Below the pieces are notes generated by a model that had not been told where the DNA came from, did not search any database, and was given only the letters and a program-made list of their open reading frames with translations. Shown here one piece after another: positions 1-64,000 of a DNA stretch of 64,000 nucleotides. The stretch is from NCBI GenBank assembly GCA_014843695.1, contig CM026403.1, forward strand, positions 8,571,728 through 8,635,727, read 5' to 3'. A program made the translations under genes and the position numbers. Source of the DNA: Archivesica marissinica (taxonomy: Eukaryota > Mollusca > Bivalvia > Venerida > Vesicomyidae). How positions within the stretch are numbered: position 1 is the first letter of the stretch; the number at the start of each line of letters is the position of its first letter.

Positions 1-3000
1 CTAGATTGCTACACGAGTTACAGTAACCCCTCCATACGTGTTATTGAATGCTAGATTGCTACACGGGTTACAGTACCCCATCTGTACGTATTATTGAATG
101 CTAGATTGCTACACGGGTTACAGTACCCCATCTGTACGTATTATTGAATGCTAGATTGCTATACGAGTTACAGTACCCCCTCCAGACGTATTATTGAATG
201 CTAGATTGCTACACGGGTTACAGTATCCCATCCATACGTGTTATTAAATGCTAGATTGCTACACGGGTTACAGTACCCTCTCCATACGTATTATTGAATG
301 CTAGATTACTACACATGTTACAGTACCCCCTCCATACGTATTATTGAATGCTAGATTGCTACACGAGTTACAGTACCCAGTCTGTACGTATTATTGAATG
401 CTAGATTGTTACACAAGTTACAGTACTCCCTCTGTGCGTATTATTGAATGCTAGATTGCTACACGAGTTACAGTATCCAGTCTGTACGTATTATTGAATG
501 CTAGATTGTTACACGAGTTACAGTAACCCCTCTGTGCGTATTATTGAATGCTAGATTGCTATACGGGTTACAGTACCCCCTCTATACGTATTATTGAATG
601 CTAGATTGCTACACTAGTTAAGTACCCCCTCCATACGTGTTATTGAATGTTAGATTGCTACACGAGTTACAGTACCCTCTCTGTACGTATTATTGAATGC
701 TAGATTACTACACGGGTTACAGTACCCTCTCTGTACGTATTATTGAATGCTAAATTACTACACGGGTTACAGTACACTCTCTGTACGTGTTATTGAATGC
801 TAGATTGCTACACGGGTTACAGATCTCCCTCCATACGTATTATTGAATGCTAGATTACTACACGGGTTACAGTACCCCCTCTGTACATATTATTGAATGC
901 TAGATTGCTACACGAGTTACAGTACCCTCTCTGTACGTGTTATTGAATGCTAGATTGCTACACGGGTTACAGTACCCCCTCTGTACGTATTATTGAATGC
1001 TAGTTTACTACACGGGTTACAGTACCCTCTCTGTACGTATTATTGATTGCTAGATTACTACACGAGTTACAGTACACTCTCTGTACGTATTATTGAATGC
1101 TAGATTGCTAAACGGGTTACAGTACCCACTCTATACGTGTTATTGAATGCTAGATTGCTACACGGGTTACAGTACCCCCTCCATACATGTTATTGAATGC
1201 TAGATTGCTACACGGGTTACAGTACCCCCTCCATACGTGTTATTGAATGCTAGATTGCCACACGGGTTACAGTACCCTCTCTGTACGTATTATTGAATGC
1301 TAGATTGCTACACAGGTTACAGTACCCCCTCCATACGTATTATTGAATGCTAGATTACTACACGGGTTACAGTACCCCCTCCATACGTATTATTGAATGC
1401 TAGATTGCTACACGAGTTACAGTACTCCCTCCATACGTATTATTGAATGCTATATTGCTACACGGGTTACAGTACTCCCTCTGTGCGTGTTATTGAATGC
1501 TAGATTGCTACACGGGTTATAGTACCCCCTCCATACGTGTTATTGAATGCTAGATTGCTACACGGGTTACAGTACCCCCTCTGTACGTATTATTGAATGC
1601 TAGATTGCTACACGGGTTACAGTACCCCCTCCATACGTGTTATTGAATGCTAGATTTCTACACGGGTTACAGTACACCCTCCATACGTGTTATTGAATGC
1701 TAGATTGCTACACGAGTTACAGTAACCCCCCAATACGTGTTATTGAATGCTAGATTGCTACACGGGTTACAGTACCCCATCTGTACGTATTATTGAATGC
1801 TAGATTGCTACACTGGTTACAGTACCCCATCTGTACGTATTATTGAATGCTAGATTGCTATACGAGTTACAGTACCCCCTCCAGACGTATTATTGAATGC
1901 TAGATTGCTACACGGGTTACAGTATCCCATCCATACGTGTTATTAAATGCTAGATTGCTACACGGGTTACAGTACCCTCTCCATACGTATTATTGAATGC
2001 TAGATTACTACACATGTTACAGTACCCCCTCTGTACGTATTATTGTATGCTAGATTGCTACACGAGTTACAGTACACAGTCTGTACGTATTATTGTATGC
2101 TAGATTGTTACACGAGTTACAGTACCCCCTCTGTGCGTATTATTGAATGCTAGATTGCTACACGAGTTACAGTATCCAGTCTGTACGTATTATTGAATGC
2201 TAGATTGTTACACGAGTTACAGTACCCCCTCTGTGCGTATTATTGAATGCTAGATTGCTATACGGGTTACAGTACCCCCTCTATACGTATTATTGAATGC
2301 TAGATTGCTACACTAGTTAAGTACCCCCTCCATACGTGTTATTGAATGTTAGATTGCTACACGAGTTACAGTACCCTCTCTGTACGTATTATTGAATGCT
2401 AGATTACTACACGGGTTACAGTACCCTCTCTGTACGTATTATTGAATGCTAAATTACTACACGGGTTACAGTACACTCTCTGTACGTGTTATTGAATGCT
2501 AGATTGCTACACGGGTTACAGATCTCCCTCCATACGTATTATTGAATGCTAGATTACTACACGGGTTACAGTACCCCCTCTGTACATATTATTGAATGCT
2601 AGATTGCTACACGAGTTACAGTACCCTCTCTGTACGTGTTATTGAATGCTAGATTGCTACACGGGTTACAGTACCCCCTCTGTACGTATTATTGAATGCT
2701 AGATTACTACACGGGTTACAGTACCCTCTCTGTACGTATTATTGATTGCTTGATTACTACACGATTTACAGTACCCTCTGTACGTATTATTGAATGCTAG
2801 ATTGCTACACGAGTTACAGTACCCAGTCTGTACGTATTATTGAATGCTAGATTGCTACACAGGTTACAGTACCCTCTCTGTACGTATTATTGATTGCTAG
2901 ATTACTACACGAGTTACAGTACCCTCTCTGTACGTATTATTGAATGCTAGATTACTACACGTGTTACAGTACCCTCTCTGTACGTATTATTGAATGCTAG

Positions 3001-6000
3001 ATTACTACACGGGTTACAGTACTCTCTCTGTACGTATTATTGAATGCTAGATTACTACACGTGTTACAGTACCCTCTCTGTACATATTATTGAATGCTAG
3101 ATTGCTACACGTGTTACAGTACCCTCTCTGTACGTATTATTGAATGCTAGATTGCTACACAAGTTACAGTACCCTCTCTGTAGGTATTATTGATTGCTAG
3201 ATTACTACACGAGTTACAGTACCCTCTCTGTACGTATTATTGATTGCTAGATTACTTCACGAGTTACAGTACCCTCTCTGTACGTATTATTGACTGCTAG
3301 ATTGCTACACGAGTTACAGTACCCCCTCCATACGTGTTATTGAATGCTAGATTGCTACACGGGTTACAGTACCCTCTCTGTACGTATTATTGAATGCTAG
3401 ATTGCTACACAGGTTACAGTACCCCCTCCATACGTATTATTGAATGCTAGATTACTACACGGGTTACAGTACCCCCTCCATACGTATTATTGAATGCTAG
3501 ATTGCTACACGAGTTACAGTACTCCCTCCATACGTATTATTGAATGCTATATTGCTACACGGGTTACAGTACTCCCTCTGTGCGTGTTATTGAATGCTAG
3601 ATTGCTACACGGGTTATAGTACCCCCTCCATACGTGTTATTGAATGCTAGATTGCTACACGGGTTACAGTACCCCCTCTGTACGTATTATTGAATGCTAG
3701 ATTGCTACACGGGTTACAGTACCCCCTCCATACGTGTTATTGAATGCTAGATTGCTACACGGGTTACAGTACCCCCTCCATACGTGTTATTGAATGCTAG
3801 ATTGCCACACGGGTTACAGTATCCCATCCATATGTGTTATTGAATACTAGATTGCTAAACGGGTTACAGTACCCCCTCCATACGTGTTATTGAATGTTAG
3901 ATTTCTACACGGGTTACAGTACACCCTCCATACGTGTTATTGAATGCTAGATTGCTACACGAGTTACAGTAACCCCTCCATACGTGTTATTGAATGCTAG
4001 ATTGCTACACGGGTTACAGTACCCCATCTGTACGTATTATTGAATGCTAGATTGCTACACGGGTTACAGTACCCATCTGTACGTATTATTGAATGCTAGA
4101 TTGCTATACGAGTTACAGTACCCTCTCTGTACGTGTTTTTGTGCTAGATTGCTACACGGGTTACAGTACCCCCTCTGTACGTATTATTGAATGCTAGATT
4201 ACTACACGGGTTACAGTACCCTCTCTGTACGTATTATTGAATGCTAGATTACTACACGTGTTACAGTACCCTCTCTGTACGTATTATTGAATGCTAGATT
4301 ACTACACGTGTTACAGTACCCTCTCTGTACATATTATTGAATGCTAGATTGCTACACGTGTTACAGTACCCTCTCTGTACGTATTATTGAATGCTAGATT
4401 GCTACACAAGTTACAGTACCCTCTCTGTAGGTATTATTGATTGCTAGATTACTACACGAGTTACAGTACCCTCTCTGTACGTATTATTGATTGCTAGATT
4501 ACTTCACGAGTTACAGTACCCTCTCTGTACGTATTATTGACTGCTAGATTGCTACACGAGTTACAGTACCCCCTCCATACGTGTTATTGAATGCTAGATT
4601 GCTACACGGGTTACAGTACCCTCTCTGTACGTATTATTGAATGCTAGATTGCTACACAGGTTACAGTACCCCCTCCATACGTATTATTGAATGCTAGATT
4701 ACTACACGGGTTACAGTACCCCCACCATACGTATTATTGAATGCTAGATTGCTACACGAGTTACAGTACTCCCTCCATACGTATTATTGAATGCTATATT
4801 GCTACACGGGTTACAGTACTCCCTCTGTGCGTGTTATTGAATGCTAGATTGCTACACGGGTTATAGTACCCCCTCCATACGTGTTATTGAATGCTAGATT
4901 GCTACACGGGTTACAGTACCCCCTCTGTACGTATTATTGAATGCTAGATTGCTACACGGGTTACAGTACCCCCTCCATACGTGTTATTGAATGCTAGATT
5001 GCTACACGGGTTACAGTACCCCCTCCATACGTGTTATTGAATGCTAGATTGCCACACGGGTTACAGTATCCCATCCATACGTGTTATTGAATACTAGATT
5101 GCTAAACGGGTTACAGTACCCCCTCCATACGTGTTATTGAATGTTAGATTTCTACACGGGTTACAGTACACCCTCCATACGTGTTATTGAATGCTAGATT
5201 GCTACACGAGTTACAGTAACCCCTCCATACGTGTTATTGAATGCTAGATTGCTACACGGGTTACAGTACCCCATCTGTACGTATTATTGAATGCTAGATT
5301 GCTACACGGGTTACAGTACCCCCTCTGTACGTATTATTGAATGCTAGATTGCTACACGAGTTACAGTACCCCCTCCATACGTGTTATTGAATACTAGATT
5401 GCTAAACGGGTTACAGTACCCCCTCCATACGTGTTATTGAATGTTAGATTTCTACACGGGTTACAGTACACCCTCCATACGTGTTATTGAATGCTAGATT
5501 GCTACACGAGTTACAGTAACCCCTCCATACGTGTTATTGAATGCTAGATTGCTACACGGGTTACAGTACCCCATCTGTACGTATTATTGAATGCTAGATT
5601 GCTACACGGGTTACAGTACCCCATCTGTACGTATTATTGAATGCTAGATTGCTATACGAGTTACAGTACCCCCTCCAGACGTATTATTGAATGCTAGATT
5701 GCTACACGGGTTACAGTATCCCATCCATATGTGTTATTAAATGCTAGATTGCTACACGCGTTACAGTACCCTCTCCATACGTATTATTGAATGCTAGATT
5801 ACTACACATGTTACAGTACCCCTCTGTACGTATTATTGAATGCTAGATTGCTACACGAGTTACAGTACCCAGTCTGTACGTATTATTGAATGCTAGATTG
5901 TTACACGAGTTACAGTACTCCCTCTGTGCGTATTATTGAATGCTAGATTGCTACACGAGTTACAGTATCCAGTCTGCTGTACGTATTATTGAATGCTAGA

Positions 6001-9000
6001 ATGTTACACGAGTTACAGTACCCCCTCTGTGCGTATTATTGAATGCTAGATTGCTATACGGGTTACAGTACCCCCTCTATACGTATTATTGAATGCTAGA
6101 TTGCTACACTAGTTAAGTACCCCCTCCATACGTGTTATTGAATGTTAGATTGCTACACGAGTTATAGTACCCTCTCTGTACGTATTATTGAATGCTAGAT
6201 TACTACACGGGTTACAGTACCCTCTCTGTACGTATTATTGAATGCTAAATTACTACACGGGTTACAGTACACTCTCTGTACGTGTTATTGAATGCTAGAT
6301 TGCTACACGGGTTACAGATCTCCCTCCATACGTATTATTGAATGCTAGATTACTACACGGGTTACAGTACCCCCTCTGTACATATTATTGAATGCTAGAT
6401 TGCTACACGAGTTACAGTACCCTCTCTGTACGTGTTTTTGAATGCTAGATTGCTACACGGGTTACAGTACCCCCTCTGTACGTATTATTGAATGCTAGAT
6501 TACTACACGGGTTACAGTACCCTCTCTGTACGTATTATTGAATGCTAGATTACTACACGAGTTACAGTACCCTCTGTACGTATTATTGAATGCTAGATTG
6601 CTACACGGGTTACAGTACCCTCTCTGTACGTATTATTGAATGCTAGATTGCTACACGGGTTACAGTACCCTCTCTGTACATATTATTGAATGCTAGATTG
6701 CTACACGGGTTACAGTACCCTCTCTGTACGTATTATTGAATGCTAGATTGCTACACGAGTTACAGTACCCTCTCTGTACGTATTATTGATTGCTAGATTA
6801 CTACACGAGTTACAGTACCCTCTCTGTACGTATTATTGAATGCTAGATTACTACACGAGTTACAGTACCCTCTCTGTACGTATTATTGAATGCTAGATTG
6901 CTACACGGGTTACAGTACCCCCTCTGTACGTATTATTGAATGCTAGATTGCTACACGGGTTACAGTACCCTCTCTGTACGTATTATTGAATGCTAGATTG
7001 CTACACGGGTTACAGTACCCCCTCTGTACGTATTATTGAATGCTAGATTACTACACGGGTTACAGTACCCCCTCCATACGTATTATTGAATGCTAGATTG
7101 CTACACGAGTTACAGTACCCCCTCCATACGTATTATTGAATGCTATATTGCTACACGGGTTACAGTACTCCCTCTGTGCGTGTTATTGAATGCTAGATTG
7201 CTACACGGGTTATAGTACCCCCTCCATACGTGTTATTGAATGCTAGATTGCTACACGGGTTACAGTACCCCCTCTGTACGTATTATTGAATGCTAGATTG
7301 CTACACGGGTTACAGTACCCCCTCCATACGTGTTATTGAATGCTAGATTGCTACACGGGTTACAGTACCCCCTCCATACGTGTTATTGAATGCTAGATTG
7401 CCACACGGGTTACAGTATCCCATCCATATGTGTTATTGAATACTAGATTGCTAAACGGGTTACAGTACCCCCTCCATACGTGTTATTGAATGTTAGATTT
7501 CTACACGGGTTACAGTCACCCTCCATACGTGTTTTGAATGCTAGATTGCTCACGAGTTACAGTACCCTCCATACGTGTTATTGAATGCTAGATTGCTACA
7601 CGGGTTACAGTACCCCATCTGTACGTATTATTGAATGCTAGATTGCTACACGGGTTACAGTACCCCATCTGTACGTATTATTGAATGCTAGATTGCTATA
7701 CGAGTTACAGTACCCCCTCCAGACGTATTATTGAATGCTAGATTGCTACACGGGTTACAGTATCCCATCCATACGTGTTATTAAATGCTAGATTGCTACA
7801 CGGGTTACAGTACCCTCTCCATACGTATTATTGAATGCTAGATTACTACACATGTTACAGTACCCCCTCTGTACGTATTATTGAATGCTAGATTGCTACA
7901 CGAGTTACAGTACCCAGTCTGTGCGTATTATTGAATGCTAGATTGCTACACGAGTTACAGTATCCAGTCTGTACGTATTATTGAATGCTAGATTGTTACA
8001 CGAGTTACAGTAACCCCTCTGTGCGTATTATTGAATGCTAGATTGCTATACGGGTTACAGTACCCCCTCTATACGTATTATTGAATGCTAGATTGCTACA
8101 CTAGTTAAGTACCCCCTCCATACGTGTTATTGAATGTTAGATTGCTACACGAGTTACAGTACCCTCTCTGTACGTATTATTGAATGCTAGATTACTACAC
8201 GGGTTACAGTACCCTCTCTGTACGTATTATTGAATGCTAAATTACTACACGGGTTACAGTACACTCTCTGTACGTGTTATTGAATGCTAGATTGCTACAC
8301 GGGTTACAGTTCTCCCTCCATACGTATTATTGAATGCTAGATTACTACACGGGTTACAGTACCCCCTCTGTACGTATTATTGAATGCTAGATTGCTACAC
8401 GAGTTACAGTACCCTCTCTGTACGTGTTATGAATGCTAGATTGCTACACGGGTTACAGTACCCCCTCTGTACGTATTATTGAATGCTAGTTTACTACACG
8501 GTTACAGTACCCTCTCTGTACGTATTATTGATTGCTAGATTACACACAGTTACAGTACACTCTCTGTACGTATTATTGAATGCTAGATTGCTAAACGGGT
8601 TACAGTACCCACTCTATACGTATTATTGAATGCTAGATTACTACACGTGTTACAGTAACCTCTCTGTACATATTATTGAATGCTAGATTGCTACACGGGT
8701 TACAGTACCCTCTCTGTAGGTATTATTGAATGCTAGATTACTACACGAGTTACAGTACCCTCTCTGTACGTATTATTGATTGCTAGATTACTACACGAGT
8801 TACAGTACCCTCTCTGTACGTATTATTGAATGCTAGATTGCTACACGAGTTACAGTACCCCCTCCATACGTGTTATTGAATGCTAGATTGCTACACGGGT
8901 TACAGTACCCTCTCTGTACGTATTATTGAATGCTAGATTGCTACACAGGTTACAGTACCCCCTCCATACGTATTATTGAATGCTAGATTACTACACGGGT

Positions 9001-9139
9001 TACAGTACCCCCTCCATACGTATTATTGAATGCTAGATTGCTACACGAGTTACAGTACTCCTTCCATACGTATTATTGAATGCTATATTGCTACACGGGT
9101 TACAGTACTCCCTCTGTGCGTGTTATTGAATGCTAGATT
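1..9139. repeat. 50-bp minisatellite/satellite array, about 183 copies
   Basis: A head-to-tail 50-bp unit beginning 'ctagattgctacac' and ending 'ttattgaatg' fills the left edge of the window without interruption. Units differ at a few recurrent positions (cgggtt/cgagtt, ctccatac/ctctgtac, cgtatt/cgtgtt). Rare diagnostic variants recur in blocks, for example the one-base-deleted 'ctagttaagtac' near 614, 2314, 6106 and 8101, so the array has a longer, irregular higher-order structure. It runs into the N gap on the right and beyond the window on the left. No gene is seen inside it. By position it lies in or beyond the intron after exon 8 of the minus-strand BAIAP3-like gene. Confidence 0.97.
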
Positions 9140-10139
9140 NNNNNNNNNNNNNNNNNNNNNNNNNNNNNNNNNNNNNNNNNNNNNNNNNNNNNNNNNNNNN
9201 NNNNNNNNNNNNNNNNNNNNNNNNNNNNNNNNNNNNNNNNNNNNNNNNNNNNNNNNNNNNNNNNNNNNNNNNNNNNNNNNNNNNNNNNNNNNNNNNNNNN
9301 NNNNNNNNNNNNNNNNNNNNNNNNNNNNNNNNNNNNNNNNNNNNNNNNNNNNNNNNNNNNNNNNNNNNNNNNNNNNNNNNNNNNNNNNNNNNNNNNNNNN
9401 NNNNNNNNNNNNNNNNNNNNNNNNNNNNNNNNNNNNNNNNNNNNNNNNNNNNNNNNNNNNNNNNNNNNNNNNNNNNNNNNNNNNNNNNNNNNNNNNNNNN
9501 NNNNNNNNNNNNNNNNNNNNNNNNNNNNNNNNNNNNNNNNNNNNNNNNNNNNNNNNNNNNNNNNNNNNNNNNNNNNNNNNNNNNNNNNNNNNNNNNNNNN
9601 NNNNNNNNNNNNNNNNNNNNNNNNNNNNNNNNNNNNNNNNNNNNNNNNNNNNNNNNNNNNNNNNNNNNNNNNNNNNNNNNNNNNNNNNNNNNNNNNNNNN
9701 NNNNNNNNNNNNNNNNNNNNNNNNNNNNNNNNNNNNNNNNNNNNNNNNNNNNNNNNNNNNNNNNNNNNNNNNNNNNNNNNNNNNNNNNNNNNNNNNNNNN
9801 NNNNNNNNNNNNNNNNNNNNNNNNNNNNNNNNNNNNNNNNNNNNNNNNNNNNNNNNNNNNNNNNNNNNNNNNNNNNNNNNNNNNNNNNNNNNNNNNNNNN
9901 NNNNNNNNNNNNNNNNNNNNNNNNNNNNNNNNNNNNNNNNNNNNNNNNNNNNNNNNNNNNNNNNNNNNNNNNNNNNNNNNNNNNNNNNNNNNNNNNNNNN
10001 NNNNNNNNNNNNNNNNNNNNNNNNNNNNNNNNNNNNNNNNNNNNNNNNNNNNNNNNNNNNNNNNNNNNNNNNNNNNNNNNNNNNNNNNNNNNNNNNNNNN
10101 NNNNNNNNNNNNNNNNNNNNNNNNNNNNNNNNNNNNNNN
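9140..10139. other. Assembly gap (exactly 1,000 N)
   Basis: One thousand Ns join the 50-bp array to a different 30-bp array. The round number suggests a scaffolding placeholder, so the true distance and content are unknown. The next exons of the minus-strand gene could lie here. Confidence 0.99.
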
Positions 10140-10392
10140 GATCAGTATGGCAGAATCATTATTGACATAGATCAGTATGGCAGAATCATTATTGACATAG
10201 ATCAGTATGGCAGAATCATTATTGACATAGATCAGTATGGCAGAATCATTATTGACATAGATCAGTATGGCAGAATCATTATTGACATAGATCAGTATGG
10301 CAGAATCATTATTGACATAGATCAGTATGGCAGAATCATTATTGACATAGATCAGTATGGCAGAATCATTATTGACATAGATCAGTATGGCA
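10140..10392. repeat. 30-bp minisatellite, about 8.4 perfect copies
   Basis: The unit 'gatcagtatggcagaatcat' plus 'tattgacata' repeats without a mismatch up to the right end, where it stops in 'gatcagtatggca'. The unit is a multiple of three and has no stop in one frame on each strand, so it creates artificial ORFs that also run through the Ns. The perfect identity suggests very recent expansion, or a collapsed longer array at the gap edge. Confidence 0.97.
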
Positions 10393-10490
10393 TTCAAAGA
10401 TTTCTGAGCATGATCAACACTCTTTACATTCTAAACACAATTTCCTGTGTATTCTAAGTATGGAAGTAAGACATATACATTACTTTTGCA

Positions 10491-10573
10491 CATACTTCCC
10501 GATTCGAGGATGGAACCCGGGTTGCATTGATGAGAAGCGAGCGCGCTAACCACTGCGCTAATCGGACAGCCAG
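10491..10573 (-). mobile_element. tRNA-like head of a type-B SINE (fragment)
   Basis: Read on the minus strand, the segment begins with 'gctgtccgattagcgcagtg', has an A-box-like 'tagcgcagtggtt' and a B-box-like 'gggttccatcct', and matches the heads of the fuller copies at 29918-30161, 31194-31436 and 49247-49478. The body and tail are absent. Confidence 0.8.
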
Positions 10574-11172
10574 TATCTAAAACATACTTGTAAAGCCACC
10601 GTTTTCGTTCTTTACAGAACTCATTTATCTATCAAATGATGGCGGTAAACTTCTATCTGGCCTTCATATACAGGAAAAAATCAAGAATGAACAAAATTAA
10701 CAAATTTTCGGAGATTTGATAGTCATGGCCCAGGCTACATGGGGAATGGATACCGGCGCAGTTTTTGTGCGACCTATATTTGCCGAACTGGAGCTATGAT
10801 GGGACGGATAAGCTCAGATAATTTTCGGAAAATGCACGTAAATATTAAATATTTTTAAATTTGAGACTTCATTTAGTCGCGAATATTAGCCAACATAATA
10901 CCATAGTGAATAATACTTAATCTGCATTACATTAAACCCACCGGAAGCACCATGGCTTACTTCGAATGAGCTACCCACCATGATACTCTAGGGAGCAGGT
11001 GATTAGATATAGTAATTATTGTCTTCTATCTAAGATTTTCTATAATTGAGTTATTCAGGCTTGTATGAAGATCTGCCGCCAATTCATAACTGGACTTAAT
11101 TTTTGTGGAACTACCATTTGTAAATTATGCACCTTTCTGGATATTTATTTATAAACAAATACTGTTACTTAC
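10574..11172. other. Intron-like sequence after exon 8, nothing recognised
   Basis: About 600 bp of AT-rich single-copy-looking DNA lies downstream (minus strand) of the exon 8 donor. I looked for the next BAIAP3/UNC13D exon here and found no open stretch with splice sites and family similarity. Confidence 0.5.
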
Positions 11173-11271
11173 TGCAGGATTGGCGGCGGGGTTCTTGTAG
11201 GTGTAATGTAGGAACTGACGATAAGCTTGATAGTAATCCTCACAGGAGAAGTGACACACCTCATCCAAATC
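11173..11271 (-). CDS. BAIAP3-like: BAIAP3/UNC13D-like gene, exon 8 (linker after C2A)
   Basis: On the minus strand this is a 99-nt, 33-codon phase 0-0 exon. It has acceptor ...TTGTTTGTTTAG before GATTTGGATG and donor CCTGCA|GTAAGTAAC. It encodes DLDEVCHFSCEDYY followed by QAYRQFLHYTYKN and a short PAANPA end. In this family the segment after the first C2 domain carries a YxxaxxxLL-type helix leading to the MUN region, and this peptide has that character. It joins exon 7 (ends AAACAG, phase 0) in frame. The acceptor lies exactly at the edge of the 51/55-bp satellite, whose every unit repeats this acceptor and exon start. No further exon is found to the left before the gap. Confidence 0.8.
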
Positions 11272-14200
11272 CTAAACAAACAAACAAACAAGACATTGCA
11301 ACAGTAGAAGTGACACACATCATCCAAATCCTAAACAAACAAACAAGACATTGCAACAGTAGAAGTGATACACCTCATCCAAATCCTAAACAAACAAACA
11401 AGACATTGCAACAGTAGAAGTGATACACCTCATCCAAATCCTAAACAAACAAACAAGAGATTGCAACAGTAGAAGTGACACACCTCATCCAAATCCTAAA
11501 CAAACAAACAAGAGATTGCAACAGTAGAAGTGATACACCACATCCAAATCCTAAACAAACAAACAAGAGATTGCAACAGTAGAAGTGACACACCTCATCC
11601 AAATCCTAAACAAACAAACAAGACATTGCAACAGTAGAAGTGATACACCTCATGCAAATCCTAAACAAACAAGACATTGCAACAGTAGAAGTGATACACC
11701 TCATCCAAATCCTAAACAAACAAACAAGACATTGCAACAGTAGAAGTGATACACCACATCCAAATCCTAAACAAACAAGACATTGCAACAGTAGAAGTGA
11801 CACACCACATCCAAATACTAAACAAACAAGAGACTGCAACAGTAGAAGTGATACACCTCATCCAAATCCTAAACAAACAAGAGACTGCAACAGTAGAAGT
11901 GATACACCTCATCCAAATCCTAAACAAACAAGAGACTGCAACAGTAGAAGTGACACACCTCACCCAAATCCTAAACAAACAAACAAGAGATTGCAACAGT
12001 AGAAGTGATACACCTCATCCAAATCCTAAACAAACAAGATATTGCAACAGTAGAAGTGATACACCTCATCCAAATCCTAAACAAACAAACAAGAGATTGC
12101 AACAGTAGAAGTGATACACCTCATCCAAATCCTAAACAAACAAGACATTGCAACATTAGAAGTGATACACCTCATCCAAATCCTAAACAAACAAACAAGA
12201 GATTGCAACAGTAGAAGTGACACACATCATCCAAATCCTAAACAAACAAACAAGACATTGCAACAGTAGAAGTGATACACCTCATCCAAATCCTAAACAA
12301 ACAAACAAGACATTGCAACAGTAGAAGTGATACACCTCATCCAAATCCTAAACAAACAAACAAGACATTGCAACAGTAGAAGTGACACACCTCACCTAAA
12401 TCCTAAACAAACAAGAGATTGCAACAGTAGAAGTGATACACCTCATCCAAATCCTAAACAAACAAGAGATTGCAACAGTAGAAGTGATACACCTCATCCA
12501 AATCCTAAACAAACAAGATATTGCAACAGTAGAAGTGACACACCTCATCCAAATCCTAAACAAACAAACAAGAGATTGCAACAGTAGAAGTGATACACCT
12601 CATCCAAATCCTAAACAAACAAACAAGACATTGCAACAGTAGAAGTGATACACCTCATCCAAATCCTAAACAAACAAACAAACAAACAAGACATTGCAAC
12701 AGTAGAAGTGGCACACCTCATCCAAATCCTAAACAAACAAACAAGACATTGCAACAGTAGAAGTGATACACCTCATCCAAATCCTAAACAAACAAACAAG
12801 ACATTGCAACAGTAGAAGTGACACACCTCACCCAAATCCTAAACAAACAAGAGATTGCAACAGTAGAAGTGATACACCTCATCCAAATCCTAAACAAACA
12901 AGAGATTGCAACAGTAGAAGTGATACACCTCATCCAAATCCTAAACAAACAAACAAGACATTGCAACAGTAGAAGTGACACACCTCACCCAAATCCTAAA
13001 CAAACAAGAGATTGCAACAGTAGAAGTGATACACCTCATCCAAATCCTAAACAAACAAGAGATTGCAACAGTAGAAGTGATACACCTCATCCAAATCCTA
13101 AACAAACAAGATATTGCAACAGTAGAAGTGACACACCTCATCCAAATCCTAAACAAACAAACAAGACATTGCAACAGTAGAAGTGATACACCTCATACAA
13201 ATCCTAAACAAACAAACAAGAGATTGCAACAGTAGAAGTGATACACCTCATCCAAATCCTAAACAAACAAGAGACTGCAACAGTAGAAGTGACACACCTC
13301 ACCCAAATCCTAAACAAACAAACAAGAGATTGCAACAGTAGAAGTGATACACCTCATCCAAATCCTAAACAAACAAGAGACTGCAACAGTAGAAGTGACA
13401 CACCTCACCCAAATCCTAAACAAACAAACAAGAGATTGCAACAGTAGAAGTGATACACCTCATCCAAATCCTAAACAAACAAACAAGAGATTGCAACAGT
13501 AGAAGTGACACACCTCACCCAAATCCTAAACAAACAAACAAGAGACTGCAACAGTAGAAGTGATACACCTCACCCAAATCCTAAACAAACAAACAAGAGA
13601 TTGCAACAGTAGAAGTGATACACCACATCCAAATCCTAAACAAACAAACAAGAGATTGCAACAGTAGAAGTGATACACCTCATCCAAATCCTAAACAAAC
13701 AAACAAGAGAGTGCAACAGTAGAAGTGATACACCTCATCCAAATCCTAAACAAACAAACAAGAGAGTGCAACAGTAGAAGTGATACACCTCATCCAAATC
13801 CTAAACAAACAAACAAGAGAGTGCAACAGTAGAAGTGATACACCTCATCCAAATCCTAAACAAACAAACAAGAGATTGCAACAGTAGAAGTGACACACCT
13901 CACCCAAATCCTAAACAAACAAACAAGAGACTGCAACAGTAGAAGTGATACACCTCATCCAAATCCTAAACAAACAAACAAGAGATTGCAACAGTAGAAG
14001 TGATACACCTCATCCAAATCCTAAACAAACAAACAAGAGATTGCAACAGTAGAAGTGATACACCTCATCCAAATCCTAAACAAACAAACAAGAGAGTGCA
14101 ACAGTAGAAGTGATACACCACATCCAAATCCTAAACAAACAAACAAGAGATTGCAACAGTAGAAGTGATACACCTCATCCAAATCCTAAACAAACAAGAG

Positions 14201-15712
14201 ACTGCAACAGTAGAAGTGACACACCTCACCCAAATCCTAAACAAACAAGACAGTGCAACAGTAGAAGTGATACACCTCATCCAAATCCTAAACAAACAAG
14301 AGATTGCAACAGTAGAAGTGACACACCTCACCCAAATCCTAAACAAACAAGACAGTGCAACAGTAGAAGTGATACACCTCATCCAAATCCTAAACAAACA
14401 AGAGATTGCAACAGTAGAAGTGATACACCTCATCCAAATCCTAAACAAACAAACAAGAGATTGCAACGGTAGAAGTGACACACCTCATCCAAATCCTAAA
14501 CAAACAAACAAGACATTGCAACAATAGAAGTGATACACCTCATCCAAATCCTAAACAAACAAGAGATTGCAACAGTAGAAGTGATACACCTCATCCAAAT
14601 CCTAAACAAACAAACAAGAGATTGCAACAGTAGAAGTGATACACCTCATCCAAATCCTAAACAAACAAACAAGAGATTGCAACAGTAGAAGTGATACACC
14701 TCATCCAAATCCTAAACAAACAAACAAGAGATTGCAACAGTAGAAGTGATACACCTCATCCAAATCCTAAACAAACAAACAAGAGATTGCAACAGTAGAA
14801 GTGATACACCTCATCCAAATCCTAAACAAACAAACAAGAGATTGCAACAGTAGAAGTGATACACCTCATCCAAATCCTAAACAAACAAACAAGAGATTGC
14901 AACAGTAGAAGTGATACACCTCATCCAAATCCTAAACAAACAAGAGATTGCAACAGTAGAAGTGATACACCTCATCCAAATCCTAAACAAACAAACAAGA
15001 GATTGCAACAGTAGAAGTGATACACCTCATCCAAATCCTAAACAAACAAACAAGACATTGCAACAGTAGAAGTGACACACCTCATCCAAATCCTAAACAA
15101 ACAAACAAGACATTGCAACAGTAGAAGTGACACACCTCATCCAAATCCTAAACAAACAAGAGATTGCAACAGTAGAAGTGATACACCTCATCCAAATCCT
15201 AAACAAACAAACAAACAATACATTGCAACATTAGAAGTGACACACCTCATCCAAATCCTAAACAAACAAACAATACATTGCAACATTAGAAGTGACACAC
15301 CTCATGCAAATCCTAAACAAACAAACAAGACATTGCAACATTAGAAGTGACACACCTCATCCAAATCCTAAACAAACAAGAGATTGCAACAGTAGAAGTG
15401 ATACACCTCATCCAAATCCTAAACAAACAAACAATACATTGCAACATTAGAAGTGACACACCTCATCCAAATCCTAAACAAACAAGTCATTGCAACAGTA
15501 GAAGTGATACACCTCATGCAAATCCTAAACAAACAAACAAGAGATTGCAACAGTAGAAGTGATACACCTCATCCAAATCCTAAACAAACAAACAAGACAT
15601 TGCAACATTAGAAGTGACACACCTCATCCAAATCCTAAACAAACAAACAAGAGATTGCAACAGTAGAAGTGATACAACTCATCCAAATCCTAAACAAACA
15701 AGAGATTGCAAC
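11240..15712. repeat. 51/55-bp minisatellite derived from the exon 8 splice acceptor, about 80 copies
   Basis: On the plus strand the unit reads 'cacctcatccaaatcctaaa', then 'caaacaaacaag', then 'agattgcaacagtagaagtg'. On the minus strand each unit is a (TTTG)n tract, TTTAG, GATTTGGATGAGGTG and TCACTTCTACTG, that is, the pyrimidine tract, AG acceptor and first ~30 coding bases of exon 8. Unit length varies with the number of AAAC blocks: 51, 55, and 59 nt for the copy next to the exon. The first 32 bases of the interval are the exon itself. The array fills most of intron 7. Confidence 0.95.
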
Positions 15713-15828
15713 AGAGCTACAAATGTCTCCCACTACAATTCATGGTAACAGACATACATGTATCATCCATAACCCCCCCCCTACATAACCCCCCAACTTT
15801 GGTCATGAAATCTGTGGGTTGTGGCATG

Positions 15829-16082
15829 CACTCGCACATAAGACGGGTTGATAAAATGTACACCAAACACAAGTATAAATTGCATGCGTGGTCTGTGCAA
15901 GTAGAAGAAATTTTCAGTGTCAGAGTACATTGTACTTTCTTTTATTAAAACATAATTATGGATAAAATTTAAAGACATTTTTTGCTTGAATTTTTTTTAG
16001 CTCTCACTTATAAGACGGGAAGCCACTTTGATGCCATATTCTTGTGGTTAAAACTTGTCTTATAGGGGAGCATGGACGGTAT
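15829..16082. mobile_element. Degraded TIR element related to the one at 57000-57383
   Basis: The right side reads 'cttataggggagcatggacg' and the left 'actcgcacataagacggg'. These pair as decayed inverted ends and resemble the 'ctcgcctataagacgg' ends of the element at 57000-57383. The interior is AT-rich and has no ORF. The leading ACCGTA is missing on the left, so this is a relict. Confidence 0.45.
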
Positions 16083-16116
16083 GAATATTATTAATTTATG
16101 TTGTATTTATTATCAA

Positions 16117-16843
16117 ACCAAGTCAGATCGGTGGGGGATATTGGTTTAAACATATTTATTTTCTATCATGTACATGGTTATTTACAACAATTGAAATAAG
16201 GAATTGGACAGAAAGCTATAAGGAATTGGACAGAAAGCTATAAGGAATTGGACAGAAAGCTATAAGGAATTGGACATAAAGCTATATAGCTTATGGTTGT
16301 CCTCTCCTTTAACATATTGGTTTGGTTTAAACATATTTATTTTCTATCATGTACATGGTTATTTACAACAATTGAAATAAGGAATTGGACAGAAAGCTAT
16401 AAGGAATTGGACAGAAAGCTATAAGGAATTGGACAGAAAGCTATAAGGAATTGGACAGAAAGCTATATAGCTTATGGTTGTCCTCTCCTTTAACATATTG
16501 GTTTGGTTTAAACATATTTATTTTCTATCATGTACATGGTTATTTACAACAATTGAAATAAGGAATTGGACAGAAAGCTATACAGTTTATGGTTGTCCTC
16601 TCCTTTAACACATTGGTTTGGTTTAAACATATTTATTTTCTATCAGGTACATGGTTATTTACAACAATTGAAATAAGGAATTGGACAGAAAGCTATACAG
16701 CGTATGGTAGTCCTCTCCTTTAACACATTGGCTTGGTTTAAACATATTTATTTTCTATCATGTACATGGTTATTTACAACAATTGAAATAAGGAGTTGGA
16801 CAGAAAGTTATACAGCTTATGGTTGTCCTCTCCTTCTGGGGGA
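16117..16843. repeat. Five nested tandem copies of a dispersed repeat
   Basis: The block 'ggtttaaacatatttatttt' ... 'gtacatggttatttacaaca' ... 'ttatggttgtcctctccttt' is repeated five times. The first two copies are longer because an inner 22-bp piece, 'aaggaattggacagaaagct' plus 'at', is itself repeated four times. The last three copies carry it once. One inverted single copy lies at 59943-60055, so the core is also a dispersed repeat. Confidence 0.9.
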
Positions 16844-16934
16844 TATTGTGCAATGGTGATATGTTTTATAATTTAATGGATTTTTCTTCTTCATCAATCC
16901 ATGGGCAATAACTCTGGATTTACTATTGTAGTTT

Positions 16935-17160
16935 AGTTTATACAAATTTATTTGAGCTCGATTGCGAAACAAGTTATTTCAACTTATATTAATCACTCTC
17001 GAGACCTCATTCCTGATGGAATCCATCGCCACGAGGGAGAGAGAAGAGGCAACGTGGAATTTAAATGCCAATACAATCATAACGGCTCCAGCGGGGCTCG
17101 AACTCTGGACCTTTAGCACCTGAAGTGAACGCGCATCCACTGCACTATCACGACTTCCAA
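16935..17160 (-). mobile_element. Type-C SINE (tRNA-derived), full, with 13-bp TSD
   Basis: On the minus strand it starts 'ggaagtcgtgatagtgcagt' with an A-box-like 'tagtgcagtggatg' and a B-box-like 'gagttcgagccc', and ends in the tail 'aacttgtttcgcaatcgagc'. It is flanked on both sides by ACTATTGTAGTTT (16922-16934 and 17161-17173). The uninterrupted site is present in the following tandem copy near 17515-17527. The other copies are at 30959, 46213 and, in part, 20660 and 21340. Confidence 0.93.
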
Positions 17161-17226
17161 ACTATTGTAGTTTGGGTCAGACTTGCAGCACAACACCGCA
17201 CACTGGTGATATGTTTTATAATTTAA

Positions 17227-17465
17227 CCCATTTCATTCTGGATACCGTTCAAACGGTATCTGCAAAGAACATAGAGCCAGATCAACCACCACGGAACGTG
17301 CAGTCTGATCAGGATCTATGCTGTTTGTTATTCAGATGATCTTGCTAAGACACTTGGCTATGTAGCAAACAACATAGATCCTGATCAGCACTCAGCGTTA
17401 CGCGGTGTCTGATCTGGATCTATGTTGTTTGCAAACGCCTTTAAATGTATCCAGAATGAAATGGG
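17227..17465. mobile_element. piggyBac-type MITE, family 1, complete (TTAA target)
   Basis: A 239-bp element has perfect inverted ends CCCATTTCATTCTGGATAC and is flanked by TTAA at 17223-17226 and 17466-17469. CCC ends with TTAA duplication are the hallmark of piggyBac superfamily elements. The interior has palindromic pieces ('aacaacatagatcctgatca' against 'ctggatctatgttgttt') and no coding capacity. An empty site lies at 16873-16876. Confidence 0.92.
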
Positions 17466-17580
17466 TTAATGGATTTTTCTTCTTCATCAATCCATGGGCA
17501 ATAACTCTGGATTTACTATTGTAGTTTGGGTCAGACTTACAGCACAACACCGCACACTGGTGATATGTTTTATAATTTAA

Positions 17581-17804
17581 CCCATTTCATTCTGGATACC
17601 GTTCAAACGGTATCTGCAAAGAACATAGAGCCAGATCAACCGCCACGGAACGTGCAGTCTGATCAGGATCTATGCTGTTTGCTATTCAGATGATCTTGCT
17701 AAGACACTTGGCTATGTAGCAAACAACATAGATCCTGATCAGCACGCAGCGTTACGCTGCGTCTGATCTGGATCTATGTTGTTTGCAAACGCCTTTAAAT
17801 GTAT
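17581..17804. mobile_element. piggyBac-type MITE, family 1, right end truncated
   Basis: This is near-identical to the copy at 17227 and is preceded by TTAA at 17577-17580. It stops after 'cctttaaatgtat', where it runs into unrelated AT-rich sequence, so the right inverted end is missing. Because it sits in the same tandem host segment, it probably arose by duplication of the filled site rather than by a second insertion. Confidence 0.9.
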
Positions 17805-18329
17805 TTATTTTTATAATTTTATTTTTAAGTTTGATGACATTCCCTACATTGATTACTTATTTTTATATATTTATTTTAATCAATTAAAGGGCCATAACTC
17901 TGGTGATACGGACCCGATGTGGACGAAAGTTATATGAGCACCTGCACACTATGATGATAAATAATTGATTGGAGTTTCATGAAATTCCACACATTGGTTA
18001 CAGAGATCTGACTCAAGAGTGACGGCCTCACGAATGGGTACTTAGAGTGGCTAGCCGCTACCCTGTTGTTCTCTCCTAACCCTAGATCACTAGACAATAG
18101 ATCCACTGTTCTCCTAGCCACATAACTACACATTTGTATGTGCAAACGGACAATGCCAAAACAATATCTCCCTCCGAGATCCTTAGGATCGGCCGGGGAT
18201 AATTAATAACACCATATATAGTCACATGATTAGCTGCATTCAATCCTGTGGCATGTTCACTAATTTAATAATTGAACACACCTGTAGATCTACATTATCT
18301 GTTACGTGTTAATATGATAAGATACGTAC
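17805..18329. other. Intron 7 sequence next to exon 7
   Basis: This is AT-rich intronic DNA with one 'agggccataactctggtgat' phrase (17887), a motif common in mollusc repeats. A 71-codon minus-strand ORF here has no recognisable similarity and no convincing splice sites, so I do not call it. Confidence 0.5.
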
Positions 18330-18446
18330 CTGTTTATATGAGAGACTCATCCTCAAGTGGCATTTCCCGATAGCTTTAGGCTTGCCTTTAGTAGATCCAA
18401 CAGCCAAAACATCATACCAGTCATCTGTACCTAAGGCCGCAATTTC
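18330..18446 (-). CDS. BAIAP3-like: BAIAP3/UNC13D-like gene, exon 7 (C-terminal strands of C2A)
   Basis: This is a 117-nt, 39-codon phase 0-0 exon on the minus strand, with acceptor TTATATCTGCAG|GAAATTG and donor AAACAG|GTACGT. It encodes EIAALGTDDWYDVLAVG, a basic turn (STKGKPKAIG) and KCHLRMSLSYKQ. The pattern W-[FY]-x-L ... G-x-[CI]-H-L-x-[LM]-x-L is the closing pair of strands of C2 domains. The family counterpart has RW-F-KLEP ... G-D-CHL. It follows exon 6 (ends ...KIVIPVR) without a gap against the family. Confidence 0.88.
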
Positions 18447-19081
18447 CTGCAGATATAAGAGAATAATCACAAATCCAGCCGCTTTGAATTGGGAGCAGCG
18501 AATATCAAAAATTGGCATGTAATTCATTTGCCAAAAAATGTTTTTTTTAAATAATATTTTATTGCATTTTTTTTCATTACAATTATACACACAATGAAAT
18601 ACGTAGAAAACAATATGAAAGTATATTAGGATTTATTATTATTGCTGTAAAAAATGTTTATGGGGGGGGGAAGCAAATGGGTTAGGCTACAAGTTATGAC
18701 AACATTATTTACAGCCCTTCCAATCACTTCAAACTAAATTAACAATGTTGGATGAACAATTTCTGTTATGTATGATTTGATGTAGGAAAATGCCAGATAT
18801 ATACAATTAAACTTCGTGATAAATATTTGTTAACTATTAAAACATATCAGGATTATTAACGAAAATGAATTGAAAAAATAAATGTTTACACTGTACTATA
18901 ATAGTGTAGATATTCTGCAGCAATCGGATCCCAAACCATAATTACACGTATAAATTATCACAGGGAACCAACCCCAATGTGCCTTGTTTTCATTTCGGCA
19001 TTTAATTATTCTTGTTTTTATTGCCGTCTGTTATTTCCTGTTTTAACTTCACGATGAGATATTGGTGACTCAAAAGGAATA
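18447..19081. other. Intron 6, no further feature
   Basis: AT-rich intronic DNA with short homopolymers (a run of ten or so G at 18662). I see no repeat family or exon. Confidence 0.5.
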
Positions 19082-19858
19082 CAGTGGAACCTCTCTAAAC
19101 CGGACATCTTCGGGACTGGATAAAAAGTCCGGTTTACAGAGGTTTCCGGTATTCAGAGGTTTTTTATTGATGTGTTTTCAAAACTGCATATAACCTTTAT
19201 AAAGTAAATATGCCTTTATAAAGTGATGAAAAACAGTTCTTTAAATATTATTTTGTAAAACAAATGGTCAAAAGTTGCGAAAATCATAATTATCTTGTGT
19301 GACTGGATTATATTGTGCTTTCACAGGTGATCAAACGGTTGCATCAAACAATAAATTACGAGATTCACAAAATCCTATATTCGTTATCAAACAAGTTTTA
19401 TAATTGCCTATTGGATAGTAATCTACACGTGATTATAACATAATCCCCCAGTTAGCCGACACATTAACTGTACATGAGTGCTAATTACAGTAGTCATCAA
19501 TCAGCCTGACATCTTATAATCTTGCATTATCACACGTTCATAGATCAAACGCGCAACATTAAAAACGAGATTGGAAAGTGTCAGCAGTGTGTCAATTTCT
19601 GACGGAATACACAAACAAATTCAACACTTTTTAGTTTATTGATGAAGACCTATGTCACCTAAAAGTTGTTCCGGTTTTGGGAGGTGAAATTACATCAAAC
19701 TGTACCCAAATTATGCAAATTTTTCGGAGTTGAGAGGTTCCAGTTTTCAGAGTGATTTTATATAAGAAATAAAGAAGAAACAAATCAGGACTTTAAAAAA
19801 CGTCCGGGTTTGGGAGTATTCCGATTTAGAGAGGGTCCAGTTTTGGGAGGTTCCACTG
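19082..19858. mobile_element. 777-bp non-autonomous pogo/Tc1-mariner-type element
   Basis: The ends CAGTGGAACCTC and GAGGTTCCACTG are inverted and flanked by TA on both sides (19080-19081 and 19859-19860). Degenerate copies of the terminal motif recur just inside each end ('ggtttacagaggtttccgg', 'gagttgagaggttccagttt', 'gtccgggtttgggagtattc'), as in pogo-like elements with repeated transposase-binding motifs. No transposase ORF is present. Confidence 0.85.
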
Positions 19859-20069
19859 TATATACATTTTCGTAGATTTGAAAAAATATTTGGCATTAGA
19901 GAATATGGTGTTGATTCGCGGTGATCTAGATCTATTTAATCTAGGTCATAGAACTCTCATTCGGTAACTAATTTCCGGCAAAGGAAACTTCTGGGAAACA
20001 AACATTATTTTTTAGATTAGCATGACACTGTTTTCTAAATTCGCTTGCCGTAAAGCTTGATTATAGCTT

Positions 20070-20163
20070 GCTATAACTTAGAGCTCGCAATAACTTAGAG
20101 CTCGCTATAACTTAGAGCTCGCTATAACTTAGAGCTCGCTATAACTTAGAGCTCGCTATAACA
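20070..20163. repeat. 17-bp tandem repeat, about 5-6 copies, at the exon 6 donor
   Basis: The unit 'ataacttagagctcgct' repeats with one variant (gcaataac). On the minus strand it begins about 11 nt downstream of the exon 6 GTGAGT donor. It contains the palindrome GAGCTC. Confidence 0.92.
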
Positions 20164-20172
20164 AGGACTCAC

Positions 20173-20257
20173 CCGGACTGGTATCACTATTTTACCGTAG
20201 TAGCCCAGGGATGTTGAGTGTTCAGCCTCGCTGCTGTGTCGCAATACGCTCAGAAAA
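20173..20257 (-). CDS. BAIAP3-like: BAIAP3/UNC13D-like gene, exon 6 (C2A, after loop 3)
   Basis: This is an 85-nt minus-strand exon entered in phase 2 and left in phase 0. The acceptor is CTTGTTTCAG|TTTTCTG and the donor is CCGG|GTGAGT. Its first base completes AA|T (Asn) from exon 5, then it reads FLSVLRHSSEAEHSTS and LGYYGKIVIPVR. In the family this position is a variable, charged linker followed by DDFLGxxxIPV-R; here DDFLG is replaced by SLGYYG, while the hydrophobic strand KIVIPVR is kept. The exon is short and was found only because its phases (2 in, 0 out) exactly bridge exons 5 and 7. Confidence 0.82.
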
Positions 20258-20345
20258 CTGAAACAAGTATATATGTAAACATATCAGTTGACTAACAGAT
20301 AGGATTAGCTAGGACCACACGCTTGGATACTTACCATTAGCTTAA

Positions 20346-20578
20346 CCCATTCAACACCAAGTAACTGACATGGACTGTTCCTTGATATTATTCGACCAAT
20401 AAATTAATAAGAAAATTACATTTGGACCAGTTCATTTATCAATATGGGTAATTTTGTCTAAAAATAGTAATATTACTGGCAAAAAGTGTAGATCCTGATG
20501 AGCCGGCTCGTTATGAGCCGGCTCATCTGGATCTACACTTTTTGTAAGCCTATTTAGAGGGCTGCAGTGTTGAAAGGG
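20346..20578. mobile_element. piggyBac-type MITE, family 2, complete
   Basis: It is flanked by TTAA (20342-20345 and 20579-20582) and starts CCCATTCAACACC. The opposite end, read inward, is CCCTTTCAACACT. The interior holds a hairpin built on 'gatgagccggctcgt' and its mirror, inside outer arms 'aaaaagtgtagatcc' and 'ggatctacacttttt'. Two inverted-orientation copies lie at 29378 and 50352. Confidence 0.9.
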
Positions 20579-20659
20579 TTAAACATATTTTATTGCTTGA
20601 TTCATTTGACATATATATATATATATATGTGAATACAAAACATGACAATTTAAAGGAGC

Positions 20660-20820
20660 CGTTACGATTGTGTATTTAGGCAAGGCATTTAATTTCCACG
20701 TTGCCTCTTCTCTCTCCCTCGTGGCGATGGATTCCATCAGGAATGAGATCTCGAGAGTGATTAATATAAGTTGTAAGAACTTGTTTCGCAATCGAGCTAT
20801 AAAAAAAAATTGTATAAACT
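20660..20820 (+). mobile_element. Type-C SINE, 5'-truncated
   Basis: It begins at 'gccgttacgattgtg', lacks the tRNA-like head, keeps the body 'cctcgtggcgatggattcca' and the tail 'aacttgtttcgcaatcgagc', and ends in 'ttgtataaact'. Confidence 0.85.
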
Positions 20821-20896
20821 TATTAAAAGAAAAGAAAAAAGGGCCACAACTTCTAGCAACTTTAGTTATGACCCTTAAAATGGAAAAGAAATACTT

Positions 20897-21325
20897 GGCG
20901 TTCATTCTAGGTCTGAATGTTTGGGAGAAGTGAGATAGTGTGTGATTGGGTCCCAAGTGTTATTTAATAAATTTCAATACAATAGGTAACACCATCCGTG
21001 GTCCAGTGGTAGAGCGTCGGATCTGGAATATATCGTCCCGGGTTCGATACTCAGTCAGGCCACGTATGTAGTGTCATTGAGCAAGCACCTCACACACATT
21101 GCTTAGTACTGGTTAACCACTTAGGTCGGCTAAGCCTGCCCAGGAAAACATGTATACGTCCCCGCAAGGGGTTTGACATTAATGGAACATACATACATAC
21201 ATACATACATACATAACACGATACACAATATGACCATTAAATAACGAACATTTGAATAGCAGGAGTGCTTTCTAATGGGCCAGTGTATCTTACTTCGTCC
21301 AAGTTCACCCTCTAGAATGAGAACT
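20897..21325. mobile_element. CAGGG-type MITE relict, interrupted by a type-E SINE
   Basis: The left part ('ttcattctaggtctgaatgt', 20900) and right part ('aatgggccagtgtatcttac' ... 'accctctagaatga') match the continuous element at 49517-49782, but are separated by the SINE at 20988-21216. The terminal bases are decayed. Confidence 0.7.
20988..21216 (+). mobile_element. Type-E SINE (tRNA-derived) with (CATA)n tail
   Basis: The head 'ccgtggtccagtggtagagc' contains an A box and 'gggttcgatac' a B box. The body ends 'cccgcaaggggtttgacatt' and is followed by a (cata)n tail. 'taacac' flanks both sides and may be a short target duplication. An inverted copy is at 47900-48108. Confidence 0.85.
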
Positions 21326-21339
21326 GATACACACACATT

Positions 21340-21616
21340 TCATAGTGGTAGCGCGTTCACTTCAGGTCTGGAGTTCGGCCACTGGCGCCATTACAATTGT
21401 GCACTTAGGCAAGGCATTTAAATTTGATAGTGGAAGTCATGATAGCGCAGTGGTAGCGTGTTTGCTTCAGTTGCGAAAGGTCTGGAGTTCAAGCCCCACT
21501 GGAGCCATTACGATTGTGCACTTAGGCAAGGCATTTAAATTCTACGTTGGCTCTTCTAATATAAGTTGTATGAACTTGTTTCGCAATCGAGCTAAAATAA
21601 ATTTGTATAAACTAAA
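21340..21616 (+). mobile_element. Type-C SINE with two tandem heads
   Basis: A partial head and body (21340-21427) is followed by a complete head ('gatagcgcagtggtagcgtg') and a body with an internal deletion, since the 'ccctcgtggcgatgg' block is missing. It ends in 'aacttgtttcgcaatcgagc'. This is either a dimeric insertion or unequal recombination. Confidence 0.8.
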
Positions 21617-21710
21617 CACATTTGATAAAATTTAATGGTAAAACTTTCTATTATTTTAAACAGAATCAAACTTTTATTATATGTTATATTTTATGTTATG
21701 TTATATTTCG

Positions 21711-21958
21711 GGTTTTACGCCTGCATCAGCACCATTTCGGGCTATATCGCCGGCGGGCAGTTTACTTAACAACACCTTTCCTGGGCAGGCTCCAGCGGTT
21801 AACCAGTACTTGGGTGCACCAACCTCCGTAAGAAACTGCCAACTTTTTCATATAAATGAGACACACGACCTGAGCGGGGCTCGAACCCGTGACCATCAGT
21901 GATGATAGATTACAGTGGTATACAAGTCAGCGACCATAACCACTCGACCACGGAGGCG
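21711..21958 (-). mobile_element. Type-D SINE (head with long variable arm), full
   Basis: On the minus strand it starts 'gcctccgtggtcgagtggtt' and has a B-box-like 'gggttcgagcccc' about 70 bp in. The spacing fits a class II (Leu/Ser-like) tRNA head with a long extra arm. The body includes 'aagttggcagtttcttacgg' and 'ccagtacttgggtgcacc' (complement). The plus-strand relative is at 53766 and a fragment is at 47627. Confidence 0.82.
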
Positions 21959-22081
21959 GACAAACTTTTATTACAATACAGCAAGTGTTGATCTGAATCA
22001 CACACAATATTTGTTAATCAGAATCCAACTGTAATATCACCTATAGACAATCTTGAATTTTGGCCTGGGATTGTGGCTTAC

Positions 22082-22180
22082 TTTTTCACGGTGTGGTGCT
22101 TTTCCTGCCTGGCATCATGTTGCGGGTCCTTATCACACACATAAATGTGAACTTCATCCGTCTGAAAGTCGTCAACATCT
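22082..22180 (-). CDS. BAIAP3-like: BAIAP3/UNC13D-like gene, exon 5 (C2A, Ca2+-binding loop 3)
   Basis: This is a 99-nt minus-strand exon entered in phase 2 and left in phase 2, with acceptor TTGTTTTCAG|AGATGTT and donor GTGAAAAA|GTAAGCC. Its first base completes CT|A (Leu) of exon 4, and it continues DVDDFQTDEVHIYVCDKD then PQHDARQEKHHTVK. V-D-D-F-x-T-D-x-[LV]-H-[LI]-x-[VI]-x-D-x-D is the strand-plus-loop 3 signature of the first C2 domain in this family. The D-x-D-x3-D acidic triplet expected for calcium binding is present (CDKDPQHD). The family usually has WD where this protein has CD. Confidence 0.9.
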
Positions 22181-22493
22181 CTGAAAACAACAAGGGTGCA
22201 ATCTGAAGGACTGGTATGTTCTCATTGTTCTGTCCCTACCTGAAGTGTCGAAATTGTAGGTTGTGTGTAAGCAGCAGGGTTCCCGCTGTCGGTCGCCAAT
22301 GGCGCTAAAAAATACAAATACTGGCGCTAAATTTTGTGAATTGGCGAATATACAAATATATTTGGCGTAACTTTTTTTAATTTTTTTTTGTGTGTAAACA
22401 TACATGGCTTCAAATATTTATCTGATAACTATATGGCTCTTAGTTGGTGCCAAGTCTTTCAAATTGGCTCCAGTTTGTTTTAATTGGGGACAG

Positions 22494-22758
22494 AAGTTCA
22501 GACAGAGGGAACTACTTTTCCTAAACAGAATAAGTTCAGATAGAGGGAACTACTTTTCCTAAACAGAATAAGTTCAGACAGAGGGAACTACTTTTCCTAA
22601 ACAGAATAAGTTCAGACAGATGGAACTACTTTTCCTAAACAGAATAAGTTCAGACAAAGGGAACTACTTTTCCTAAACAGAATAAGTTCAGACAGATGGA
22701 ACTACTTTTCCTAAACAGAATAAGTTCAGACAAAGGGAACTACTTTTCCTAAACAGAA
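22494..22758. repeat. 38-bp tandem repeat, 7 copies
   Basis: The unit starts 'aagttcagacagagggaact' and ends 'acttttcctaaacagaat'. Copies alternate between gagg, gatg and aagg at one site. It lies in intron 4 about 300 bp upstream (minus strand) of exon 5. Confidence 0.95.
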
Positions 22759-22943
22759 TGTGTTGTAGCAGACATGAGAGCAAGGTATAGTATGTGTGTG
22801 CGTTTCTGACTAATGAGACAATTCTTATGAGCATCAGGCTTCCCAAATCTTATCCTTGACGGTCGGGCGCAAGGCTGATAGGCAATCAGTAACGATTATA
22901 TAACTAGCTGGCGGATCACGAACCGACAGTATCAAAATGACAC

Positions 22944-23498
22944 CTGGCCCCGAGGTTATAAAACTTTTTTGATCTCAGCTCTAAACTCAACTCAAAACTC
23001 AAACTCACTGGAGTTTTGAGACAGAATCGTAGGTTATAAAACGTTTTGAGACTGTACTCAGTTGAGCATGAGATCATGCTCAACTGAGTTTAACTCTTTC
23101 GTATGGAGGCTTAAAAAGCCATAACCGGAAGCGTCACGCATCGTCTGCGCGCACAATAAATACTACAATGTCGGCAATGAATAATGATGATGCGTGACGC
23201 TAGTGGATTGCTCCTGTCGCGAAAAACACGAGGGCGTCTAATTTGCCCAATTGCGCGAATTACACGATTCCGTCTTTGGTGTCGTCTGACTACATCGGCC
23301 ATTTTGAGACTTGAGTTTGGTTATTGAGTTTGCTCAAAGCTAATCTCGAGTTTTTCTCAATCTCAAACTCAACCTGAGTTCAAACTCAAACTCAGAAGTT
23401 TTATAACCTACGTTTCTGAGTTTGAGACAGGAGTTGAGCACAGAACTTGAGTTGAGTTTGAGATCGAACTCAAAAAAGTTTTATAACCTCGGGGCCAG
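22944..23498. mobile_element. 555-bp TIR element with subterminal repeats, unclassified
   Basis: The left end 'ctggccccgaggttataaaa' and the right end 'ttttataacctcggggccag' are inverted over about 29 bp. Many short inverted and direct variants of 'gagtttgagac' and 'ctcaaactc' fill the 150 bp next to each end. The central ~230 bp has no transposase ORF. No clear target duplication is visible, so the superfamily is open. Confidence 0.78.
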
Positions 23499-23537
23499 TA
23501 CAAGGTTGAAACCTTCGACCTCCCACTCCATAGGCAG

Positions 23538-26500
23538 GTGCGGATACTTCACATGCACGTTATACATTAGTCAGACATGCGGATACTTCACATACACGAT
23601 ATACATCAGTCAGACATGTGGATACTTCACATACACGTTATACATCAGTCAGACGTGCGGATACTTCACATACACGATATACATCAGTCAGACATGATAC
23701 TTCACATGCACGATATACATCAGTCAGACGTGCGGATACTTCACATGCACGATATACATCAGTCAGACATGATACTTCACATGCACGATATACATCAGTC
23801 AGACATGCGGATACTTCACATACACGATATACATCAGTCAGACATGATACTTCACATGCACGATATACATCAGTCGGACGTGCGGATACTTCACATGCAC
23901 GATATACATCAGTCAGACGTGCGGATACTTCACATACACGATATACATCAGTCAGACGTGCGGATACTTCACATACACGATATACATCAGTCAGACATGC
24001 GGATACTTCACATACACGATATACATCAGTCAGACGTGCGGATACTTCACATACACGATATACATCAGTCAGACGTGCGGATACTTCACATGCACGATAT
24101 ACATCAGTCAGACATGCGGATACTTCACATGCATGTTATACATCAGTCAGACGTGCGGATACTTCACATGCACGATATACATCAGTCAGACGTGCGGATA
24201 CTTCACATACACGATATACATCAGTCAGACGTGCGGATACTTCACATACACGATATACATCAGTCAGACGTGCGGATACTTCACATACACGATATACATC
24301 AGTCAGACGTGCGGATACTTCACATACACGATATACATCACTCAGACATGCGGATACTTCACATACACGATATACATCAGTCAGACGTGCGGATACTTCA
24401 CATACACGATATACATCAGTCAGACATGCGGATACTTCACATACACGATATACATCAGTCAGACGTGCGGACACTTCACATGCATGTTATACATCAGTCA
24501 GACATGATACTTCACATGCATGTTATACATCAGTCAGACGTGCGGATACTTCACATACACGTTATACATCAGTCAGACATGCGGATACTTCACATACACG
24601 ATATACATCAGTCAAACGTGCGGATACTTCACATACACGATATACATCAGTCAGACATGCGGATACTTCACATGCACGATATACATCAGTCAGACGTGCG
24701 GACACTTCACATGCATGTTATACATCAGTCAGACATGATACTTCACATGCATGTTATACATCAATCAGACATGATACTTCACATGCATGTTATACATCAG
24801 TCAGACATGATACTTCACATGCACGATATACATCAGTCAGACATGATACTTCACATGCATGTTATACATCAGTCAGACATGATACTTCACATGCATGTTA
24901 TACATCAGTCAGACATGATACTTCACATGCATGTTATACATCAGTCAGACATGATACTTCACATGCACGATATACATCAGTCAGACATGATACTTCACAT
25001 GCACGTTATACATCAGTCAGACATGATACTTCACATGCACGATATACATCAGTCAGACATGCGGATACTTCACATACACGATATACATCAGTCAGACATG
25101 ATACTTCACATGCACGATATACATCAGTCAGACATGATACTTCACATGCACGATATACATCAGTCAGACATGCGGATACTTCACATGCACGATATACATC
25201 AGTCAGACATGCGGATACTTCACATGCACGATATACATCAGTCAGACATGCGGATACTTCACATGCACGATATACATCAGTCAGACATGCGGATACTTCA
25301 CATGCACGATATACATCAGTCAGACATGATACTTCACATGCACGTTATACATCAGTCAGACATGATACTTCACATACACGTTATACATCAGTCAGACATG
25401 ATACTTCACATGCACGTTATACATCAGTCAGACATGATACTTCACATACACGTTATACATCAGTCAGACGTGCGGATACTTCACATACACGTTATACATC
25501 AGTCAGACATGCGGATACTTCACATACACGATATACATCAGTCAGACATGCGGATACTTCACATGCACGATATACATCAGTCAGACATGCGGATACTTCA
25601 CATACACGATATACATCAGTCAGACATGTGGATACTTCACATGCACGATATACATCAGTCAGACATGTGGATACTTCACATGCACGATATACATCAGTCA
25701 GACATGCGGATACTTCACATGCACGATATACATCAGCCAGACATGCGGATACTTCACATACACGATATACATCAGTCAGACGTGCGGATACTTCACATAC
25801 ACGATATACATCAGTCAGACATGATACTTCACATGCACGATATACATCAGTCAGACATGATACTTCACATGCACGTTATACATCAGTCAGACATGCGGAT
25901 ACTTCACATGCACGTTATACATCAGTCAGACATGATACTTCACATGCACGTTATACATCAGTCAGACATGATACTTCACATGCACGTTATACATCAGTCA
26001 GACATGCGGATACTTCACATGCACGTTATACATCAGTCAGACATGATACTTCACATGCACGTTATACATCAGTCAGACATGATACTTCACATGCACGTTA
26101 TACATCAGTCAGACATGCGGATACTTCACATGCACGTTATACATCAGTCAGACATGATACTTCACATGCACGTTATACATCAGTCAGACATGATACTTCA
26201 CATGCACGTTATACATCAGTCAGACATGCGGATACTTCACATGCACGTTATACATCAGTCAGACATGATACTTCACATGCACGTTATACATCAGTCAGAC
26301 ATGATACTTCACATGCACGTTATACATCAGTCAGACATGCGGATACTTCACATGCACGTTATACATCAGTCAGACATGATACTTCACATGCATGTTATAC
26401 ATCAGTCAGACATGATACTTCACATGCACGATATACATCAGTCAGACATGATACTTCACATGCACGTTATACATCAGTCAGACATGATACTTCACATGCA

Positions 26501-29131
26501 CGTTATACATCAGTCAGACATGATACTTCACATGCACGATATACATCAGTCAGACGTGCGGATACTTCACATACACGATATACATCAGTCAGACATGCGG
26601 ATACTTCACATGCACGTTATACATCAGTCAGACATGATACTTCACATGCACGTTATACATCAGTCAGACATGATACTTCACATGCACGATATACATCAGT
26701 CAGACATGCGGATACTTCACATGCACGATATACATCAGTCAGACATGCGGATACTTCACATACACGTTATACATCAGTCAGACATGCGGATACTTCACAT
26801 ACACGTTATACATCAGTCAGACATGCGGATACTTCACATACACGTTATACATCAGTCAGACATGCGGATACTTCACATACACGTTATACATCAGTCAGAC
26901 ATGCGGATACTTCACATACACGTTATACATCAGTCAGACATGCGGATACTTCACATACACGTTATACATCAGTCAGACATGCGGATACTTCACATACACG
27001 TTATACATCAGTCAGACATGCGGATACTTCACATACACGTTATACATCAGTCAGACATGCGGATACTTCACATACACGTTATACATCAGTCAGACATGCG
27101 GATACTTCACATACACGTTATACATCAGTCAGACATGCGGATACTTCACATACACGTTATACATCAGTCAGACATGCGGATACTTCACATACACGTTATA
27201 CATCAGTCAGACATGCGGATACTTCACATGCACGATATACATCAGTCAGACGTGCGGATACTTCACATACACGATATACATCAGTCAGACGTGCGGATAC
27301 TTCACATACACGATATACATCAGTCAGACGTGCGGATACTTCACATACACGATATACATCAGTCAGACGTGCGGATACTTCACATACACGATATACAACA
27401 CTCAGACATGCGAATACTTCACATACACGTTATACATCAGTTGGACGTGCGGATACTTCACATGCATGTTATACATCAGTCAGACATGCGGATACTTCAC
27501 ATGCACGATATACATCAGTCAGACATGCGGATACTTCACATACACGATATACATCAGTCAGACGTGCGGATACTTCACATACACGATATACATCAGTCAG
27601 ACGTGCGGATACTTCACATACACGATATACATCAGTCAGACATGCGGATACTTCACATACACGTTATACATCAGTCGGACGTGCGGATACTTCACATGCA
27701 CGATAATGATATACATCAGTCAGACATGCGGATACTTCACATACACGATATACATCAGTCAGACGTGCGGATACTTCACATACACGATATACATCAGTCA
27801 GACGTGCGGATACTTCACATACACGATATACATCAGTCAGACATGCGGATACTTCACATACCGGTACACAATATACATCAGTCAGACGTGCGGATACTTC
27901 ACATACCGGTACACAATATACATCAGTCAGACATGCGGATACTTCACATACCGGTACACAATATACATCAGTCAGACGTGCGGATACTTCACATACCGGT
28001 ACACAATATACATCAGTCAGACATGCGGATACTTCACATACCGGTACACAATATACATCAGTCAGACGTGCGGATACTTCACATACCGGTACACAATATA
28101 CATCAGTCAGACATGCGGATACTTCACATACCGGTACACAATATACATCAGTCAGACGTGCGGATACTTCACATACCGGTACACAATATACATCAGTCAG
28201 ACATGCGGATACTTCACATACCGGTACACAATATACATCAGTCAGACGTGCGGATACTTCACATACCGGTACACAATATACATCAGTCAGACATGCGGAT
28301 ACTTCACATACCGGTACACAATATACATCAGTCAGACGTGCGGATACTTCACATGCACGATATACATCAGTCAGACGTGCGGATACTTCACATGCACGAT
28401 ATACATCAGTCAGACGTGCGGATACTTCACATACACGATATACATCACTCAGACATGCGGATACTTCACATACACGTTATACATCAGTCGGACGTGCGGA
28501 TACTTCACATGCACGATATACATCAGTCAGACATGCGGATACTTCACATACACGATATACATCAGTCAGACATGCGGATACTTCACATGCACGATATACA
28601 TCAGTCAGACATGCGGATACTTCACATGCATGTTATACATCAGTCAGACATGCGGATACTTCACATGCACGATATACATCAGTCAGACATGCGGATACTT
28701 CACATGCACGATATACATCAGTCAGACATGCGGATACTTCACATGCACGATATACATCAGTCAGACGTGCGGATACTTCACATACACAATATACATCAGT
28801 CAGACATGCGGATACTTCACATACACGATATACATCAGTCAGACGTGCGGATACTTCACATACACGATATACATCAGTCAGACGTGCGGATACTTCACAT
28901 ACACGATATACATCAGTCAGACATGCGGATACTTCACATACACGTTATACATCAGTCGGACGTGCGGATACTTCACATGCACGATATACATCAGTCAGAC
29001 ATGCGGATACTTCACATGCACGATATACATCAGTCAGACATGCGGATACTTCACATACACGATATACATCAGTCGGACGTGTGGATACTTCACATACACG
29101 ATATACATCAGGCAGACATGCGGATACTTTA
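23538..29131. repeat. 36/39/45-bp minisatellite, about 145 copies
   Basis: The core unit is 'gcggatacttcacatacacg' followed by 'atatacatcagtcagacgt' (39 bp). A 36-bp form lacks GCG, and a 45-bp form carries 'ccggtacaca' (27857-28330). All lengths are multiples of three, so two plus-strand frames stay open over long stretches. Local higher-order patterns are seen: a 39+36+36 triplet around 25.9-26.4 kb, more than ten identical 39-mers at 26.75-27.2 kb, and alternating acat/acgt 45-mers. It fills most of intron 4. Confidence 0.97.
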
Positions 29132-29377
29132 TTACAAAATAAATCGCCCAAGGATGTGTGAATAAACCATGTTAATTGACACTCTGCCATGTAATCGGAT
29201 AATTACAGTAGGTGCTAAGGTAGGTAGTAGTGTTTAATTATGATGTCAAAACTGTTTAGACGAACCCAGAAAATTCCTTTGAAATATTAGACAGTTTGCA
29301 ACAACAACCACTCCCATGTATCTTACATTTTTAAAAATTTAACTAACTGCTCAATATTACCAAAAAGTACTATTTAA

Positions 29378-29615
29378 CCCTTTCAACCCCACAGGCCTCT
29401 AAATAGGCTTATGAAAAGTGTAGATCCAGATGAGCCGGCTCGTGACGAGCCGTCTCATCAGGATCTGCACTTTTTTGCCAGTAATAATTATTACTATTTT
29501 TAGATAAAATTACCCATTTTGATAAATGAACTGGTCCAAAGGTAATTTTCTTATTAATTTATTGGTCTGAAAATATCACGCACCAGTCCATGTCAGTTAC
29601 TTGGGGTTGAATGGG
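29378..29615. mobile_element. piggyBac-type MITE, family 2, complete
   Basis: It is 238 bp, flanked by TTAA at 29374-29377 and 29616-29619, with ends CCCTTTCAACCCC and (inverted) CCCATTCAACCCC. It is in the opposite orientation to the copy at 20346 and nearly identical to that at 50352. The GATGAGCCGGCTC hairpin is at about 29429-29460. Confidence 0.92.
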
Positions 29616-29629
29616 TTAAAGTACGATTT

Positions 29630-29757
29630 TAATTAGATTGTCCTCAAAAATGCCAATTTGAATGAATTTGAGTTTTCGATAGAATTCTATCGAATATTGG
29701 AATATCTTCCCGACCGAATATTCGAATAGTAAAATCACTATTCGTTGCCATCCCAAT
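29630..29757 (-). mobile_element. Fragment of a hAT-like repeat
   Basis: On the minus strand it starts 'gggatggcaacgaatagtga' and continues with clustered TATTCGAATATTCG-type palindromes. The start matches the plus-strand fragment at 54736 ('gggatgtcaacgagtagta'). Ends of this kind (GGGATG-x-CAACGA-x-TA) are known from hAT elements, but neither copy here is complete. Confidence 0.45.
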
Positions 29758-29917
29758 TTTAAACTAATTGGAGTGCTGGGATGTATTAGATAGATGTACA
29801 TTGCACATATATGAGATAGAAAATTCCCATTGTTCACATTATCATTCACATTGATATACAACAAATTTAATCTACCGGTTACGGTATGTCATGATTTTTT
29901 TTTCTTTCTTTTTTTTA

Positions 29918-30161
29918 TACTTTATTTATTTTACAACGATTGCGAAGCAAGTTTTAACAACGTATATTAATCACTCTCGTTGGCTCGGATGAAAGCGTAT
30001 GTGGTCATTCATGTGGGAGGAAACCGCAGTACCCGGAGAAAACCCACCTGTCCGATCTGGCGACCACCGCACCATCTCACATACTTCCCTGTCCGAGGAT
30101 CGAACCCGGGTCGCATTGGTGAGAAGCGAGCGCGCTAACCACTGCGCTAATCGGACAGCCA
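29918..30161 (-). mobile_element. Type-B SINE (tRNA-derived), full
   Basis: On the minus strand it starts 'tggctgtccgattagcgcag', has a B box 'gggttcgatcctc', the body 'ggtgggttttctccgggta', and a tail 'aacttgcttcgcaatcg' shared with type-C SINEs. Confidence 0.9.
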
Positions 30162-30295
30162 TATGATTTGACCATATATCATGTCAATATCTTTTTTGTA
30201 AGAAAGTGGTAGACTTGGATTTATTGTTTTTGCCAAGCAGGACATTTTTATGCTATTTAAAAATATCGAAATTTAAACGGCATAAAATACGAGAA

Positions 30296-30537
30296 AACAC
30301 GCTAGACTGGTAATCCATGGATCGCAGGTTCGATCCCCCATCTGACCCTAATAAAATTAACAGTCTTTCAGATGGGAGCTGTACACCGTGCACGTAAAAG
30401 AACCAGAGGAATGGGTCTCTGTCTGTGTCATTGCACTATCCTCTACCAAAAATCTAAAATGATTAATCACTTCAGGAAGCATCACTCATATGGGCAGCCG
30501 GTAGCAACGATAAATAAACGTAAAACACACACAAGAA
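30296..30537 (+). mobile_element. Type-A SINE, head partly deleted
   Basis: It keeps 'ctggtaatccatggatcgca', the B box 'ggttcgatccc', the body 'gtgcacgtaaaagaaccaga' and the end 'gataaataaacgtaaaacac'. Its A-box half and a ~30-bp body segment are missing. It sits in intron 4, 25 bp from the exon 4 donor. Confidence 0.85.
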
Positions 30538-30560
30538 AAAAAAATGGTATGCATACTTAC

Positions 30561-30846
30561 AGCGTAAATTCCTCATTCCACTTTGGATGTGATGAATTTT
30601 TGATTGTACTGGTTTTCTGGATGTCCATATCAACAGATCCCTTTGCCCCAATACTGGCTGATACAGTATGTGTAAGATTAGAGGGGTTCTTGGCTAGTAC
30701 CTGTGGCGAAACTGTGGGCGAGGTCTTATGTGGATTCTTCGATGGAATCCGAGGGGAGAGACTTTTGGGTGAAATGTGGGTGGACGATGCAGTTCCCCTT
30801 GTTGTCGGGTGGTGCACGGACAACAAACAGTAACTGTCACATGTAT
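30561..30846 (-). CDS. BAIAP3-like: BAIAP3/UNC13D-like gene, exon 4 (C2A loop 1 to strand 4)
   Basis: This is a 286-nt minus-strand exon entered in phase 1 and left in phase 2, with acceptor GGTATTTGTAG|ATACATG and donor ACGCT|GTAAGTATG. With the G from exon 3 it reads D-TCDSYCLLSV, then a ~65-residue Ser/Pro-rich insert (SPKSLSPRIPSKNPHKTSP, TVSPQVLAKNPS), then KTSTIKNSSHPKWNEEFT. D-S-Y-C-L-L and K-T-x3-K-N-x2-H-P-x-W-N-E-x-F are core C2 motifs. An insert at this point, between DPYCLL and the KT strand, is also seen in UNC13D-type C2A domains. The repeated S-P sites make it a possible phosphorylation segment (inference). Confidence 0.92.
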
Positions 30847-30958
30847 CTACAAATACCATTTTACATGTGTTTAATCAAATCTTAATAAAATGGAGAGAAT
30901 TTAAATAAGCTCCATAAGTTTAAACAGTATTTATTATTTATTTATTTATTATTTATTC

Positions 30959-31193
30959 GGAAGTTGTGATAGTGCAGTGGATGCGCGTTCGCTTCAGGTG
31001 CGAAAGGTCCGGAGTTCGAGCACCACTGGAGCCGTTACGATTGTGCCCTTAGGCAAGGTATTTAAATTCCACGTTGCCTCTTCTCTCTCCCTCGTGGCAA
31101 TGGATTCCATCAGGAATGAGGTCTCGAAGGTGATTAATATAAGTTGTAAGAACTTGTTTCGCAATCAAGCTAAAATAAATTTGTATAAACTAA
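30959..31193 (+). mobile_element. Type-C SINE, full
   Basis: The head 'ggaagttgtgatagtgcagt', with anticodon-like arm ttcgc-ttcaggt-gcgaa and B box 'gagttcgagcacc', is followed by the body and tail 'aacttgtttcgcaatcaagc', ending 'tttgtataaacta'. It is joined tail-to-tail to the next SINE. Confidence 0.92.
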
Positions 31194-31436
31194 AGTTTAT
31201 TTATTTTACAACAATTGCAAAACAAGTTTTAACAACATATATTAATCACTCTCGTTGGCGCGGAAGAAAGCATAAATGTGATCATTCGTGTGGGCGGAAA
31301 CCGGAGTACCCGGAGAAAACCCACCTGTCCGATCTGGCGACCACCGTACCATCTCACATACTACCCGATCCGAGGATCGAACCAAGGTTGAATTGGTGAG
31401 AAGCGAGCGCGCTAACTACAGCGCTAGTCGGACAGC
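31194..31436 (-). mobile_element. Type-B SINE, full, tail-to-tail with the preceding SINE
   Basis: On the minus strand it reads 'ggctgtccgactagcgctgt' ... 'ggtgggttttctccgggta' ... 'aacttgttttgcaattgttg'. Its tail directly abuts the tail of the plus-strand type-C SINE, so the two form an inverted pair in intron 3. Confidence 0.9.
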
Positions 31437-31574
31437 CAAACCCCTATTGTGTGTCACTTGATCATAAGTCAATGGACCATTAGAGAGCACTCTTCAGAAG
31501 CAAACAAACCCAATTCGAGTAATTGATATCTCCTGTGAAACAAACTGGCTCTGGATGGATACATTTGTAGTGGT

Positions 31575-31795
31575 ATACATGGAGGCTTTAATAGCGACAG
31601 GGTAGAGTGTTCACCTCCAGGTAATGGATGATCAGGCAGTCATGGGTTCAAACACTGACATTAACGGTGTCAGAAGTGTTTTTTCAGGCCCATGCTTGAC
31701 TACACAGACTCGTACTTCGGTTGGAGAGGGCTATACTCTGATCAGGCAGTCGTGGTTTCAAACCTCGACATGAGCTTGGTACATATTTATTTGAA
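31575..31795 (+). mobile_element. Possible type-F SINE
   Basis: 'tttaatagcgacagggtaga' resembles an A box region and 'catgggttcaaac' a B box at the right distance. The text then continues with 'ctgatcaggcagtcgtggtt', which repeats part of the head. Only one copy is in the window, so the assignment is tentative. Confidence 0.45.
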
Positions 31796-32048
31796 GTTTC
31801 ATATATATAAACTTTACATTTAGCCAGTGTGATCTATTAAAACATTGATTTTCTACCGTTTGTTTTCACTTTTTTGATAAGAGTTGTCTATCACTACTAT
31901 AAGCTTTATGCTAAAACAAAAAGCAAGCTACATTAATGTCACAGGTCATTACACTGCTATCCAAAATGCTTTTGGCATGGGGGGGGGAGAAGAAATTAAT
32001 GACAAATACGCAAACAACTATGATATCATTGATCAAACGTTTACAAAC

Positions 32049-32118
32049 CTTCGGAAAAATCTGTGCCACGCAATCCATTTGCCTCAAGCACGAAGATGTT
32101 CACTTGTATTTTACGTGT
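32049..32118 (-). CDS. BAIAP3-like: BAIAP3/UNC13D-like gene, exon 3 (first strand of C2A)
   Basis: This is a 70-nt minus-strand exon entered in phase 0 and left in phase 1, with acceptor GCGTTTACCAG|ACACG and donor TCCGAAG|GTTTGT. It encodes TRKIQVNIFVLEANGLRG followed by TDFSE. The pattern of alternating hydrophobics, then A-x-G-L-x-[GA]-x-D, is the start of a C2 domain, matching the family's 'atVkqAkgilgkD' strand and first calcium ligand. The last G completes Asp with AT from exon 4, giving TDFSEDTCDSYC. In the family a Ser-Asp-Pro-Tyr occupies the CDSY position. Confidence 0.9.
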
Positions 32119-32183
32119 CTGGTAAACGCAAAACAAATGTAAATCAGCATTAAATCAGCTACATTGGCACAAGCATCTATTAA

Positions 32184-32338
32184 CCCTAATTTGCCAATTA
32201 CAACTAAAGTTATTTTGCAAACAACATTGAACCAGATCAGGCGGATCAGTCGGATCAGGCTCTATGCTGTTAGCTATTCGGATAGTGGAGGTAAAACACT
32301 TGTCTGAATAGCAAACAACATAGATCCTATTCTATGTG
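32184..32338. mobile_element. piggyBac-type MITE, family 1 relative, truncated
   Basis: TTAA (32180-32183) precedes CCCTAATTTGCCAATTAC. The interior 'tctatgctgttagctattcg' and 'gcaaacaacatagatcct' matches family 1 at 17.2 kb. The right end is replaced by the 16-bp satellite. Confidence 0.72.
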
Positions 32339-32342
32339 GGAA

Positions 32343-34161
32343 TAGATAAGGCGCTGAGTGATAATGGCGCTGAGTGATAATGGCGCTGAGTGATAATGTT
32401 GCTGAGTGATAATGTTGCTGAGGGATAATGGTGCCAAGGGATAATGTCGCTGAGTGATAATGTTGCTGAGTGAAAATGTTGCCGAGTGATAATGTCGTGG
32501 GTGATAATGTTGCTGAGGGATAATGTCACTGAGGGATAATGTCACTGAGGGATAATGTCACTGAGGGATAATGTTGCTGAGGGATAATGTCACTGAGGGA
32601 TAATATTGCTGAGGGATAATGTCACTGAGGGATAATATTGCTGAGGTGAGGGATAATGTTGCTGAGGGATAATGTTGCTGAGGGATAATGTCGCCAAGGG
32701 ATAATGTCGCTGAGGGATAATGTCACTGAGGGATAATGTCGCTGATGGATAATGTCACCGAGGGATAATGTCACTGAGGGATAATGTCACTGAGGGATAA
32801 TATTGCTGAGGGATAATGTCACTGAGGGATAATATCGTTGAGGGATAATGTCACTGAGGGATAATGTCACTGAGGGATAATATTGCTGAGGGATAATGTC
32901 ACTGAGGGATAATATCGCTGAGGTGAGGGATAATGTCACTGAGGGATAATATCACTGAGGGATAATGTCACTGAGGGATAATGTCGCTGAGGGATAATGG
33001 CAGCAAGGGATAATGGTGCCAAGGGATAATGTCGCTGAGGGATAATGTCACTGAGGGATAATTTCACTGAGGGATAATGTCGCTGAGGGATAATGTTGCT
33101 GAGGGATAATGTCGCTGAGGGGTAATGGTGGCAAGGGATAATGGTGCTGAGGGATAATATCACTGAGGGATAATGGTGGCAAGGGATAATGTTGCTGAGG
33201 GATAATGTTGCTGAGGGATAATGTCACTGAGGGATAATGGTGCCAAGGGATAATGTTGCTGAGGGATAATGTTGCTGAAGGATAATGGTGCCAAGGGATA
33301 ATATTGCTGAGGGATAATGTTGCTGAGGGATAATGTTGCTGAGGGATAATGTTGCTGAGGGATAATGTCACTGAGGGATAATGTTGCTGAGGGATAATGT
33401 CTCTGAGGGATAATGGTGCCCAGTGATAATGTTGCTGAGGGATAATGTCTCTGAGGGATAATGGTGCCAAGGGATACTGTTGCTGAGGGATAATGTTGCT
33501 GAGGGATGCTGAGGGATAATGTTGCTGAGGGATAATGTTGCTGAGGGATAATGTTGCTGAGGGATAATGTTGCTGAGGGATAATGGTGCCAAGGGATAAT
33601 GTTGCCGAGGGATAATGGTGCCAAGGGATAATGTTGCCGAGGGATAATGGTGCCAAGGGATAATGTTGCCGAGGGATAATGGTGCCAAGGGATAATGTCA
33701 CTGAGGGATAATGTCACTGAGGAATAATGTCACTGAGGGATAATGTCGCTGAGTGATAATGTCACTGAGGGATAATGACACTGAGGGATAATGACACTGA
33801 GGGATAATGTCACTGAGGGATAATGTCACTGAGGGATAATGACACTGAGGGATAATGACACTGAGGGATAATGTCACTGAGGGATAATGTAACTGAGGGA
33901 TAATGTCACTGAGGGATAATGTCGCTGAGGGATAATGTCACTGAGGGATAATGTCACTGAGGGATAATGTCACTGAGGGATAATGTCACTGAGGGATAAT
34001 GTCACTGAGGGATAATGTCACTGAGGGATAATGACACTGAGGGATAATGTCACTGAGGGATAATGACACTGAGGGATAATGACACTGAGGGATAATGACA
34101 CTGAGGGATAATGTAACTGAGGGATAATGTCACTGAGGGATAATGTCACTGAGGGATAATA
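32343..34161. repeat. 16-bp minisatellite, left part, about 114 copies
   Basis: The unit 'gtcactgagggataat' varies at the first positions (gttgct, ggtgcc, gtcgct, gacact). The left third is diverse, while the right end (33.7-34.16 kb) is almost uniform gtcact/gacact. The same array resumes at 40208 after a retrotransposon. ORFs in all three minus frames are trivial because 16 bp is not a multiple of three and the unit lacks stops. Confidence 0.97.
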
Positions 34162-34373
34162 TGAATGAATGAATGGTGTTTTACGGCGCATCGACATCTA
34201 AGGTCATGTAGCGCGCTTTAAAGTTATGTTTATTGTCGAGTGTATGAAATAAAATTCTATATAAGTATATGCATTACGTAAAAATTAATACTAAGAAGTT
34301 ATAAAGACGTAAGATTAATTACAGGTAATATATGAATGAATGATTATTACAAAGGCATGATTAACAATTGATA

Positions 34374-37300
34374 TCACAGCTTATTATAAATTCCTATTGC
34401 CTTGATAAATGATATGATGGACTCTACTCTGATAGAGTCGAAGAGTTTTTTAATGTTGTCCACATTGTAGTACTGCAACCGGATTGGTTGAAGGTCAACA
34501 CAGTATATTAAGATATGCTCCACCGTGTATAGAGTATTGCATGGGATACATTCTGGTGCATCATCTCGTGACAACAGCCATGAATGTGATATTCGAGAAT
34601 GACCAATCCTGAGACGGGCAAGAATGACTTCTTCTCGACGAATAGGCCTGTAAATTGGGCACCATTCGCCAAGTGTTGGTTTGACCGAATGAAGTTTGTT
34701 AAAAATTTCACCATCCCATTGGGCCTGCCAAGAGGATTGAATTAAGGTAAAAATTGTAGATTTAAAATCAGTATAACACACTTTAATCCTAGAAATGGAT
34801 AATGACAAAGCCAGCTTTGCATTCTGATCAGCCATTTCATTTCCTTTTATTCCCATATGACTCGGAAGCCAGCAGAACACAAATGTATTTGTTCTGAAAG
34901 GGAAGAAATCCTTTCAAGCAAAGTACAAACAATATGATTTTCAAACTTTTCATAATACAAAGCCTGTAAAACAGACAAGGAATCAGAGAAAATGATATAT
35001 TGAACATAGTGTGATTCCACTGCAAGATCTAGAGCGAGATCTATGGCCTTCAGTTCGGCAGAGAAAATTGAGGACTTGTTTGGACGTCTACATTTCCGAT
35101 TTTTATTCCCAAAGATTGCTGCTGACGCAACAGTGTCACCAGCTTTTGAACCATCTGTGTATATGGCTTTGAAGTCAGAATACAATTCCCTGATTTCATG
35201 ATATTTTGTTTGAAACTGGCTCCTGTCTGTAATAGACTTTTTATCAGAAGTGAGATCAAAGCGAAACTCGGCAGTTTTAAGGGTCCAAGGAGGAGAATCT
35301 GGGATTTTATACTGTGCAATAGATTTCATGTCAATATGTAGGTCATCTAGACATTGTTCCATGCTTATACCTAGTGGGGCAATAGCTCTCGGTTTTCTTT
35401 GAAACTGCACTTTAAATTGTGGTTGAAAGACCACTTTGTGAGCTGGGTTTAGAGGATTTGACTTGAGTTTCAGTAGGTATTGAAGAGCTAGCTTCTGTCG
35501 TCTAGCATACAGAGAGGGTTCATTTGCTTCAGCATAAAGACTTTTAACAGGGAAGTTCTGAAAGCTCCAAGGACTAATCGTAGACCGTGATTATGTATAG
35601 GATCAAGTATTTTCAGGTACGATTTTCGTGCAGATCCGTAAATTATCGAACCATAATCCAGCTTAGAGCGAACCAATGACCGATAGAGCCGTAGAAGTAC
35701 CTGTCTATCAGCTCCCCAATCGGAATGTGCCACAACCTTTAAAATATTTAGAGCTTTTTGACATTTCTTTTTTAAATTATTGATATGAGGAATGAATGAG
35801 AGTTTTTTTATCAAAGATAACACCTAAAAATTTGTATTCTGAGACTACTTCTACACGTGAGCCATCCAGGTAAATTTCTGGGTCTGGATGAAGTCCACGT
35901 AGATTACAAAAAATGCATACATTTAGTTTTTGATTTAGAAAATTTAAAACCATTTTCATCCGACCAAGTCTGAAGTTTATTCAGACATTGCTGGAGTTGG
36001 CGTTCTATTATGTTCATATTACTAGACCTGAAGCAAATAACAAAATCATCTACATAAAGGGAGCACTCAACCCTGGATTTATTGATTTAACAATATTGTT
36101 TATCTTAATACTAAACAATGTAACGGACAAAATACAACCCTGTGGTACACCCATCTGCTGTTCCCGAGCATCTGATAGGGTATTACAAACACGAACACGA
36201 AAAAGTCTTTCATTTAAAAATGCAGAAATAAATAATGGAAGGCGTCCTCTGAAGTCAAAGTCGTGAAGATCTTTTAAAATGCCATATTTCCAGGTTGTGT
36301 CATAAGCACTCTCAAGGTCGAAAAATACTGAAGCAACATGTTGTTTATTGACAAAGCCCTCTCTTATAAATGTTTCGAAACGAACTAGATGATCCAGTGT
36401 GCTTCGCTGCTGACGAAAGCCACTCTGGACATTAACAATTAAATGATTTGATTCGAGAAACCATACAAGCCGGTTGTTTACCATTCTTTCCATAGTTTTA
36501 CATATAAAACTTGTTAACGCTATGGGTCTATAGTTGTTTGGATCCTTTTTATCCTTATCTGGTTTTGGTATTGGGATGACTAAAGCCTCCCTCCAAGATG
36601 TAGGAAATTCACCAGTTTGCCATATAGAATTAAACATGTCCAATAATATAAAGAGGGAGGAGCTAGGTAGATGTTTTAAGAATTGATAGTGGATCTTATC
36701 TGGACCTGGGGATGTATCATGTGCTTTTGACAAAGCAGACTTTAGTTCTTTAAGATTAAATAGTTTGTTGTAATGTTCTTTGTTCTTTGAATTGAAGTTT
36801 AGTTTTTTCTTTTCTTTAGTGTCTTTGAATTTCTGAAATTTTTGTGAATAATTATTTGCTGATTATTTTTGTGCAAATGTTTCTGCTAAGGTGTTTGAAA
36901 TTTCCAGAGGTGTGGTGATTTGTTTGTTGTTTGTAGTGAGGTGGCTAATAGGTGAAGTACCTTTGCCATTAATTTTTCTTATCATGTCCCACGTTTTCTT
37001 AGTTGTTGTTCTGTTATTTAGTCTTGATATGTATTGTTTCCAACATTTGCGTTTGCTGCTTTGTATTGTACGTCATGCTTTTGCTCTATATATGCGAATG
37101 TTGTTTAAATTTTCTGTGGTGGGTCTCAAATTGAATTTTCTTATGGCCGATTTCCTATTTTGGATGGCTTTCTTACAATCATCATCATACCAGGGTTTGT
37201 ATGGTCTCTTTGGATTAGGTGAAGTCTGAGGTATGGATTGTTCTGCTGCTTTTATTAGTAATGTAGTGAATAGCTGTGTTTGATCACGACAATCCTTGAA

Positions 37301-38053
37301 TGTTTCATATGAAATTGTTTGTTTACAAAGTTGTTGGAATTTAGTCCAATTTGCTTTAGAAAGTTTCCATCTTCTGGGTTGACTATAAGCTGTTGGCTGA
37401 TTTTCAGATATGAGGATGGGGAAGTGGTCGCTTCCGTGGAGATCATCATCGACTTTCCATGAGAAGTCTGGAAGTATGACTGGGCTACATAGTGTAAGAT
37501 CTATTGCAGAATAGGATCCTGTTCCTGGGTGTAAATATGTTTTGGAAGATGGATCGTTCATGTAAGAAAGAGAATTATCAGAGATGAAATTCTCTATCTG
37601 GAGACCTCTTTGATTTGTATTATTACAACCCCAGATGATGTTATGTGCATTGAAATCACCTATTAGAATATATGGAGAGGGTAATTGTATTATAAGATCA
37701 TTCAGCCTATGTTCTTCAATTGGTTTACTTGGGGGAAGATATAGTGAACACAGTGTGATAGTGCTATGTAATGACAGTCTTACAGCAACAGCTTGTAAGT
37801 TTGTATTTAACAGTAATTCCTTATGTGGAACACTATTATTGACGATGATAGATACCCCACCCTGGGCTTTATCACCATCACTGTATATTTTATTGAAAAT
37901 GGTGTGATGTTTTATAGAAATTGTATCATTTTGTTTCAAAAATGTTTCTTGAAGGCATAACGCAGCAGGTTTATGTTCTTGCACTAAAAGAGAAAGCTCT
38001 GCAAAATTAGATTTTAAACCTCGACAATTCCACTGGATAATTCCATTGGCCAT
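34374..38053 (-). pseudogene. ORF2 of the I/Nimb-like element (endonuclease, RT, RNase H), disrupted
   Basis: Translation starts at MANGIIQWNCRGLKSN (38053). The endonuclease carries QETF, GDFNAHN, SYSAIDLTLC and GSDHFPI. The RT carries SPGPDKIHYQFLK, FFDLESAYDTTW, GVPQGCILSVTLFSIKIN and, in a shifted frame, LYVDDFVICF. RNase H shows AIYTDGSKAG, SAELKAIDLAL and FSDSLSVLQAL, then in another frame CWLPSHMGIKGNEMAD. It ends after C-x2-C-x7-H-x4-C (PECIPCNTLYTVEHILIYC) at 34374. Breaks: TGA after IRIYRAKA (37073), TAA near 36860, and frameshifts near 36070, 35940, 35820, 35530 and 34850. Several breaks fall in A or T runs, so assembly errors may account for some. The catalytic motifs are all readable, so the copy is young or recently lost. 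Confidence 0.9.
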
Positions 38054-38136
38054 TATGGAGAGATTAATTATTAAAAATATTATACCGATATTTACATAAT
38101 TATTATTCATAGATAAAATATAAAGTTAAAAATATA

Positions 38137-39603
38137 TTAAGTGGCATCCTGCAACGACTGGAGGTTCTTGCTCCAGCCACCCTCGCCATCTTGCCAGGTC
38201 ATAGACTCGGACTTGTCCGAGTCTGATGCCTCGCCCTCCAGATTGTCATCGTCCGTGTCCAAATCCGAGTATCTATTGCTTGTAGACACTGGACTGGACA
38301 CTGTGTGTTTATCTGATTGTTTATCTGAGTGTATATGTTTATTTTTCTGCTGTCTGGAAGTGACAGCAGATTGCTTTTTTGTTGAAGTTGATGCTTGTTG
38401 AGCTGTAGATTCTTTTTTAGTAGGTATTGGGTTTTGATGAAGTTGATGTTGTTTTTGGTTGAATGTGTTTTTCTTGTGTATTGTTGTTTCGAGTGTTTTT
38501 TGTTGTTGGATTCTTGTGTATGTTTGTTTTTGCTTGTTTTTGTTTGTCTGCTGTAGGTTTAGTTGTTTGTGGTGTATTTTGATTTGTAAGCGTAGGTTTA
38601 GGTGTTTGTGGTGTATTTTGATTTGTAAGCTGGTCAAGATGAGAAGAACTATCAGAACCAGGGAATAACTGCATTATTTCTGTTTTTTTGTCTGGAAATA
38701 TTTGGCAAAGTTTTGTCAACAAGTTTTTGCAAGTTTTGCATTCAACAGAAGCTGTTTTAGCAACACTTGCATAGCTTGGCTGATTTTCGGATTTGTACCG
38801 AGATTCATAAATTTTTCTTGCATCCTGGAATGAAATGTTTTCCAAATATTTGATCTTAACAATTTCTTTTTCTTTTTTCCAGGAGACACAGTCTTTAGAA
38901 TTGGATATATGATCAGCGCCACAATTGGCGCATTTATTTGTGTTGGGGCAGTTGTTCTCTTGATGTTGTGGAGCAGTCTCAGCACACTTGGAGCATACAG
39001 ACTCGTTCCGACACCTATCCTCATGATGACCATACTTCTGGCATTTAAAGCATCTAAGAGGGTTAGGTACATATATGTCGACGGTGACAATCTCGTAGCC
39101 GACTTTGATACGTGACGGGATGACTGGTGTGTCACATGTAATTATATATGTGTTTGTGAGTTTTATTTCGTTGTTACGTTTTATAGATATTCTCTTCACG
39201 TCAATGATCCCTTGACTTGACAAACCTTCTTTGATCTCATCCAAAGAGCAGGAAGATAATTCCCTGCACCTGATGACACCTTTGGATGAGTTCAAAGATT
39301 TGTGGGGACTGACCTTCACAGAATGTCCAAAGACGGTGTTCGTTGATAATAAATTCTGAGATTGAGCTTTTGAAGTAATTTCAACCAAAAGACTTCCATT
39401 TCGAAGACTTTTAACAGATTTAGGTGTACCTAGGATAGATTTCATTTGCTTTTCAATGACGAAAGGGGAAATTTTTGTGATAGGTTTTGAACTGTCTACA
39501 GCCTCAATGAGAATGAAGCGAGGGAAGTTCACTCTATGTTGTTCAACAGGATCATCATCGGATTCACTTAGTGCACGCTTGGCTTTTTTTTTAGTGGAAC
39601 TCA
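38137..39603 (-). CDS. ORF1 of the I/Nimb-like element (zinc-knuckle nucleic-acid-binding protein)
   Basis: The likely start is MSSTKKKAKRALSESDDD at 39603; an upstream in-frame Met at 39694 lies in UTR-like sequence. After a ~150-residue RRM-like region, three zinc knuckles follow: CFKCQKYGHHEDRC, CSKCAETAPQHQENNC and CANCGADHISNSKDC. The C-terminal part is Gln/Lys/Thr-rich. The first frame stops at 38417. An overlapping frame continues to 38137 with an acidic end (DLDTDDDNLEGEASDSD, then GGWSKNLQSLQDAT), so a frameshift near 38.4-38.6 kb may have separated the native C terminus. It precedes ORF2 by under 100 bp. The product would coat the element RNA. Confidence 0.82.
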
Positions 39604-40207
39604 TAATAGTAATATATAGTTCATCGTCAATGCTCCCCACCCGTCTCAGAGCCCAACAAGGGGACATGATCTGGGGAAATCCATCACAGATCATGACAGG
39701 GATACATCAATGATATACTCAGAATGAAAGGACTAGACCGGACAAGTGTATTCCCACAGAAGGTCCTACCAAGTTTAGACTATCCTTGGGAGGTTACAAA
39801 AGTCAATCAAACATCAAACTTTCACCCGATTAGCCCATGAGCCACCGCCTTCTAGGGCATCAAAAAGACGACAATGAAAGAGTATAAATATTTAGAGAAT
39901 CAATATTTGTTTTCAAGACAAATTTTGAAAATATGTGTTTAAGATTAACGATGCCCTAGGGCTCGGCATGACCAGCCGATTGATCAAGGACGGGCTTTCC
40001 TGACCTCCCGTTTAACGCAACTTAAGGCCGAAGTGGTGTGTTGTGGAAACAGGGTATTATTTGCCAACACTGATTCTACTCAACCACCAGGATCCTCTCA
40101 TCAGGCGACACAGGTCTCCGCCCACGGCAAACAGGCAGGCACATTTGGGGGGGTTGTACCCCTCTGTAGTGCGACAGCTGGGATATTCTAACTACCCAGC
40201 TGGGGGA

Positions 40208-40970
40208 GAGGGATAATGTCACTGAGGGATAATGTCACTGAGGGATAATGTCACTGAGGGATAATGTAACTGAGGGATAATGTAACTGAGGGATAATGTT
40301 GCTGAGAGATAATGTCACTGAGGGATAATGTAACTGAGGGATAATGTAACAGGGATAATGTAACTGAGGAATAATGTCGCTGAGGGATAATGTAACTGAG
40401 GGATAATGTCGCTGAGGGATAATGTCGCTGAGGGATAATGTCACTGAGGGATAATGTAACTGAGGGATAATGTAACTGAGGGATAATGTCACTGAGGGAT
40501 AATGGTAGAGTGATAGTGTCACTGAGGGATAATAGCGCTGAGGGATAATATTGCTGAGGGATAATGTCAGTGAGGGATAATGTAACTGAGGGATAATGTA
40601 ACTGAGTGATAATGTAACTGAGGACTGAGGGATAATGTAACTGAGGGATAATGTAACAGAGGGATAATGTAACTGAGGGATAATGTAACTGAGGGATAAT
40701 GTAACTGAGGGATAATGTAACTGAGGGATAATGTAACTGAGGGATAATGTCGCTGAGGGATAATGTCGCTGAGGGATAATGTCGCTGAGGGATAATGTCG
40801 CTGAGGGATAATGGTACAGAGTGATAGTGTCACTGAGGGATAATAGCGCTGAGGGATAATGTCGCTGAGGGATAATGGTACAGAGTGATAGTGTCACTGA
40901 GGGATAATAGCGCTGAGGGATAATGGTACAGAGTGATAGTGTCACAGGGATAATAGCGCTGAGGGATAAT
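40208..40970. repeat. 16-bp minisatellite, right part, about 47 copies
   Basis: This is the same unit as 32343-34161, here mainly 'gtaactgagggataat' and 'gtcgctgagggataat', with a local block 'ggtacagagtgatagt' repeated four times at the right end. The variant mix differs from the left part. Confidence 0.96.
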
Positions 40971-41299
40971 AATATATACGAGATAAATGAGATAGCATTG
41001 TACATAAATAATACTCCAATCATGAAAAATGAAGACATGCATAAAGCTAAGATTAAATGAATTCTGTGAGGCAGGTATTTAGCTCTTTACATGCTAGCGG
41101 TGAAAATAGCAGTTAACCGTGTCATGGAATTTCATTGGAATTGTACGCAAACGACACAATTCTAATGAAATTGAATGACATATTACCAAAGTTTCAGCTT
41201 CAAATAAGAAAACCACATTAATGAATTGTCGTCTGCTACAATTATTTGAACTATTGATAGCCTTTTTTTACCAAGTATGCAAAGAGTTAATGGACAGAA
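40971..41299. other. Intron 2 spacer between two satellites
   Basis: About 330 bp of AT-rich single-copy-looking sequence, with no exon or repeat family recognised. Confidence 0.5.
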
Positions 41300-43624
41300 T
41301 GGACTGTATTATATAATACATAACCATTGCTAGAAGTAAGTATGTGTATTGCATAATATATAACCATTGCTAGAAGTAAGTATGTGTATTGCATAATACA
41401 TAACCATTGCTAGAAGTAAGTATGTGTATTGCATAATACATAACCATTGCTAGAAGTAAGTATGTGTATTGCATAATACATAACCATTGCTAGAAGTATG
41501 TGTATTGCATAATACATAACCATTGCTAGAAGTAAGTATGTGTATTGCATAATACATAACCATTGCTAGAAGTAAGTATGTGTATTGCATAATACATAAC
41601 CATTGCTAGAAGTATGTGTATTGCATAATACATAACCATTGCTAGAAGTAAGTATGTGTATTACATAATACATAACCATTGCTAGAAGTAAGTATGTGTA
41701 TTGCATAATACATAACCATTGCTAGAATTAAGTATGTGTATTCCATAATACATAACCGTTGCTAGAAGTAAGTATGTGTATTGCATAATACATAACCATT
41801 GCTAGAAGTAAGTATGTGTATTCCATAATATATAACCATTGCTAGAAGTAAGTATGTGTATTCCATAATACATAACCATTGCTAGAAGTAAGTATGTGTA
41901 TTGTGTATTGCATAATACATAACCATTGCTAGAAGTAAGTATGTGTATTCCATAATATATAACCATTGCTAGAAGTAAGTATGTGTATTGCATAATACAT
42001 AACCATTGCTAGAAGTAAGTATGTGTATTGCATAATACATAACCATTGCTAGAAGTAAGTAGAAGTAAGTATGTGTATTGCATAATACATAACCATTGCT
42101 AGAAGTAAGTATGTGTATTGCATAATACACAACCATTGCTAGAAGTAAGTATGTGTATTGCATAATACATAACCATTGCTAGAAGTAAGTATGTGTATTG
42201 CATAATACACAACCATTGCTAGAAGTAAGTATATGTGTATTGCATAATACATAGCCATTGCTAGAAGTAAGTATGTGTATTGCATAATACATAACCATTG
42301 CTAGAAGTAAGTATGTGTATTGCATAATACATAACCATTGCTAGAAGTAAGTATGTGTATTTCCATACTACATAACCATTGCTAAAGTAAGTATGTGTAT
42401 TGCATAATACATACCATTGCTAGAAGTAAGTATGTGTATTGCATAATACATAACCATTGCTAGAAGTAAGTATGTGTATTCCATAATATATAACCATTGC
42501 TAGAAGTAAGTATGTGTATTGCATAATACATAACCATTGCTAGAAGTAAGTATGTGTATTCCATAATACATAACCATTGCTAGAAGTAAGTATGTGTATT
42601 GCATAATAAATAACCGTTGCTAGAAGTAAGTATGTGTATTCCATAATATATAACCATTGCTAGAAGTAAGTATGTGTATTCCATAATACATAACCGTTGC
42701 TAGAAGTATGTGTATTGCATACTACATAACCATTGCTAGAAGTAAGTATGTGTATTGCATAATACATAACCATTGCTAGAAGTAAGTATGTGCATTGCAT
42801 AATACATAACCATTGCTAGAAGTAAGTATGTGTATTGCATAATACATAACCATTGCTAGAAGTAAGTATGTGCATTGCATAATACATAACCATTGCTAGA
42901 AGTAAGTATGTGTATTGCATAATGCATAACCATTGCTAGAAGTAAGTATGTGTATTGCATAATACATAACCATTGCTAGAAGTAAGTATGTGTATTGCAT
43001 AATACACAACCATTGCTAGAAGTAAGTATGTGTATTGCATAATACATAACCATTGCTAGAAGTAAGTATGTGTATTCCATAATATATAACCATTGCTAGA
43101 AGTAAGTATGTGTATTGCATAATACATAACCATTGCTAGAAGTAAGTATGTGTATTGCATAATACATAACCATTGCTAGAAGTAAGTATGTGTATTGCAT
43201 AATACATAACCATTGCTAGAAGTAAGTATGTGTATTGCATAATACATAACCATTGCTAGAAGTAAGTATGTGTATTGCATAATACATAACCATTGCTAGA
43301 AGTAAGTATGTGTATTGCATAATACATAACCATTGCTAGAAGTAAGTATGTGTATTGCATAATACATAACCATTGCTAGAAGTAAGTATGTGTATTGCAT
43401 AATACATAACCATTGCTAGAAGTAAGTATGTGTATTGCATAATACATAACCATTGCTAGAAGTAAGTATGTGTATTGCATAATACATAACCGTTGCTAGA
43501 AGTAAGTATGTGTATTGCATAATACATAACCATTGCTAGAAGTATGTGTATTGCATAATACATAACCGTTGCTAGAAGTAAGTATGTGTATTATATAATA
43601 CATAACCGTTGCTAGAAGTAAGTA
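41300..43624. repeat. 40-bp minisatellite, about 58 copies, ending at the exon 2 donor
   Basis: The unit is 'attgcataatacataaccat' then 'tgctagaagtaagtatgtgt'. Variants are ccataatata, short units lacking 'aagt' and cacaacc. A near-uniform run lies at 43.08-43.5 kb. The right edge coincides with the exon 2 donor: on the minus strand the intron begins GTACTTACTTCTAGC, which is the unit except for its first base. Confidence 0.97.
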
Positions 43625-43625
43625 C

Positions 43626-43685
43626 CCTGTTTGGCAGCTCCTCCAAGATGTACAACTCATGGTTCTCTCTCTTGACACCAAACAC
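43626..43685 (-). CDS. BAIAP3-like: BAIAP3/UNC13D-like gene, exon 2 (pre-C2A helix)
   Basis: This is a 60-nt, 20-codon phase 0-0 exon on the minus strand, with acceptor ATATTTGGACAG|GTGTTTG and donor AACAGG|GTACTTAC. It encodes VFGVKRENHELYILEELPNR. In BAIAP3/UNC13D proteins the segment before C2A reads [AV]-F-x-V-x-x-E-x-H-x-x-x-L. F-G-V-K-R-E-N-H-E-L fits with no gap, and it links exon 1 (ends LLDHLRE) to exon 3 (starts TRKIQVNIF) at the expected spacing. An alternative acceptor 21 nt upstream (TTTACTAG) would add seven in-frame residues. The donor is the weakest of the set (GTACTT). Confidence 0.85.
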
Positions 43686-43781
43686 CTGTCCAAATATAAC
43701 TGTCCACTAGTAAACACATACATGTATGCATGTATTTATAACTGCTTGCTTGAAAGTACATCAAAATCAACAGACTGATCT

Positions 43782-44052
43782 GTAGTCCAGTGGTAAAACG
43801 CTGGACTGGTAATCCAGGGATCGCAGGTTTGATCCCCCGTCTGACCCTAATAAAATTAACAGTCTTTCAGATGGGACTATAAACCGAGGTCTCATGTCGG
43901 TGCTGTACACCGTGCACGTAAAAGAACCAGAGGAGACTCTGGAATGGTCTCTGTCTGTATCATTACACTATCCTCCAAAAATCTAAAATGATCTCTTCAG
44001 GAGGCGTCGCTCATATGGGCAACCGGTAGATACGATAAATAAACGTAACACA
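43782..44052 (+). mobile_element. Type-A SINE, full
   Basis: The head 'ctgtagtccagtggtaaaac' (A box), anticodon-like arm ctgga-ctggtaa-tccag (GGT, Thr-like), and B box 'ggtttgatccc' are followed by the body 'gtgcacgtaaaagaaccaga' and the end 'gataaataaacgtaacacac'. It lies in intron 1. Confidence 0.92.
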
Positions 44053-44269
44053 CCCATCAGTTGTAAAATAGTATGTATTCCAGTTGTGATTCTTTTAAAA
44101 TGCAATGATGTACATTGTATTTAAAACTGACTGTCGAAAAGCCCTTTCATTGTCGTAACTGTATGAGGTCATGTGGTGCAAATCCAGTGATCGTGACTTT
44201 CATCTCCACCCACATCATAATAATAATTTTAACGCGAGTGATGGTAAATAGACGCTTAATATAGAAATA

Positions 44270-44467
44270 ATATAATGACTGCACTGTGTATTCAGGGATC
44301 GTAGGTTCGATCCCCCGTCTGACCGTAATAATATTAATGTTCAGTCTTTCAGAATAGACTTTAAACAAGAGGTCTCGTGTCGGTGATTTACACAGTGCAC
44401 ATAAATGAACAAGAGGAGACTCTGGAATGGGTCTCTATCTGTATCATTGCACTATCCTCCAAAAATA
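44270..44467 (+). mobile_element. Type-A SINE, 5' and 3' truncated
   Basis: It begins within the anticodon arm ('gtattcagggatcgtaggtt'), keeps the B box and body, and stops at 'tatcctccaaaaatag'. Confidence 0.82.
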
Positions 44468-44998
44468 GATGGGTATCTGTGAGTTGAACGACCTTTATAA
44501 CCATTGGTAGCTTCCTATAGCCATAAACATAAAAATGCCAAATATACAATACAAATCAGGTCAGGTCGGGGGGTGGGGTGTTTAAGGGGGTAAGTTAAGT
44601 TTTTTTCCGGAAACCCCAGAAAGTTTTAAGTTGACCTACACATTGATTCTAGCCAAGCTAGTCCCTGATAATTTTAGCAGTAATATATATAATGTGCTTC
44701 CAGGAGCGGATGATAAAAAAAGAGTGATTACATAGTCATATATTTCCATTTCTTAATAAATATTTATTCAGATCTGTTAATATATTGAAAGGTTGATTGT
44801 GAAATTACTATATTTTGTAACCTCCCTTTATACATATTTAAAACACTATCGTGACGTCATACCTTTGTACATGCAGTCCATTATTATTAATATTGGACTG
44901 GTGTCAAAAGGCCAGAGTATTATATTAAATCCTACGCGTACATGTACAAAATTAACGATTTTAATTAGTAGGATCGTGTTATATAAGTGTGTGTTTCA

Positions 44999-45120
44999 AG
45001 TAAGATATAAGCCTCAAACGAATCCAATATGTAAAATATAGTCACTGTGTTCGGCGCAACGTGCCTCACACAGTCCAATAGTTTACATATTGGATCGTTT
45101 GCGGCTTATATCCTATACTT
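44999..45120. repeat. Near-perfect inverted repeat (hairpin) of ~35-bp arms
   Basis: The left arm 'gatataagcctcaaacgaat' + 'ccaatatgtaaa' pairs with the right arm 'gtttacatattggatcgttt' + 'gcggcttatatcc'. The loop contains a second short pair, 'actgtgt'/'acacagt'. It has no TIR-type flanks. Confidence 0.8.
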
Positions 45121-45167
45121 ATTTACATAATCACAAATATTTTGTTGATGATATTTACTTGAAATGT

Positions 45168-45455
45168 GTGTTTTACGTTTATTTATCGTCGCTACTGGCG
45201 CAGCCCATATGAGCGACGCCTCCTGAAGAGATTAGTTATTTTAGATTTTGGAGGATAGTGCATGATTCAGACAGAGACCCATTCCAGAGTCTCCTCTGGT
45301 TCTTTTACGTGCACGGTGTACAGCACCGACATGAGACCTCGGTTTATAGTCCCATCTGAAAGACTGTTAATTTTATTAGGGTCAGACGGGGGATCGAACC
45401 TGCGATCCCTGGATTACCAGTCCAGCATGTTACCACTGGACTACAGATCCGTCTG
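45168..45455 (-). mobile_element. Type-A SINE, full, minus strand
   Basis: It ends on the plus strand in 'ctggactacagatccgtctg', the complement of the type-A head, with 'gggggatcgaacctgcgatc' as the B box and 'tgttttacgtttatttatcg' as the 3' end. Confidence 0.92.
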
Positions 45456-45539
45456 TATTACCTGAAGATAACATTAGGATTCATTTCTATATGAATCATT
45501 GAGAGCTCATAGAAACTTACAAACTTACAATGTACCTAT

Positions 45540-46020
45540 TCTAAATGATCGCGTCAATCCTGAGGCCTAAAGCCAACGCTGTCAGGGGATCCCGCGGAAA
45601 CAGTGAGCGTATACCAATTTAGACAACAGTGCCATTGGGGATCTGAGCAGAGCCAGGTAGCTTATACCATCTTATCTTACTCAAGTAAATCCCCGAGTCT
45701 CCACAGTGACATATCCCAGGGGGGCCAGTGAGCTCACATTCTTACCTCTCTCAGATGATCCAGTAAATCCCCAAGCCTCAAGCCAACAGTGTCATCAGGG
45801 GTTCCCAGGGGGCCAGTGAGCTCACATTCTTACCTCTCTCAGATGATCCAGTAAATCCCCAAGCCTCAAGCCAACAGTGTCATCAGGGGTTCCCAGGGGG
45901 CCAGTGAGCTCACATTCTTACCTCTCTCAGATGATCCAGTAAATCCCCAAGCCTCAAGCCAACAGTGTCAGGGGTTCCCAGGGGGGCCAGTGAGCTCACA
46001 TGCTTACCTCTCTCAGATGA
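45540..46020. repeat. 88-bp tandem array built from the end of exon 1 and its splice donor
   Basis: Units carry (plus strand) 'cttacctctctcagatgatc' then 'cagtaaatccccaagcctca' then 'agccaacagtgtcatcaggg'. On the minus strand that is the last ~65 nt of exon 1, GAGAG|GTAAGA and ~25 nt of intron. Clean extra donors lie at 45917-45921, 45829-45833 and 45741-45745, each 86-88 bp apart. Two more degenerate copies continue to 45540, so similarity falls with distance from the exon. Confidence 0.92.
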
Positions 46021-46115
46021 TCCAGTAAATCCCCAAGCCTCAAGCCAACAGTGTCATCAGAGGCTCCCATAGGGTGCAATAAACATCTCAGTAAGCCTCG
46101 ATATATGTTTTCATG
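46008..46115 (-). CDS. BAIAP3-like: BAIAP3/UNC13D-like gene, exon 1 of those recognised (N-terminal helical segment)
   Basis: This is a 108-nt, 36-codon phase 0-0 exon on the minus strand, with acceptor CTTTATTTTCAG|CATG and donor GAGAGAG|GTAAGC. It encodes HENIYRGLLRCLLHPMG, then ASDDTVGLRLG and DLLDHLRE. The family has Y-x-x-x-L-Y-x-[VI]-L-H-x-x-G ... E-L-L-x-Y-L-Q-E at the same spacing, about 60 residues before C2A. The other two frames contain stops. Its end is duplicated in tandem in the intron (45540-46007). Reading through the donor gives GTA AGC ATG TGA, an immediate stop. An upstream in-phase partner may be the ORF at 48220-48405. Confidence 0.85.
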
Positions 46116-46212
46116 CTGAAAATAAAGAAAAACATATTATGGAAAATGGTGACGGCAAGGAGAGATGGACAAATGGTGTTGATGACACATTGTCAATTAA
46201 TACTACCAATGA

Positions 46213-46443
46213 AAGTAGTGATAGCGCAGTGGATGCGCGTTCGCTTCAGGTGCAAAAGGTCCGGAGTTCAATCTCTGCTGGAGCCGTTACGATTGTGCCC
46301 TAAGGCAAGGCATTTAATTTCCACGTTGCCTCTTCTCTCCCTCGTAGCGATAGATTCTATCAGGAATGAGGTCTCGAAAGTGATTAATATAAGCTATAAG
46401 AACTTGTTTCGCAATAGAGTTAAAATAAATTTGTATAAACTAA
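46213..46443 (+). mobile_element. Type-C SINE, full
   Basis: The head 'agtagtgatagcgcagtgga', B-box-like 'gagttcaatctc', body and tail 'aacttgtttcgcaatagagt' are present. It lies about 100 bp upstream (minus strand) of exon 1's acceptor. Confidence 0.9.
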
Positions 46444-46644
46444 TACTAGCATTCTTCCCTGCCAGCCGGCTGGCCGGCCAGTACGATACTGTGGAACGCC
46501 TTGCAAACCGATATTTCCATGCCCCCTTCACTTGACCTGTTCAGAAAATGGGTATGAAGCACCTGAACCATTTACATGTACCGTAAGAGTGAAAATGCTG
46601 TTTTTATCTTCTTAAAGCGACATTACATTGCAAAAATCCCAAAA

Positions 46645-46895
46645 AATGCATTGTTCACGTATAAATGCATTGTTCACGTATAAATGCATTGTTCACATAT
46701 AAATGCATTGTTCACGTATAATGCATGTTCACGTATAATGCATTGTTCACGTATAATGATTGTTCACGTATAAATGCATTGTTCACGTATAAATGCATTG
46801 TTCACGTATAAATGCATTGTTCACGTATAAATGCATTGTTCACGTATAAATGCATTGTTCACGTATAAATGCATTGTTCACGTATAAATGCATTG
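46645..46895. repeat. 19-bp tandem repeat, about 13 copies
   Basis: The unit 'aaatgcattgttcacgtat' occurs with several one-base-deleted copies in the middle (46716-46765), which may be real or assembly errors. Confidence 0.95.
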
Positions 46896-47626
46896 CTACT
46901 ACAAATTCTTCCTAATACATTCGAACGCACATATTGAATCAATAAACAGTGTTTGTGGTCTACAAACTTTCAAAAGTGAATGTAGGATTTCATATACCGG
47001 TCATCCACGCTCCTGAATTGACATTTCTTTTGTCATTGTAGTCAATACTAAACACTTGATACTGTTGCTTAGAGATAATAAATTTAACTAAGATTAGTCT
47101 ACAAATAAATATGCATAGGCACAAATGTGAGATATAACGGTAAATCTGTACCATAGATCTCGTTATTCTGGATATACATATATATCTGGTATGTCGACCC
47201 TATTTACATTATTTTGCTATGTCAACAAACCGCATATACAACGCTTGTTTATTAGTTGAAATACTCAGTTTTTGAGGCAAATATTTGGGGAAAAATTATA
47301 CCCATAATATAATAGGAAATTACATTCTGTATAAATTTGCGTTTTCACTGATGTAGTATCACTTTAAAGACAATCAGGCTATTACATTTATAAAACTCTG
47401 AAACCTTTCATAATGCATCATCAAACTTATATGACCATATACATGTAGAGTGAATTAATGAGCGAAAATTATATGGTTACCATGAAAACTGATGAGTTAT
47501 GGCAATACCAAAAATAGACAATATACAATCGGGATAACTTGGTATACATGTGTCTCAATATTTATTACGGGTGAAAAAAACCAAGTTTACACAATTAAAA
47601 TCTATGCAATCCTTCTTTCTTTACTC
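46896..47626. other. AT-rich spacer, nothing recognised
   Basis: About 730 bp with no ORF of note, no tandem repeat and no known repeat family. Confidence 0.5.
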
Positions 47627-47838
47627 GGGTTTTACGCCTCCATCAGCACCATTTTGGACTATATCGCCGCCTAACAACACCTTTCCTGGGCAAGAAACTG
47701 CCAACTTTTTCATATAAATGAGACACGGCCTGACCTCAGCTTAAAGTTCCATTTGAAATCTTAATTTTATTAGGGTCAGACGGGGGATCGAACCTGCGAT
47801 CCCTAGGTTCCCAGGATTGGACTACAGATCCGTCTGTT
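47627..47838 (-). mobile_element. Type-D fragment fused to a type-A SINE fragment
   Basis: 47627-47740 matches the body of the type-D SINE at 21711 ('tacgcctccatcagcaccat', 'aacaacacctttcctgggca') with an internal deletion. It passes directly into the head-proximal part of a type-A SINE ('gggtcagacgggggatcgaa' ... 'gactacagatccgtctg'). Confidence 0.78.
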
Positions 47839-47899
47839 GCACGTCAGTATATCGGTTAACCTCATATGTAGAAGCTGTTCAAACAACTATCCAGAATAT

Positions 47900-48108
47900 G
47901 TATGTATGTTCCATTAATGTCAAACCCCTTGCAGGGACCTAGACATGTTTTCCTAGCCATGCTTAGCCGACCATAGCAGTTAACTAGTACTAAGCAATGT
48001 GTGTGAGGTGCCTTGCTCAATGACACTACATACGTGGCCTGACTGAGTATCGAACCCGGACCGTTCGATTCCAATCAGACGCTCTACCACTGGACCACAG
48101 ACGCCACA
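47900..48108 (-). mobile_element. Type-E SINE, full
   Basis: This is the reverse complement of the element at 20988: 'atgtatgtatgttccattaa' ... 'gctctaccactggaccacag' on the plus strand. Confidence 0.87.
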
Positions 48109-48219
48109 CAATATCGAGAGAGGCTTCGTCCGTCAAGTCAATTCATACGACGACGCTACCAATATATTAACCCTAGTGCGCGTAACAATACCATTTATAC
48201 CAATTACTATAAAACCTAC

Positions 48220-48405
48220 CAATAAAAGTTTTAAATTCCATGTTGCTGTTTGTCTGTATATGTGCCAGGGATAGTGTTTTACTGGACACGAATGGGTGCG
48301 TGCAATCTTTATTTTTCCTTTTCTTTTTAGTAAATAGATTCGTTTAGCACAATATTCATCATCTTCTCCATCACCGAGTATAAATTTATTTCGATTATCA
48401 CACAT
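48220..48405 (-). CDS. Candidate 5' coding exon of the BAIAP3-like gene
   Basis: A minus-strand ORF starts at ATG 48405 (in-frame TAA 33 nt upstream) and reads MCDNRNKFILGDGEDDEYC, then AKRIYLLKRKGKIKIARTHS, ending TATWNLKLLL at a good donor, TTATTG|GTAGGT, in phase 0. Exon 1 is entered in phase 0, so the two could be spliced. The peptide is basic and has no domain I recognise, and family N termini are poorly conserved, so similarity cannot decide. It could also be a chance ORF. Confidence 0.35.
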
Positions 48406-48479
48406 GTTCGGAGTTCTTCTTATGTTCCGTGAAAATTATGCTTTATTTTTAGTTCACAGGTTTATAGGTTACACTAAAT

Positions 48480-48775
48480 ATGGAAGTATTTATTCCCTTC
48501 CTTTTCATAAGTAAATATGCAAGTATTTTAATCCCTTCAAGTATTTTATTTAGTCATTACCCCATTCATAACAAATATGAAAGAATATGTCTATTCCAGT
48601 TCACAATTAAATATGGAAGTATTTTAGTCTATTCCAGTTCACAATTAAATATGGAAGTATTTTAGTCTATTCCAGTTCACAATTAAATATGGAAGTATTT
48701 TAGTCTATTCCAGTTCACAATTAAATATGGAAGTATATTAGTCCATTCCAGTTCATAACTAAATATGGTAGTATT
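48480..48775. repeat. 38-bp tandem repeat, about 6-7 copies
   Basis: The unit 'ttcacaattaaatatggaag' + 'tattttagtctattccag' has three near-identical central copies and degenerate outer ones. Confidence 0.92.
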
Positions 48776-49246
48776 TTTAAACACTTAAGAGTTTTTGTGA
48801 ACTTAGTATTTATAAATTACCTCCCTTTATGAATTGTTATGTACAAAAATCACCAATAACTTTACCAAGTATAGCGCTAGAATCAAGCAATTTTTCTACT
48901 TGAAGACAGACAGAATACGCATTAGGATAATTTACTTCAAAATACAGACTGTACATCGTTCTGTTAGTTCATGCACTCGAGGACAGATTTACCACACATA
49001 TAATTTATAAGCTAAACATTTGTCACGATCCACATTTATATTTATATTTCCGAAGTTCTCCAATTAATGGGGGGGAAAAAATGATGAAGATTAGGTAAAT
49101 AATGTTCCGGTTCAGAGATTTTGTAAAATTTATGTTTCTAATTTAGGTTAACATGTACTGCTTAAATGTACCACTACTAAACCGAAATAAAATTTGTCCA
49201 AAAATCGTGTTAAAATGTAGAGCTACCCCGAAATAAAATTAAAGTT
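48776..49246. other. AT-rich spacer, nothing recognised
   Basis: No ORF, tandem repeat or repeat family is visible. Confidence 0.5.
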
Positions 49247-49478
49247 TAAACTTTATTTATTTTACAACTTATATTAATCACTGTCGTTGGCGCGGATGAC
49301 AGCGTATATTTGTCATTCGTGTGGGAGTAAACCGGAGTACTCGGAGAAAACCCAGAAAACCCACCTGTCCGATCTGGCGACCACCGTACCATCTCACATA
49401 CTTCCCGGTCCGAGGATCGAAACCGGGTTGCATTGGTGAGAAGCAAGCGTGCTAACCACTGTGCTAATTGCACAGCCA
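49247..49478 (-). mobile_element. Type-B SINE, full
   Basis: The minus-strand head 'tggctgtgcaattagcacag', B box 'ggtttcgatcctc', body and shared tail are present. A short duplication ('aaacccagaaaacccacctg') occurs in the body. Confidence 0.88.
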
Positions 49479-49516
49479 TCAATAAATTAAAATCCGAAAC
49501 AGTTTGTCGACAATAA

Positions 49517-49782
49517 CAGGGTTCATTCTAGGTCAGAATTTTTGGGAGAAGTGAGAAAGCGCATGATCGCTTCCTTAAATGGTGTTCTTTAATATACTTC
49601 TGCAAAATAGGGTTAAAATGCACAGTACAACCATTAAATACAACATTTGAATAGGAGTGCTTTATAATGGGCCAGTGTATCTTACTAGACAAAATTTTGT
49701 TTGAAAATCGTAAAAACAGAGGGCGAAGTCAGGGTCCCTAGGGCGACAATTTCGCCCACATCGCCCTCTAGAATGATCCCTG
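49517..49782. mobile_element. CAGGG-type MITE, complete
   Basis: A 266-bp element with inverted ends CAGGGTTCATTCTA and TAGAATGATCCCTG. AATAA occurs on both sides and may be a 5-bp target duplication. A relict copy is at 20897-21325. CAGGG ends are common in hAT and related groups, but a 5-bp duplication does not fit hAT, so the superfamily is open. Confidence 0.8.
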
Positions 49783-50333
49783 AATAATCCCAGGAAAATA
49801 TGACTAGCCGATTTTGATAAGTTACCGATATATGAACAGTGTTCAGGCCCGTAGCCACACCGAGGCACACTTCAAATTTACAAAGCAAAAATTAAAAAAA
49901 TTAAATAAATAAAATGCAAAAAATATCCCTTTGCTCTATAAAATGTTGACTGCTAGAGAGCTGAATGGTTACGCTCGCCCATATGGTGCGCCGGAGGCGA
50001 GGGTAAATAAGCTCAATCATCATCAGCTGAATGGTCAGTACATATTATACGTCTAAACTCATTAAATCAGAAAACGCAGGAAATCGCTTCAATACCCCAA
50101 CACTTTTAAGGAGGAACATGCCCCCAGAACCCCCTAGATTGCCTCAGTTGAAATTTGCCTCGGTACTGGTGATAGGAAATATTTATTTAAATTCCTAATA
50201 ATAATTAGAATAATAAACAGTTTGACTAGGCAAGTTGAGAAAGTAAGAAAGGTTTGACAATGTGCAACATATCTGACAAATGCATTTATAATAATATAAG
50301 ATCATATACACATGGTTAAAAAAAATGTAAATA
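49783..50333. other. Spacer without recognised features
   Basis: AT-rich. It contains a 'cgcccatatggtgcgccgga' stretch but no ORF or repeat family that I can name. Confidence 0.45.
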
Positions 50334-50754
50334 CAGTCAAACCTGTCTTAACCCTTTCAACCCCACAGGCCTCTAAATAGGCTTATGAAAAGTGTAGATC
50401 CAGATGAGCCGGCTCGTAACGAGCCGTCTCATCAGGATCTGCACTTTTTTGCCAGTAATAATTATTACTATTTTTAGATAAAACTACCCATTTTGATAAA
50501 TGAACTGGTTCAAAGGTAATTTTCTTATTAATTTATTGGTCTGAAAATATCACGCACCAATCCATGTCAGTTACTTGGGGTTGAATGGGTTAAGCAGCCA
50601 GCCAAGGGAGTCAGAGAAAGTGGCTGCTTAGCAACAGGTGGCTGCTTAATACAGGTCAAATGTATAATAAAACAACATATTTGGAATCTTGAAACTGGCT
50701 GCTTAATACAGATTGGCTACTTAATGGAGGTTACCACTAACACAAGTTTGACTG
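50334..50754. mobile_element. pogo-like MITE, interrupted by a piggyBac-type MITE
   Basis: The ends CAGTCAAACCTGTCTTAA and CACAAGTTTGACTG are inverted and flanked by TA. Inner repeats 'ggctgcttaatacag' recur several times. The element is split at its TTAA by the MITE at 50352-50589. The uninterrupted relative is at 55105. Confidence 0.9.
50352..50589. mobile_element. piggyBac-type MITE, family 2, complete, nested
   Basis: It is 238 bp, flanked by TTAA at 50348-50351 and 50590-50593, and nearly identical to 29378-29615. It sits inside a pogo-like MITE whose intact TTAA site is seen at 55119-55122. Confidence 0.94.
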
Positions 50755-50784
50755 TAGTTCAAATTGATGACATTATTTTAGTAA

Positions 50785-53590
50785 AACAATGTTGCTGCAA
50801 CTAAACCAGCCACCCCAGGAAAAGACATTTAGTACAACTAAACCAGCCACCCAGGAAAAGACATTTAATACAACTAAACCAGCCACCCCAGGAAAAGACA
50901 TTTAGTACAATTAAACCAGCCACCCCAGGAAAAGACATTTAGTACAACTAAACCAGCCACCCCAGGAAAAGACATTTAGTACAACTAAACCAGCCACACC
51001 AGGAAAATACATTTAGTACAACTAAACCAGCCACCCCAGGAAAAGACATTTAATACAACTAAACCAGCCACCCCAGGAAAAGACATTTAGTACGACTAAA
51101 CCAGCCACCCCAGGAAAAGACATTTAGTACGACTAAACCAGCCACCCCAGGAAAACACATTTAGTACAACTAAACCAGCCACCCCAGGAAAACACATTTA
51201 GTACAACTAAACCAGCCACCCCAGGAAAACACATTTAGTACGACTAAACCAGCCACCCCAGGAAAAGACATTTAGTATGACTAAACCAGCCACCCCAGGA
51301 AAACACATTTAGTACAACTAAACCAGCCACACCAGGAAAAGACATTTAGTACAACTAAACCAGCCACCCCAGGAAAAGACATTTAGTACAATTAAACCAG
51401 CCACCCCAGGAAAAGACATTTAGTACGACTAAACCAGCCACCCCAGGAAAAGACATTTAGTACGACTAAACCAGCCACACCAGGAAAAGACATTTAGTAC
51501 AATTAAACCAACCACCACAGGAAAAGACATTTAGTACACCTAAACCAGCCACCCCAGGAAAAGACATTTAGTACAACTAAACCAGCCACCCCAGGAAAAG
51601 ACATTTAGTACAACTAAACCAGCCACACCAGGAAAAGACAGTTAGTACAATTAAACCAGCCACCCCAGGAAAAGACATTTAGTACAATTAAACCAGCCAC
51701 ACCAGGAAAAGACATTTAGTACAACTAAACCAGCCACACCAGGAAGACATTTAGTACAATTAAACCAGCCACACCAGGAAGACATTTAGTACAATTAAAC
51801 CAGCCACCCCAGGAAAAGACATTTAGTACAATTAAACCAGCCACCCCAGGAAAAGACATTTAGTACAACTAAATCAGCCACCCCAGGAAAAGACATTTAG
51901 TACAACTAAACCAGCCACCCCAGGAAAAGACATTTAGTACAACTAAACCAGCCACCCCAGGAAAAGACATTTAGTACAATTAAACCAGCCACCCCAGGAA
52001 AAGACATTTAGTACAACTAAATCAGCCATCCCAGGAAAAGACATTTAGTACAACTAAATCAGCCACCCCAGGAAAAGACATTTAGTACGACTAAACCAGC
52101 CACCCCGGGAAAAGACATTTAGTACAACTAAACCAGCCACTCCAGGAAAAGACATTTAGTACAACTAAACCAGCCACCCCAGGAAAAGACATTTAGTACG
52201 ACTAAACCAGCCACCCCGGGAAAAGACATTTAGTACAACTAAACCAGCCACCCCAGGAAAAGACATTTAGTACAACTAAATCAGCCACCCCAGGAAAAGA
52301 CATTTAGTACAACTAAACCAGCCACCCCAGGAAAAGACATTTAGTACAACTAAACCAGCCACCACAGGAAAAGACATTTAGCACAATTAAACCAGCCACC
52401 CCAGGAAAAGACATTTAGTACAACTAAATCAGCCACCCCAGGAAAAGACATTTAGTACAACTAAATCAGCCACCCCAGGAAAAGACATTTAGTACAATTA
52501 AACCAGCCACCCCAGGAAAAGACATTTAGTACAACTAAATCAGCCACCCCAGGAAAAGACATTTAGTACAACTAAACCAGCCACCCCAGGAAAAGACATT
52601 TAGTACAACTAAACCAGCCACCCCAGGAAAAGACATTTAGTACAACTAAACCAGCCACCACAGGAAAAGACATTTAGTACAACTAAACCAGCCACCCAGG
52701 AAAAGACATTTAGTACAACTAAACCAGCCACCCCAGGAAAAGACATTTAGTACAACTAAACCAGCCACCCCAGGAAAAGACATTTAGTACAACTAAACCA
52801 GCCACCCCAGGAAAAGACATTTAGTACAACTAAATCAGCCACCCCAGGAAAAGACATTTAGTACAACTAAATCAGCCACCCCAGGAAAAGACATTTAGTA
52901 CGACTAAACCAGCCACCCCAGGAAAAGACATTTAGTACAACTAAATCAGCCACCCCAGGAAAAGACATTTAGTACAACTAAACCAGCCACCACAGGAAAA
53001 GACATTTAGTACAACTAAACCAGCCACCCAGGAAAAGACATTTAGTACAACTAAACCAGCCACCCCAGGAAAAGACATTTAGTACAACTAAACCAGCCAC
53101 CCCAGGAAAAGACATTTAGTACAATTAAACCAGCCACCCCAGGAAAAGACATTTAGTACAACTAAATCAGCCACCCCAGGAAAAGACATTTAGTACAACT
53201 AAACCAGCCACCCCAGGAAAAGACATTTAGTACAACTAAACCAGCCACCCCAGGAAAAGACATTTAGTACAACTAAACCAGCCACCACAGGAAAAGACAT
53301 TTAGTACAACTAAACCAGCCACACCAGGAAAAGACATTTAGAACAACTAAACCAGCCACCCCAGGAAAAGACATTTAGTACAATTAAACCAGCCATCCCA
53401 GGAAAAGACATTTAGTACAACTAAACCAGCCACCCCAGGAAAAGACATTTAGTACAACTAAACCAGCCACCCCAGGAAAACACATTTAGTACAATTAAAC
53501 CAGCCACCGCAGGAAAAGACATTTAGTACAACTAAACCAGCCACCCCAGGAAAACACATTTAGTACAATTCAACCAGCCACCCCAGGAAA
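50785..53590. repeat. 37-bp minisatellite, about 75 copies
   Basis: The unit is 'accccaggaaaagacattta' then 'gtacaactaaaccagcc'. Variants include attaaacc, gactaaacc, acaccagg and aaatcagcc. Block-wise recurrence of aaatcagcc variants at 51.8-53.2 kb indicates local multi-unit duplication. Confidence 0.97.
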
Positions 53591-53765
53591 ACCACCTTGA
53601 GAGTGAATGTCATACAAAAAAGGCATGCACATTGGGGTACATATTGACTCGATCAGTTTGAAAGTGGTCAGTGGGTATACAATGTACAGATTGACATGGT
53701 TAGTTAAACATAGGATTTGATTGGCGGTTACTTAGGTTACTAAATTTAGTCACCCTGCTTCCAAA

Positions 53766-53992
53766 GTCTGCCTCCGTGGCCAAGTGGTTATGGTCGCCGA
53801 CTTGTATACCACTGTAACCTATCATCACTAATGGTCATGGGTTCGAGCACCGCTCAGACCGCATCTCATTTATATGATAACATTGGCAGTTTCTTACGGA
53901 GGTTGGTGCACCAAGTACTGGTTAACCGCTGGAGTCTGACCATGAAAGGTAAACTGACCGTCGCTCAAATGGGCAACCGGTAGCACTCAAGC
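53766..53992 (+). mobile_element. SINE with type-D head and type-A-like 3' end
   Basis: It starts 'gcctccgtggccaagtggtt' and follows type D through 'ccaagtactggttaaccgct'. It then ends with 'gctcaaatgggcaaccggta', which is the 3' part of type A ('gctcatatgggcaaccggta'). Confidence 0.82.
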
Positions 53993-54056
53993 TTCCAGTA
54001 GTATCTAATCATATAAAATTCCAAACATGATACACCAGACATAAAGCTAAGATACA

Positions 54057-54290
54057 TATGTACGTAATGCGGACTTATACTTTATGTGTGTATGACAAAT
54101 GGATAACATTCAACTACGCAAGAGCGTGATTCCATATGTACGTAATGCGGACTTATACGTTATGTGTGTACGACAAATGGATAACATTCAACTACGCAAG
54201 AGCATGATTCCATATGTACATAATGCGGACTTATACGTTATGTGTGTACGACAAATGGATAACATGCAAATGCAAGAGTGTGATTCCATC
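54057..54290. repeat. 78-bp tandem repeat, 3 copies
   Basis: The unit runs from 'atgtacgtaatgcggactta' to 'caagagcgtgattccat'. Copy 3 has a short deletion. The length is a multiple of three, which explains the repetitive plus-strand ORF here. Confidence 0.92.
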
Positions 54291-54735
54291 TGTGTGTATG
54301 CGTGTCCAATTTCTTAACGGATTGTGTATCCGACAAAATGAATCGCTCCATGAAGCGATCACTGCATATGTGTCACATAAATCGGACAGGGGAATTTCGA
54401 ATATTACGTCATTGATTGGCCTAGAACAGGGTTTTCCAATGAAAATGTAGCAGCAGTCACTCGGCACACATCACAAGAACAGTGCCGAAAGGCAGAATTT
54501 CGGATGTTAACTGCAAGAAATTGATTGAGTTGGTCCGCAACGAGCATATTTCGCTTGATGCTAAATGCTCTGAAGATAAAGATGCTCAGAAGATGTTCAA
54601 TATATGGGAGAGTATTGCGAAATGTATGACTAGTTATGCATACTGAAAGTATGGCTGCCACGCTTACAGATTTTTATAACGTGTATACAGCTCCGTTCAC
54701 ACGTATAAACTCTAACTGAAATTCATATATTGTTG
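54291..54735. other. Unassigned sequence
   Basis: An 85-codon minus-strand ORF (54404-54661) has no recognisable domain or family. The region may be part of an old repeat. Confidence 0.4.
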
Positions 54736-54830
54736 TTAGGGATGTCAACGAGTAGTATTTCTGGTACTCGAGTACTCGGAAAGGTATTCGATTGAGTACT
54801 CGGTTACAATGATGATCGATATTTTAAAAA
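54736..54830 (+). mobile_element. Fragment of a hAT-like repeat
   Basis: It starts 'gggatgtcaacgagtagtat' with repeated TACTCGAGTACTCG palindromes, and is related to 29630-29757 by its first ~20 bases. Confidence 0.45.
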
Positions 54831-54902
54831 ACATTTTTACATGAAACGGTGTTGGCATTATCAACTTGCAAGTTAATCAATAACACAATTAAGGAGTTGT
54901 TT

Positions 54903-55068
54903 GGGTCTCGTGTCGGTGCTTAACACCGTGCACGAAAAAGAATCAGAGGAAAATCTGGAATGGATCTGTCTGTATCATTGTACCATTCTCCAAAATCTAA
55001 AATGACTATAAATCTCTTCAGGAGGCATCGCTCATATGGGCGACGGTAAATTAACATAAAACACACCA
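54903..55068 (+). mobile_element. Type-A SINE, 5'-truncated
   Basis: It lacks the tRNA-like head. It keeps 'gtgcacgaaaaagaatcaga' and ends 'taaattaacataaaacacac'. Confidence 0.85.
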
Positions 55069-55104
55069 ACTTTCAGTCATTTTTAAATTTTTATGTTAGC
55101 TATG

Positions 55105-55301
55105 CAGTCAAACCTGTCTTAAGCAGCCAGCCAAGGGAATCACAGAAAGTGGCTGCTTAGCACAGGTGGCTGCTTAATAAGAAGTCAAATGTATAAGAAA
55201 ACAAGATATTGGTAATCTGGAAACTGGCTGCTTAATACAGATTGGCTGCTTAATACAGATTGGCTGCTTAATAGAGGTGACCACTAACACAGGTTTGACT
55301 G
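55105..55301. mobile_element. pogo-like MITE, uninterrupted
   Basis: The ends CAGTCAAACCTGTCTTAAGC and ACACAGGTTTGACTG are inverted, and TA follows the right end. The internal 'ggctgcttaatacagattgg' is tandemly repeated. It contains the intact TTAA (55119-55122) that is filled in the copy at 50334. Confidence 0.88.
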
Positions 55302-55675
55302 TAATTGACAACATTTCTGAGATAACACTGTCGACAGGCTTAAATATTCACACGTTCACAGAAGCTATAATCTATATTATAGGTACACAAAGAAAAATTC
55401 ATAATTATGTTTAAAGTTTTAGACTCGGTCTCCTTGTACTAGCCAGCCGCGTCTCCTTGCACTATCCAGCCACATCTCCTTGCACTATCCAACCACGTGG
55501 CCAATACTGGATATTGCATTGAACCGTGCAAAAGTGGAAAATGTAAACAAACACTATAGCTTCAAAGAATACCTCATGCGAAAAGCCAGAATTTACATAT
55601 GTTATGTCAAACATTGTACGGGTCACTAGTTTTATTTTTTCTATTTGAATTGACAGATAAACAACAAACCAGGCA
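55302..55675. other. Spacer without recognised features
   Basis: It contains a short imperfect repeat 'ccttgcactatccagccac' (55435-55500). No gene is supported. Confidence 0.45.
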
Positions 55676-56960
55676 TAATGAATTTCCATCTTATGGGTTT
55701 TTCATAAATACTGACAAACACATATTTTGAGGCTCCATCTTATGGGTTTTTCATAAATACTGACAAACACATATTTTGAGGCTCCATCTTATGGGTTTTT
55801 CATAAATACTGACAAACACATATTTTGAGGCTCCATCTTATGGGTTTTTCATAAATACTGACAAACACATATTTTGAGGCTCCATCTTATGGGTTTTTCA
55901 TAAATACTGACAAACACATATTTTGAGGCTCCATCTTATGGGTTTTTCATAAATACTGACAAACACATATTTTGAGGCTCCATCTTATGGGTTTTTCATA
56001 AATACTGACAAACACATATTTTGAGGCTCCATCTTATGGGTTTTTCATAAATACTGACAAACACATATTTTGAGGCTCCATCTTATGGGTTTTTCATAAA
56101 TACTGACAAACACATATTTTGAGGCTCCATCTTATGGGTTTTTCATAAATACTGACAAACACATATTTTGAGGCTCCATCTTATGGGTTTTTCATAAATA
56201 CTGACAAACACATATTTTGAGGCTCCATCTTATGGGTTTTTCATAAATACTGACAAACACATATTTTGAGGCTCCATCTTATGGGTTTTTCATAAATACT
56301 GACAAACACATATTTTGAGGCTCCATCTTATGGGTTTTTCATAAATACTGACAAACACATATTTTGAGGCTCCATCTTATGGGTTTTTCATAAATACTGA
56401 CAAACACATATTTTGAGGCTCAATCTTATGGGTTTTTCATAAATACTGACAAACACATATTTTGAGGCTCCATCTTATGGGTTTTTCATAAATACTGACA
56501 AACACATATTTTGAGGCTCCATCTTATCGGTTTTTCATAAATACTGACAAACACATATCTTGAGGCTCCATCTTATCGGTTTTTCATAAATACTGACAAA
56601 CACATATTTTGAGGCTCCATCTTATCGGTTTTTCATAAATACTGACAAACACATATCTTGAGGCTCCATCTTATCGGTTTTTCATAAATACTGACAAACA
56701 CATATTTTGAGGCTCCATCTTATGGAATTTTCATAAATACTGACAAACACATATCTTGAGGCTCCATCTTAACGGTTTTTCATAAATACTGACAAACACA
56801 TCGCTTGAGGCTCCATCTTATCAGATTTTCATAAATACTGACAAACACATATTTTGAGTTTCCATCTTATCGGTTTTTCATAAATACTGACAAACACATA
56901 TTTTGAGTCTCCATCTTATGGATTTTTCATAATTACTGACAAACACATATTTTAAGGCTA
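55676..56960. repeat. 48-bp minisatellite, about 27 copies
   Basis: The unit is 'tttgaggctccatcttatgg' + 'gtttttcataaatactgaca' + 'aacacata'. The first ~17 copies are almost identical, and the right third accumulates changes (cggttt, atcttg, tgagtt), a clear one-sided divergence gradient. Confidence 0.97.
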
Positions 56961-56999
56961 CCTGTAATCGTGTATAATTGATTATGTATTGATGGGTTT

Positions 57000-57383
57000 A
57001 CCGTACATACTCGCCTATAAGACGGTATTTTTATCACCAGATTATGGCCACAAAGTAGCTTCCTCTCTTATATGCGAGTGATAAAAATAACTGAAAGGGT
57101 GTAACAATTGCATAGACTTTCATAGCTCTGTCTGTAAACTGGACTTATCAATAGCATTTTAGCAAACCAAATTTATTGTTGTGCATCAGTGCATTTTTTT
57201 ATGATTTGATATAATTTATAATGCTCAATTATTTGTTACTTGAAATGATCTTTACTTCTGAGTGGTTTCCATTTTATCAATCTGTCTTGTTCGCGGGTCT
57301 ATGCAAGCTACCACTGATGTAAGACCTAAGTTGGGAGTGGGGGTCTTATAGTCGAGATCGTCTTATAGGCGAGAAAATACGGT
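57000..57383. mobile_element. 384-bp TIR element ('CCTATAAGACG' ends)
   Basis: The left end 'accgtacatactcgcctata' and right end 'tataggcgagaaaatacggt' are inverted with a few mismatches. A second inner pair ('cttatatgcgagtg', 'tcttatagtcgagat') lies inside. It has no ORF and no clear target duplication. A relict relative is at 15829. Confidence 0.75.
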
Positions 57384-57794
57384 ATTTTTGTTGTTGATTC
57401 TCTTGTCTTTAATTAAAATATTTTCAAGAAATCTAAACAATGCATAAATCTGGAGGAAAATAAACAGAATATTTGTATACCATAAAATTGCCATAAATTG
57501 ACGACTCAGCACCATTATATATAATTAGAGGGACGTGTTGTGCGGAAATAACAAAAATGTTAACAATTCTAATGTTGCAATTATTTTCTTTTACATGAAG
57601 AGGGAGAAATTGAATGAAATGTCAAGCCCTACTTTCTACTTCCTACTTTCATTTTTTATCTGCTGATTTTCGCCTACAGCGTGCTAAAGGTTAAAGGTTA
57701 GTATCCCCATTTTTTAGTAAAATCATGAAGTGCAATTCCCTGCTGTTTTAAGTTGAATATTTACAAAAACACAATCTTGATGTTCATTTGTGGC
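57384..57794. other. Spacer without recognised features
   Basis: AT-rich, with no gene or repeat family recognised. Confidence 0.45.
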
Positions 57795-59672
57795 ATGCGC
57801 GTTCACTCGTGATATAAATGCTTTCAGTGTTCATTCATTGCTAGCACGTCCACTCGTGATATAAATGCTTTCAGTGTTCAATCATGGCTAGCACATCCAC
57901 GCATGATATAAATGCTTTCAGTGTTCATTCATTGCTAGCACATCCACTCGTGATATAAATGCTTTCAGTGTTCAATCATGGCTAGCACATCCACGCATGA
58001 TATAAATACTTTCAATGTTCATTCGTGGCTAGCACGTCCACGCATGATATAAATGCTTTCAATGTTCATTCGTGGCTAGCACGTCCACGCATGATATAAA
58101 TGCTTTCAGTGTTCATTCATGGCTAGCACGTCCACGCATGATATAAATGCTTTCAATGTTCATTAGTGGCTAGCACGTCCACGCATGATATAAATGCTTT
58201 CAGTGTTCATTCATGGCTAGCACGTCCACTCGTGATATAAATGCTTTCAATGTTCATTCATGGCTAGCACGTCCACTCGTGATATAAATGCTTTCAATGT
58301 TCATTTGTGGCTAGTACGTCCACTCGTGATATAAATACTTTCAATGTTCATTCGTGGCTAGAAAATCCACTCGTGATATAAATGCTTTCAATGTTCATTC
58401 ATGGCTAGCACGTCCACTTGTGATATCAATGCTTTCAGTGTTCAATCGTGGCTAGCACGTCCACTCGTGATATAAATACTTTCAATGTTCATTCGTGGCT
58501 AGCACGTCCACGCATGATATAAATGCTTTCAATGTTCATTCGTGGCTAGCACGTCCACGCATGATATAAATGCTTTCAATGTTCATTAGTGGCTAGCACG
58601 TCCACGCATGATATAAATGCTTTCAGTGTTCATTCATGGCTAGCACGTCCACTCGTGATATAAATGCTTTCAATGTTCATTCATGGCTAGCACGTCCACT
58701 CGTGATATAAATGCTTTCAATGTTCATTTGTGGCTAGCACGTCCACTCGTGATATAAATACTTTCAATGTTCATTCGTGGCTAGAAAATCCACTCGTGAT
58801 ATAAATGCTTTCAATGTTCATTCATGGCTAGCACGTCCACTCGTGATATCAATGCTTTCAGTGTTCAATCGTGGCTAGCACGTCCACTCGTGATATAAAT
58901 ACTTTCAATGTTCATTCGTGGCTAGAAAATCCACTCGTGATATAAATGCTTTCAATGTTCCTTCGTGGCTAGCATGTCCACTCGTGATATAAATACTTTC
59001 AGTGTTCATTCATGGCTAGCACGTCCACTCGTGATATAAATACTTTCAATGTTCAATCATGCTAGCACGTCCACTCGTGATATAAATGCTTTCAATGTTC
59101 ATTCGTGGCTAGCACGTCCACTCGTGATATAAATGCTTTCAATGTTCATTCATGGCTAGCACGTCCACTCGTGATATAAATGCTTTCAGTGTTCAATCGT
59201 GGCTAGCACGTCCACTCGTGATATAAATACTTTCAATGTTCATTCGTGGCTAGCACGTCCACTCGTGATATAAATGCTTTCAATGTTCATTCGTGGCTAG
59301 CACGACCACTCGTGATATAAATGCTTTTAATGTTCAATCGTGGCTATCACGTCTACTCGTGATATAAATGCTTTCAATGTTCATTCGTGGCTAGCACGTC
59401 CACTCGTGATATAAATGCTTTCAATGTTCATTCGTGGCTAGCATGTCCACTCGTGATATAAATGCTTTCAATGTTCATTCGTGGCTAGCATGTCCACTCG
59501 TGATATAAATACTTTCAATGTTCATTCGTGGCTAGCATGTCCACTCGTGATATAAATGCTTTCAATGTTCATTCGTGGCTAGCACGTCCACTCATGATAT
59601 AAATGCTTTCAATGTTCATTCGTGGCTAGCACGTCCACGCATAATATAAATACTTTCAATGTTCATCGGTGA
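57795..59672. repeat. 47-bp minisatellite, about 40 copies
   Basis: The unit is 'ggctagcacgtccactcgtg' + 'atataaatgctttcaatgtt' + 'cattcgt'. A ~470-bp block (about 10 units, marked by 'ggctagaaaatccactcg') recurs around 58.0-58.4 and 58.5-58.9 kb, so multi-unit duplication has occurred. Confidence 0.97.
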
Positions 59673-59942
59673 ATAATTAAACACTGTAAATTTATGTTCC
59701 ATCATGAAAAAATTGCACTGATGCACACAAATAAATTTGATTTGCTAAAATGCTATTAGCAAGTTGAACAATGAAAATCTATGCTTTTGTTAACCCTTTC
59801 AATTATTTCAATATACGGTCATCAATAAACTGATTTATAAAACTATATATTTAATCTTTTGTTTTATGAATCACTTCATGAAGTACTTCATCAAGATAAA
59901 AACTTATCAGCGAGTCTAGATTAGTGTACATCAAATTCAAAT

Positions 59943-60055
59943 TCAATGAAAGGAGAGGACAATCATAAGCTATACAGCTTTCTGTCCAATTCCTTATATC
60001 AGTTGTTGTAAATAATCATGTATTGACAGAAAATAAATAGGTTTAAACTAAATTC
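59943..60055 (-). repeat. Single inverted copy of the dispersed repeat at 16.1-16.8 kb
   Basis: On the plus strand it reads 'aaaggagaggacaatcataa' ... 'gctttctgtccaattcctta' ... 'gaaaataaataggtttaaac', the reverse complement of one unit of the 16117-16843 array. Confidence 0.88.
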
Positions 60056-60500
60056 AATGAAATCAGAATCAATCAAAATGTGTACTGCCCAGTCTGTCGA
60101 GAGTTTATCAAAGGTTTACATTGGGATTGATCGTGTCACATTTCGAAGACGGAAAATCCAGACATCTTAATTGCAGGGCATTATTACCTTAAGTTGTAAC
60201 TGCCTCATGAGGTGTGTCGTGTAAGTTGTGTCAACAAGTCATCAACGTAAATGGCTTATTTTGTGACGCATTTGTAAATGAATTTCCATCATTTCAAATA
60301 ACTTGAAAACAAAATTGATAAGACATTGTCGCATAAATAAACAAAACTAGAAATTGTTTTTCGAAAGAAATATGTATGACACCCCACCCACTCTTGCTTC
60401 AGTGGAGTAATAAATGAAATGGAAATGAAATGTATCAAGTAATTGCAATAAAAAGTCATAATTATGTAGTATTATCAAGTTCTAGAGATTAAGCGCGGAC
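60056..60500. other. Spacer without recognised features
   Basis: No ORF, RNA or repeat family recognised. Confidence 0.45.
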
Positions 60501-60660
60501 AAGGGGCTGTAAATCTGCAAAAAAATCATCCAACCGGAATGCGATTACAATATGCACAACTAGACATAATACGGAATTACGGATACTTCGGGCCAAGTTT
60601 GGTGAAAAACCAACGAGGCATTCGTGATAGTGCCATAGTGTTCACTCTTGGGGGTATGGA
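60501..60660 (+). repeat. Mollusc-type dispersed repeat fragment
   Basis: It contains 'tgcgattacaatatgcacaa', 'actagacataatac' and 'gggccaagtttggtgaaaaa'. The same sentence recurs at 61260-61600. Such text is frequent in mollusc genomes (recalled, not searched). It accounts for the start of a 135-codon plus-strand ORF that I do not call. Confidence 0.65.
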
Positions 60661-60954
60661 CTTAATGCGGGTGTATAGAATTAGTCCTCGGATGTGTATG
60701 CAAAGTTTCAAAGCAATAACTGTGACCTTTTCTGAGAAATTATTTATAATGTTTTTAGAGGTTTTTTTAAACATACAATTGAAAATAGTTCTGAAATTCA
60801 GTTCAACTATGAAGACTTGTTATGGGTGCAGGAAACAACCCCTAGAAAGAGTATGTAATTGGCTTTTTAGTTATATGCAAATATGTAATTTTTTGACAGC
60901 ACCGTCACCGCCGGAACAAATACTGCTTAGTCTCGCTTTCCACTAAAGTACAGA

Positions 60955-61235
60955 CGGTTCTGTAGTCCAGTGGTTAACACGTTGATACTGGTAATCCAGG
61001 GATCGCAGGTTCAACCCCCCCGTCTGACCATAATAAAATTAAGTCTTTCCGATGGGACTTTAAACCAAGGTCTTGTGTCGGTGCACGTAAAAGAACCAGA
61101 GGAGACTCTGGAATGGGAGGGGCTGTCTGTATCATTGCACTATCCTCCAAAAATCTAAAACGATTAATCTCTTCAGGAAGTGTCGTTCATATGGGCAACC
61201 GGTAGCGGCGATAAATAAACGTAAAACACACACAC
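60955..61235 (+). mobile_element. Type-A SINE, near full
   Basis: The head 'ctgtagtccagtggttaaca', Thr-like arm, B box 'ggttcaaccccc', body with a ~15-bp deletion before 'gtgcacgtaaaagaaccaga', and end 'gataaataaacgtaaaacac' are present. Confidence 0.9.
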
Positions 61236-61254
61236 ACTAAAAGTGGGCGAGACA

Positions 61255-61282
61255 AAAATCAACCAACCAGAATGGGATTACA

Positions 61283-61314
<32 letters not shown>

Positions 61315-61610
61315 TATATTATATATTATATATATATATATACACACAACTAGACATCATACTAATGCTCCCTCCATGCCAAGTTGTGTGAAAAAGCATC
61401 AAGGGGATTTGGAGATGAAACGTGAACAAGTTTTGTTCTAAAAATGTTCAAAGGGCCATAAATCCACTAAAAATCATCCAATCGGAACGGCCAGATTACA
61501 ATATGCACATCCAGAAACATGATGCCAAGTTTGGTGAACATCCAACAAGAGGATTTGGAGATGAAGCGAGAACAAGATAAACCAAACGGACCCATGGCAA
61601 GGGCAAACAC
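61255..61610 (+). repeat. Mollusc-type dispersed repeat, two copies, with a (TA)n insertion
   Basis: Two copies share 'gattacaatatgcacatcca', 'atgccaagtttggtgaacat' and 'gatttggagatgaagcgaga'. The first is expanded by an AT dinucleotide run (61281-61345). Confidence 0.7.
61281..61345. repeat. (TA)n microsatellite
   Basis: About 65 bp of alternating TA with a few interruptions. Confidence 0.95.
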
Positions 61611-61617
61611 AATATAT

Positions 61618-61690
61618 GTGTTTTACGTTTTATTTATCGTCGCTACCGGTTGCCCATATGAGTGAGCGACCCCTCCTGAAGAGATTAGTC
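61618..61690 (-). mobile_element. Type-A SINE, 3' fragment
   Basis: 'gtgttttacgttttatttat' ... 'gaccggttgcccatatgag'-like text is the complement of the type-A 3' end. The head is missing. Confidence 0.8.
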
Positions 61691-62189
61691 AGCACAATAT
61701 ATCCCCCCCCCCATTTGTCATATTGATTTCTCCTGCATGCTACAATTTTAGCCCACAACGATAATTTGTGTTTTCTTCAAAATGTGCTAGTGCAAAATAT
61801 CATCAGGGATGACAACTCTGGCAGAAACAATTGATGATTGTTATTATATTTGAGGCGAATTCTTCAAACAAACCTGCATATTGATTTATTTTACTGTCAT
61901 AAATAAAGATACATGCGCAAGTATTTTAGAGGGCCCTGTACCGGTAGTCCGGGGGCCTGGTGGACCCACCATGCACCCCCATCAGCATCCACTGGGACCA
62001 CAATTTTCTTATGTATTATGTAGCTGATCAAATTTTAAGACATGTACTCAAAGAATAAAGTGTCAGGATGAACATTTTAATCCAAGATGGCTGCCAAGAT
62101 GGCCACCAAATTTTGAAAAATACATTCTAATATCCATAGGGTATATTTCTCTTGAAATGTTGTGTTAATTTTATGTCTTATACTTCATA
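61691..62189. other. Spacer, unassigned
   Basis: It includes a C-rich run (61702), a GC-rich palindromic patch ('ccggtagtccgggggcctgg') and 'aagatggctgccaagatggc'. No gene is supported. Confidence 0.4.
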
Positions 62190-63018
62190 GTGATGTCAGA
62201 TGCATGTAAATACATGATTATAAAGGTTTTTTGACATTCTTTGCAATATTTTCCATGGCATGACGTTGACGTTTTGCTGCAAGTATTGAGTGGTGGCCCT
62301 GGCTACGTGAGGGCAGGCATTGTCCTGCATCAATGTCACACCAGGACCATGCTGACGAATAAATGGTAAGGCATGTGCATTTAGCACCTCTGCAACATAA
62401 CAATGTGCATTGATATTGCCCTGTACAACAACTAAATCTGTCTTCCGGTTTCCCATGATCCCACCCAGACCATTATGCTCCCCCAAACCTGTTCTTCTCA
62501 ACAATGCAACAATCGGCGAATCTTTCATTTTTACGCCTGTATACCAGTAATCTTCCGTTAGCATGACTAACTGTGAAACGAGATTCATCGGTGAACAAAG
62601 CTCGGTTCCAGTCAGCCCTTCTCCAGTTCAGATGACGTTGCGCCCATAACAGCCTGGCAGCACAGTGACGTTGGGTCATTATCTGACCAGTGTACGGGCG
62701 GCGTGCCCTGATTGGTTGGGCGTTACGACGCAACCGGTTGCGAATGGTCTGCCCTGAGACACCGTATCACCTAGCAGTGACTGTGGCTGCCAATCGACGT
62801 TGACGTAAGTGCGTCAACTTAATGCGATCGGCTCTAGCTACACGAGACCTACCAGATCGCTGCCTGTCGTGAACAGCCCCAGTCTGCTGGTACCGAGCTG
62901 CAAGACGATCAATCGTCTTCCGACATCACTCGAACCGACGAGCGACCACCCTGGCGGACATCCCACCCGCAAGCATCCCAATTGCCTGATTTCACTCGTT
63001 TTCAGAAAGCCATGGCAT
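62190..63018 (-). pseudogene. Tc1-like transposase, dead
   Basis: On the minus strand, from ATG 63018, the helix-turn-helix region reads through QAIGMLAGGMSARVVARRF and KTIDRLAARYQQTGAVHDR, then the second DNA-binding part (QTIRNRLRRNAQPIRARRP). The first catalytic Asp lies in LFTDESRFTV and, after a frameshift near 62490, the second in LMQDNACPHVARATTQ. The text stops after NVNVMPW, so the PxxSPDxNPIE block with the third catalytic residue is missing. Three TGA stops interrupt the N-terminal half. No terminal inverted repeats were found. It cannot make an active enzyme. Confidence 0.88.
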
Positions 63019-63525
63019 ATCGAAAACAGTGAAAAATTAAAAAGGTTTTTTAATTTTCCAAATAGCCCCTATCGCATGAATGGTACGACATGACCTGAAT
63101 CAACATATCGATGACATGTATAGTGTGCACGTGCAAAACGTGCAAATCAACGTTCCGGTCACTGGTCGATATGTAAACCGTGTGTATCGGGTAAACTCTG
63201 CACGATCGTATTCTCAACATCGCCAGGGATTACAATGCATGTACATTGAACATGTAGCACATACACAGACAGAGCTACACCGGCTATAAAACAGGGTATA
63301 GTATTGCAGTTGTCTAATATTGGAGGTGTCCAGTGGGCCTGTTTGTTATCTGAAGCAGAACATTTGATTAGTCACCATCACTTTTCTTTCAGTCTGTTAC
63401 ATATAGTATGTGTTTGCTCATTTCATATAGTCAAACACATGTTTCATGATGTGTTTGTTATACCCAGTGTGGCTTTTATGTAGTCATAGACTATTAGAAA
63501 TTTGGTATTAGGTGCTTTAATGTAG

Positions 63526-64000
63526 TTGCAGGATGTTGTTGGCGAACAAGTGGCAGATACTGAAGGTGCAACTGTTCCAAGAATCAAGGCTAGATCATTA
63601 AAGGATCTACCAGATACTAACATTCCTGACTGTTACATGACACTTAGAAGTGGCCCAAACATTGTGACGGGAAATGATAGACATGAGGGTGGCTTAGAGG
63701 CCAAAGTGGATAAACATCTTGTGGGTTTTTCTGCATGATGTTGAGAGAGGATTTACAGGATGGGGTGGCTTTGTGTCTGTTACAGGTGATCTACCACAAC
63801 GCCCGACAACAATAGGCTACTACCCTGTGAATCATAACCCCATCACAGAGTACAAAACTGTGAAGGAATGTTTGAGGTTTGCTGAAGAGGCAACACATGA
63901 GGTGGGACAAGAGTATACAATCACCACATTTGATTTAGGGGTATGCATGAAGGCATATCCGTTGATCTGGAAAGAGCCTGAACTGTATAAAAAACATGTG
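63526..64000 (+). pseudogene. Unnamed repeat-type invertebrate ORF, frameshifted, continues past the window
   Basis: The first frame reads GATVPRIKARSLKDLPDTN, then GNDRHEGGLEAKVDKHLVG, and stops at 63738. A +1 frame continues DVERGFTGWGGFVSVTG, GYYPVNHNPITEYKTV and YTITTFDLGVCMKAYPL to the window edge without a stop. The pattern TFDLxxxxKAYxLxW followed by P-E-x-x-KKHV recalls a large family of uncharacterised, multi-copy ORFs in bivalve and cnidarian genomes, suspected to be mobile-element genes; I cannot name it. Whether the break is a frameshift or an unrecognised intron is open. Confidence 0.55.

Follow-up and report, generated by a model that had tools for sequence, protein, structure and literature searches.

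What happens at an intron–exon boundary that has itself become a tandem repeat? In the window, the 64,000-nucleotide stretch of the Archivesica marissinica genome that was analysed here (contig CM026403.1, positions 8,571,728 to 8,635,727), a 4.4-kb satellite abuts a predicted coding exon, so that the locus raises two questions: how such an array arose, and which of its many acceptors the spliceosome would use. We consider it probable that the array is a "mirage"-type minisatellite, produced by slipped duplication of a junction and subsequent growth, spliced at the exon-proximal acceptor through exon definition, and representing one outcome of a wider process. For duplication, growth and the wider process we draw on anatomy as well as on reasoning; the choice of acceptor we infer.

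Anatomy and origin of the acceptor array

An earlier note on this DNA described about 80 units, each made of a T-rich tract, TTTAG and some 30 exon bases. Both methods used here bear this out. TRF reports a single array at 11242-15701 (period 55, 82.8 copies, 93% matches), and a script with the pattern TTTAG|[GT]ATTT finds 83 near-identical acceptors on the minus strand, from 15689 to 11271, separated by 82 complete units of 55 nt (52 units), 51 nt (27), 59 nt (2) and 63 nt (1). The full feature (11272..15714, minus strand) thus consists of a first intron tail and 82 junction units of 51-63 bp, with the exon's own acceptor counted among the 83. As the note had also stated, nothing separates the exon from the last unit: predicted exon D (11173..11271, minus strand; 99 nt, DLDEVCHFSCEDYYQAYRQFLHYTYKNPAANPA) has a TTTAG acceptor, an open frame, a GTAAGT donor and phase 0 on either side. 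The exon-like part of the repeat corresponds to the first 30 nt of exon D, and all 82 units join this head to 21-33 nt of intron end, confirming that the unit is the intron–exon junction.

The exon-like head occurs in 17 versions, with 45 of the 82 units carrying GATTTGGATGAGGTGTATCACTTCTACTGT. Compared with the unit consensus, the exon's own head shows 2 differences in 30 positions; at unit position 26 every one of the 82 units has A, where the exon has C. TTTAG stands at each of the 83 boundaries, and none can have been lost from the array, since a loss would double a unit and no double-length units occur. We rejected the idea that this invariance is unusual, as 36 of 51 non-indel alignment columns are invariant. 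A consensus branch point created by the C-to-A change at position 26 was likewise dismissed, yUnAy being present 15-45 nt before the acceptor in only 6 of the 83 cases; the relaxed motif UnAy is found for 81 of 83. The 36 distinct unit types follow one another in irregular order, no higher-order repeat was found in the array beyond short runs of identical units, and adjacent units resemble each other only modestly more than random pairs do (3.80 vs 4.28; lowest of 500 permutations 3.47).

The 5' edge of the array (15690..15720, minus strand) reads GTAGCT|CTGT|TGCAATCTCTTGTTTGTTTAG, and its CTGT (15714-15711) recurs in the exon at the array's end. The same CTGT at both edges looks like the footprint of a slipped junction duplication. 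As both edges suggest, slippage between an intronic and an exonic CTGT would have produced a tandem duplication of about 51 bp, made up of 21 nt of intron end and 30 nt of exon start. Further slippage or unequal exchange would then have expanded and homogenised the copies to 82 units. The direction of origin claimed earlier, from junction to array, is supported. Because all the units precede the junction of the exon itself, they count as intron.

The host gene and a second junction array

Three further coding exons were placed upstream on the minus strand. Exon C (18330..18446; EIAALGTDDWYDVLAVGSTKGKPKAIGKCHLRMSLSYKQ; donor CAG|GTACGT) precedes exon D, ends in phase 0 and so fits exon D's phase; it has a paralogue on C19 at 50% identity. 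Exons B (22082..22180) and A (30561..30850, 5' end approximate and placed by eye) hold parts of a C2 domain, exon B by Pfam and a Protein Data Bank (PDB) sequence match, and by eye the last codon of exon A is completed by the first base of exon B. The junction between exons B and C is out of phase; an exon between them was looked for and not found, and two weak candidates seen there were not adopted. In phmmer and Pfam queries, with X in place of missing pieces, the C2 domain (PF00168) scores E 1.5e-5 for the open frame of exon A alone and 5.6e-10 for the joined exons A-D. The best PDB sequence match of the joined exons is unc-13 homolog D (E 0.0099), closely followed by an unrelated C2 protein (0.010); unlike the latter's, the alignment to unc-13 homolog D extends into exon C, with exon D outside it. 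The joined exons returned no homologous proteins at E up to 1. The assignment to an exocytosis gene made in the earlier note is tentatively supported by the C2 domain and the top match: the host gene is a candidate of exocytosis type, of the UNC13D/BAIAP3 family.

Some observations count against the main reading. Exon D lacks a detected homologue, its best match among PDB sequences being unconvincing (E 0.08) and unrelated by name, and the MUN domain (PF06292) was found, among the matches listed, on C13, C14 and contig C2107 and not on C18, the array's chromosome. Could the array have made the acceptor unusable, leaving an exon that is skipped, alternative or dead in a decaying gene? The missing homologue would fit such a history, as would the paralogue of exon C and the failure to find exons after D in the 60 kb that follow the window, where human proteins and crude patterns served as queries. 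We nevertheless judge it unlikely, since exon D keeps an open frame, a phase match and a strong donor, and exons A, B and C are open as well.

The acceptor array is not unique, as the same window contains a junction array of donor type (45714..46069, minus strand; TRF). Its 88-bp unit comprises the tail of an exon, here called N1, GAGAGAG|GTAAG and the intron start. The four donors have their first intron bases at 46007, 45921, 45833 and 45745, and by eye both edges of the array lie at TGGGA. Exon N1 (46008..46115, minus strand; HENIYRGLLRCLLHPMGASDDTVGLRLGDLLDHLRE) has the acceptor TTTTCAG, the donor GTAAGC and phase 0, and lies on the same strand as exons A-D, with which it possibly forms one gene. 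Alone it had 0 matches among PDB sequences; by eye it presumably resembles the N-terminus of human UNC13D.

A DNA search of the genome with the acceptor array (common words skipped) returned only the window and contig C2043 among the matches listed, of 166. Over 10140-34160 C2043 does not differ from the window, so it supplies no second allele of the acceptor array; over 34072-43624 the identity is 98.4%. It also carries the donor array, again with four donors, spaced 86/85/88 vs 86/88/88 in the window. A 40-bp array at 41305, 30 kb away, differs between the haplotypes (58 vs 87 copies). Might the acceptor array be an artefact of assembly, given a 1000-N gap 1.1 kb from it and a redundant contig copying the region? 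That is barely credible in view of the 36 unit types in irregular order, the presence of the donor array in two diverged haplotypes and the occurrence of such arrays elsewhere in the genome. The assembled copy number of the acceptor array could still depart from the true one.

Reading frame and choice among 83 acceptors

The spliceosome most likely takes the last, exon-proximal acceptor. Local sequence would hardly distinguish the sites, and the nearest would be favoured because it pairs across the exon with a single donor 99 nt downstream, that is, by exon definition. The exon's own site is exon-proximal simply by the construction of a junction array, a position that is no evidence for the mechanism. 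Against this reading, the intron tail that directly precedes the acceptor of exon D (11272..11300, minus strand) belongs to the three longest T-rich tracts of the 83 (those of the 59- and 63-nt units), a weak feature.

Use of any upstream acceptor would wreck the frame, as the earlier note had anticipated. An in-frame stop precedes the donor of exon D for 81 of the 83 acceptors: for 26 the first stop is the 51-nt unit's own TAG at codon 17, for 45 it is the TGA of the next unit at codon 22, and for 10 it lies elsewhere. Inclusion of the last 59-nt unit shifts the frame, and no stop then falls within the exon. These individual statements on TAG, TGA and the 59-nt unit hold; the "built-in filter" that the note drew from them does not. 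In 2000 shuffles of the unit that preserved TTTAG and unit lengths, 100% reached the observed stop fraction (mean 99.5% vs 98.8%, 81 of 82 upstream acceptors), as did 82% after removal of the TAG. Since all 2000 shuffled units do as well, the stops are automatic, and the frame filter was rejected as a sign of selection. Splicing errors would lead through frameshift or stop to nonsense-mediated decay, a consequence that follows from the unit sequence and needs no selection.

The same competition among 83 acceptors, with 81 wrong choices ending in a stop and one in a frameshift, could be imagined as a splicing rheostat, in which copy number sets decoy use and so tunes correct mRNA and the exocytosis protein. 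Copy number can vary, as it does at 41305. The shuffled units give the same stop pattern, however, and junction arrays look too common for bespoke control of one gene, which makes a rheostat decidedly improbable.

Alternatively, copies of UGUUUGUUUGU, which we take to be a CELF-type GU-rich element, could bind a splicing repressor, either masking the decoys or acting as a sponge. The motif occurs 59 times in the array and 0 times elsewhere on the window's minus strand. It is, however, a by-product of the (TTTG)n tract and a candidate motif only, and none of the surveyed arrays has it in its consensus unit. One source, in its available part, concerns repeat RNAs on which RNA-binding proteins collect (PMC6224606); for this locus we find such a role very improbable. 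A fold-back RNA structure over the last units and the exon was also considered and rejected (z +1.73; 98 of 100 shuffled sequences folded equally well or better). A function of the array as regulator is unsupported.

Junction repeats at other exon edges

If such arrays arise by slippage at ordinary junctions, how common are they? We sampled 88 exons by protein homology, from 80 of 130 Pkinase matches and 8 of 19 MUN rows, after dropping L034 (same exon as L032), L068, and four C2107 copies of C14 exons (L020, L024, L025 and L029). Exon ends were taken as matched ends and are thus approximate. An automated test for recurrence of a 20-nt exon-edge window in the adjacent intron was positive for 15 of 176 exon sides, compared with 0/176 on the wrong flank, 0/176 with reversed windows and 4/880 on other exons' flanks. 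By eye, eight of the positive sides are clear (L023, L066, L072, L074, L085 donor, L089, L097 and L101) and three borderline (L026, L028 and the L085 acceptor, with 1 copy); L027, L065, L079 and L099 were rejected, the array or match not being of exon sequence. A by-eye look at nearby arrays, covering the first 49 loci, added L059, a junction repeat that the test had missed. Clear junction repeats were thus judged present at 9 of the 88 exons, a rate that may be a lower bound because flanks were short (about 430-700 bp for 78 exons, 1.5 kb for 10). L066 and L074 repeat only about 12 exon nt in 2-3 copies, and L097 has the same design as the array at 11240 (43-bp units, 31 nt exon head). In the sampled loci, minisatellites cover 28-31% of positions at a distance of 350-500 bp from exon ends, 8% (14/176) of matched ends and 0/176 positions 100 nt inside. 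Arrays that reach exon edges would then be the tolerated tail of this distribution, and the acceptor array one case of a wider process.

Tandem acceptors such as NAGNAG usually present two competing sites a few nucleotides apart; the likeness lies in acceptors competing before one exon, here 83 over 4.4 kb. The closest precedent is the amphioxus "mirages", described, in the parts available, for the globins BflGb6 and BflGb9, Adh3, PGBD5 and TnC (PMC3087553, PMC3902484). BflGb6 repeats an intron 3' end plus the 5' part of an exon, and BflGb9 an exon boundary on the 3' side; AG/GT signals persist in many units, BflGb6 varies in length between haplotypes, and RT-PCR is reported to show splicing undisturbed (PMC3087553, PMC3902484). 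As there, our unit holds exon and intron of the adjacent boundary and repeats its splice signal, here in every copy. By these partial accounts the differences are of scale (6 and 3 units of 150-160 bp in BflGb6, 82 of about 55 bp here), of setting (another genome, of 1.54 Gb, in which we judged 9 of the 88 exons in the sample to be affected) and of evidence, RT-PCR there and sequence alone here. In human IFI6 (6-16), a minisatellite at an exon edge likewise carries splice sites in its units, multiple donors that are used in mRNA (Turri 1995, cited in PMC4526556, available in part), whereas ours are on the acceptor side and known from sequence. The C. elegans repeat CeRep25B is an intronic minisatellite over-represented near many alternative splicing regions, according to the accessible part of PMC4039745, and is thus also near splicing decisions; unlike ours it is one named repeat and does not derive from a local exon junction. 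Titles and abstract openings yielded no fitting mollusc or bivalve precedent, which is no proof of absence. The kind is already known from the amphioxus mirages, and what is new here is size and frequency.

Whether splice-junction minisatellites are a standing feature of this genome, at the order of one in ten exons and thousands of loci, such that the spliceosome routinely picks the exon-proximal among several to tens of near-identical sites, we rate at slightly below an even chance. If true, exon definition would be put to a natural test on a large scale, and exon edges would be a source from which introns expand. To our knowledge, choice among equal neighbouring sites has mostly been studied with few engineered decoys; here nature supplies 83 near-identical acceptors before one exon, four near-identical donors after another, and many more by the sample. 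Scanning or first-come kinetics predicts use of the first acceptor, and exon definition the last acceptor and the first donor. Junction arrays could also mislead gene predictors.

The sampled loci bear on this choice. In seven of the nine (L066, L072, L074, L085, L089, L097 and L101) the decoys have the same splice-site sequence as the exon itself, apart from single exceptions at most, and we infer that positional choice by exon definition is the likeliest mechanism. At L023 most decoy donors are weakened (32, against 1 that is intact in addition to the exon's own), suggesting that sequence can matter, and at L059 the decoys read GTAAGT against GTACGT at the exon's own donor, so that they may outdo the real site. 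Some kinase exons in the sample seem to be recent copies, L042/L056 and L050/L055 sharing flanking arrays; none is among the positives.

Structure and setting of the main junction array

The main array (window 11242-15701, minus strand) has a period of 55 nt and comprises 82.8 copies with 93% matches. Cutting at TTTAG|[GT]ATTT yields 83 acceptors and 82 complete units, whose lengths (55 nt, n = 52; 51 nt, n = 27; 59 nt, n = 2; 63 nt, n = 1) step by whole TTTG blocks within the T-rich tract. The 30-nt head of the unit corresponds to the first 30 nt of exon D (11271-11173) with one to three mismatches, and the remainder is intron end; head position 26 is A in 82/82 units and C in exon D. Because the best plus-strand match to the exon D head outside the array has 12 mismatches in a scripted comparison across the window, the resemblance between unit and exon is not due to chance. 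On the minus strand, the comparison recovered exon D alone.

The array begins in the intron (...GTAGCT|CTGT|TGCAATC...) and ends in exon D (...CTTCTC|CTGT|GAGGATT...), with CTGT common to both edges and one unit equal to the sequence between the two CTGT. Edges of this kind would be expected had the junction been duplicated by slippage between two short repeats on either side of it. Adjoining units differ at 3.80 positions versus 4.28 for random pairs (lowest of 500 permutations, 3.47), and this modest likeness, together with the 36 distinct unit types, is in keeping with local slippage. The copy number is that of one assembled haplotype. The array shares the anatomy of the amphioxus exon-intron boundary minisatellites known as mirages, and is exactly of the BflGb6 type, in which the intron 3' end and exon 5' part are repeated in 6 and 3 units (PMC3087553, PMC3902484); at 82 units, it is much larger.

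Exon D contains 33 open codons, a GTAAGT donor, and phase 0 at its start and end, the former agreeing with exon C (18446-18330), which ends in phase 0. These features strongly suggest, short of proof, that D is a genuine exon. The putative intron between C and D spans 7,058 bp (18329-11272), 4.4 kb of which is array. When exons A (ending at 30561), B (22180-22082), C, and D were joined, with X standing for a missing piece, the query matched Pfam C2 (E 5.6e-10). The best Protein Data Bank sequence match was unc-13 homolog D (E 0.0099, over A-C), followed by another C2 protein (E 0.010) that spans just part of A and B. A homologue sought for exon D alone was not detected, no MUN match lies on the window's chromosome among the matches listed, the joining phases of B and C disagree, and exons sought after D were not found. 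We therefore name the host gene only as a C2-domain protein, perhaps UNC13D/BAIAP3-like. A paralogue of exon C (50% identity) is present on C19 of the genome (G000:C19:48556354-48556479).

Reading frame and choice among decoy splice sites

The earlier note proposed that stop codons within the units act as a built-in frame filter, and its arithmetic is correct: when joined to exon C, 81 of the 83 acceptors encounter a stop codon ahead of D's donor, one produces a frameshift, and one gives the correct frame. However, shuffling the unit while keeping the same unit lengths reached the observed fraction (81/82 upstream acceptors) in 2000/2000 shuffles, giving no sign that the property has been selected. 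With the acceptor TAG removed, 82% of shuffles still reach that fraction. Stops are nearly universal because the unit lengths, not all multiples of three, run through all frames.

Since the remaining exon lies on one side of an array only, the conserved protein results from use of the exon-proximal site: the last acceptor in an acceptor array, the first donor in a donor array. Co-transcriptional, first-come choice of splice sites would account for donor arrays, but would take the wrong end of acceptor arrays. Exon definition, in which the shortest exon is chosen, would account for both array types, assuming normal splicing of these genes, and, judging from array layout, splicing probably copes by exon definition. 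The T-rich tract of the last acceptor in the main array is among the three longest of the 83, which may be an additional, minor aid. In amphioxus, mirages are reported to leave regular splicing undisturbed (PMC3902484).

Junction repeats elsewhere in the window and genome

Splice signals were counted in 16 of the window's arrays. A donor-type junction array lies at 45714-46069 on the minus strand, the same strand as the main array, and contains four donors; its 88-bp unit is made of the tail of an exon (46115-46008, HENIYRGLLRCLLHPMGASDDTVGLRLGDLLDHLRE), GAGAGAG|GTAAG, and intron start. TGGGA is common to both edges, any of the three later donors leads to a stop at codon 40, and the alternative assembled haplotype likewise carries four, differing by 3 nt. 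Judged by eye, this exon resembles the UNC13D N-terminus, and it may belong to the same gene as exon D; a search of the PDB with it returned no hit.

To gauge how frequent such arrays are, 88 exons were chosen from the same 1.54 Gb genome solely by protein homology: 80 Pkinase (of 130 matches listed) and 8 MUN (of 19 listed rows, some of them duplicates from a second contig). An exon side was scored positive when a 20-nt exon-edge window recurred in the adjoining intron with ≤3 mismatches. This was the case for 15/176 exon sides, compared with 0/176 for the wrong flank, 0/176 for reversed windows, and 4/880 for other exons' flanks. By eye, eight positives were clear (about 12 or more coding nt plus a splice site inside the unit), three borderline, and four rejected; locus L059, undetected by the automated test, is a ninth clear case. 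Clear junction repeats thus occur at 9/88 exons (8/80 kinase, 1/8 MUN) in a small survey of two protein families that relies partly on judgement by eye.

L097 (43-bp unit x 8.1) repeats 31 nt of exon head (DIKGGNVMLM) in the same design as the main array. Donor-side repeats occur at L085 (55 bp x 8.3), L089 (94 bp x 4.0), L072 (113 bp x 4.8), and L101 (59 bp x 5.2), judged by eye to be CDK-like, PLK-like, MKK-like, and GRK-like kinases, respectively. Decoys carry the exon's own splice site in 7/9 clear cases, and the other two depart in opposite directions. L023 is a donor-type array (41 bp x 37) in an UNC13-like gene on C14. Its decoy donors are weakened in 32 instances and intact in one, nearly all having lost 4 nt of GTAAGT; these decoys are possibly disarmed. 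In L059, a 38-bp x 10.7 donor-type array, decoys read GTAAGT versus GTACGT at the exon's own donor, so that the decoys may outcompete the genuine donor in strength. Another array of the C14 UNC13-like gene (35 bp x 17; L030 2216-2814, also L031 3-601) ends in ...TATACAG|GAACTATTTGCGTATTGTAATGAG and has units containing TATACAG|GAACTATTT; it probably represents an additional junction array of acceptor type, beside an exon that the survey did not include.

Such repeats are of a known kind, and those of human IFI6 can supply donor sites in actual use (PMC4526556). The novelty seems to lie in the frequency suggested by the survey, a frequency not described in the titles and abstract openings of the mollusc and bivalve papers found, mostly outside subscription journals. 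Minisatellites (TRF arrays with a period of at least 10) cover 28-31% of the positions sampled at distances of 350-500 bp from the ends of the protein matches, which only approximate exon ends, and their coverage falls to 8% (14/176) at the matched end, 4.5% (8/176) 25 nt inside, and 0/176 100 nt inside. In this profile, junction arrays resemble a thinned yet tolerated tail of the minisatellite distribution in introns, a picture more in line with a neutral or mildly deleterious by-product than with a device.

Haplotypes and other repeats in the window

Contig C2043 and window 10140-34160 are identical over 24 kb, and the next 9.6 kb are 98.4% identical. One haplotype seems to be represented twice in this part of the assembly, and the homozygosity that it suggests is therefore probably artificial. 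A 40-bp array at 41305-43624 has 58 copies versus 87 in the alternative assembled haplotype (C2043 31133-34600); provided that the assembly is correct, arrays in this genome differ in copy number between haplotypes. Other long minisatellites with 37-50 bp units (1-9139, 23539-29129, 50798-53591, 55685-56959, and 57780-59666) make up a large share of the window, and none of the five matched simple acceptor or donor patterns. Minus-strand transposable-element remnants, with transposase-like frames recognized by eye, occur at 34377-36086, where an RNase H match (34377-34913) is weak and below its cut-off, and at 62199-62766.
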